Below are positions 1 to 64,000 of a stretch of 64,000 nt of DNA, one piece after another. Made by a program: the position numbers and the translations under genes. Every line of letters begins with the position of its first letter. The first letter of the stretch is position 1. This stretch comes from Ostrinia nubilalis (taxonomy: Eukaryota; Arthropoda; Insecta; Lepidoptera; Crambidae). Where the stretch lies: assembly GCF_963855985.1 (NCBI RefSeq), contig NC_087114.1, forward strand, positions 645,001 through 709,000, given 5' to 3'. Below the pieces are notes generated by a model. That model did not search any database, was not told the DNA's origin, and worked only from the letters and a program-made list of their open reading frames with translations.

Positions 1-143
1 GACAGTTTTTTTAGGATAGCTGCCAAAGCCACGATGACCCAAACTTCATGATTCACCAACATTCTATCCTATATTGGGAGCATACGCTGACAAACTTTCA
101 GCTTTTATAAAATAACGTAGGTCTGGCGTTCACCAGCTCTTAG

Positions 144-974
144 TAGTGTCCGACCGAATGTTCGGTTTCGGTTAAGTTTCGGTAAAAACACGAGTTTCGG
201 TTTAGTTTCGTTTTCGGCGGCAAACTTGCCGAAACTACGACCGAAACCGAATGTGCATTCGGGAGTTTCCGCGCTGTTATCGATCATGTTCGGCGCGTTG
301 AATGAGTGAATGAATCCGATCGATCAGAGCCAATGTCGTGATTCGCTCGCTTGTTTTTTTTGTTTTGTTTCGGTGGCGAGTTTTCGAGTGATTTATTTTG
401 AATTTGGTAAATTTTATTCAGTAGTAGAAAACATTAAAAAAAAATATTCAATATGACTAATAAAAGTATAATCAAGTTTAATCTAACCTATACATTTTTT
501 CTTGTTCGCAAATGCTATACGTAAACAAACATTAGTTAGGTAGTTAGTAATGACTGTAGTGCATTTCATGGTGATAATATTATGGATTCAGAGTTTCAAA
601 GTTCATTTTAGAATTTATCACCAAGGTATCCAAGTGGCAAGTACAGTAGATACTAACTTAGGTACGTACTACCAATTTTGTTTTGAGAAATTATTAAGGT
701 AAAAGAGCCGACTATGGGACGGGTTATGTAGATGTCCTGAATATTGCGAGTAATTAAAAAAAATCTAGACTATAAATCCTTCTTTTTCTTTTTTAATACA
801 TAATTTGATACCTTTTAGAGTAAAAAGGTGCTTTATAAGTTAAATTCTCTTTAAATAATGCAATTTAAAGAGAAAACAATAAAGACTGACTGATTATAAT
901 AACTTTTTCTTTATTTTTCCCTTAAAATATGAGCCTTGTAAGGAAGTTTCGGTTTCGGTTTCGGTTGGACACTA
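144..974. mobile_element. hAT-like non-autonomous DNA transposon, 831 bp
   Basis: The ends are inverted: it starts tagtgtccgaccgaa and finishes ttcggttggacacta. It is flanked by a perfect 8-bp target duplication gctcttag (136-143 and 975-982), the hAT signature. The interior is AT-rich, has cggtttcggtt tracts near both ends and no transposase frame. Bases 1-143 hold nothing I recognise. Confidence 0.8.
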
Positions 975-1055
975 GCTCTTAGTCTATATGTAAAGATAGC
1001 ATTAACATAGACGGTAGAATATTTGAAAAAAAAAAAATGTCCTCAAAATACTACC

Positions 1056-1130
1056 AAAGTCCGGTCGCCGAGCAGACAGAAATTCGTCTACAGACCCCAA
1101 GCTACCCATCCTTATCACTCGCACGTAATT
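1056..1130. mobile_element. Fragment of the GTCCAATGACCCC MITE family
   Basis: Degenerate left end of the family seen complete at 2524-2707: gtccggtcgccgagca, then accccaagctacccatcctt and an acgtaattatatt core. The right half is absent. Four other copies lie in the window, at 2524, 4355, 47593 and 52434. Confidence 0.6.
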
Positions 1131-1237
1131 ATATTCCTAGACGCCACCTTGGTATTTCTATGTATAAAAACTACACCCTGCATTTTACTTGTGGGAACGT
1201 GGAAGAAAAGATGAATATATTGCTGTTTCTCCCACAG

Positions 1238-1327
1238 GAAAGCGCCCGCCAAGCTGCTTCAAGCGCCAACCAAATGATAACGTCGGCGCAGAACGCTACT
1301 CAGTACAACACCAACAAATACTCACAG
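1238..1327 (+). CDS. rhea: Talin exon 1 of window (30 codons, phase 0-0)
   Basis: The acceptor is tgtttctcccacag and the donor cacag|gtgaga. It encodes an Ala/Ser/Gln-rich amphipathic helix beginning ESARQAASSANQMITSA, typical of the talin rod. Placement near the end of R4 is inferred from the following exons, because I could not align this exon by itself. Phase 0 on both sides fits exon 2 directly. Confidence 0.85.
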
Positions 1328-4300
1328 GTGAGAATTGTCTATGTAATGTATCTTTCGTGTGCTGAGTTTATAGTTAATTTTGACCTTGCTGTCTGAAGGA
1401 TAAGGTTTAAAATAAATTGAGGAATCTTGTTGTGTAGATCTTTTAGCCATTGTGCAATTATTGTACGGAAATAAGTGCTATCTCAAAATTAACATGTCTG
1501 TGCTATTGCGTTGATTATTTATGTTGGCATCTTAACAAGGATGATCTGAGACATTCACTATCTCCGAGTAAAGTTTCATAGTTCTCCTGATTAACATTTT
1601 CAGAGTCATGTGATTAAAGTCTTGCCAGTGTCATCACGTGAGAGTGTTAGATCAATCATATTTCATTATTCAGGAAACCAGGATTGGTTTGGGTTATTGA
1701 TTGGTTATTCAAAACACTTTCGTTCCGCTCTGCCTCGGTGGAAACCGGGCCTTATTCAGGAAGTAATTATTAGAATTTAATTTGTGGATCGTGAAAGAGC
1801 CCCAAAACGACTGAGACGACCCTTTCCACCATATAGAATGGTACCTCAAACATTTTCAGCCTTAGGCTGGTTTTAGAGTCACCCGGACCGTCCGGTGCGG
1901 ACCCGCTCCGCACGGCCAATCTGTATGAACTTCTAGGGAGCGTTTTAGAGTAATGCGGTCCGGAGGAACCGCTCGCTCCCTAGCAGTTCATACAGATCGG
2001 CTGTGCGGAGCGATCCGCACTGAAAATCCGCGTGACACTAAAAAAACAGCCTAAGTGACAGCGCGGCGTCTAATTGCCGCGATTGTCGCCCAGTGAGCCC
2101 TGTCGCTAAGGCTTGATCTCTTAAGCTGACGTCGCTTCCTGACATACGTATAGCCTACGAATATACCCTAGTTTTATGAATCACCGCACTGCAGCGCTGT
2201 CTTCAGCCGCTGATGTTTACATAGAACTAGTGCATATTAGTACGCGTCGCCGACGTCGGTCAGCGACATCAGCCTAAGATGAAATCGTGCCTGAATACCA
2301 CTCCAAACATTTTCAGCCTTACATCTATGTCTTTAAGATCTACAACCGCATGTTCTATTCGCAGGAGACGCTCCTCCAAGAGTGCCAGACGCTCAGTTCC
2401 CAAGTCCCGCGCGTGCTGGACGCGGCGCAGGCGTCAAGCACGAGGCCCGGCGCCGCCGCCGCCCAGCTCGACCTCATCTCAGCCTCCGAAGCCTTGCTGC
2501 AGGTCAGTGCTGATGCTGCAGCTGTAGTCCGGTCGCCGAGCACGTGGAATTTCGTCCAATGACCCCAAGCTACCGCTGTCGCGCTCGCACACTCACTGCG
2601 GGCGCCCGTCGTACAGATGCAACAGCAATATAATTACGCGCGAGCGATAAGGATGGGTAGCTTGGGGTCATTGGATGAAATTCTACGTGCTCGGCGACCG
2701 GGCTTTACCTAGCACCTGTGTTGTCGTCCCTCTCACGCAAAGAGAGACGCCAGTAGGAGCGACAGTGACAGATAGACCCGAAGCTACAAAAGCATTTCGG
2801 AATAGCCCTATTGTCTCTGTCACCCTTCTGTGCCAACCCTAGCGAGAATGCCAGGGCTACTTAAGATATCATCTCAGCCTTCGAAGCCTTCCTGCAGGTA
2901 TAGCCTTTAAAGCAGGAATGTTAGAACGACATAGGACCTCGTCTCCGTCTTTAAAACCCACCCTCACTCTGCAGCAGTACCGGTCGATGGACGAAAGGTC
3001 ACAAAACAAATTCTCTGCCAACTCTCTCCCTCCAGCAATAAGCCAAGGCTACTTAGGACCTCCTCTCCGCCTCCGAAGCCTTGCTGCAGGTACAGTGCTG
3101 ATGCTGCAGCTGCCTAGCACCTGTGTTGTCGTCCCTCTCACGCAAAGCGAGATGCTAGCATGAGTGACGGAGACAAATAAAAGTTTAGGACTGCTTATCT
3201 CAGCTTCCAAAGCCTGCCTGCTGGTATAGTCTTCAAAGGAAGAATGCTAGAGCTACTTAGGATCTCCGAAGCTTTGAATGTTGCCGTCCCTCTCACATAA
3301 GTGAGATGCCAGCATGAGTGACAGTGACAGATAGACCCGAAGCTACAAAAGCATTTCGAAATAGCCCTGTCGTGTCTGCCACCCTTCTGTGCCAACCCTA
3401 GCGAGAATGTCAGGGCTACTTAAGATGTCATCTCAGTCTCTGAAGCCTGCAGGTATAGTTCCAAAATACTGAACTGTCCTATCCATGACATTGACAGCGT
3501 GGCGCCACTGTCAGTACGAGATCGCTGGTTCCGATCTTTGCCATGTTGGAAACCATATAGTTGAACGATGGTAGCGCCCCCCTGTCATTGAGTTTGGTGG
3601 GACAGTTCAGCGTGGGTCATCTATATAGTCTTTAAAGCAGTGCTAGAGAGGCGAGAAGGTCTCACGTTGGACTAGACTTAGGTCTAGATCTTATTTTTCC
3701 TCTTATCCAAAGGACGTCCATTGCTGGAAAAAGGCTTTCACCAAGGATTTCTACAACTACCGCGTCTAGGTGTTTTCAGCGGTATTCACTGATTTTCGTT
3801 CCACCGAGTGGAAGCCCTTTCCACTTCTTTTTCTGTACTTCTTTTTATGTTTTTTGGATGTCGCAAAGACAAATTCTCTCTGGTCAACAGCGTGGGGAGA
3901 GTATGCTAAATTCTCTATTTGTTTTTGTTTAATTAGAGCGCTTTCACATTAGGGCGTTATAGCGCGGTAGCGGTGTTTTTGTAATCTGAAGGGAGGCATC
4001 AACTGTCACATAGTATGAAATTTTCGTCAGCGCGTCTGTCGCGCGTTTGTCGCGCTGCTAAATCGCCTAAATGTGAAAGCGATTTTAGAGTGTCGTGCTT
4101 TGACAATGGAAACTAACAAAAAAAGTCAAGAACATCTGTCAAAAGTACTGCTTATTGGTATTTTGTGTGTCATCAGAAATAACTTATTAACATGAGTTTT
4201 ATTTTAACAGTCAAGCGGCCACGTGATCGCAGCGTCGCGCGCAGTACTGCCAACAGTGCAGCAAGGCCACGCCGGCAAGCATCTAGCTGGGAGCACGCAG

Positions 4301-7300
4301 CGCCTCGCCACCAGCTGCGCCGAGCTCAGGTATGACGTCATCTTCAAACATCTAAAGCCCGGTCCGTGAGCACGTAGAATTTTGTCCAATGACCCCTAGC
4401 TACCCATTCTTATTATTGCAATGGAGGGAAGTCGAACCTTAATTTCGAACTCCTCCTATGTTCTTCTGATTAATTTCGTTGCGGGTCCAATGACAGTTTA
4501 ACTTTCCCCCGGGACAAACTTGACCTTCATTGGTTGGGTTTTTGTGGCGGTCAAGCTCTAGATCCTGGCTACACAGGAGTTGCAGTGGTGGGAACGACAG
4601 GTGGGAATAGTCCCGTACCCATTCTTATCGCTCGCGCGTAATTATATTGCTGTCGCGACTGTGCGACGGGCGCCCGCAGTGAGTGTGCGAGCGCGACAGC
4701 GAGCGATAAGGATGGGTAGCTTGGGGGTCATTGGACAAAATTCTACGTGCTCACGGACCAGACTATAGCTGCGAGCACGCAGCCTGACATGGCTAATCCG
4801 CAAAGATTGCAAAGAATTCACGAACAAGCAGTGACCGATCACTGAATAGGTTTGGTTCGTTTCAGCCGAATGACGTCCACTGTTGAACAAAGGCCTCCCC
4901 CAAGGATTTCCACAAAGACTGGTCCTGCGCCGCCCGCATCCAGGCACCTCCCGCGACCTTCAATCATCAAACAAAGATAGCGAAAGGTTTACAAGACCTG
5001 CTTCAAGCTTTCGTTGCATAGGAATGTACGCGGGCGAAACCGTATACAAAAGCTAGTATGACCATAATTCCATTGCAACAAACCTGTCCAACTAACTCTC
5101 AATTCTGTTCATTTTTGAAAGATCTGGGGGCGTAGTGTGAGTTTTCGACGGATTGTACAGCGCCCCTAGTGGAAACTCTCAAGAACTACAATCTTCATAT
5201 GACGTTGATGTAAACTCACACTAAGCCCTCTCTTCTCTATCTTTTATTAGAGGCCGGTAGATCTATTCTCATAAATAAAACACTGGATACTTAACTTTCA
5301 CATTATATTGCCTTATTTTTAATACAATTCATCACTTAGCACAAAAACGCGCAGAGCCCTCTATTCTGACGGTTGATTCTCGTGTGACATTGACATTACG
5401 TCAATGTCACTATGACAGCAGCTCATTACTATAACGATACCGCTATTTTAACGTTTTAGATTTTTCACAATTAATACTTTTAATCTTCTTTTTTAATTTA
5501 ACTTTTATTTTCCTTTTTTGCAAATATTGTATTTCTTTTTTGTATATAGTTTAGTTTTTAAGTTTGTAAATTACTTGTACAAATTTAGTTTGTTGTTCTG
5601 AATAAAAAGTAAGCATACTTATAGTCAAATACACACTCGTATTAGGAATTAGTCAATCTGATTAGGAAAGGAAAGTAATTCTCAGTATCCTTATATTAAT
5701 ATGAATGAATCCTTTCATCGTTCAAAGAATAAATGTCTTCAAAATACCCTTTCCCCACAGGTCGGCCGTCAGTCGCGCTCGCATCTCGTGCAAGGGCTTG
5801 GAGCTAGACGCGGCGGCCGAGATCATCCGCAGCTTGCAAGCCGAGCTGGATGAGCTGGACCGAGCGGCGAAGGCTTTCGAGCTGCGCCCGCTGCCTGGAC
5901 AGACGGTGAGTGTGGGGAAATGGGGACCATTAGGGCCAGTGAAGGAGCATGCATTCCCAGCGTTACATTCCCTCTAATATGGTCGAGTGAAGCGATGTCT
6001 GGTTCACTCGTCATGTCTGTGAACAGGCGCTGCTTTCGGGGACTGGTCAATCCAAGTTATTCAAATTTATGTATGCGAGTCATTTCTACTAGTACCTTAA
6101 TATGTAAGTCTAGATATTAGCACGTCACTACCTTGTTTAATATACCACGCAATCTTGTATACCCATTCTTATGATACACCATACAAGAATGCATGGTAAA
6201 TTCAGTGAACTGCTCCTGAATCGAATGTACCTACTACTGCTATTTATATTTATTTATATTAACCGGCAGACAGTGGTGACTGAGTTTGTTGCGGCGCTTC
6301 TTCTCAGCACTTGCCAAATGTTGGTCTCGAAGCGCTGGTAGGGTAAAAAGATTATGAGACATGTAGAGGCTCCTTAAGAGCAAAATGACGATTTGTAAGA
6401 ACTATTTATTAGTCTAAACAAATAAAGAAATTTTGACTTTGACATGACTTTGCAGATTTTAGCTTTGACATGTATAAGATTAAGAAAGTCTTTATTCAGC
6501 ACAATATGGTGGACATAGCAAGAGCAGACATAACTATAGGTTAAAATAAAAATATGCTGAACAGGCTCCCGACATTTCAGCTAAAAGCTAAATGACGTCC
6601 ACTGCTGGACAAAGGCCTCCCCCAAGGTTTTCCACAATGAACGGTCCTGTGCTGCCCGCATCCAGGCTCTTCCCGCGACCTTTACCAGATCGTCGGTCCA
6701 CCTAGTGGGAGGCCTGCCCACGCTACGTGCTCGCCACTCGAGAACTGTACACTGTCACTTGATTTTAGCAATTCTGCGAGCTATGTCGGTCGGTCGGTCT
6801 CCCATAGATTTTTGTAAAAACTAGTTGTAATGTCAGTTTGCTATTTTGCCAATACTACTTATTCTTTTAGCTTTCTTTATATGGCTCCATTGACGAGTGA
6901 CAAGACCCTACTCTACAGTGGCGCTATTCAAATGCAATAGTCATTGTATTGCTTTTAACGCTTACCAGATGGCGTCACTATCGCAAAAGCAAGTGAGCTG
7001 CTCTCGAAAAGAACATGTCTCATTTTTGTCCTATCACAAAGGCTTGACTCAAAAGTTATTTCTCCATCTCCAGGAGGAGTGGGCATCAGCAACAATGCGC
7101 AATGCCGCTCGCTCGGCAGCGTCATCGACGTCTCAGCTGGTATCCAGCTGTCGCCTCGGAGCGGGCGAGGGCTGCGGCCGAGCGGGCGGCGAGCTGGCGG
7201 CGGCGCTGCGGGACTTCAGCGGCGGCGTGAGAGCAGCGGTGGCCACGCAACCCGAGCCACACAGGAGGGACAGGTGCGTTCTCTCTTTCTTACAGCCGAA

Positions 7301-10300
7301 AGACGTCTTCTGCTGGACAGAGACAACCCGAATTGACGCGCACCCTCCACAGAGTGATCTGTTAGACTTGTACTGTTCTCTGTCTCTTTCTTACAGCCGA
7401 AAATCGACGTCTTTTAGACAGAAACTTCTCCCAAAGACTACTGAAGAGCACTGCTGGATTCAACGCCCTTTTCTTCTTCTTAACTAGCTAGACGGCGCCC
7501 ATCGGGGAGCTTGAACGTAGAGACTGCTAATAAAGAATGACAGCTGGATGAAGCTTCTCTCATCTTCTCAGCTGGGAGATGCTTATGACAAAGAGGCTGC
7601 TTCCAAAGCAGCACTGATTGACTGCTAGATGTTTCTTCTATCTTGACCCTCTTCTTTTGCCATTCAGATATTCTCCAGGTCGCTTCTTGATAGCTTACTT
7701 CTGGATGTAGCTCCTTTGTTACTTTTCTTAGCTGGTAGCCGCTGTTAAGATACTTCAGCAGGTGTAGCTTACTGCTGGACGTAGCTCCCTTGTTAGTCTT
7801 TTTAGTTACTTGGATTAGGGTGCAGTTTACTGCTGGAGTAGCTCTCTTGTTCCTCTTGTGACCTAGCGATGCTGTTGCCAGTCTTCAATGGGTGTAGTTC
7901 CTCTCTCACGTCGCCTTCAAGACTCCAGTAGGTATACATGTAGCTGCTCCCTCAAGCGCTCGCTCGGCCTCATCGACGTCTCAGCTGGTATCCAGCTGTC
8001 GCCTCGGAGCGGGCGGCGAGCTGGCGGCGGCGCTGCGGGACTTCAGCGGCGGCGTGAGAGCAGCGGTGGCCACGCAACCCGAGCCACACAGGAGGGACAG
8101 GTGCGTTCTCTTTCTTACAGCCGAAAGACTTCTGCTGGACAGAAACTTCTCCCAAAGACTACTGAAGAGCACTGCTGGATTCAGCGCTCTTTTCTTCTTT
8201 CTTAGCTAGCTAGCCAGCGCTCATCTTCGAGCCTTAATGTCTTCTGCTGGACAAAGACAAACCCGAGCTGTCGCGCACCCTCCACAGAGTGATCTGTTCG
8301 ACTTGTACTGTTGTCTGTCGCCTTTTTTACAGCCGAAAAACGACTTCTTTTAGACAAAAGCTTCTCCCAAGACTATTGAAGAGCACTGCTGGATTCAGCG
8401 CTCTTTTCTTCTTAGCTAGCTAGCCACCGCAGACTGCTTAGTGTATAATGACAGCTGGATAAAGCTCCTCTCATCTTCTTAGCTGGGAGATGCTTATGAC
8501 AAAGAGGCTGCTTCCAAAGCAGCACTGATTGACTGCTAGATGTTTCTTCTATCTTGACCCTCTTCTTTTGCCATTCAGATATTCTCCAGGTCGCTTCTTG
8601 ATAGTTTACTTCTGGATGTAACTCCTTTGTTACTTTTCTTAGCTGGTAGCTGCTCTTAAGATACTTCAGCAGGTGTAGCTTACTGCTGGCGGTAGCTTTC
8701 TTATTAGCCTTCTTAGTTACTTGGATTAGGGTGCAGTGTACTGCTGGAGTAGCTTTCTTGTTTCTCTAGTGACCTGGCGACGCTGTTGCCAGTCTTTAAT
8801 GGGTGTGGTTCCTCTCTCACGTCGCTTTCAAGACTTCAGCAGGTGTAGAAGTAGCTCCTCCCTCAAGCGCTCGCTCGGCCTCATCAACGTCTCAGCTGGT
8901 ATCCAGCTGTCGCCTCGGAGCGGGCGGCGAGCTGGCGGCGGCGCTGCGGGACTTCAGCGGCGGCGTGAGAGCAGCGGTGGCCACGCAACCCGAGCCACAC
9001 AGGAGGGACAGGTGCGTTCTCTCTCTTACTTACAGCTGAAAGGCGACTTCTGCTAGACAAAGACAACCCGAGCTGACGCGCACCCTCCACAGAGTGATCT
9101 GTTAGACTTGTACTGTTCTCTGTCTCTTTCTTACAGCCGAAAAACGACTTCTTTTAGACAGAAACTTCTTCCAAGGATTCCGGGCAGGTGCGTGAGAGTG
9201 TAATGCTGGATGTTGCCGTCTCTTTCTTAGAGCTGAAAGACGACTTCTTTTAGACAGAAACTTCTCCCAAAGACTACTGAAGATCACTTCTGGCCCAAGC
9301 TTCCTTGTTTCTCCTCTTTTCAGCCCAAAGAACACCTCCCTACTAAACAAGGGAGGGTCTCCCCAAAGACTTGATTTACTGTTTGATGTTGTTTCCTTCT
9401 TTTTGTCGTCTTTTTCTTAGTTGGAAAATGCCCGTTGCTGGACAGAAGTCTATCAACAGATACTGCGTGGTACTGCTGGACGAAGCTTTTTTGTTACCAT
9501 TCTGAGTTGGCGAAGGCGCTGTTACTGCTTCCTTGTTTTTTTCGTCTTTATTTCAGCCACAAAAAAAACTACTATTCGCCAAAGACCATAATGATGATTT
9601 CATCATTTCTCTTCTTTGGCAGTTATAATATTTCTTTGCTTGTGTAAAACATCTGACTGCAATATTTGAACTTGTCCACAGAGTAATATCCTCGGGACGC
9701 CAAGTGCTGACGTCATCGCTGACGCTGGTTGAAACTGTCAAGACGTACCTCTCCAGCTCCGAGCAAATGGATACCGCGCACATCGTCTCCATCGCCAAAG
9801 ACATATCCGAGGTTGGTGATAGATGACAACACAAACAGAAACATATCTAATCAGCTATCTTTGACTTTTCCTCATACACACTTGCTAAATCTACAACAAC
9901 TTTAATAACTGTTAACATGTTTCAATAGTGTGATTGGTACTACCGTTCTATAAATAAATAAACAGCACAATTTAGTAAAACTTGTAGGTGTACAATGAAC
10001 TTTTTTATATTTCGCGTACAACTTGTAGGTAGGTATAATAAACATTTTTATATTTCGCACGGTTTTAAATGAACTTATTGATCGGTGGTTATCACACTAT
10101 TGCTCGAACCCCCACTTAAGTAGTTAGGCCATTTTATTATAAACCAATGAGGGTTTTCGCGATTGAAAAATCCGCCAGATGGCAATACGTAGACTGGTCC
10201 AAATGCTGCATGATTGGTGGATTTTGACATATCTGTCAATGTCATGTCAAAAATAACCAATCATGCATCATTTGGACCTCGCGTCTACGTATTGCCATCT

Positions 10301-13300
10301 GGCGGATTTTTCAATCGCGAAAACCCTCATTGTATATTGGCCAAAGCTGTGTGTACCTGTTACTGGCATGCATACACACTAAACTTCTATTTATGTAAGA
10401 TTTTTATGTAATTACTTTGTATGTAATGTTGTTGGTATGCCTCAATAAATAAATAGTGACGTCAGAATATATCATGGGGATTTAGTAAAAAAACATACTC
10501 TTTATTTCAATTAAGATTGTTTTCACTACTTCCGTTGTCTTGGCTTTACTAGAAAAAAATATTCCGGTCTTCTACGACAGATCGAAACCCACACCATAGT
10601 ATAATAATAAGTATTCACAACTCAAATGCCGCGTATAAAAGCTAATAATTAACCCTTTGTCCACCAGCGTCTAGAATCCACATTGGAGGCAGTCCCCTCG
10701 CAGACAGAGCTGGATGCGGCGGCTGAAAACATCAACGAGACCCTCAATATACTGAATATGGGAGAGTTCCCGCCTTCTGACAAGAGCTATGGGTAAGTTG
10801 CGTGTTAGGGCCCTTTCCCATAGTAGTTTAGTTTTACGGGATCCAGTAATGCAGGAAAACTTTTTCACCTTCAGAACCTTAATAATATGGTTTCGTCTTT
10901 GCAACATTTTACTTGAAAATGTTTTTAGCGGAATCAAAATGGTGGATATCGTATCGTCGATATAGGGTGGATTCGACCAAGACGTAAATATTAATCTCAG
11001 AATAAATCGTCAGTTATTCGACATTTTGACATATTTCCCATACTGAAACCTGTCAATGTGACAATTATACCAGGAGTTATTCTCGGATAAAAGTTTGGTC
11101 GAATTGAGCCATAAACTATTAAGTTTTTGTAAGAGAAAGAGGGACATGCATCCACAAGGTGGACCGACGACATCATAAAGGTAGCAGGAAGGCGCATTGG
11201 GGAAGGCCTATGTTCAGAAGGAGACAACCTGTGGCTAAAATGATGAACATTTGAAAGAAAGAAAACGTTTTTATTTGGCACCACTTTTAAAATTTCTAAT
11301 ACAAAACACTTCGTGCAAAAACTTACATTTATTTCGTCATCCACAGCGAGCTGCAATCAGAACTGAACACAGCGGCAGTAGAACTCAACACAGCGTCGTC
11401 TGACGTAGTAGGCGGAGTGGATAAGCCACAACAGCTGCGAGCCAGCGGCCGCCAGTTCGGCGAGGCCTACAACCGGCTCATATCCGTCGCTATGGAGATG
11501 GCTGGACAGACCGAGGTGAGCTGAACTACACTCGACAGCAAATAAATCGCACCACCCACGACGCGAACTTTAAAGATTTTCTTTTGACACAATAATGGTG
11601 CCCCAACAATATTGGTGTTATTTGAAAGCCCAATAAATATCCTTAAAGAAAAACACATTTAATTTCTTAATAAATGATTAACATATACCATAAATGTGAC
11701 TTGAAAAAAGACCTCACTTTGGGCTCACCTCTGGGATCAATTAGACCGAATTTTATGGTTATAAAACCAAATAATGATCACACGTGTCCTCTTTAACAGA
11801 TGGATAGCGATTAATCCCAACTTAACAGTTTTATAGCCGTAAAAGTTGGCTCAAGCGTAACTATCTATTTTTTGAAGAAGTGACTCTGGATCCTTCTAAA
11901 GAAACATTTTTGGGGTAAAAACCTTTCCTATAATGAAATGAAGTTTAGAACTGGGCTTTTGAATGGTACCAATAATTATGTGAAGTGGGGATGCATACGT
12001 TTGAAAGTGCTTGTCGCGGGTGGTGCGATTTATTTGCTGTCGAGTGTATAAGGCCCCATACACTCGCTACACTCACGTGATAGCTCAATACCCACGTTGC
12101 TGTTTGGACAGAAAAGTTCTCGAGTGGCGACCACGGGCTGGAAGACGTAGCGTGGGCAGGCCTCCCACTAGGTGGACCGACGATCTGGTGAAGGTCGCGG
12201 GAAGAACATGGATGCGGGCAGAGCAGGGCCGTTCATTATGGAAAGCCTTGGGGGAGGCCTTTGTCCAGCAGTGGACGTCATTTGGCTGAAAGGAATGTGT
12301 ACAACCCGATCGAGTTAACTGCGCACCACGCTGGAATGCGACTCTCTTGCATTCACCCGCACCCGCGTTCGCCCCGTCCGTACCATAGCGGCGATGTGAC
12401 GTCACAGCTGTCAGGTCCGCATTTAACTCGACCGGGTTGTATTATTCTTAAAATAGTATAAAACCTTTTCGCCCTTATTAATAAAAAGGATGAACTGTAT
12501 TAAAATCACATTTCCATACTAAATGACAAAATAAGCCAGAGTTCAACTAGGGTGTTAACCTGCGCACAATAGCCTAATATTTCTACTATACGCCTTAGGG
12601 TGGATTCGACCAAACAAAAAACAAAACAAGAGTAGATTAATTTCAGAATAAATCGTCAATTTTGACATATTTCCCATACTGAAACTGTCAATGAGCCAGT
12701 TATACCAGGAGTTATTCTCGGATAAAAGTTTCAAGTCTTTAAGGTTTTAAACAATCTGGAGTCTCAAACATAGACCCGGTTGGGTTGAATCGGGCCTTTA
12801 AAAATAATCTTGTACTATCTTACAGCTAGGATACATGAATGAATGAGCTATCTCCTAAATGCTACTCTTTGCTCCCAGGACCGCGAGACCCAGACCCTCA
12901 TGGTGACGTCCATGAAGTCGGTGACGGTGAACTCGTCCAAGCTGCTGGCCACCGCCAAGTCCGTCAGCCAGGACCTCGCGCGGCCCAATGCCAACAACCA
13001 GCTCGCCGCTGCTGCCAGAGCTGTCACTGACAGCATTAATAGGCTGGTGAGTGCTCATCATCATCTTCATAATCATAACAAGGCAGGTGTTTGACCACAA
13101 TCGCACTTGATGTTGAGTGGGATGCAGTCTAGGATGGTACATATCTGCCCTGTAAGTGCCTATTCACTCTCGCCTTGAAAAGACCCGGATTATAGTCTTC
13201 AGGAAAGACAGCAGCAGGCAGCGAATTTTAGTCCCTAGCTGTTCGCATTATAAAAGAGTCATCGAAACGCTTAGTGCGAGCTGGTGATATTTCGACAATG

Positions 13301-16300
13301 TAGGGATGGTACACTAACCTGCGTCTGGTTCCCCGATGATGGAAGGGGGCTGGTGGAATTAGTTCGTGTAATTCTTTCGCATATTCTCCGAAGTGATTTT
13401 TTCCCTGAGTAGCTTTTTAAGACATCCACGAGAGGAGTGGTCGTAATATCTGCTGCTGACAGCATTAGTAGACTCGTGAAGTCATGAGTCAACATCTTCC
13501 TTCATCATCATCATCATGTTTGAACGTCACCTATTTGGCCCTAAGTCGCCTTTAAGACATTCACGGGAGGAGTGGGCGTGGCCCTAAGCCAACAATCAGC
13601 TGACACCTGCTGTGACAGCAGTAACAGACTCGTCATCATTAGTGAGTAACTCGCGCTCGTATCCACAAACATTACTATGAGGTCTCACAGTGCCCGTGGA
13701 CGAACAGGGTGACACACAAACCGCGTTCGATTTGCTGCTTCACTTAAGCAAGCATCGTTTGTGAGTACGGGCGTCAGACCCGCATGGTGACGTCCATGAA
13801 GTCGGTGACGGTGAACTCGTCCAAGCTGCTGGCCACCGCCAAGTCCGTCAGCCAGGACCTCGCGCGGCCCAATGCCAACAACCAGCTCGCCGCTGCTGCC
13901 AGAGCTGTCACTGACAGCATTAATAGGCTGGTGAGTGCTCATCATTGGTCATCTTCATAATCATCTTCTTTTTTATATGAGACAGGAGGCAAACGAGCAG
14001 ACGGTTTACCTGATGGTAAGTGATTACCGTCGCCCATAGACACTCGCAGTCCCAGCAGCGTTACAGGTGCGTTGCCGGCCTTTAAGGTGAAGACCTTTCA
14101 TCTTCATTTTCTTTATATAATCATCAGCTTTTTAAGACATCGTTAGTCGTCATCATTAGTGAGTTAGGACCTCACGCGGCCAAATGCCAACAACCAGCTC
14201 ACCGCTGCTGCCAGAGCTGTCACTGACAGCATTAATAGACTGGTGAGTCGTCATCATCATCATCTTCATCGACATCATCATAACAAGGCAGGTGTTTGAC
14301 CACAATCGCACCTGATGTTGAGTGGGATGCAGTCTAGGATGGTACATATCTGCCATATAAGTGCCTATTCACTCTCGCCTTGAAAAAGCCCGGATTATAG
14401 TCTTCGGGAAAGACAGCAGCAGGCAGCGAATTCCAGTCCCTAGCTGTTCGCATTATAAAAGAGTCATCGAAACGCTTAGTGCGAGCTGGTGATATTTCGA
14501 CAATGTAGGGATGGTACACTAACCTGCGTCTGGTTCCCCGATGATGGAAGGGGGCTGGTGGAATTAGTTCGTGTAATTCTTTCGCATATTCTCCGAAGTG
14601 ATTTTTTCCCTGAGTAGCTTTTTAAGACATCCACGAGAGGAGTGGTCGTAATATCTGCTGCTGACAGCATTAGTAGACTCGTGAAGTCATGAGTCAACAT
14701 CTTCCTTCATCATCATCATCATGTTTGAACGTCACCTATTTGGCCCTAAGTCGCCTTTAAGACATTCACGGGAGGAGTGGGCGTGGCCCTAAGCCAACAA
14801 TCAGCTGACACCTGCTGTGACAGCAGTAACAGACTCGTCATCATTAGTGAGTAACTCGCGCTCGTATCCACAAACATTACTATGAGGTCTCACAGTGCCC
14901 GTGGACGAACAGGGTGACACACAAACCGCGTTCGATTTGCTGCTTCACTTAAGCAAGCATCGTTTGTGAGTACGGGCGTCAGACCCGCATGGTGACGTCC
15001 ATGAAGTCGGTGACGGTGAACTCGTCCAAGCTGCTGGCCACCGCCAAGGCCGTCAGCCAGGACCTCGCGCGGCCCAATGCCAACAACCAGCTCGCCGCTG
15101 CTGCCAGAGCTGTCACTGACAGCATTAATAGACTGGTGAGTGCTCATCATTGATCATCTTCATAATCATCTTCTTTTTTATATGAGACAGGAGGCAAACG
15201 AGCAGACGGTTTACCTGATGGTAAGTGATTACCGTCGCCCATAGACACTCGCAGTCCCAGCAACGTTACAGGTGCGTTGCCAGCCTTTAAGATTTAAGAC
15301 ATCCAAGAGAGGAGTCGTGATATCTGTTACTAACAGCATTATAGATCGTTTCATCCACTCGGCCGCGCCCCAGCAATGTGTGGTCCCGGTCGCGCGGGGT
15401 GCGGGGAGTGTGGTCCGAGCAAGCCGTAAGGCATTACTGTAGTGTGCGTGTGCACTCATGGAGCATTCAGCGTGTACCGATAACACTCAAACATTAGCGG
15501 AAGAATGGTGGGGCGCGTCCGAGTGGATGAATTGATCTATAATAGTGAGTCAACATCTTCATCATCATCATCAACATGTTCAAACTTCACCTATTTAGCC
15601 CTAAGTCGCCTTTAAGGCATCCATGGGAGGAGTGGACGTGGCTCTAAGCCAACAATCAGCTGACACCTGTTGTGACAGCAGTAACAGACTCGTCATCATT
15701 AGTGAGTAACTTGCGCTCGTATCCACAAACATTACTATGAGGTCTCACAGTGCCCGTGGACGCACAGGATGACACACGAACCAATCACAGAGCTCTATTC
15801 AACACTGTGCGTTCGATTTGCTGCTTCACTTAAGCAAGCATCGTTTGTGAATACGGGCGTCAGACTCATGGTGACGTCCATGAAGTCGGTGACGGTGAAC
15901 TCTTCCAAGCTGCTGGCCACCGCCAAGTCCGTCAGCCAGGACCTCACACGGCCGAATGCAAACAACCAGCTCACCGCTGCTGCCAGAGCTGTCACTGACA
16001 GCATTAATAGGCTGGTGAGTGCTCATCATCATTGGTCATCTTCATTATCATCTGCTTTTTTTTAATATATGACAGGAGGCAAACAAGCAGACGGATTACC
16101 TGATGGTAAGTGATTACCGTCGCCCATAGACACCCGCAGACCCAGGGGCGTTACAGGTGCGTTGCCGGCCTTTAAGATTTAAGACATCCAAGAGAGGAGT
16201 CGTGATATCTGCTACTGACAGCATTATAGATCGTTTCATCCACTCGGCCTTGCCCCAGCAATGTTTGGTCCCGGTCGCGCGGGGTGCGGGGAGTGTGGTC

Positions 16301-19300
16301 CGAGCAAGCCGTAAGGCATTACTGTAGTGTGCGTGTGCACTCATGGAGCATTCAGCGTGTACCGATAACACTCAAACATTAGCGGAAGAATGGTGGGGCG
16401 CGTCTTCGTGGATGAATTGATCTATAATAGTGAGTCAACATCTTCATCATCATCATCAACATGTTCAAACTTCACCTATTTAGCCCTAAGTCGCCTTTAA
16501 GGCATCCATGGGAGGAGTGGACGTGGCTCTAAGCCAACAATCAGCTGACACCTGCTGTGACAGCAATAACAGACTCGTCATCATTAGTGAGTGACTCACG
16601 CCCGTATTCACAAACACTATGAGGTCTCACAGTGCGCGTGGACGCACAGGGTGACACACAAACCAATCAGAGCTCTATTCAACACTGTGCGTCCGATTTG
16701 CTACTTCACTTAAGCAAGCATCGTTTGTGAATACGGGCGTCAGACCCTCATGGTGACGTCCATGAAGTCGGTGACGGTGAACTCGTCCAAGCTGCTGGCC
16801 ACCGCCAAGGCCGTCAGCCAGGACCTCGCGCGGCCCAATGCCAACAACCAGCTCGCCGCTGCTGCCAGAGCTGTCACTGACAGTATTAATAGGCTGGTGA
16901 GTGCTCATCATTGGTCATCTTCATATATCATCTGCTTTTTATGACATCGTTAGACGTCATCATTAGTGAGTTAGGACCTCGCGCGGCCCAATGCCAACAA
17001 CCAGCTCACCGCTGCTGCCAGAGCTGTCACTGACAGCATTAATAGACTGGTGAGTCGGCATCATGATCTTCATAATCATCTGCTTTTTAAGACATCGTTA
17101 GTCGTCATCGTTAGTGAGTTAGGTAGGTCCTCAAGCGGCCCAATGCCAACAACCAGCTCACCGCTGCTGCGAGAGCTGTCACTGACAGCATTAATAGACT
17201 GGTGAGTCGTCATCATCATCATCATAATCATCAACATGTTAAATTATATTGTAACTGTATGTTTCCCAAAAAACAAATAATAATAATAATAAATACACTT
17301 TATTGCACACCAAAGATAAGAACAGAAAGAAAAGGAACACACAAGGTACAACTAGGCGGTCTTATCGCTATGAAGCGATCTCTTCCAGACAACCTATGGT
17401 GAGGACAGTTACTTAAAAAAAAATATGAACAAATAAATAAATAAATGTGTAAATTTAAGATATTTGTCCCTAAATCGCCTTTTAAGACATCCACTGGAAG
17501 AGTGGTCGTGATATCTGCTGCTGACAGCATTAATAGAATCGTGAGTCAATATCATTAATCATCTTCATAACCATCTGCTTTTTAAGACATCTTTCATCGT
17601 TATCGTTAGTGAGTTAGGTAGGACCTGACGCCGCTGAATGCAAACAACCAGCTCACCGCTGCTGCGAGAGCTATCACTGACAGCATTAATAGGCTGGTGA
17701 GTCATCATAATCATCTGCTTTTTAAGACATCTTTCATCGTCATCGTTAGTGAGTTAGGACCTCGCACGGCCGAATGCCAACAACCAGCTCACCGCTGCTG
17801 CGAGAGCTGTCACTGACAGCATTAATAGGCTGGTGAGTCATTATAATCATCAACTTTTTAAGACATCTTTCATCGTCATCGTTAGTGAGTTAGGTAGGTC
17901 CTCAAGCGACCGAATGCCAACAACCAGCTCACCGCTGCTGCCAGAGCTGTCACTGACAGCATTAATAGGCTGGAGAGTCATCATAATCATCTGCTTTTTA
18001 AGACATTGTTAGACGTCATCGTTAGTGAGTTAGGTAGGTCCTCAAGCGACCGAATGCCAACAACTAGCTCATTGCGGCTGCGAGAGCAGTCACTGACCGC
18101 ATTAATAGGCTGGTAAGTCATCATCATCTTCGTAATCATCAAAATCCGTCCCTAAGTCGCCTTTAAGACATCCGCGAAAAGAGTGCTGCTGATATCTGCT
18201 TTAGTAGACTCGTGAGGTCATGAGTCAGCATCTTTATCATCATCAAGTTTGTATTTTACCTATTTGGCCCTAAGATTTCTTTCACATTAAGAGCGCTTTA
18301 GGCTTTTTTGTCGCGCGACTGCAGCGCGACTTAGAAGCACTACAACCGCGCGACAAAAATGCCTATTTATGAAAGCGCTCTTAGGCGATTTAGCAGCGCG
18401 ACAGACGCGCTGCCGAAAATTACATACCATGTGACAGCTGATTCCTCCCTTCACATTACAAAAACGTAATTATTTGTTACCATAGGGGTCACTTAAAAAT
18501 TAGGAATTGATGGTGAAAACGGACATTAGTGTCGTTTCAACGCTGCGACAAGACAACGTTGTTCGAAACTAAAGACGCTAGTATAGGAGGTCCCTCAATG
18601 TTGTTATTTGTTGCTGTAACAGACCTCTTTTTCCAGGTGGACGTGTGCACAGAAGCGGCTCCAGGTCAAAAAGAGTGCGCGGCGGCCATCTTGCGTATCC
18701 GAGGCGCCGCGCCGCTGCTGGCCGCGCCCACGCAGCCGCTGTGCGAGCTCGGGTACTTCGCCTGCCTGGATGCTGTGCTGGAGCAGAGCAAGGGACTCAG
18801 TGAGTAACGTAACACAGAGTAGGATAGCAAATTCAACAGTTTATTCAGTACGTAGGCCCTTTCCAGGGCACTTATACACGTTCCAAATATAGCTTTCCCT
18901 ACCACCACTTCGGGACAAATGGGCTGGTGCTGAGAAGAAGTGGCAGAAGAAACTCAATCACCTTTTTCAGCATAGAGCAGAAGGACGCAGAAGGAATGCG
19001 CGGCGACCATTTTACATCCAGTAGCCCACGCAGCCGCTGTGCGAGCTCGGGTACTTCGCCTGCCTGGACGCTGTGCTGGAGCAGAGCAAGGGACTCAGTA
19101 AGTAGCGTAGCGCAGAGCATAACGAGACTATTCCCACCACTCGTTCCCACCGCTGCAACTTCTGTGTAGCCAGGATCTACAGCTTGACCGCCAGCAACCC
19201 AACCAGTGAATGTCAAGCACACGAGTAAAAGAAGTTATCATTATAATTTCAGCCACAGGACGTCCACTGCTGAACATACGCCTCCCTTAATCATTCGATA

Positions 19301-22300
19301 TTGACCTTGCCTATATCCAGCGTCTTTCTGCTAACTTTATGAGGTGTCTGTCATAAGGATGTCACTTACTATGAGTCTCATAAGAAGGCTCAGGGTCACT
19401 CAAAGCACAGCACGACGCGAAGGAATACGCGGCGGCCATCTTGCGTATCCATTCGCCCACGCAGCCGCTGTGCGAGCTCGGATACTTCGCCTGCCTGGAT
19501 GCTGTGCTGGAGCAGAGCAAGGGACTCAGTGAGTAGCTTAGCACAGAGTAGGATAGCAAATTCAACAGTTTATTCAGTACGTAGGCCCATTCCAGGGCAC
19601 TTATACACGTCCCAAATTTAGCTTGCCCTACCACCACTTCGGGACAAATGGGCTGGTGCTGAGAAGAAATGGCAGAAGAAACTCAATCGCCTTTGTTAGC
19701 ATAGAGCAGAAGGACGCTGAAGGAATGCGCAGCGGCCATCTTATGCATCTAGTCGCCTTGCAGCCGCTGTGCGAGCTCGGGTACTTCGCCTGCCTGGATG
19801 CTGTGCTGGAGCAGAGCAAGGGACTCAGTGAGTAACGTAGAGTAAAGCAGAAGGACGCAGAAACAGACAGCTATTAGCTTGGGCACTACGTGTATCTCTA
19901 CAATATTGGAGCAAAACAAGAGGCCCAGTGAGTAGCGTAGCATAGGATGTTCGTTTCAGCCTCAGTTTCTTTGAAAGTTGGAGACTACGCTCGAAGTTGT
20001 GACGCTGTATGACGCTGGCGTTGTGGTCGCTTACTATGGGTCTTATAAGAAGGGTCAAGGTTGATTTAAAAACAGTACGACGCAGAAGGAATGCGCGGCG
20101 GCCATCTTGCATCATCATCATCAGCTGTTGTAAGCTCGGGTACTTCGCCTGCCTAGATGCTGTGCTGGAGCAGAGCAAGGAACTCAGTGAGTAGCGTATC
20201 ATAGAGTATAGTAGCATAGAGCAGAAGGAATCCAGTCGCCCTCGCAGCCTGTTAGATATGTCTGTTAGCTTGGACACTTCGCGTGTCTCGACAATATTGG
20301 AGCAGAGCAAGGGACTCAGTGAGTAGCGTAGAATAAAGCAGAAGGAGTCATCATCATCAATTCAGCCACAGGACGTCCACTGCCGAACATAGGCCTCTCC
20401 ATATTGACCTGGTAGCGGCCTGCATCCAGGGTCGTCCTGCAACCTTCGTGAGGTCGTTTGTTCACTTGTTGACGTCACACGCTGCGCTCCACTCCAAAAA
20501 CTTGCTGTCCCATCCACCGTCAGCCAGCGTATCACAGAGCAGAAGGACGTCGCTTACTATGAGTCTCATAAGAAGGCTCAAAGTCACTCAAAGCACAGTA
20601 CGATGCGAAGGAATTCAGTCGCCCTCGCAGCCTGTTAGATATGTCTGTTAGCTTGAGCACTTCGCGTGTCTCGACAATATTGGAGCAGAGCAAGGGACTC
20701 AGTGAGCACAGAGCAGAAGGAATGCGCGGCGGCCATCTTGCCATCGCCCACACAGCTGGGGCACTTCGCGTGTCTTGACACTTGATGACGCTTGACTTGC
20801 TCCCCATTCACCGTCAGTCAGCGTAGAACAGAGCAGAAGAACGCAGAAGGAATCATCATCATTTCAGCCACAGGACGTCCACTGCTGAAGGCATAGGCCT
20901 CCCCCAATGATTCCCATGTTGATCTTACATCTAGTCGCCCTCACAGCCGTTGTTAACTCGGGCACTTAGCGTCTCTCTACATACGGATCTGAGACGTGGT
21001 CGCTTACTAGGAGTAGGAGTCTCTAAGAAGGCTCAAGGTCACCCAAAGCACAGCACGACGCGAAAGAATGCGCGGCGGCCATCTTGCGCATCTAGTCGCC
21101 TCGCAGCCGTTGTAAGCTTGGGCACTTCGCATGTTTCTACAATGTTGGAGCAGAGCAAGGGACTCAGTGAGTAACGTAGACTAAAGCAAAAGGAGTGCGC
21201 GGCGGCCATCTTGCCATCGCCCACACAGCTGGGGCACTTCGCGTGTCTTGACACTTGATGACGTCCCACGCTGCGCTCCACTACAAAAACTTGCTGCTAG
21301 CACAGAGCAGATGGACGCAAAAGGAATCATCATCATCATTTCAGCCACAGGACGTCCACTGCTGAACATAGACTTCCTGCGTTGCAAGCAAGGAATTTTT
21401 TCCTGGCGGCTTGGTGACCGGATTGAACCGTTTTGCACGTGAAAGTTAGGTTGTCCGGCTTGCAGAAATTTATAAAAATTACCGTTCGGTTTGTATCCAG
21501 CGCTTTCCTGCTTTCTTTGTGAGGCCGTTTGTTCACTTGTTGACGTCACAAGCTGCGCTCCACTCCAAAAACTTGCTGTCCCATCCACCGTCAGCCAGCG
21601 TATCACAGAGCAGAAGGACGTCGCTTACTATGAGTCTCATAAGAAGGCTCAAGATCACTCAAAGTACAGCACGACGCAGAAGGAATACGCGGCGGCCATC
21701 TTGCGCATCCAGTCGGCCTCGCAACCGATGTTAGTGTCTTGGCAATGTTGAAGCAGAGCAAGGGACTCAGTGAGTAGCTTTCTGTAGGCTTATACTCAGA
21801 GGCGCCCTTGGGTTCCGTTCACGTTACAACTTCGTTTGAACTAGCTGTCAAAACGACGCGATACGGATTTGTCAAAACAGCTGAAGTTCGTTCGTCGTCC
21901 AGTTGCGTTGCAGTTAAAAGTTTTTAGCGCAATCGAGGCCCAGGTTACTGGCCATCAACAACAAAAAAGCTACGATAGTTGCTGCAATTCACGAAGGCGA
22001 GTGAGCTTTACATGTGTGGTGGCTCGCTACTGTTCGTTTTTTCAGAAGTTTTGACAGACATTACACTATCGTTAAATGCATGTACACACACAAGTGAAAC
22101 TCACTCACGTTCGTAAGTTGCAAGAACAATACCTTTTGACCCCCCATTATGCAATGCTCTATGAGTCTATCCAAAGTGAAGAACACTGCATAGATCCCAC
22201 TGAAAGCTTCATCAAACAATGTGCACCTAACGTGCTGGGTTTGTGTTATACACAGTGAAAATTTGAGTCTTCTCAATACCTAAAAACTTAGAAATGGTAC

Positions 22301-25300
22301 ATCTATATAGTAGTATAATATAAAAAAGTTTATGTCGGCCGTTTGGTGTAGTGGTTCGAAACGGACTACTATTCCGGAGGTAGCGGGTTCGATTCCCGCA
22401 CAGTACAAACATTTGTGTGCATGAACATATTTGTTTGGATTGGACTGGGTGTTTTCTATGTATAATAAGTATGTATTTACAAAAAAAAAGTATTTAAGTA
22501 TGTTTATATCCGTTGTCTAGTACCCATAGTACAAGCTTTGCTTAGTTTGGGACTAGAAGCGGAGTGTAAAATGTGTAAGGATATTTATTTTATTTATTTA
22601 TTTACTTTGTTCTAAACCATCGCTTATTTTACAGGCGAGGGAATGTCCAGAAATGGTACATCTATGAGTATAATATCAAAAACTTTTAAGAACTTTGTTC
22701 TTTTCTAAACCACCTTCTTTTACAGGTGAGGGAATGTCCGGAATTGCAAGTGCTGTGAAACGATCCGAGCACGAGCAGTTTGCTCGCTCAGTCGGTTCTG
22801 TCGCCGCCGCCGTCACTGGGCTCGTGGAATGTACAGCGCAGGCCGCTTACCTGGTACGTATGTTACATGCTTCGAATGTTAGGCGTAATCAGCAGTTCGT
22901 CCCAAGCAGGCTCATCGATTTCACAAGCTGCCCAATCTTCGGTCGCTAGCGGGTAACGGTTCTCTTTAAAAAAATATTGCATTATTTTCTTTTTATCTGT
23001 AGCTTTTAAAGTCCATCTCTGAACTTCGGTCTGACAATATCTTGTGATTTTCCAACGACCATAGCTCGGGCGAAACTGGGGTAAAAGTACCACTAGTTGA
23101 CCACACACACGCACTAACAGCTGACCATCATTTAATATTAACGGATATTAAAAAACTACGGCAACTTTAGATGGTAGTATTTGTTATTTTGTTAACAGAA
23201 AGACAATCCATAAAAAGTGTCAATCAAAGTCTGCTGCTATTGGTTGGCACATCCCACTAATATTATAAATGCGAATGTTTCTGTCGATGTCTGGATGTTT
23301 GTTACTCTTTCACGGTCAACTGAACGGATTTTGATGAAACTTTACAGCATTATTGATTATAACCCAGAATAACATAATAGGCTATAATTTATGACGATAT
23401 GTGACAAATAAATTGCAATAACGACGAGTCTAAAAAGCGCCATCTATCATCATTGGTTAAAATCATCTACAGCGCTGGACAAACTACTGTTTTTGACGTT
23501 CGTAAACATTCATGCGGGGGAAGCCGTGAAAAGCCATCTATCAATATGATATCAAACGGGGGTAAAACGAGCTCCACGCGAACAAAGTCGCGGGCGGCCG
23601 CTAGTTATTACATATTCTTTTTTTGGTGTTGTAATATAAACATATTTTCTTTCTGTCCTTTGTCAGTTATATTTATCTCTGTGTACAGGTGGCGATATCG
23701 GACGAGACGAGCGCGGCCGGGCGACCAGGCCTAGTCGACCAGGCGCAGTTCGCGCGCGCCGCCGCCGCCATCGACCTCGCCTGCAGGCAGCTGGCCGACC
23801 CTGCCAGCACGCAGCAGCAGGTAACGAACACAGACCATCGACTGTAGAGCTTAGGTGGTATTATAGGCTAGTAGACAATAGTGACTGAGTTTCTTGCGCT
23901 GCTTCTTCTCAGCACTGACCCATTTATTGTCCCGAATAGGGCATGCAAAAACCGAGCGGTTTGGAAAAACCGGTTTTTTCGGTTTTTATTTTTAAAAACC
24001 GAACTAAACCGGTTTTTTCGGGTTTTCGGGTTTTTCGGGTCGACTGTTTGTAAGTAAATAAAAATTATAATAAAAATCATTTTATTTCTTTTATATTCTA
24101 GTTTGACAAGATGAAGTTACATGTTCTGAACATAATATTGTGAGATCAATTGAATAGTTTAATTAAAAATCAAATATAAAGAGATCAACAATAGGATACT
24201 TCGCTCATTAGCAAAGCAAAACCTTTGGTCAGGACTTCTTGGCGGGAATCTGAAGCGTCATGTTAGCGGTTTTGTTTTATTTCCTCAAATTCGTGTGTGG
24301 GCGACTATTAATGTATAATAATGGTGGATTATTAACCATTGAGTGTTCGTGAACGTCCATGGGTGTGGGCAAGTGAAGCAAAACAGTGCATCGTGATTCT
24401 TCTGGTTCTCTCAAGTTGTCCATAGGAGGTCTCAGTAAAGCACCACAACTTTACTGAGACTCAAAGGGTGGGAAAGGGTATCATCTATCATCCTTCATTA
24501 TATCATTACTTGATCTCATTTTGTAACTCGTATCACTTATATACTGGAAAATGGCACAAATCAAGTCGACCTCGACGTGTATTGCCAACATCATCAAAAA
24601 AGAAGAAGAAAATTTGGTCATAGTTATGCTTATTTAAATAATATGTAAGTTGACACTGACAGAGACTAGCAAAGCAAAAATAATGGCGGCAATGGTCAAA
24701 TACAAAGCGCGTTCCATTTTGCGCCCGCGCGCTTATAGCTTTAGCTAGAAGATACATGGTACTTTAGTTCAATACCATAGCCATAGACTATACTCTACTC
24801 ATTCACATTGCATTCATCATCATTCATCATCATTTCAGCCATAGGACGTCCACTGCTGAACATAGGCCTTTTTTTTTTTTTGCGTCGGGAAATGCTTTGC
24901 GCATGCCCACTGGCTGATGGGGACAGTCAGTCAGTGGGTTATGTGGGACTCTCCCCGCCGGGAGGGCGGGGCCTACCCACTAAAACCCGACGGTGTCCTC
25001 CGGGGCCATTGATACGAAGCCGCGAGTTATTGTCCTATTGGACATTCGTCCGCGGCACTGAACATAGGCCTCCCCCAATGCTTTCCATGTTGATCGATTG
25101 GCAGCGGTCTGCGTCCAGCGCTTCCCTGCTACCTTTACGATGTCGTCGGTCCACCTTGTAGGTGGACGTCCCACGCTGCGTTTTCCGGTACGCGGCCTCC
25201 ATTCCAGAACCTTTCTGCCCCATCGGCCGTCAGTTCTGCGTACTATGTGCCCTGCCCATTGCCACTTCAGCTTGCTAATCCGTCGGGCTATGTCAGCGAC

Positions 25301-28300
25301 TTTGGTTCGTTTACGGATCTCCTCATTTCTGATTCGATCTCGCAAAGAAACACCAAGCATAGCCCTCTCCATAGCACGCTGTGCAACTTTGAGCTTCTGT
25401 ATAAGGCCCATAGTGAGAGGCCACGTTTCCGAGCCATAAGTTATCACTGGTAACACACATTGGTTATACACTCTAGTCTTCAGGCATTGAGGTATTTTGG
25501 ACGAAAAGATGTTGCGTAGTTTCCCGAACGCTGCCCAGCCGAGTTGGATTCGACGATTGACCTCCTTCTCGAAATTGGACCTACCTAGCTGGATCGTTTG
25601 TCCGAGGTAGACATACTTGTCGACAATCTCGAGAATTGAGCTCCCAACTGAAACTGGGTAGGGCGTAACATGGACATTCGACATAAGCTTCGTTTTGTCC
25701 ATGTTCATCATCAGGCCTACCTGTTGGGAAACTCGATTAAGGTCTTCGAGCATTGTGCCAAGATCTTCCAACGATTCTGCCATGACTACAATATCGTCGG
25801 CAAACCGAAGGTGAGTGATGTACTCGCCATTAATGTTTATGCCGAATCCTTTCCATTCCAGGAGTTTGAAAGCGTCTTCCAATGCAGCGGTGAACAGTTT
25901 CGGAGATATAACATCTCCCTGCCTAACGCCTCGCTGCAGTGGAATCGCCCCCGTGCTCTGCTCCTGTACTCGGACCGACATGGTGGCGTTTTTGTACAAG
26001 CACTTCAGCACCTCGATATACCGATAGTCAATACGGCACCGCTGGAGAGATTGTAACACTGCAAGTTATACTCCTCAGTCTTCTGTATAACCTGCCGCAG
26101 CGTATGGATGTGGTCTATGGTACTATAACCTTTTCGGAATCCGGCTTGTTCGGGAGGCTGGAAGTCATCGAACCTACGCGCGAGACGGTTCGTGATGACT
26201 CTCGAAAACAGTTTGTAGACATGACTCAGAAGCGAGATGGGTCTGTAATTCTTCAGCAAGGTCTTATCACCTTTCTTGAAGAAGAGCACCACCACGCTTC
26301 TGTTCCATGCCTCTGGCGTAGTTCCCTGGAGTAGGACGGAGTTAAAGAGTCTCTGAAGGACTTTCAGTATCGGTGTTCCACCCGCATTCAGAAGCTCCGA
26401 TGTTATTCCGTCATCACCCGGTGCCTTGTTGTTCTTTAGCTGTTTGAGAGCCATCCTAATCTCGTATAGGCTGATGTCCGGGATATCTTCGGTATAGTGT
26501 CGAGTTAGCTTAGCTCTTGGAGCTGAAGTTGAGCTATCAACGGGTTTGGTGACCGAGGTATATAGCTGTCCATAAAACCTCTCGATCTCACCCAGAACCT
26601 CGGCTTTTGTTGACGTTACACTACCGTCCGCCGTCGTTAGCTTCGTCAGCTGGCTTTGCCCAATAGAGTTGTCTCTTGCGAACACTTTGGAGCCTTGGTA
26701 CCGCTTCCACATTGCATTACAATAATTGTTTTTATTGATATGACTAAAGAAGCGTGTTCTTGTATGAGTTATTAAATTATCTAAAATCGTAGAAGAAAAA
26801 CCGAAAAAACCGAAAAACCCGGATTTATAACTGACAAAAACCGAGTTCCAAATTGTGTCGGTTATCCGGTTTTTTCGGTTATCCGGTTAACCGGTTTGCA
26901 TGCCCTAGTCCCGAAGCAGTGGTAGGGTTAATATTGGGACGTGTAAAAGTGCTTTCTAAAAGCCTATTTGCAAAAATAAACGAATTTTATGAATTTTAGT
27001 TTCCTAAAAAAATTTTTTTAGTCCGTAATGTTTAATATCAAAAAATATTGGACACGTATATTTTTATTTGTCAATCTAACAAATAATTACATAGTTATGG
27101 TGCGTTGAAGTTCCGCACGACGTCACAACGTGCGGCACTTTTATGCACGCATTGACGTCACGGGCCTCTTCTTATGAACTTTGGTGCGCTTTGTCTCTTT
27201 AAATTTTCATTAGTTTGAAAAAGTAAAAAATACGTGTAGAGTATTTTTTGACAAGTTAACTGACGGACTAATTAAAGCTCTTGCTTTTTGACCCAGGAAA
27301 CATCCCTATTGGCAGGTAGTTGCTAATTGCTCATAGAATAGGCCCCCTTCGTTCGTTCTTTTGTTTCAGCCGAAAGACGTCCACTGCTGGACAAAGGCCT
27401 CCCCCAAGGATTTCCACAAAGACCGGTCCTGGGCCGGCAGTGGGCGGGGCACATAGCTCGTAGAGCTGACGGCCGCTGGGGCAGGAAAGTTCTTGAGTGG
27501 CGACCACGAGCCGGAAGACGTAGCGTGGGCAGGCCTCCCACTAGGTGGACCGACGATCTGGTGAAGGTCGCGGGTCCAATGACAGTTTAACTTTCCCCCG
27601 ACACAAACTTGACCTTCATTGGTTAGGTTTTTATGGCGGTCAAGCTGTAGATCCTGGCTACACAGGAGTTGCAGTGGTGGGAACGAGAGGTGGGAATAGC
27701 CCCGTTGTAGAGCTTATGTGGCAGGAATCGAGAGCACTGAGAGAATCAGAGCAGCGCAAGGTCAGAGTAACGCTCGAGGCATCGAAAGAGAGACAGTGAG
27801 ATGTCCCTCCAAGGATCTACTACGTGGCGACTAGGGCAGGGCAGTGTCACTGCTCCCCTGTGTATCAAACTAGTAACGGACTCCCCGTCACTCCTTAGTT
27901 AGATAGATAGAACACACTTTATTGTATTGGCTCTGTGCACGATTACAGCGCCAACTAGCGTCCACAACTTTGTGGGCTCTGTCACATTGACATTTAGGTC
28001 GTCTATTTGTGAAAAAATATCGAAATGAAAAAATAACAAATATTTTCGACTAATAAATTGTTGTGATACCACGATTTGGGTGGAAAAAAGGTTTTGAAAT
28101 CATTTTGGTCATTCAAATCAAATGAGGTAAGTCCAAAAAGTGTGTTTAATTTTGATTGTGTCAGGGTTTGTTTACTTCATTTATAGTTGTAGTTTTACAG
28201 TAAAACGAAAAGAAAAAGCTACTTTAACGGTTTCATTATATAACAGTAAATATATTTAAATGTTCCTGTATCGCTAGTAATAAATTAAATATCGTTTTCA

Positions 28301-31300
28301 GATCGAAATGAGTATTGTTTTGAAGACCGGGTTTGTGAGTGTTACAATATCAAATTCCAACCACAAACCGTATTTAAAGGAAAGTTGTTGGTATTGGCTG
28401 GACAAGTCCGAGATGTAGAAGAATTAAGAACAAAACAAGGGCAGAGTTCAATAATTCACGCTCTCATCATAAGGCAAACATCTGTGCACAACAACTACTG
28501 TGACTCATTTTTGTACTACCACGTTGTATAGTCTAGTTATTTCCAAATTGTAAACGTCTAATTAAACCAGCCGTATCGAAATACAGCCCACTCTTTTATT
28601 TAAGTTCCCAGTAGGACCCTTTTCATGCGATTAATGAATGATATTAAAATGTATTCTGTAGAATCGCTTTGCCATTGACAGATACATCTGATGACAGAGC
28701 TTACATTATTTCTACTTTTGACCACCATGAGCGCTGCGATAGATTATGTTACCCCCACCTAGTACTTCGCACCCAGCGAATATCACACAAGACAATAAAA
28801 GAAAGGGAAAGAAATAATGTGTATATTTGTCGCATAACCTATTAGGACAGTCTACATATCCACATGGGGAGTGATCATATTCTACTCTACTGGAACCATA
28901 CAACTAACCAGTGTTGGCACTAATCAATTAATTTTTTAATCAATTAATTAATTTGATTAATTTTAATCATGATTAAATTAATCCTGATTAAAATAATCAT
29001 GATTAAAAAAGTAATCATAATCATGATTAATTTGTTAATCATTAATCAATAATCATTAATTTGATTAACTTGATTAACTTTTTAAATGTTCTATCGAAAA
29101 CAATGTTAAAACATTGAATTCTAATATTAGATGTTTGGTTTTAGGCTACAATTCTATGACAGGTCATACCTAGATAAATATAAGGTAACCTAGACTGCCC
29201 CCCGCCCCCTTCCCTCGCTGAAACTTCCGGTGCAGTTCTTCCGACCTCCCGTAGGAGGATATCAGTCCACTTCCCCTACCGTTCCAGCACTTACTTGCAA
29301 CCCCACACTCCCACGTCCCACCACATGCCCCCCACCCCTAGCCTACTTTGAAACTTCTGGTACGAAGTCGCCTGCACCTCCCCAACACGCAAAACCTCCT
29401 TGCTTAGCAACCCCACCCTTCTATTGAATTGCCCACGCGTGGGCCTCCCCCCGAAACTTCTGGTACGAAGTCTCCTGCACCTCCCCAACACGCAAAACCC
29501 TAGGAGGTTTTGCGTCCCCACCCTTCTATTGAATTGCCAACGCGTGGGCTTCTCCCCGAAACTTCTGGTACGAAGTCTCCTGCACCTCCCCAACACGCAA
29601 AACCTCCTTGCTTAGCAACCCCACCCTTCTATTGAATTGCCCACGCGTGGGCCTCCCCCCGAAACTTCTGGTACGAAGTCTCCTGCACCTCCCCAACACG
29701 CAAAACCTCCTAGTTTAGCAACCCCACCCTTCTATTGAATTGCCCACGCGTGGGCTTCTCCCCGAAACTTCTGGTACGAAGTCTCCTGCACCTCCCCAAC
29801 ACGCAAAACCTCCTAGCTTAGCAACCCCACCCTTCTATTGAATTGCCCACGCGTGGGCTTCTCCCCGAAACTTCTGGTACGAAGTCTCCTGCACCTCCCC
29901 AACACGCAAAACTTCCTAGCTTAGCAACCCCACCCTTCTATTGAATTGCCCACGCGTGGGCCTCCCCCCGAAACTTCTGTTACGAACTCTCCTGCACCTC
30001 CCCAACACACAAAACGTCCTAGTTTAGCAACCCCACCTTTCCGTTGAATTGCCCACGCTTGCGCCTACCTTGAGTAGTGAAAATTGACGCAGTTTTTTGG
30101 GAAAACGACAGTACAACTCCAGATCCCCCCTTTGCTAGATATTTTATAAGTCGCGGGTACCTTTTCATACACTCCCAACCCTTTTCTTATGAAAATAGTA
30201 GATAGTTAATCAAATAATCAAATTAACGATTAATGATTATGATTAATTAATCTTAATCAAAATTTTTGATTAATGATTAACTAATCATAATCAAAAAAAT
30301 TTGATTATGATTTTAATCATTAATTTTTAATCATTAATCAGATTAACTTTTTGCCAACACTGCAACTAACACATTAAAGCCATGTATTCATTAGGCAACA
30401 TTTGTTGATAACTGTTTATGACTAGTGTGAAACAAGTTTACCATAAACACAGGTTTCTGAAACTTGGCCGTCCACACTTGCTCAATGTTTCATCACCTAT
30501 GGTTATAGACTGTTTATAAACTGTTTACAGAGATGTTGTAACATTGTTTATGAACAGTTTATAAACAGTGTTTATCAACAAATGTTGCCTAATGAATACA
30601 TATGGTAATACCATGTAAAATGAAATGCATAATTTCATCGTGCATGATACCATATCAATTGTCAATTTTGGAGCTCCTTTAACTGAATCACTCTAGTTCT
30701 GTTTAAACTTACTCTCACCTCATCATTCTAATTTAAATGTTTCTCCCCAGGTGCTATCAGCAGCGACAGTGGTAGCCAAGCACACCTCAGCGCTATGCAA
30801 CGCGTGCCGCGTGGCCTCCTCCAAGACTCAAGAACCCCAAGCGAAGAGACACTTCGTGCAGGCTGCTAAAGATGTAGCCAACTCTACTGCAGCTCTTGTG
30901 AAGCAGATTAAAGCGCTTGACAGCGACTATAGTGAGGTGAGTGACCTGTAATACTCTATTTTGTGACAGGGTTCCTGCTTGAGAATTCTCGAGAAAGTCC
31001 AAAAAAAAACTATGCGTCGAGAATTGGAACTTGAATCATTTCGTGTAACATGTGCCGCGTAGCCTCATCCAAGACGAAGAACCTCAAGCCAAAAGACATT
31101 TCGTGATCCAATCAGATTCAGATAAGTATTCGTATAAGGACGAGAGCACGTCAAGCTTGACACTGTCACACACTCGACACGTCAATGTAGGTGCAATATT
31201 GCAACAAAATTGACAAGTTATGTGTGTGTCGATAATACATACATAGTTTAACAGACCAGGTTTAAATAAGGAAGAATTGTAGTACATGCAGAGCTTCTTA

Positions 31301-34300
31301 TCAGCATTTATTGTCACGAAGCAGTGGTAGAGTTAAGCTTCAACCACACCAAGAGTTAAGCTTCAACCACACCAACGCGTTCAGGTCGCCATCGCCGACG
31401 CGATCATAGGCCAATGACAGGTCGCGCGACCCATGACAGTTCACGCGACTTGTCATTTCCCTATGATCGCACCGTGGTCGATGCCGATCTGCACGCGTTG
31501 GCCTGGTTGAAGCATTAAAGTAATACTGGATCGTGTTAAAGAGTTTCCTTTGCAGAAAAAATTACTTATGACTTTCTGTTTGCGCAGGAAAACCGCGCCC
31601 GCTGCGCCGCTGCAACCGGTCCTTTGCTAGAAGCGGTGCGTGGACTAGTCTTGTTCGCGGACCGACCCGAGTTTGCCAGCGTGCCCGCTCGAGTTTCACA
31701 GCAAGCACGCGCTTCGGTGGAGCCTATACTGCAGTGCGGCAGGTTAGTAATACTCATAATCATCATCATTTCAGCCACAGGACGTCCACTGCTGAACATG
31801 TCTCTCCCAATGATTACCACATAGGTAGGTTTGTTCCCGTGTTAAGCTGTGTGGTGACGGCAGAGTAGAATACATTTGTCACCAACCCCTACTCTTCCCG
31901 CGGGTGTCGTAAGAGGCGACTTAGGGACTACACATCAAACAGAGAATGGGCAGCAGCGCTCTCTGAAAAACATCAATCTTTTAAACTGCGATCTCCAACC
32001 CGCCTGCCAAGCGTGGAGATTATGGCAAAACCCTCCACTATAGTGGAGGAGGCTCATAGTCCAGCAGTGGACTGTAAACGGATGTTGATGATGAGGTTTG
32101 TTCCCGCCCTGTGTCTAGCGCTTTCCTGCTGCCTTTATCTCCACTGCAGGAGCACAGCACGACGCTCTAATTCACCAGAGGCAAAAGCAGAATTAGAAAT
32201 ACATTCCCAACGTAGGCGTGATGATTTTAGGAGGTCTGGTTTGCTATTTAGCCGTGGAGCCTATATTACAATGTGGAATGTCAGTGACACTGGAGTACGA
32301 AGGTCAATGACAATAGAGCTCGTAGGTCAGTGACACTAAAGTATGACGTGTGAACCGCGCCCGCTGTGCAAGCGCAACCGGTCCTTTGCTAGAAGCCGTG
32401 CGTGGACTCGTTTTGTTTGCGGACCGACCCGAGTTTGCTAGCGTGCCCGCTCGAGTTTCACAGCAAGCACGCGCTTCGGTGGAGCCTATACTACAATGTG
32501 GCAGGTTAGTCATATATCATCAGGTTATTGAGTCTCCATTTCAGGAGCAAAACCGTGTCTGATTCACCAGAGGCAAATGCAGGATTTGGCTTATACTTCT
32601 TGCGTAGGCCAGATGAATTTAGGAGGCCTGGTTCAAGCTTGTACTTCTGTGGAGCCTATATTGCAGTGCGACAGGTCAATAACCATCATCAGGGATTTGG
32701 AATACTCTCCACGTTGGCCAAGTTTGATTGAGAAAACTTGATGCTCGCATATTTTACTCTTAGTTGCTTTTTACGTTATTCACAGCAAGATGGAGGATGA
32801 GATGCTAACTGTGTGTAAAATTATTGATTATTGACCTTCAGATTTAAATGTATTGCGAATCACGTGCTAATTATGTTACGTGATACATTTGTACAGTTAG
32901 AGTTTTGCCCTACGTCCAATAATTGGACGTACCAATACAAATCCATAAAATAGGGATCAAGAAAATTTTAAAGAGAAATCAGATGAAGGAATTCTGATCG
33001 ACTATCTATCGTACAAATAGGTCTGCGACTATTTTGGACAGTATTTTCACGGATTTGGATCGGACACAATGCGAAACTTACGCCCATTAAAATTAGTTTC
33101 AAAACTACATTGTTCTGTACAACACTAGCCAGCCAGTCAAATATAACCCCTATTGTTTCCAACAGGAGCATAATATCGTCGTCCTGCTCGATGCTGGAAG
33201 CAGCCAAGGTGCTCGCTCTATCACCACAGGAGCGAACGCAGTGGCAACAACTAGCTGCGCATAGCAAGACCGTATCCGACAGCATCAAGGCGCTCGTCAC
33301 CGACATCCGGTAAGTTAATTATAAGATTTTAAACTTTTCGACTTAAATAGAAAGACGCCTTGACGCCAATAAAAACCCAACCAGTGAAGGACATCAACGA
33401 CCTCCTTAAGGTGCCAGGGTAACACCTGGCAGGGTACAGCACTACCAGGGGCGTAGCTACCGCCGTATCTGCCGTATCAATTATACGGGGCCCCCGGCCC
33501 ACGGGGGCCCCCAAGGTGCGTAAGCAAAAATTAATAAAAACTTCCCAAATTTTTAAAATTTCAGAAATGAGAAAGGTATGAAAAAGCTATTTCTTTTGTC
33601 CCGAGTAAAGCAACAACAACATTTTTTTCTTTTTTGAGAAATCTTTACTTTTCCTAAGGGCCCCCAAACATATCTTTATACGGGGCCCCGCCAAGGTACG
33701 CTACGCTTCTGAGCACTACAGGAAGCACGCTCGCAGCGCACCACTTAAGTTTGTAAAGTCAGCTATATCGGTTACTTGCGTAGGCGCAAGCGTAGATACT
33801 TTTATGTCAATTTGCATCCACTTGACACCATACAATTACTCGGCTTATATGACGACTAAAATGCGTGAAAAGTATCTATGTTTTGTGCATCCCTAAACCA
33901 GAGGTTCCCAAACTTATTTTGTCTAACTAACCCATTTTTCACCTGTTAAAAAACACTAACTTCAAACGCCCCGATTTTTTTTCTTTGTAACTTACCGCCC
34001 CCCTTTAGGCCTGCAGCGCCCATAAGGGGCGTTATCGCCCACTTTGCAAAAGGCTGCATTAAGCGGTTGTAATAGATGTTAATTTTGTGTGCAGGGACAA
34101 GGCGCCAGGTGTCAAGGAGTGTACGGCAGCTCAAGAGACACTAGCGCGGCTGTTACGAGAACTCGACACCGCCGCCATCCAGGCAGTTGGACAGGAGCTC
34201 GCGCCGCGACAGGGGAACACGTGGCAGGGTACGTGTGGACAGGGTACACTAGGGACAGGCGTGAGGAGTGCACGGCAGCTCAAGAGACACTAGCGCGGCT

Positions 34301-37300
34301 GTTACGAGAACTCGACACCGCCGCCATCCAGGCAGTTGGACAGGAGCTCGCGCCGCGACAGGGGAACACGTGGCAGGGTACGTGTGGACAGGGTACACTA
34401 GGGACAGGCGTGAGGAGTGCACGGCAGCTCAAGAGACACTAGCGCGGCTGTTACGAGAACTCGACACCGCCGCCATCCAGGCAGTTGGACAGGAGCTCGC
34501 GCCGCGACAGGGGAACACGTGGCAGGGTACGTGTGGACAGGGTACACTAGGGACAGGCGTGAGGAGTGCACGGCAGCTCAAGAGACACTAGCGCGGCTGT
34601 TACGAGAACTCGACACCGCCGCCATCCAGGCAGTTGGACAGGAGCTCGCGCCGCGACAGGGGAACACGTGGCAGGGTACGTGTGGACAGGGTACACTAGG
34701 GACAGGCGTGATGAGTGCACGGCAGCGCAAGAGACACTAGCGCGGCTGTTACGAGAACTCGACACCGCCGCCATCCAGGCAGTTGGACAGGAGCTCGCTC
34801 CGCGACAGGGGAACACGTGGCAGGGTACGTGTCGACAGGGTACAATAGGGACAGGCGTGATGAGAGCACGGCAGCTCAAGAGACACTAGCGCGGCTGTTA
34901 CGATAACTCGACACCGCCGCCATCCAGGCAGTTGGACAGGAGCTCGCGCCGCGACAGGGGAACACGTGGCAGGGTACGTGTGGACAGGGTACACTAGGGA
35001 CAGGCGTGAAGGAGTGCACGGCAGCGCAAGAGACACTAGCGCGGCTGTTACGATAACTCGACACCGCCGCCATCCAGGCAGTTGGACAGGAGCTCGCGCC
35101 GCGACAGGGGAACACGTGGCAGGGTACGTGTGGACAGGGTACATACAATAATGTATAGGGTACATGCTGGTAGCGAACGCGATGAATCTTTGGATCTCTA
35201 TAATAACTGGCATGGCATTTATTTATCCGCACCGTAACGTAATCGCCTCGCCTCGTAATTGACAAATAAATAAATAAATAAAAATCATTTATTTGCCAGA
35301 ATACGGTTACAAGGTTATAGAGAAAGAAGTTTCCAACATATTCTATCGTACATACGATGTGCAAATATTACAAAAAAATACAGTTATGTTTTTAATATTA
35401 AAAAGTACCTAGTATCATTATTATTTGAATGTCATGCAAATGTCAGAAAATGATTATGAATTATTTAATTAACACAACGCGCTAAAGACGATAAGGTATT
35501 GTTAATAAGTCTGCTATGAGCTTAAAGTTGATATAGATTACTTTCGGTATCCTTGGTTCGGATATCGGGATACGATACGATACGTCTGATGCTCGCTGTC
35601 AGAGTACTTCTCAGGATTCATAATAACTACGAGAGTGCCGAATCTTTTGAAATTAATAGTCCCTTAGTCTATGACTCGTTAATCCTTAAAAGAAATCTAT
35701 AACATTGTCAATTCCACAGGTTACTCGGAGCAGATCGAGAATAGCGCCACAGAAATGCTAGAGCGCGTGGAGCCGCTTCGAGTGGCCGCTATAGGCGAGG
35801 CTGAGAACTTGGGACACGCCGTCACGCAGCTGGTGAGTTAACTTACCTTCGCTTCATGTTAGTCACAGGACGTCCACTGCTGAACATAGGCCTCACCCAA
35901 TGCTTTCTTCAAGCTAGGATGCGCGCCGTGATAAAGTCTTTTCGATGATTTTAGACGTCAAAAGTAGAGGCTTATCGTAAAATCGATGAAAGGGCGTGAT
36001 AATGCCTTATCGTGACTTACAGATCGCCCGGTTGAAAATTGGCTGCATTCAACAGGGACAGGACTTCTTTCCATTTGAGTTAGCGCGATATTAATTAAGG
36101 TGGCGTACGACAACCACTAGTGGTTGTGATCGGTGGCTCGTTGCTAACAGGGTTGCATGATTTAAATCAAGTTGATTTAAATCATGATTTAAATCACGAT
36201 TTTTATTACATGATTTTTTTAAATTTTTCATTGATTTAAATCAATGATCGAAAATGGAATTAATGAATGGCTGGGAGTTAATATTAATCAACTGTAATGT
36301 TCGAAAACAATGTTAATATTAGGTGTTAATGTATGAAATTGTCGTTTTGTATGGAGAATCTGAAAATTTTAATTTTTCCATACAATCACATTTGCGATTT
36401 TTCAGATAACCACATAATTAATTTTTTTTGGCGGTGTTGCCTGCTCCATACATCAATTCTACGTAAATAAAAATGTATTCCGTAAGAAAAACTAAAGAAA
36501 TGATCGCAGAACCTAATAAAAATCAAAAAAATCGTGATTTTTATCCACCCTGGTTGCTAAAATGTTAAGCATACTTTTTGCTATCGAACCATATTCATAA
36601 CCCATCGTACAAGCTTTGCTTAGTTTGGGACTAGCGGCGCAGTATAAAATGTCCAAGGATATTTATTTATTTACTTATTCATTGATTGCTTGTATATCAA
36701 GACAAAAATGTTTCCATTTGCGCAGCCTCTTAAAAACTATTAAAAGAAGTGTTCCATGTATTGTAACGTGTGTGTTCTTGCAGGTATCATACGCAGAAGC
36801 AACGTGCACGGGCGCAGTGAGCCTAGCGTCGCTAGTGACGCAATCGGATGCACAGGCGGCGCTGCTACAACACACTCGCACTGTATTAGAGGCAGCCATG
36901 GCGTTATTGCGAGCCGCCGCCGCTGCACGCGGGAACCAGAGGGTAAGTGACGAGATAGTGACGCGATTGTGACGTGACAGTGACGCAATAGTGGCGTGAC
37001 AGCGACAGGGTTATTTGGATGACACAACGGCGACGCCACACCAAGGAGGATGTGTTAGCACGTATAGGATGGGTCAAAGAGGCGTGATAGTGACGTGACG
37101 GCGAGACGGCAACAAAGGGGCGACGTGACATGATTGTAATGGTGACGTGATAGTGACGCAGTGAGCCTAGCGTCACTAGTGACGCAATCAGATGCACAGG
37201 CGGCGCTGCTACAACACACTCGCACTGTATTAGAAGCTGCCATGGCGTTATTGCGAGCCGCCGCCGCCGCGCGAGGCAATCAGAGGGTAAGTGACGAGAT

Positions 37301-40300
37301 AGTGACGCGATTGTGATGTGACAGTGACGCAATAGTGACGTGACAGCGACAGGGTTATTTGAATGACACATCGGCGACGCCACACCAAGGAGGTTGTGTT
37401 AGCACGTATAGGAGGGGTCAAAGAAGCGTGATAGTGACGTGACAGCGAGGCGGCAGCAAAGGGGCGACGTGACATGATTGTAATGGTGACGTGACAATCA
37501 CGCAGTGAGCCTAGCGTCGCTAGTGACACAATCGGACGCACAGGCGGCGCTTCTACAACACACTCGCACTGTATTAGAAGCTGCCATGGCGTTATTGCGA
37601 GCCGCCGCCGCTGCACGCGGGAACCAGAGGGTAAGTGACGAGATAGTGACGCGATTGTGATGTGACAGTGACGCAATAGTGGCGTGACAGCGACAGGGTT
37701 ATTTGGATGACACAACGGCGACGCCACACCAAGGAGGATGCGTTAGCACGTATAGGGTGGGGTCAAAGAGGCGTGATAGTGAAGTGACATCGAGGCGGCA
37801 ACAAAAGGGGTGACGTGACATTATTGTAATGGTGACGTGACGCAGTGAGCCTAGCGTCACTAGTGACGCAATCGGATGCGCAGGCGGCGCTTCTACAACA
37901 CACTCGCACTGTATTAGAAGCTGCCATGGCGCTGCTGCGAGCCGCCGCCGCTGCACGCGGGAACCAGAGGGTAAGTGACGAGATAGTGACGCGATTGTGA
38001 AGTGACAGTGACGCAATAGTGGCGTGACAGCGACAGGGTTATTTGGATGACACAACGGCGACGCCACACCAAGGAGGATGCGTTAGCACGTATAGCAGAA
38101 GTCAAAGGGGTTATCACGCGATAGTGACGTGAGAGTGACGCAGCAGAGTTGTAACGGTGACGTGATGACGTTGCCTCACCAAGGAGGATGCTTTAACACG
38201 CATAGGAGAAGACAAAGGGGCTATCACGCGATAGTGACGTGACTGCGATGTTGTGGTATCAAAGAATCAACGGTTTTCATTGAAATCTTGCGATACTTTT
38301 GGACAAGCTTAGCGACACCCATGTAATTTTCACTTAATCCCGGTTTTTAGACCACTCTTTAGCGAGCGAGAATTGGATGTGCCCGTGAATGGCTATCAAA
38401 ATACTAATTCAAAATCAATACGTCATTATTTACGCGTACAACCACCGTGTTGTGACGCAATGTAATTCCGACCAGCTTGTCCGAAGTACCTACCATAGCT
38501 GTGTTTGTTATAACATTATTCCTTCTCCCACAGGCCGTGTCAGCCCACAGCGAGGTCAACGCCCAATCGCAGCTGACTCGCTCGTCGCTGAGCGAACTGA
38601 GCGCGTTCGTCCGCTCACTGAGTACCGAACGCGGCGCCGTCGGCCCACTTCTGGAGTCGCTGGCACGCTGTCAGCAGCGACTGGCTGAGAACAGGTGAGA
38701 CTTGACTAAAATCCGGCTCGAAGGACCAATTTTCTAAGTTGAAGAGCAAGTAAGGAGCGTTCGCCCGCTGCCAGCAGCGCCTGGCTGAGAACAGGTAAGA
38801 CTGAAGTCATATCCGGCTCGAAGGACCAATTTTCCAAGTTGAAGAATCAGTACGGAGCGTTCGCCCGCTGCCAGCAGCGCCAGGCTGAGAATAGGTAAGA
38901 CTGAAGTCATATCCGGCTCAAAGGACCAATTTTTCAAGTTGAAGAATCAGTAAGGAGCGTTCACCCGCTGCCAGCAGTGCATGACTGAGAACAGGTTGGA
39001 TTAAACATATCCGGCTCGAAGGACCAATTTTCTAAGTTGAAGAGCAAGTAAGGAACGTTCACCCGATGCTAGCAGCGTCTTACTAAGAACGCATAGGACA
39101 AACTATAACACATTCGTTGACAGACCGTAGTAGCATCATTTGTACGCCACGACCAGAACAACACTTTATTTTCCCCTAACAAGCGCTTTGCTCTTCAATT
39201 GTTAATTCATATCCGGCTTGAAGGATCAGTTAGTCTAGTTTAAGATAAATTAAATAACACTTCATTCTGGCCAGGAAAACTTACTTTCTACAAATGTTCC
39301 TTCGTGAACTGATTCATATCCTGCCCGAAAGACCAATATCATATTTGGCTCGAAAGATCAATATCATATTCGACTCGAAAGATCAATATTATGTGGGGTA
39401 TAAATAAAACCAACTAGGAAAATATTTATTCCAGTCCTGAAAAGTAATTAAATTTTTATTAAAGCTAAGGTCTTTGATCCCTATATCGCAAGTACTAATC
39501 CAGCTTGAAAGACATTGAGTTTGCCTAGTTCGTATTACTTTCTAATAATAATTCAAACTGAATGAAACACATTTTCGCTACCCGCCCTTAACCGACCCAG
39601 CTGGCCTGCATTCAGAGCTATTTGCGGCGCGTAAGGTCAGTGTTTATTACGTTCGCGTGGCTTGAAAGATCGGCGAGGAATGTATTGAAAAGGTAGGGGA
39701 CGGTACCCTGTCAATAAGGTCTATGTCCTACCCTACGGTACCCTCATCATCATCATCATCATTTCAGCCATAGGACGTCCACTGCTGAACATAGGCCTCC
39801 CCTAATGCTTTCCACGTTGATCGATTGGTAGCGGCCTGCGTCCAGCGCTTCCCTGCTACCTTTACGATGTCGTCGGTCCACCTTGTAGGTGAACCTCCTA
39901 CGTTACCCTATTGATAAAGTTTATGTGAGCTGTCAAAACGCAATCGACTGTAGTGTCGTCGCTATTTTATGAAAATGTGGTCCAATGTTGGTCATCAACA
40001 GTCCAAACAGGTAAAATATTCCAATATCCAAGATTTAAGTAATTTTAGAAGTGTAAAAATCTAAACTAAAATTTTCTAGATTCTTGTTCATTGTGTATTT
40101 TCTTGTGTAAATTTATGCCAAATATGCATTATTAGGATGGCTTTGGTTTCTACAATATTATTTAGTGGGATTTATTGGACCCAAAAAGAATTTAATTTAA
40201 TGAACTCGTATCTTTGTTGTAGACCCTGAGTTGTTTGTATAGCTATTTATATTTCTTCAGTAAAACTCATAAAACTCATTTATTTATGCAAATAGGCTTT

Positions 40301-43300
40301 AAAAAAGCATTTACACGTCCCAGTATTAACCCTACCACTGTTGGGACAATAAATGGGCCAGTGCTGAGAAGAAGCAGCGCAAGAAACTCACTCACTATTG
40401 TCAGCCTCTTTTTCAAAGGTCTTTTTCAGACTTTAAAATATATAATAATTATATTACTAAGTCAGTACTTATAATTACACTTGAAAAAGAGTGAAAGCGG
40501 TGCACTTGGCGCTCGGCCAGCAAGACTTGTCGATCCGCACGCGATTCATCAATCGATTTATAAATAAACCGCCGTAAATATAGCCGTGAACTGATGACTA
40601 AAATTCGCCAATTGACCGTGGTCACTCATTAAAAACAAATCTAACGAACGAACTTTTAGAAAGATGATGGATATAAAATATATCGTCTCCAAAAAGATAC
40701 TGCACTACCTAAGCGCCCTTTCGCACGGCAGTTTAGTTTTGATACCGCAAAATGCCGGAGCATTACTGAATCCCACAAAATTGAGTGTTCACATGACAGT
40801 GTCCCAGTTTTTTGCGGTACAAATACAAAAAAAAAATATGTAGGAAGGCTGCTAGATACAGAACTCAGAGGCGAACTGTAATATAGTGACAATCACAATA
40901 AATCGATACCGGATTGCAGTGATACAAGGACTCCATTGAAATAAAAAAGCGGAAAAAAAACTATGACCCAGTTTTCTGTGGTTGAGGATTCCGGGTGAAA
41001 GGTGAGATGCCGGCCAAGAGCTTCTACATTATGTCCAAAAAATCTACCATAGAAGGAGTATTCCCACCGCTGCGACTCCTGTGTAGCCAGGATCTACAGC
41101 TTGAGCGCCGATAAAACCTAACCAGTGAATGTTAAGTCAGTCCAAGCAAATCATAGGAAAATCAAAAGAAAATAAGAGGAGTTCCACTAAATACTAAATC
41201 TTGCGCCAGAAACCGGTAGGTTTTCTAGCACAAACCACTAAACCCTGGCCTTCAAGTCTAGATCTAATGTATAAATAGCATTTCATTTTTATTGCCTCTC
41301 ATTCTTGACACATGACGTAGACTAATGAGAGAGTTTTGAAATCAAAAGCTGTACTTGAACGCGCTAATCTCAGGAACTACTGATCCGATATAAAAAAAAA
41401 TTTGGATAGCCCATTTATCGACGAAGGCTTAAGACTATACTATAGATCGTTTCATCCACGAAGACGCGCCCCACCATTCTTCCGCTAATGTTTGAGTGTT
41501 ATCGGTACACGCTAAATATCCATATAGTGTGCGTGTGCAGCACACTACAATAATGCCCCTCGGATTGCGCGGATCAAATTCCCAGCACCCCGCGCTTTCC
41601 TAGACCGAAAATTGGTGGGGCGCGTCTTTGTGGATGAAACGATCTATATACCATCACCATACAGCCAATAGGGGCGGAGCGGTAAAAAAAAATGTTGCAA
41701 AAACGGGAAATATTATTCCAACTATTCTCACGCGTACGAAGTTGCGGGCACAGCTAGTGTATAACTCGAGTGAAACCAGGTTGTTCGCTAGTTTATTACG
41801 TAGCGGAATGTAGACTGCATATTATTAAATATTATGTCATCACTAAGCGTTATGACTGTCGCCAGATAATAATAGCTAGACAATGTTACACTGAAATTAT
41901 TGCGATGCGCTCAGTTTGAACAAGGTTTTCTAACTTTCTTCTTTTAATCTTGGAGGTCCTGGGTTCTGTTCCCAAGTGGGCCAAATAAATTATTTTATTT
42001 AGAATTTGGTAAGAACATTGCGAGCTTGAATCAACTTGCTCTGCCGTTTTACTCGTAATATGTTTTCATCGGTTGTTAAAGCTAAAAAATAGAAGCAATC
42101 AAATTCACCAATTTAGTAGTTGGTTGGTGAATATTTGATTAGAGCCCTAAAAACCGACCTATAGATCTAGCACTTAACTCAGCCAGTTTCTGAGGTACAG
42201 GAGCGGTGACATTGACATACATATTGTGACGTAACAGAGCAAATCCGAAACATATCTGAAGTCTCGCTGACGTTTGACGTCTCAAAACACCCTCCCGTGC
42301 CGATCTCATACCACATGAGTAAAGATTCCGTTCCTTTACTCATGTGCCCATACTTCAGTCACTATAGTTTTCAATTAACATGACGAATTGCCTACATTTT
42401 GACAGCTGTGAAAAGTATTTCAATTGACTAGATCACTAGAGCGTCCACTATTTTGTTGTGACATATTACAGAGTTACCCCCCTTACTAATAAAGCTTACA
42501 CGCTCGTTGATCAGTGTTTTAAAGTGACGTTTAGTATGGAAATGTCATTTTAAAATTACGATCAACAACCGTGTAACTTTTTATTAGTAAGGGGGTTAGT
42601 ATTTATATTTACATCTAGTGCTAAAATGACGCCGTCTTGCCAGTCTCGCCGCGCGCAAACAGAAGTGAGCACATTTGTTTACTACGCTGCGCGTGAGTGC
42701 TTGTGGTTCAATAGTTTGTAGTGGTTGTAAAAGTGGCGAACTCAGTGCAAAGTAGACTGTGGATGGCTGGAGTGTCAGTCATGGAGAGGATCAGGCTTAT
42801 GGGGAAAATGTACGTGGTTTTTGATTAAGTTACACCCCATATGGGTCTTTATAAAGAGCAGTGCAACTAACTTAAATACTGTTTACAATTTTCAACCGAA
42901 AATTTTCGGTGCCGGATGTCATAATTCCTGCTTATAAATATTATTATTGTCCGTGAATGTGAAATTTGGTGAGGACTGATGAATGTTTGTTACTTTTTGC
43001 TGTAAAAAGTAGTGAAGAGGTTTCGTGAAACTTTTCATTATTTATTTATTTATTAGGTACTAACGGCCGCCCGCGACTTCGTACGCGTGGATCCCGTTTT
43101 ACCCCCTTCATCTATCTTTCGCGATTTAGATTTTTTCATACAAATGCTTTTTCCCGCTAACTCCCGTTCCCGTGGGAATTTTGCAATATCCTGTTGTAAC
43201 TAAGCTTTAGGTTTACTAAGGTACCTGCATGCCAAATTTCAAGCGTCTAACTTAAGCGGTTTAGATTTTTTTATTTATTTATTAGGTATGTATATTACTT

Positions 43301-46300
43301 CAGTTGACAATCGAGTTTTGTTAGTAGACACGGTTTAGATAGCTTGATTGCCAACCTAATTGTATACACACAGCATGATAAATAGCGACACAGAGTATGA
43401 CAATACTAAATTATAAAACAACTAGCGGCCGCCCGCGACTTCGTACGCGTGGATCCCGTTTTACCCTCTTAGGGGTGGAGTTTCGTAAAATCCTTTCTTA
43501 GCGGATGCCTATGTCATAACATCCACCTGCATGCCTTTCAGCCTGATCCGTCCAGTGGTTTGGGCTGTGCGTTGATAGATCACTATATCAATCAGTCAGT
43601 CAGTCAGTCAATTTAGATAAAGTAATTTAAAGTTTCATCCGTTCTAATGGTTATTATGGTTTATACATTAGAATAATGTTTATTTACTACGATATTGTGA
43701 TGCGGTTTATTACGATATGCTGGCAAAAGCTGGTTAGTGACATTGTGAGATGTTGCAGGGGTATTAATAACGCGCAAAATTATCTTTCACCTATTTACAT
43801 TTTTATAAAATTAGTTTTTTTTTTAAACCTCCTTCCTTCCTGGCCTGGATATTTGTACCATTGGCCGGACACTTGTACGTTGTCAATATTCTATACCCAA
43901 AAGGTTACCATACTTTTTAATCGCGTCAGCAGTATTATATGTATAGTCTTACATTATGTCTGTTTGTCCCCAGGATGTCTCTGATCGCGTCGTACGACGA
44001 GAACGACTCGTTTGTTGACTACCAGGCGCGTATGATCGCGGCTGCTAAGGAGATCGCGCGACTCGCCACAGACATGGTAAGCCACATAACGCATAACTGA
44101 GTTGTTTCCTGCGGCAATGAAGAGGCGTGGAACTCCATTTTTATAACGTCAAAAGCCGCAGGATCTGACAGTACTGTGACGTCACATTTCACTACTCCCG
44201 CATCGCTCCACTATCGTAATTATTTTAACGTCTGCTTCACTACTTGTTGATAAAGTCCCTGGGAATTTAGCTGTCATTCAGATAATATTTCTGTCAGATA
44301 ATGTTAGAGTAGTGCATTGAGTTATAATGTACTACGTACTAGAGAAGACATGTCAACTAGACTGTTTCTGGCACGCAAACAGGTCCATGGACCGAAATTC
44401 AATTAGTATGTGCTCAGCGGTTGCTGTGACAACACGCTTGAGTGCAGTTTTGTTTTTTGAAATATGCCATCCTATAGACGAAAATACTGTTCAAATAACT
44501 CCAGATACATATTAAGTAAAAATCAAGGAATGACTTTTTACCATTAAGTTGTACATTTATGCACTTTAAAACACTAATTTAATTTTAATTTGTTAATTAC
44601 AAGGCGTCACCGCGGCGGCAGCCATTTTACGAAAATTTCAAAGAATAAAAATCGCAGACTTGACACTGACGCATAAATTAGTATACGAAAGGAAGGTTAA
44701 ATACAGCAATAAAAAGATTTTTTTAAAGATTATAAGCACTTTGTATTGCACAAATTACTAATAGTCCCGTCCAGCCCCTTGTGTTAAGCTAAATAAGCTT
44801 GGGTTACGGGTGGGCTCACACAACAGTCGTGCGGCATCATGGATCAAACTTGTTTGAATCTCACTGCTGTTGTTCGTATGCGACTGGTTAGTTAGTAAAT
44901 CACCCTAATTATTGACACCTAGCTCACGAGATAGGCTAAAATTATAATAATTGTACAGTGTGTCTGGTCACCAGTGTCCGACCCGTTAGGGCGCAATAAT
45001 ATGATCAATTTAATCGACAAATCCAGTATTAAAAAATTACAGCTATTTTAATTTGTTTAGTTTCTGAGTCCGGATGGATTCATTTATTTACCAAATCTAC
45101 CGATGTACAGGACCTATGAGTACAAAAGTGATTCGTTCGACAGCTGAAAAAGTAAGCAATACGTTGTCATCAAAAGCTTCCATTTGAATTTCTTAGAAAC
45201 ACTTGAACGTAAAAAAATGATGCTTCTTTTTAGATTTTTCAATGTTACAAAAAACTAGAAAGTTTTACATTTTTAGATGCACTAAGTCATTACCTGAAAA
45301 CTGATATAACTTGGCTTTAAATCAACTAGTCTAGGTGCTAGCTTCACAGGAGATGCAGCGGTGAAAAGGAGAGGTGGGAATAGTCCCGTAACTTCTACCT
45401 CACAGCTATTATACGTGTACTCAACCACTGAGATAGTCAACAATAGAGACAATAAAATAACTGAAAGTTTCTGACTTTCAGTTATTTTATTGGTTCTGGA
45501 ATGAAGGCGTGGGTCATCCCTAGCTTTGTTCCTACAGTGACGAGTGGGAATTTTTCTAAAATCTCAAGATGGACTGACTGAAGATAGCAGGAAGACGCTG
45601 GGTGCAGGCCACTATCAACTGGGCGATGTGGAAATCATTAGAGGATGCCTTTGTTCAGCAGTGGACGTCGAGTAGCTAAAATGATGATGACGATGTTTCC
45701 TTACAGTATCCAATTCCATAGGCAGAAACTAAACGTAAACGAAGTGTCGCCTCTGTAATGGTATCATTATCTATAACTCATAATATTTCGTGCGCTGTTG
45801 GATGACAGTTTTAAACTAGAGATGGGTAATTTTTTTATCGAATTAGAAAATACCAGTTAACGATTCTCAAGGCGATTATCGATTACATTAGATTTTAATC
45901 GGGAAGAAAAATAATTAATGGCTTAAGCATCAGTATGAAGCCCATACGCACTTGTAGCACAAGTAACACGATTAGCCACAGTCCCCTCAGTTGTGAATTC
46001 GGAATCGCCAGTTGTAATTTTAAAATCGCATCACAGAGTGAAGTAACTAACACCAAAAAACGGCAGAGCGAAGTGATTTCGAATGTTTCAACTGCTACGT
46101 TTTGTCACTTGTTTAGGAGGGCTAATTTTAGTCTAAGGGAGGGGAGCTTAGATTACATTACAGGAAACGCACAATATAATAAAAGAAAATAATGTAAGTA
46201 GCTGAACCTTTTTGCTATTGAGCAACATGAAAATTTAACACAATTTAGCCGATTTGTTTATTTTCACAATCGATTTACAATGTCTATGATGAGGCGACCG

Positions 46301-49300
46301 CAGGAACGTCACTATTCGTGCAATCCTATCAATGAAGTACGACATTTTCTGGTGCTGATTTTATCGCCATAAATTATGAAACTTGATAGTCATGGATTTG
46401 ACTGACAGCTGTCCGTCAAATTCCCGCCCCGCACCCCGCACTGTACATATTTTGTTCGCGATGTCTGTTCTATACGTAGTAATATTACTTCAATGGAGTA
46501 GTGGCGATTTTATATCTCTCTAACTAAAGAAATCACGAAAATTTTCCGATTTGGAAAAAGCAACGTCTTTTATGGCATTTTCAACTACTATAGGTGCAAT
46601 AATATTGTAAAATTTTGACAAGACAGCGTATGAAAGAGTAGCTATATAAGTGTATTAATTTTCTCAGACGGCGAAGTCAGCCACCGACGCTAGTCGACTG
46701 GTGCAACTAGGCAGCGAGATGGTGCACAAGTACGAATCATTGGCGCAGGACAGCTTGGGAGCCGCCGCTACTACGCCCAACGCAGACGTCGCTAACAGGT
46801 GAGCTGATAGTGACCTTATATTTAGCTGAATAAGGTTCAGAGTGGAAGCAATTCGTCACGAAAAGTGTCTACGTTGAGTGGATAAAACAACTTATGACTT
46901 GTACAGTCGCGGAATGAAAAGGTTCGTCACCTTAGTGTCGGTTTTCGCTTGCACTAGGTACTGTAAGAGTCAAACCTGCCAACATAACAGTGCAAGAAAC
47001 AGTGCTGCTAACATTTAAATAAATATGACGTTTGCTAACGAATAAGGTTTTGCTTGTTTATTTTTCTATCCCATCAATGCAATGCAATGATGACATTGAC
47101 CAATTGACAATAGTTTTTTTTATTTAATAGAAATAATAATGGCAGCTTGAACCAACAAGAAGGTTTTAGTTCATCAATCATAATAATCTTCTTGACAAGA
47201 TAAATAGTCAAACAACTTTGATTTGAATAATTTTGAACTTTACTGACGAACAGTTAAAGATTATTTTCTCTAACTCGAGATTATTCTGTAACATAGTTTC
47301 AAAAGGTAATATGTGCTCGCGATTCGTTGAAGGAATCAATTTGAAAACTGACGAACCTTTTCATTCCGTGACTGTACATAAGGGTGGTTTTTATGTCGTG
47401 CGGATTTCATCACGGACGCGGGGATAGAAACACCCTAAGACAGAATACTAAGTTTGCGCACCTTGATTCAAAATACACACGAGTCACCAACAGATGAGGC
47501 ATCTACGTCGCCGTTAAACAGAATACACGAGTGTATTAATTGTTCTACTATCCACAATGAGTCGTAATTTATGACTTTCCCTAATTTACTAAAGCCCGGT
47601 CCGTGAGCACGTAGAAATTTGTCCAATGACCCCTAGCTCAAGGAGGGATGGGTTCCTTATCGCTTGCGCGTAATTATATTGCTGTCGCGACTGTGCAACT
47701 GGCACCCGCAGTGAGTGTGCGAGCGCGATAGCAACATAATTACATCCGAGCGATAAGGATGGGTAGCTTGGGGTCATTGGACAAAATTCTACGTACTCAT
47801 GGACCAGACTATAGCGACAAAGGATGGTGATGATGACTTACACTCCCCACACTGTCCTGACGATTTTTCCCTCAGTTGAATTGTGGAAATCCATAGGAGA
47901 ATTGGAGGGTCCTATTCTACTCTGCCGAAACCACACGGCTATAGAAGCTGTCTTTACGCCCAATAAAAGCTAACAGAAGCTTGTTGAACAATAATGTGAA
48001 TTATTTGGTCGTTCGTTCGTTCGTTTCAGCCAAATGACGTTCACTGCTGGACAAAGGCCTCCCCCAAGGTTTTCCACAATGAAGGGTCCTGCGCTGCCCG
48101 CATCCAGGCTCTTCCCGCGACCTTTACCAGATCGTCGGTCCACCTAGTAGGAGGCCTGCTCACGCTACGTCTTCCAGCCCGTGGTCGCCACTCGAGAACT
48201 TTCCTGCCCCAACGGCTATCGTCTCTATGTGTGTCAACGGGCTATATGCCCCGCCCACTGGCACTTGATTTTAGCAATTCTGCGAGCAATGTCGGTTATT
48301 TTGGTTCTCCTACGGATCTCCTCATTTCTGATTCGATCACGCATTATTTGGTCAAATCCACATAATTTATTTGCATTGCATTCCATGTGTGGTTACATAC
48401 TAATTCATCTGTTCTTCTTACAGCATCCGCTCCGCAGTGGTGGAGCTAGGAGAGAGTGTATCGGAGTTAGTTCGTGCGGGAGGCCACTGCCGACTCGCTG
48501 CGTTGCCGCAGAATCAACGAGCCGTTGCGCAGCACGCACAGCGGGTCAGCGAGAAGGTAGGACAGAAATAAAGACATTACAGTAGAGAGATAAGACGTAT
48601 TCAGAAAGTTGGGCGTATCCAACAGCGCCTCCTAGGTAAGAAACAGACATGGGCGTATCCGGCAGTATCTTCTAGCGTACGGGCGTGTCTAGGTGGAAGG
48701 ACAGTCCTTATAGTCTAGGTGGAAGGACAGTCCTTATAGTCTAGGTGGAAGGACAGTCCTTATAGTCTAGGTGGAAGGACAGTCCTTATAGTCTAGGTGG
48801 AAGGACAGTCCTTATAGTCTAGGTGGAAGGACAGTCCTTATAGTCTAGGTGGAAGGACAGTCCTTATAGTCTAGGTGGAAGGACAGTCCTTATAGTCTAG
48901 GTGGAAGGACAGTCCTTATAGTCTAGGTGGAAGGACAGTCCTTATAGTCTAGGTGGAAGGACAGTCCTTATAGCATCCCATAGTGTAAAAACAGAGACAT
49001 GGGATTATCCAGGGGGGGGGGGGGAAGCAGATCCTCCTCCTATGCCACTTATACATACGCAAAGTCTTTGAGCCGGCTGAAGTTCGCCTCAGACGAAACA
49101 AGATCGGGGTAAGATGCAGGGCCGCGTGTTTCCAGAAAGATCCTCTGCAGCAGCTCCTGACTAAGGTCTTCGTAAAGGGGGCAGTACCAAAGATTGTAGT
49201 GGAGATCTTCCTCGCTCTCACCATACACGCAGCTCCCGTCGTCTCTAGTATCCAAGAGAGCAGGGCAGTTCCTATACTATCCGCTCCGCAAAGCGTGTCA

Positions 49301-52300
49301 GAACTAGTTCAGGCGGGAGGCCACTGCCGACTCGCCGCGTTGCCGCAGAATCAACGAGCCGTCGCGGAGCACGCACAGCGCGTTAGCGAGAAGGTAGGAC
49401 GTGGTAAAAAGATTATGAGACATGTAGAGGCTCTTTAAGAGCAAAATGACGATTTGTAGGAACTATTTATTAGTCTAAACAAATAAAGAAATTTTGACTT
49501 TGACTTTGACTTTTTGTGGGATTGTAGACATTATTGCAAGGAGATAGAGACGAGGGGGTATCTAGGGGGAAGATCAGTTCTTACAGGGTTCTATAGCGTA
49601 AAAACAGACGTAGGCGTATCCAATAGCATCTTCTAGCGTAGAAACAAAGGAATGGGCATGTCTATGAGGGAGGATGTTGCATAAGACATAAATTAATTAT
49701 TGTATGTGTATGAATTATTGAATTTATGGATAAAATGGATAAATGAAACGACTTTTTTTCAGCTGTCAAAGTGAAGAAGTGATTTTATTTTGTTTTGTAA
49801 GAAAAAGTAAAAAAACATTAAAAACTCTTTTGTTGGTTCTCAACAGAGGACAGTCCTTATAGCATCCCATAGCGTAAAAACAGAGGCATGGGTGTATCTG
49901 TACCATCTCCTAGTGTAGAAACAGAGAAATGGGTGTGTCCAGGGGCGGGATAGATTTTACAGAGACAGGGGTGTAGAAGGTGTCTTACAGCGTCCAGGAT
50001 AGAATCAGGAGCAGAGATATATCCAGAAGGGAGGACAGTTCTTTCGGCATCTCATAGCATAGAAACAGAGACAGGGGTCTCGAAATGGTACGCTCCTCCA
50101 TACCAACCTTATAATTTTCGCCCGTGTCCAACCACAGGCCTAAAAATCTGATTTACCCCCTTTTGGCCAGACTGTCCAGAAAAGCGTGGGTACATCGTAG
50201 AACTGCTATTGCTATTTCGTGGCTACAAATACTGCCATCGTTTTGGCATGACTACACAGCACTGCCATCGCTACAGCGTGGTCATGTCGTATCACTTTTT
50301 GTGGTTCTATTCTATTCTACTTAGCTCACTAACATTGAACATTGTCTCCAGGTGATAGCAGTGCTCAGCGCTCTCCAATCGTGTTCCCGCGGCACTCAAG
50401 CTTGCATAGACGCGGCTGCCACCATCGCTGCCATTATTGGAGACCTGGACACCACCATCCTGTTCGCTAGTGCTGGTGAGTGGCTTCCCGAGTGGCTATC
50501 CCACAGAAGAGATCAGAGGTGGAATTGTGTAAAGCAATCGTATTGATTTGACAGTTCAAAACGTATGATAAAATGTTTTTATCAAGGCGTTTGACAGAAT
50601 TACGTTTTGAACTGTGAAATGAATACGATTGCTTTACACAATTACATCTCTGGGCGGAGATAGTATGTGGAGCAGAGATGTACATTGTACATAGACTATG
50701 TTTTTCCACCAGCTTGGCTAGGCCGCGAGCATGCGACGAATCATTTGTGTTTCCTAGTCGATTTCCCCGCTCCACTTCTCGGTTTTGTATGAATTTTAAA
50801 CTAGCTCGCAAGTCGCAACTATCTGCCCATTGTACTGAAGCGGAGATATTGAAAATGAAAATATTTATCAAACAATACAATTACCAAAAAGACAGACCTC
50901 CAAACTAGGCATTGCCTGTCCTGTGGAGGAAAGAATAACGATTCATTAATTTACAATGCAAATGTTTTCGTGGATGTTTAGGGTGGTTGCTATAGTAATT
51001 GGCCTATACATAGTTATTGGCATATTGGAGAGACAAAAATATTTACTACATTGGACTGCGTATTGCTCAGAAAAAATATTTGTCCCTTTTCTCTCTTAAT
51101 AACTTCCATTAGGCTTGTTTCTTTTCATTTTAGGCAAGTTGACCAATAACTATGTATTGACTAATTACTATAGCGATCACCCTACCTCATTTTGCTCTTG
51201 GCAATCGGCAACACATGGTCTGGATAACTAGATGTCCTATTGTCTTTTTGTATAACTCTGTGGTTACTGTTTTAAGTCCGTATTACCATGTTATTATTAC
51301 AGACCGAAACTCAAACAATTTTCAAAGCCTAGATTGATGCTTTTGATTGGTTTTTGAAAGCCAGCCTAGGTTATCGTCTTAAATTCGACGTTGAATCGTA
51401 AGACAGAATCTATGATTATGATCTTATTTTGAGCTTCAATCTGTTAAGTAAATTTTATTATGTTACGAACAAAACCATTCAAAAATTCTTATTCCAACAG
51501 GCACTCTCCACTCCGAGAAAGAAACAGACACCTTCTCAGACCACCGCGAGAGCATCCTGAAGACGGCCAAGACTTTAGTGGAGGACACCAAGACGCTGGT
51601 CGGCGGCGCCGCCGGCTCGCAGGACCAGCTCGCCGCCGCCGCCGCTGCCGCCGTCAGCACTATTGGTACGTCACTAACCTCTCTCTCTTTCTATCTCTCT
51701 TTCTCTCACACTTTCCAGTGGCGGATTTACCAGTAGGTGGATTTACCAGTAGGCTGATTAGGCTGGCAGCGGTCTGCGTCCAGCGCTTCCCTGCTACCTT
51801 TACGATGTCTGTACCTTGTAGGTGGACGTCCCACGCTGCGTTTTCGTCAACATGGAAAGCATTGGGGAGGCCTATGTTCAGCAGTGGACGTCCTATGGCT
51901 GAAATGATGATGATGATGATGATTAGGCTGAAGCCTAGGGCGGAAAAGTTTAGTCGCAGTTGGGGGAGGGGACGCGCAATCCACGGACCGGTAAACTTAG
52001 CGCGAACGGGTAGTAATGCGTTTCAGAGCAGGCTTTTTGGATAGACGGTTTGGGGAAGCCTGATGCTCTTAGGAAGAGTCCGGGAAAGATTAATGTCTCG
52101 ATCTCAGATTCAGTTGTTAAAAGTTATTGAGTTTCTTCCGCCACTTCTTCTCAGGACCAGCCCATATGTTGTCCCGAAGTGGTGGTAGGGCAAGCTTTAT
52201 TTGGGACGCGTATAAGTGCCCTGGAAAGGGCCTATGTACTGAATAAACTATTTGAATTTAAATTTGTCGTGGACTAAACAGGGCAGATCTGTCACCATTT

Positions 52301-55300
52301 CACATCAAATCAATACCAGAACTTAGCTAGTGACTAGTAATAACTAGTAAGATGTCCGTCTGTCGCCATAATAACAATATTAACCGAATTAATAATTTTC
52401 TTTTTTTCTTCAGTCGGTTGAAAAATGTAGTCTACTAAAGCCTCTCTCGCTCGCACACTCACTGCGGGCGCCCGTCGCACAGTCGCGACAGCAATATAAT
52501 TACGCGCGAGCGATAAGGATGGGTAGCTTGGGGTCATTGGACAAAATTCTACGTGCTCACGGACCAGGCTTTACACAAACACAATAAATATCTTTAAATG
52601 TATTTTATCCTGTATTTTGTGTGATAAAATAAATCATTTATTTATTTAAAAAAAGCATATGGCTAAATGCTATTTAAAGTCCCTCTCTCACATTTAAATA
52701 AAACGCAAACTTTAAATTCTTACACAATGCTCATTCTGGTCTTTCCCCAACAGTGCAACTATGCGAAGTCGTCAAGCAAGGCGCCATGTCCCTCGGCTCC
52801 AGTAGCCCCGAGTCCCAAGTTCTATTACTACACGCGGCACGCGACGTCGCCGCAGCATTGAGAGACTTGGCCGCTGCCACCACGGCGGCCAGTGGCAAGC
52901 ACCACCACCACCCCGATATGGCACGGCTGAAGCATGCTGCTAAGGTAAGGCTATGTAGGAGTGCTAGGTACGGAATGAGTGAGTCACTGAAGCCTTCTTC
53001 GCACTGGTCAATTTAGTCGCGTAACTCACTTTTAGTAACTCAATTACTCGCTACAAAAAAATACTCGACTGGTAAAAAAAAAATACGCGAACAAGGCTTA
53101 AGAGGGGCAGCTATAAAAGTCCGTCTGTGGTACTAGGTATAGACTAAGGCCCAGTTTTTGATGCGTAGTTATAATAACCAATAGTCAAATTTAACAGATG
53201 TCAAATGACAAGTGGTTAAAATTAAATATCAGAAAAAAATGTTTTTCGAACAATGGTTAGCTTGACTTTTAGTAATTTTTAGTAATTTTTTTTAACTATT
53301 ATTGATTTATTTAAGGCACAGCTACAGAGAGAGAACAAACAATAACAATACAATTAACACAACAACATAGCACAATATTAATTCTGAACTCCGATTATTA
53401 GTTTACATTTTGTTAATATTTAACCATTTGTAGCAAAATTTTACAATTAGTTATTTTAACTATGAATTTGATTCGAAATCCATTTTTTTCTGATATTTAA
53501 CCACTTGTCATTTGACATCTGTTAAATTTGACTATTAGTTATTTTAACTATGAATCAAAAAAACTGGGCTTAAGTAGTTATTACAAGGAAGGTAACGATG
53601 AAAACCAGTCACGTGATCTACTTAAACAGCGAGCTAGTGGTGACATCTGGTGACTACCTGGCCATCTGTTGTAGCTAATAATTAGAATGGTCTATGGGCT
53701 ACAAGTTAGAAACCCAGCACGTGTAAGTCGCCTTAATTTGACACTTTTTTATTGTTTTTGTGACTGTTTTTAATTTATTAAAATTTTGGACTTAATATAA
53801 CTACGTGGTTGAATATCCGAGTTATTGCCGTATTTTTGTTTATATCGCAATTTAGCTAGTACTTATTATTATTCTGTGGTATAAATAAGTAACTTTGTTA
53901 ATATATTACATTAACATATTTCAATGATTTACTTAGTTTTAGCACACTAATTGTTATTTTGATTAATGATGACTAAGACACAATACTGGCAACTATATGA
54001 CACGCCTTTATTCCAAATTTTACTTCTGCTGTATGTTTAATTTTGGTATAAATTAAAACTTAAATCTACTATGTTTAAGATGCCTACAATATGGTATTCT
54101 TTGGAACTTAACAATGATTGCAAAATGTCATTTTTATTGCTTTTCAACCTTAAGAAAAGGTCTTAAAGATCTAAATACAATGACCCTTACATTCTTCTAT
54201 TGCAAGGGTTATACAACTCAATATTTCTTTCAATAGACTTTCTAGCATATCTCACAATCCAAATTGTCTCTCTGCCCTGCTCAAAATTGGTAACTTATAT
54301 TACCTTTTCAATAGAGTCTAAATTATCCTAATACCAAAATTAAAAATCGTCAGAACTCACCATGTACAGATCAAAGTGTGCCCATGTGTCGCTCATCCGT
54401 GTCAATATTGGACTTTCCCGACTAATGCCAACTTTTTGTAGCGGCTGGCGGACCACACGATGCGGTGGAGCCTCCCCCTAAAGCGTAACACGCTGCCGCG
54501 CCAAGCGAAACGGCTGTCAGTTCATCTCTCTCTAAAGCCCGACTACAACTCGTGCGATTCCGAGACCGATCTCTTCCAATCTGACCAAGAGGAAGAATTG
54601 CTCAAGCTTCTGGACTATTCCAGTCAAGATGATGATGTTTCTCCATCAGTCTTCCACGATAATTGTGAAGAAGTGACTGCGTACATCGAAAATTTAATGA
54701 AGAATCCAACAAAAACTGTCATAGATGACGATGTCAATGACAGATACAATATGGCGGCTAGGAATAGCTTGATAGATATGGATTGGCGCGTGCTTAAGTA
54801 CGGTGAAAATATACTATTGGGTGAAATTAAAAAATTGGTTGATTTCGTTGGTGATGTCTTCGATAAGCAAGAAAACAAGCGAAAGAGAGATGTCTTGTAC
54901 AGACTTAAAGCTAATAATGACCTGGACAACGAAATGCAAAGGCTTTCTCAAGTAATAGAGGATATGGATTCAGAAATTGTTGAGACAACAGTCACGACGG
55001 TCACTAAAACAGAAATAGTACCGGTGAAGAAGCCAAAGACCGATGACGTTAAATTAACCAGTCCAGTGTTCAAAGTCAATAAAGTTAGACCAGTGAATCT
55101 TTCAATCAATTTGGATGTCAAATCAGAACCAAACACACCTCTGATGAGTCCCGAACAGAGGCAAAAAGATGAGTCCACTGAACTAGTTGTCAAACCTGAC
55201 GTCAAAACAAAAGAAGTCAAATTGGACTTTTGGAAAATGTTCAAAGACGACTCGGAGTGGTGGAAGGGACTGGCCAAAAGAAATTTGGAAAAAATGGAAG

Positions 55301-58300
55301 AAACTAAACGAGAATTGGCCAGATTTAGCGGCCATGAACTAGTTTTAGGCGAATTCCAGAATGAGATAGATAGATTTGAAAAAGAGAAGGTTACGTTGCA
55401 GTCGTTTATCGATGAAGTCGACAAATCGAAAGCTGTGAACAAGGACTTGGAATACGATAAGAAATACGAAGATATGGTCTTGAAACTTATTGAATTCGCA
55501 AAGAAAGATTTCATTTACAAAGGTTTCGATCCTCTGATCGAACAGTTGAAGCAGTTGTCAAACATAAAAATCGAACATCGTAGAAAGAAAGTCAATATAC
55601 AAGACATCATCAACATATACACTCAAATAGATATATCCAAATACACATACGAAGAATTGTGTCTACTAGAAAAGTATTATAAAGAGATCATCCGCAAATA
55701 CAAAACGGAGCATTTGAATAAAGAAAACATCATACCAAGAGAGCCAAGCTACGACAGAGAGGTTGAAAACAGATCAGCGCCGCCATCTTACCACAGAAAC
55801 GTCATTCTAAACATCCATTCCAGTCAAAACCTGACCAAAAACATCAACTCCTACTCAAATTCAATGATAGCTCACACGAATTCTCTCGAAAGATCTAGAT
55901 CCAACCAGCACAAGTCTAGAAACAACACAGAAATCTTCGACCTGACCAGAACTTACCCTATGGAATACTACGCGAATAACTGGTGGTCGATATACGAAGA
56001 CATATTGAAGAGTCGCGAGCACCAATTCGGATCTATCGACAACTGGTGGCGATTCTATGAAGCTATACTAAATAAAGAAGACACAAATGATGAGGAATTA
56101 AGAAGACTCCGCGCTGTGGTTGGATACAGGAACAGTCTTCGAAGACCGAACAGTAGACTGGGTGATCTCATGAAGAAAATAGACGAAGTGAAAACGCAGA
56201 GTTTCCGAGAAGAAGAAAACGTTCGGAGCACCAACGATCAATCGGTTAGGGCATGGTGTTCGCTTGAGTGGTTAACTTCATTCATGCTGTCTTATTAATT
56301 TTGTTATGCTGATGTTTTGGTCATATTTGACAGCTATAAGTAGGTTCTTATGTTTCTAAAACGTTGGCCCCAATTTTGGTCCCAACGCATCTAGTCCAAC
56401 GTATTGGATGTAGCAAATAGTATTGGCCCCAACGTTGGGACAAGCTATTCAGTAGCGTTTGGTCCAACATTGGGGTCTACTTGTGAAGTTGGTCTTAGGT
56501 ACGACAAGTAATTTTTTATTAAAGTCATTTGATCTACTTCTGGACAGAGTGCCCCCGGTGATTTATTTGTCATTTCATTTGATAAGGCCACCGTGTGTCA
56601 TAGCTAGATTGGCAGACATTTCGGCAACCGGGGGTAAGTATATCTGTTTCATTCTATAAAGCTTTCTATCTCTTTTCCTCTTCTTTAAAAGATGTAAGAT
56701 TTTTTAATTACTTTTGTCTTTGAATAGATCAGTAATTTGAAGTTTTGACTCGAATATTATCAAAAACATCAGCAACTGTCACTTTCCTGTCATTAAGCCG
56801 CGCGCCCGCGGCGTCTAAACACATTCCAATGCAACTCTCCACAGATCACCATGGTTACCGGTGGAGCTTACTCCGCTTGTCGTACAATAACCAAACACCA
56901 TAAGCTTTCATTTATTTAAAGTCCAATATTGACGTTTATATTGACGATATACGCTTCACCATATAAATATTTTATTTATTTATATCTCTTTTTTGTATGC
57001 AGCTTTATTGGTTGAACGTGGGATGTATTGGAAATCATTTTTAAGTAAAAAAGATCTTATACAGCTTTAAGTTATGTAACGGTTGTATAACATTTTCTCA
57101 ATGAAGTGTTCTTAATAAATACATTGTCACGTAGCATGCATGGGGTATATGAGACGTTCACCCGGGCCCTTTCTCTCTCATACAAATAATCACGAAAGAA
57201 GCATCTTGCTTCGTGGCAATGTTATGAACACTTACCGGCCAAAACATTCAATACATCCTCCGTAAAACCAATAGCTGCATAACGGTGTAATTGAAAGCTT
57301 CTGGGTGACCGCTATACAGCATGCGATGCTTTCGACGTCCGCACTGGTTTTTATCATACGTTCTAATATATACGGGAGCCCGAAGCTTTTTGTGTCGAAT
57401 AATGTTGGACAAAAGGTCTTGTATTTGAAATCCTTTAGATACTCCTAGCTCTATAATATTGTATGTGAAATATACAGAGCTGGTGTACCATGTCATGATA
57501 GCTGCTAAAATTGTTATTGTATGTACAACAATGTTTTCTCTCGTTTGTGTTACTTCACAGAATTTTACAGAGGTACGGACGATGAGCTTTCAGAACCCTT
57601 AGCTGTATAGTGCATATTGTGGCCACATAATATGAATGTCTCTGTATTACCTGTTATAATACGATTGTCCAGGGCCTTCTTATGCAAGGGGAAGGGAGAG
57701 TAAATCCTGGTACCTCTTGAAACTCTTTTGTCTTTCTCTCGAAGATAGTGCTACTGTTATAATAAAATTATATTTTTGGTTGATTTGTAACAATAAATAG
57801 ATGGATGTGAATTGTTGTACCGTCGGCAACAGTGTTAACTATCCATTGCCTGTCATGTCGTCTCGTTCTATCGCAAAGAATGACCATTTGATGAGAGAGA
57901 AAGCAAAAACGGAAATTGATAGTTAACAGTGTGGCCGTGTGTGCAAGTAACATCATAGAAAGTTTCATTATTTTGTCACGGAAGACCCCTATTGTATCAA
58001 CTTTCAAAGACTACTCAATTCTCCGTCTACGTTTGTGACCTTTAGTGCTACCTATAGTTGTTAGTTTCAAATCTACCAATTTGTTAGAACATAATATACT
58101 TTTTAGCAGCTGGATTGACAGTTTCTTTTTTTCTTCTACATGTAAATATGAATGTTGTTTACGTATGTTTGTTAGACACTAATATATTATTATGTGAACC
58201 TTTTGTCGCGTTGTTTTGCACAGTTAAGTTATAATAGTTAACCCATCACGGTGTCACGCGGTCATGCGAGCGCTGGATCACGCGGGTTTGCTTGGATGGG

Positions 58301-61300
58301 AGAGATGACAGACGAATTTTATTAAAATTAAGTATTTTGTAGGTTTCTTTGAGATTCAAAGTCGAAGTATTTATTTACCGTTATTGTGATGGCTATAAAC
58401 GTTACTGGCTCTAAAAGTAAACGTTTTTATATAAAGAAAAGGTATTTTTTCGGTATTGTGAAGGGTTTTGACAAAATAGAGAATAAGATAGACAATAGCT
58501 GTTGGAAATTCCAAAATTCGTAAAAATACATCTGTAATCTACAATTCTCTGTGGAAAAATCTAAAATTCGTAAAAATACATCTGTAATCTACAATTCTCA
58601 GTGGAAAAATCTAAAATTCGTAAAAATACATCTGTAATCTACAATTCTCTGTGGAAAAATCTAAAATTCGTAAAAATAGTTATCTATCTAATTGAGATCC
58701 ATAAAAACTCTCATTCATGCCTAAATCTTGCAATGCAGCAACAGACTTGAGAAAAAAAAGTTAATGCTCATGTGCCTTATATATATATGCGTTCATGTCA
58801 TTAATTATGTACAAAAACTATTATTACTGATACCTTTTCCGGTTGTCAAATTAACAAAACTTCTTCAAAATTCGTCTGTCCATCTCTCCCCGCCCACTCC
58901 ACACCTCCAATCCAATACTGACCAATGACGTCATTGCGCAGGTGATGGTGACCAACGTGACGTCACTGCTGAAGACCGTCAAGGCTGTGGAAGACGAGCA
59001 CACCAGAGGCACCAGGGCCCTCGAGTCGACCATAGAAGCTATCTCGCAGGAGATTGAGGTGAGTGAATTATGAATCTTGTTGTATAGAAAATAGAGTGCT
59101 AAATAGAGCTCAGTTATTGCTACATTTATAGAGAATAACTGATAATGCTCCTGCAATGTTGGAGCAGTTACGGGCCTGTTCCCACCTCTCTTTCTTACCA
59201 CTGCAACTCCTGTATAAACAGGATCTATAGTTTGACCTCCAAGATAACCCAACCAGTGAAGGCTTAGTAGTTTCGTAGGATGGGTTACTGTAATACTGTC
59301 TTAGAACCCGCATGGAATTTAATCAAAGAAATATAACAGGAACCCAGAATATAATATCGACTTCCCTCTGTTTCAAAACGGCAGACAGGTTTTAGAATGA
59401 GCTAATACACCACGGACAAATTTTTCGTTGTAATACACACTATACAGGCCGCTACCAACCGTGCGATGTGGAAATCATTGGGGGAGGCCTATTTTCAGCA
59501 GTGGACGTCCTGTGGCTGAAATAACGATGATGATGATGACATGCTATATGTCCAGATGTACAATAAAAGTCTATTATTAAGTCACTGGTAGACTATAATG
59601 CGATCCGCTCGGATGTGCCCCAGAAAATGTAATCAAACTTCTTTCTCCCTCAAGGTCCTTCTATCCGACTCGCCGCCTAAAGGCACGGCTACCGCCGAGG
59701 AGTTGGTGCGCTGCACTCGCCAAATGACCACCGCGACTGCTCGAGCGGTTGCTGCCGGTAACGCCAACAAGCAAGACCAGCTCACTGCAGCTGCCAACCT
59801 TGGCAGGAAGACTGTGGTGGACCTGCTGGTGGCTTGCAAGGTAAGTTCGACCGTAGGGATAGTTCCTATAGGGTGTATTTTGGGGTAGAAATGTAGATGA
59901 GAGGAGAAGTTAGTCTGCTAATAAGCAAGATCAGCTCACGGCTGCCAACCTTGAAAAGAAGACTTCTGGATTTGCACCAGTAGATCCAGAACAGTATTTA
60001 AATTGGACCATAGGTATATTGTTTTAGTGTCTTTTGGGATAGCAACGCCTATTTGGCAATAGATCAGGATCATATTAGCTGCTGCTAATTCTGAGAGCAA
60101 GACTTATTAGTGCAAGGTGAGCTAGACCGTCAGGATAGTTGTGTAGGGTGTCTTTTAGAATAGCAAGGTAGAGAAGAGCAGTTAGTGCGCTGCACTCGCC
60201 AAATGACCACCGCCACTGCAAGAGCAGTTGCTGCCGGTAACGCCAACAAGCAAGACCAGCTGACGGCAGCTGCCAACCTTGGCAAGAAGACTGTGGTTGA
60301 CCTGCTGGTGGCTTGCAAGGTGAGTTAGACCTTATAGATCCTGAAATAGGATGTATTTTGTTTGGAGCAGCAACGCTAATAAGAAAGACTAGTCCATAGC
60401 AGCCGTCAACCTTGGAAGGAAGACTGTGGTAGACCTGCTGGTGGCTTGCAAGGTGAGTTCAACCATAGGAATATTGTTTTAGAGTGTCTTTCGGAATAGG
60501 AACACTGTTAGATTGTGGGGATACTGAGGGAGAGTGTCTTTTGGAATGGCAATGTTACTTACAAGCAAGACCAGCTCACGGCAGCTGCCAACCTTGGAAT
60601 GAAGACTACTGGATCTACACCAGTAGATGCAGAAAAGTCTCATTGCTTTAAGTCAAACCATCGGAATATTGTTTTTAAGTGTCTTTTGGAATAGCAACGC
60701 CTACATGGAGTTAGGATCAGGATCAGATATTAGCTGCTGCTAACTCCGAGAGAAATACTCTGGTGCAAAGCGAAGCGAAGCGAGTAACGCGATAGTTTTG
60801 CGTTTGCACTCACTATGTCAACACTGTTGGTTAAAGCCCTGTGGTGCTAACTACAGTACATACGCTCAATTATAGTTGTTCCAATTCACGAAGGCGAGTG
60901 AGCTTTACATTTGTGGTGGTTCACTTCGTTTTTCAAAAGTTTTGATAGACATTACACTATCGTTATGTGCATGTACACCAGCGTTGCCAGACGTCCCGAT
61001 TTTGGCGGGACGTCCCGATTTTTAAATAAAATTTATATGTCCCGCGCGGGACAGGCTCGGTCCCGCTTTTCGGAGAGAGACATTCACTTCACCAGACTAT
61101 TGTTTGAAACGCCATATTATTCTAAAGAATTTTTTTTTTATTTCGATTTTGGTTTATTTATTCTTTTTTTATTCTAAAGACGAATTTAACGATAGAGTAA
61201 ATCTGATTTAAAATATTATTTTTTGTAAAAATTCATTTTCTATGGCTACTTTTGCTATCTATTGTCAAATAAACGTAATTTTAAGTCAAATAAAAAGATA

Positions 61301-62926: not shown

Positions 62927-62934
62927 GTGAGAAT

Positions 62935-63720
62935 GTGGTTGTTTATCTGGCAGATAAAGTTGCTGATAGGCTATCAGGGAGTTATCTGGTGGAGAAACTT
63001 TATTTGTTGTGCTTGATTTACCACTTGTATGCAGGGTTAATTTATCTGGCGGATAAAGTGGCTGATAGGCTATCAGAGAGTTATCTGGTGGAGAAACTTT
63101 ATTTTTGGTGCTGGATTTACCACTTGCTGATGGAGTACCTGATAAACTATCAGAAACTTATCTGTCAGATAAAATACAAAATTAGGACTAGTCCACTACT
63201 TATTGATGATAAACTACCTGATATCCTATTAGATACGATAGCCTATTGATACTTATCTGACAAATATGATACTACTTTTGGGGCCTGTTTCACCACTTGC
63301 TGATAAAGTACACATAGATAGTCTATTAGAAACTTATCCATCGGATTACCCAAACTTGAATTCACATGTCTCGGATAGAAATCTGTCTAAAACTCTTGTA
63401 CAAAGTACAATAAGTCACGAGTAATTATGTAGGTCATGCAAACGCTGCAATATTTAATTTTATTAACTTGAAGCATTCGCCGATCAGTTCTACACAAGTT
63501 CTCAGCCCTATTAATTAGTGTGCACACTATTGTCAAGATTTATATTGTTATTATCTTAAATAAACAATCAAGAGTTTCAAGAGTTTCCTTCAATCAAGAC
63601 AACTACAACACATAATCTTGTACCATCGCGTACACAACCCTATCAGGAACTGGTGAAACATGCTCTAAAAGCTTACATTTAAGCATTTATGACAGTATTT
63701 TGTCATAAATCCAATTTATT
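62935..63720. repeat. Degenerate gataaagt/ctatcag repeats
   Basis: About 100-bp units with ttatctggcagataaagttg, tgataggctatcag and ggagaaactttattt occur twice (62940-63040 and 63040-63140) and decay to about 63330. tttcaccacttgctgataaa at 63288 and ggaactggtgaaaca at 63648 may be the ends of a MITE. Confidence 0.55.
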
Positions 63721-63754
63721 GCGGTCATTAAACGCTATGAACTTAGAACAGATT

Positions 63755-63910
63755 AAGTAGAATAAAAATACAGAAGAATATCACAGAATAAAGAATCCAG
63801 ACAGAAGAAAAACAAAGAACAGAAGAACGTCGCAGAAGAATAAAGAAACCAGACAGAAGAATTACAAAGAACAGAAGAACACCACAGAAGAATAAAGAAG
63901 AAAGAAGTCG
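63755..63910. repeat. Purine-rich tandem repeat, ~52 bp unit
   Basis: About two and a half units of cagacagaagaa, aaagaacagaagaac and cgcagaagaataaagaa. The minus-strand open frame across it is low-complexity. 63911-64000 shows nothing recognisable. Confidence 0.7.
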
Positions 63911-64000
63911 TCTTAAAGCCGCGCGTCGCTGAGATATGTTTGATATTCTTGGTTGTTTTAATATCACCCAGGAATCAAACATATTACACAGGGACCGCGG

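Follow-up and report, generated by a model that had tools for sequence, protein, structure and literature searches.

Integrins are coupled mechanically to actin chiefly by talin, a protein whose rod is generally regarded as fixed. The closest described systems are natural splice variants and induced truncations of this protein. Human TLN1 exon 17b adds 51 nt, or 17 residues, between rod bundles R1 and R2 and is reported to lower the R1-R2 opening force and enhance vinculin binding (PMC9997659). Near the C-terminus, alternative splicing of a single Ciona intestinalis gene yields two functionally different talins, Talin-a and Talin-b, and the same source also describes Drosophila talin splice forms that vary at their C-termini (PMC1702346). 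The second integrin-binding site, IBS2, lies in R11-R12, with S2127 in R11 (PMC6032930), and an inhibitory segment spanning 2120-2167 was proposed in Drosophila talin (PMC4386027). Drosophila truncation alleles such as talin2120 would part IBS2/helix 50 from the rest of the protein at about this place; these are induced mutations, not natural splice forms.

In the window, the whole 64,000-nucleotide stretch of Ostrinia nubilalis DNA analysed here, a long open frame lies between two exons of talin. Like TLN1 exon 17b, this frame is likely an in-frame talin cassette exon that enters a rod-bundle helix, exon 17b lengthening a linker. Unlike exon 17b, it comprises 1803 nt and 601 residues and is placed in R11, near human position 2119/2120. 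Whereas the Ciona forms exchange the C-terminal 78 residues of the I/LWEQ module, the lepidopteran sequence is an insertion upstream of this module, which stays. The features of the locus are:

51501..51665, + strand: constitutive talin exon (exon 24 in the earlier count), placed by tblastn with Eumeta and human talin and by junction scoring
52754..52944, + strand: talin exon 25, ending ...RLKHAAK in phase 0 and coding part of R11/IBS2, by alignment to solved talin structures
54400..54416, + strand: intronic TGTCAATATTGGACTTT, 26-42 bases upstream of the likely cassette exon
54420..54441, + strand: GACTAATG, resembling a branch point, and the likely cassette exon's TAG acceptor, which scores low on a small matrix built from this gene
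54442..56244, + strand: likely cassette exon, RLADHTMRWSLP...STNDQS inserted between talin AAK and VMVTNV, from its frame, 31 + 15 relatives, annotated junctions and a single genome match
54556..54630, + strand: insert residues 39-63, SETDLFQSDQEEELLKLLDYSSQDD, a motif with LxxLL common to the hymenopteran alternative exon
56245..56250, + strand: donor GTTAGG of the likely cassette exon (TCG/GTTAGG at 56244/56245), the encoded Val-Arg being the last conserved element
56245..56298, + strand: read-through of 17 codons plus stop, unconserved past Val-Arg
58942..59058, + strand: talin exon 26 (VMVTNVTSLLKTVKAVEDE...), with a weak acceptor, joining the likely cassette exon or exon 25 directly
59655..59840, + strand: talin exon 27

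The exons of the window match talin and, in the three parts that were compared, are 99.6-100% identical to the talin of Ostrinia furnacalis; the window ends before R13. The open frame at 54442-56298, which a sequence-only reading had interpreted as an alternative talin C-terminus or a nested gene, is confirmed: it runs for 618 codons plus a stop, begins directly behind an AG acceptor and is in phase 0 with exon 25, whose 3′ border lies at 52944 (CTAAG/GTAAGG, donor GTAAGG). Between this acceptor and the donor lie exactly 601 codons (54442-56244, +), in phase 0 at both ends. Exon 26 opens at 58942 with GTG ATG GTG ACC, one base later than had been supposed. A spliced model that includes the cassette is symmetric in phase and open across both junctions, its first stop being the C-terminal end. 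On small splice matrices, built from the same gene's other inferred junctions and hence biased toward them, the cassette acceptor scores 0.8 bits against 5.8-17.5 bits for 20 other acceptors, which contradicts its earlier description as a good acceptor, and the cassette donor scores 4.0 bits against 4.5-12.7 bits for 21 other donors. The exon 26 acceptor (6.6 bits, lower than 19 of the 20 others) is indeed weak, as had been noted. Upstream of the cassette, the two relatives whose frame extends in that direction, P0018 and P0022, read CQYWT at the place of TGTCAATATTGGACTTT; this intronic element is possibly conserved.

A protein search, scored from the 7,996 candidates with the most words in common, found 31 relatives of the frame at 57-88% identity, and a talin-length search (about 1074-3416 residues) gave 15 matches, all of which carry the insert, at 47-66% identity. 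Conservation between exons 25 and 26 in other Lepidoptera, which the sequence-only reading had proposed as a check, is thereby present at 47-88% identity, and the range of the insert takes in Plutella and Eumeta as well as Papilio and the nymphalids. It is 60-73% identical to the window, compared with 72-83% for the sequence upstream (11 proteins) and 79-87% downstream (10 proteins). In all 32 frames residue 601 is followed by Val-Arg (GTNAGR/GTNCGN), where the alignment ends; the read-through beyond it spans 1-61 codons, 17 on average, and is unalignable. Because conservation ends at the donor's Val-Arg and not at a stop, the last 17 codons and stop (56245-56298) are probably intron, unless the donor goes unused. 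Thirty contig proteins among the 31 relatives all read on past the donor, none with a spliced 3′ join, and hence represent genomic or unspliced sequence. The 495-Mb Ostrinia genome contains one match to the insert at E up to 10 (14 candidates scored), with no further copies of the kind that a mobile element would leave. While relatives of the 618 residues were thus found in proteomes, profile families were not: the insert matched no Pfam family and no solved structure, by sequence or profile. Outside talin domains its best Pfam match had an E of 0.0057 and came from two of the 32 members, and NCBIfam yielded a best E of only 0.19. The YYANNWWSIYEDILK region is part of the insert. A nuclear-signal-like PAKKPKLE was dropped, its loose pattern having matched only some of 45 inserts.

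Annotated gene models, which may be computed without transcripts, place the insert inside talin. Exon 25 (AAK or AAR) leads directly into it in 14 of the 15 talins, bearing out the proposal that the frame belongs to talin and is spliced in phase to exon 25; it continues directly into exon 26 (VMVTN; VMVTNVTSLL) in 14 of 15, and both junctions are direct in 13. The exceptions are P0042 (S. exigua), which joins a later exon, and P0035 (Iphiclides), which begins with 14 unrelated residues. By species, annotated talins with the insert come from 13 moths and butterflies, 11 of which have both junctions direct to exons 25 and 26. Among the matches listed (120 of 580), at least 28 rows that we take to be lepidopteran from their organism names join exon 25 directly to exon 26 without the insert. 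Both forms occur among the annotated proteins of Maniola (X4-X6 versus X7), Aricia (X4 versus X9) and Vanessa cardui (X7 versus X10 and X11), and Plutella has entries with and without the insert. For Ostrinia, the only model found was a skipping one, P0048 (Ostrinia furnacalis X4); since an including form of about 3657 residues would exceed the talin-length range, its absence is uninformative. Pfam detects FERM, Talin_middle, VBS, IBS2B and I_LWEQ in both the skipping Maniola X7 and the including X4, and X4, the one including model scanned, keeps its I/LWEQ domain. Judged from sequence, the open frame is real, belongs to talin and is an internal exon in annotated models. Because its counterparts lie inside some talins and are missing from others of the same species, the 601-codon exon is likely a cassette that adds about 600 residues to the talin rod while the actin-binding end is kept.

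The alternative that the frame is a last exon, with read-through to 56298 giving talin a 618-residue tail in place of R12, R13 and the dimerisation helix, draws on the in-frame stop 17 codons past codon 601 and on the weak cassette donor. It is also how Eumeta model P0017 ends (...SAK joined to RLGDATKRWSLP), the sole insert-carrying annotated model seen to terminate in the insert exon, and in 12 of 14 hymenopteran models talin ends in a related exon. However, a C-terminus in use should be conserved up to its stop, whereas the invariant Val-Arg donor is followed in every frame by unalignable codons with no conserved stop or tail, and the splicing of 14 of 15 annotated models on to exon 26 likewise argues against it. 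We consider a last exon unlikely. The truncation put forward by the sequence-only reading is not supported in Lepidoptera but does fit Hymenoptera, where the probably homologous short exon is mostly modelled as the terminal one. It is very unlikely that the exon is constitutive in lepidopteran talin and the skipping models are annotation gaps: its presence all the way from Plutella to the nymphalids would fit, but the splice sites are weak, and several of the at least 28 skipping lepidopteran rows come from species that also have including rows.

A separate gene nested in the talin intron, starting at ATG 54460 or downstream, would suit a long open frame with its own stop and no known domain. 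Against it, conservation extends to the codons ahead of any ATG in the window (RL[SAGT]D), and in the models these come after talin AAK; some species have Leu and others Met at the second of these positions, hence there is no conserved start, and conservation ends at the donor instead of the stop; we regard a nested gene as highly improbable. A large intronic frame without a Pfam match could also be transposon-derived or due to chance, an idea to which we give next to no credence, as it is refuted by the relatives across Lepidoptera, which occupy one talin site wherever their flanks are known, and by the single match in 495 Mb. A talin cassette exon combined with an R11 spacer and an ancient binding motif is, with high probability, the best explanation as a whole for a locus whose borders, phase, conservation, single genomic match and two forms among annotated proteins are shown by sequence.

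On solved talins, the junction aligns near human talin-1 2119/2120, which falls in R11 by the R10/R11 boundaries assumed here. In an AlphaFold2 model of the Eumeta protein (mean pLDDT 61.7), the exon-25 helix ends 3 residues past the junction and gives way to a low-confidence stretch; only the first bundle (R10) is good, with R11 blocks at pLDDT 54-80 and the junction at 49-56. Prediction from the alignment of the insert ORF alone gave a mean pLDDT of 47.7, too low for a fold search. These low values at R11, the junction and the insert make the structural step of the following mechanism weak. Inclusion would be set by regulated use of the two weak splice sites. Entering the final helix of R11, the bundle that forms IBS2 together with R12, the insert would split this bundle and keep it from closing normally, so that its integrin- and vinculin-binding helix becomes more accessible. 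As a long, charged spacer, partly disordered and partly helical, it would separate the head, VBS and IBS2 from R12-R13 and the dimerisation helix, and force from actin would pass to the rest of the rod via a slack, docking-competent segment.

Fourteen models that we take to be hymenopteran carry a short alternative exon of 43-57 residues at the same exon 25/26 junction, and in 12 of them talin ends in this exon, before R13. The exon, seen in annotation (for example in Apis mellifera isoform X4, 2209 aa), is absent from skipping forms and shares with the lepidopteran insert a motif of about SE.(D/E)xFxSDQEEELxxLL, from which the Plutella insert deviates (SDMEDEL). In contrast to the insert of about 600 residues, it is mostly modelled as terminal, leaving talin without R12-R13. 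Sixteen tails were scored with a profile of the lepidopteran insert's N-terminus. The 14 hymenopteran tails, 11 of them distinct and all closely related to one another, reached 18.7-21.8 bits, compared with 10.3 bits for the best of 20,000 Apis tail shuffles and 10.9 bits for the highest-scoring of some 20,000 talin segments of 55 residues taken as a sample (those with SDQEEEL left out). The same 14 were the top matches among 107 whole talins (E 6.1e-5 to 5.6e-4; next E 0.21), and hhalign of the hymenopteran exon against the insert gave a probability of only 46% with E 3.2e-5. A fifteenth hymenopteran tail, from Ceratosolen (7 residues), did not match (-2.7 bits). The tail of the hemipteran Clastoptera (EEELIRLL) scored 5.7 bits, a score reached by 24 of 20,000 of its own shuffles, and its relation to the motif is only suggestive. 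Precomputed Pfam also lists I/LWEQ for the short hymenopteran talins; because our scan of P0086 put the best match at 696-796, and because only 55-57 residues follow the junction in such proteins, that listing does not correspond to R13.

These comparisons indicate that the short hymenopteran exon is probably homologous to the lepidopteran insert, and it is predicted to cut off the actin-binding end of talin. Because this probable homologue keeps the motif at the same junction, the acidic motif (about SETDxFxSDQEEELxxLL) would be the oldest part of the insert and a putative binding site. The chances seem to us evenly balanced that the two exons descend from an ancient insect talin splice switch at the R11/IBS2 border, dating back at least to the divergence of Hymenoptera and Lepidoptera, that joins or parts the integrin/vinculin-binding and actin-binding ends. 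In bees, wasps and ants a short acidic exon would yield talin without the actin-binding end, and in Lepidoptera the exon would have grown into a 600-residue, docking-capable spacer.

A lineage-wide exon about one quarter the length of human talin, set inside the second integrin-binding region, would amount to a natural experiment in which additional slack lies in the path of integrin-actin force. Should the hymenopteran exon truly yield talin without its actin-binding end, it would be a natural counterpart of the Drosophila truncation alleles, and talin function without the C-terminal actin site would become directly testable in normal tissues. Among the titles listed by a literature search that covered few subscription journals, none describes the insect talin exon.

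Across three compared parts of 282, 430 and 455 residues, the talin encoded in the window matches that of Ostrinia furnacalis at 99.6-100% identity. As the sequence-only reading had proposed, an open frame of 618 codons (54442-56298) begins at an AG acceptor in phase with exon 25. That reading took the frame's own stop for an alternative talin C-terminus. In an alignment of the window with 31 relatives, Val-Arg follows residue 601 in all 32 sequences, beyond which nothing can be aligned and the next stop lies 1-61 codons away (mean 17). The Val-Arg codons are GTTAGG in the window and necessarily GTNAGR or GTNCGN in the relatives; judged from sequence, GTTAGG after codon 601 is a 5' splice site form, and the frame's end is a splice donor. 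Because this donor is invariant and the alignment is lost at the same point, we place the end of the exon at 56244, which gives the following arrangement on the forward strand:

Talin exon 25: ends at 52944, phase 0
Probable cassette exon: 54442-56244, 601 codons in 1803 bases, with a phase 0 junction at either end
Talin exon 26: starts at 58942

A talin model spliced with the cassette exon is open throughout. On our splice matrices, which are small and biased toward the sites they were built from, the cassette's donor and its acceptor, previously called good, rank under every one of the 21 donors and 20 acceptors used to build them. The exon 26 acceptor, scoring under 19 of the 20, had rightly been called weak but was placed at 58941. 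Weak sites at the cassette and at exon 26 are the pattern expected of a regulated exon, and the low scores would fit a regulated cassette. At 54400-54416, ahead of the cassette acceptor, the window reads TGTCAATATTGGACTTT, matching codons CQYWT at the same place in two relatives whose frame runs upstream of the insert (P0018 and P0022); this is possibly a conserved intronic splice signal.

A protein search with the frame returned 31 relatives at 57-88% identity; among the 30 contig-derived ones, none showed a spliced 3' join. For the junctions we rely on a further search, run with a query of talin length, in which scoring was restricted to the 601 residues and protein length to a limited range. 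All 15 proteins carried the insert, confirming the conservation between exons 25 and 26 that had been suggested as a check. They represent 13 named species:

Parnassius apollo, Papilio machaon, Iphiclides podalirius, Phthorimaea operculella, Maniola jurtina (three entries)
Brenthis ino, Colias eurytheme, Spodoptera exigua, Aricia agestis, Vanessa cardui
Leptidea sinapis, Plutella xylostella, Pieris napi

In 14 of the 15 proteins the AAK or AAR that ends exon 25 adjoins the insert directly (the Iphiclides model has 14 unrelated residues ahead of the insert), and the insert runs directly into VMVTN of exon 26 in 14 of 15, S. exigua joining it to a later exon; both direct junctions occur in 11 of 13 species. 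In these annotated models the proposed C-terminus gives way to an internal exon. Eumeta (P0017, from the first search) adds a fourteenth species and is the sole annotated model among those seen to end within the cassette exon. The lepidopteran exon is already in public gene models. Insert length is 499-630 residues in the listed rows with both junctions placeable, and 641 in Eumeta. Identity of the insert to the window is 60-73% (11 proteins), compared with 72-83% for upstream and 79-87% for downstream talin (10 proteins); by these figures the insert evolves faster than flanking talin, yet is clearly under constraint.

A nested gene, a transposon and a chance frame had also been entertained, and we rejected all three. 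Conservation includes the codons ahead of the window's first ATG, which talin precedes in the models, and the insert's second position is Leu or Met depending on species, which argues against a nested gene. The single match of the cassette frame in the 495 Mb genome and the constraint on the insert argue against a transposon or chance frame.

Annotated skipping forms accompany the cassette exon. Among the best 120 of 580 matches to the exons just before the junction, at least 28 rows that we take from their species names to be lepidopteran (hymenopteran rows were assigned likewise) run from exon 25 into exon 26 without the insert. Both including and skipping entries are present for Maniola, Aricia, Vanessa cardui and Plutella; Ostrinia has the skipping entry alone (O. 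furnacalis X4, P0048) among the matches listed, and its predicted including form, about 3657 residues, exceeds the length limit of the talin-length search. The exon is probably an unusually large case of alternative talin splicing, a known phenomenon, and no title among the literature matches listed, partial for most searches, describes it in insects.

The surprising part is a probably related exon in Hymenoptera. At the same junction, in 14 hymenopteran proteins among the matches listed, talin SAK is followed by a stretch of the VLEQQL...SESEWFVSDQEEELIRLLSASESEQ... type in place of VMVTNV. Twelve end 55-57 residues after the junction; Vespa mandarinia returns to MVTNV after 51 residues and one Apis cerana entry after 43. 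Of the short forms, Apis P0086 was scanned; its best match to the C-terminal actin-binding I/LWEQ module lies at residues 696-796 and is not terminal. With small variations, SE.(D/E)xFxSDQEEELxxLL is common to this exon and to lepidopteran insert residues 39-57. SDQEEELxxLL occurs in all 14 hymenopteran tails; among 45 inserts, LxxLL occurs in 30 of the 32 with the SDQE motif, 12 of the other 13 have later-starting frames, and Plutella reads SDMEDELIKLL.

We scored 16 tails with a profile of 22 near-complete lepidopteran insert N-termini. The 14 hymenopteran tails (11 distinct) reached 18.7-21.8 bits. The Apis tail shuffled 20,000 times gave at most 10.3, and some 20,000 windows sampled from talins, excluding any with SDQEEEL, at most 10.9. 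Ranking 107 whole talins placed the same 14 on top (E 6.1e-5 to 5.6e-4; next, 0.21). Profile-profile comparison was weaker (E 3.2e-5, probability 46%). Given the same junction and this similarity, a common origin of the two exons is likely. A fifteenth hymenopteran tail, the seven residues of Ceratosolen, scored -2.7 bits. The hemipteran Clastoptera tail, which carries EEELIRLL, scored 5.7 bits, reached by 24 of 20,000 shuffles, and is no more than suggestive. Annotated talins from Frankliniella (P0140), Ceratosolen (P0147) and Clastoptera (P0133) stop 1, 7 and 37 residues past the exon 25 equivalent; truncated talins at this junction are thus modelled in several insect orders.

Aligning pieces of exons 24-27 to solved talins placed the junction near human talin-1 2119/2120 (chain index of 6r9t). 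We take R11 to span 1974-2140 and its IBS2 helix to lie ahead of the insertion point, so that the insert splits the last part of R11, past that helix. Published work lists S2127 within R11 and gives IBS2 as R11-R12 (PMC6032930). According to a Drosophila study, wing activity is better preserved by truncation at 2120 than by truncations up to 2167, from which its authors proposed an inhibitory segment between the two; the loss of activity falls between 2120 and 2049, the site of helix 50/IBS2 (PMC4386027). Since the junction lies at residue 2124-2160 in most full-length lepidopteran models among the matches listed, we infer that the splice switch sits about at this Drosophila border.

Searches against proteins and profile databases, also suggested earlier, yielded the 31 relatives above and none in Pfam, NCBIfam or solved structures. 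The insert is 35% charged (100 K+R, 109 D+E). For the Eumeta protein, AlphaFold2 modelled R10 confidently and R11 less well, the last R11 helix stopping 3 residues inside the insert, and gave long low-confidence stretches as well as several helical parts; the insert alone was too uncertain for interpretation. By interrupting the last R11 helix, the insert may prevent R11 from closing normally, which would make the IBS2/vinculin-binding helix 50 more accessible, and it could serve as spacer and docking segment from the IBS2 region to the actin-binding end. Published single-molecule experiments place R1-R12 in the force path, with R9-R12 unfolding at 10-20 pN (PMC4941051), and a 17-residue insert is reported in human TLN1 to lower the R1-R2 opening force (PMC9997659). 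Three WW pairs stand in similar settings at cassette residues 265-290, 506-530 and 527-552 (DDSEWWKGLAKRNL, ANNWWSIYEDILK and IDNWWRFYEAILNK), the latter two resembling an internal repeat.

Talin exons elsewhere in the window have further copies. In the intron after exon 12879-13046, at least four near-complete repeats of that exon (13775, 14980, 15868, 16750) are accompanied by several shorter ones (region 12882-18118). They keep the exon's 3' part, with VS after INRL as at the true donor; because they lack acceptor sequence and three shorter ones contain a stop codon, they look like decayed tandem duplicates. Just beyond the window (L010, joined coordinates 65996-69316), six partial copies come after the R13 actin-binding exon; they cover its 3' part, the first half again being absent. 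At 34093-35110 another exon's end recurs in tandem about every 149 bases, and in the regions 31570-32493, 48416-49396 and 59649-60319 partial second copies of talin exons lie in the following intron; the copy at 60128 has a stop upstream and donor-like GTGAGT after it.
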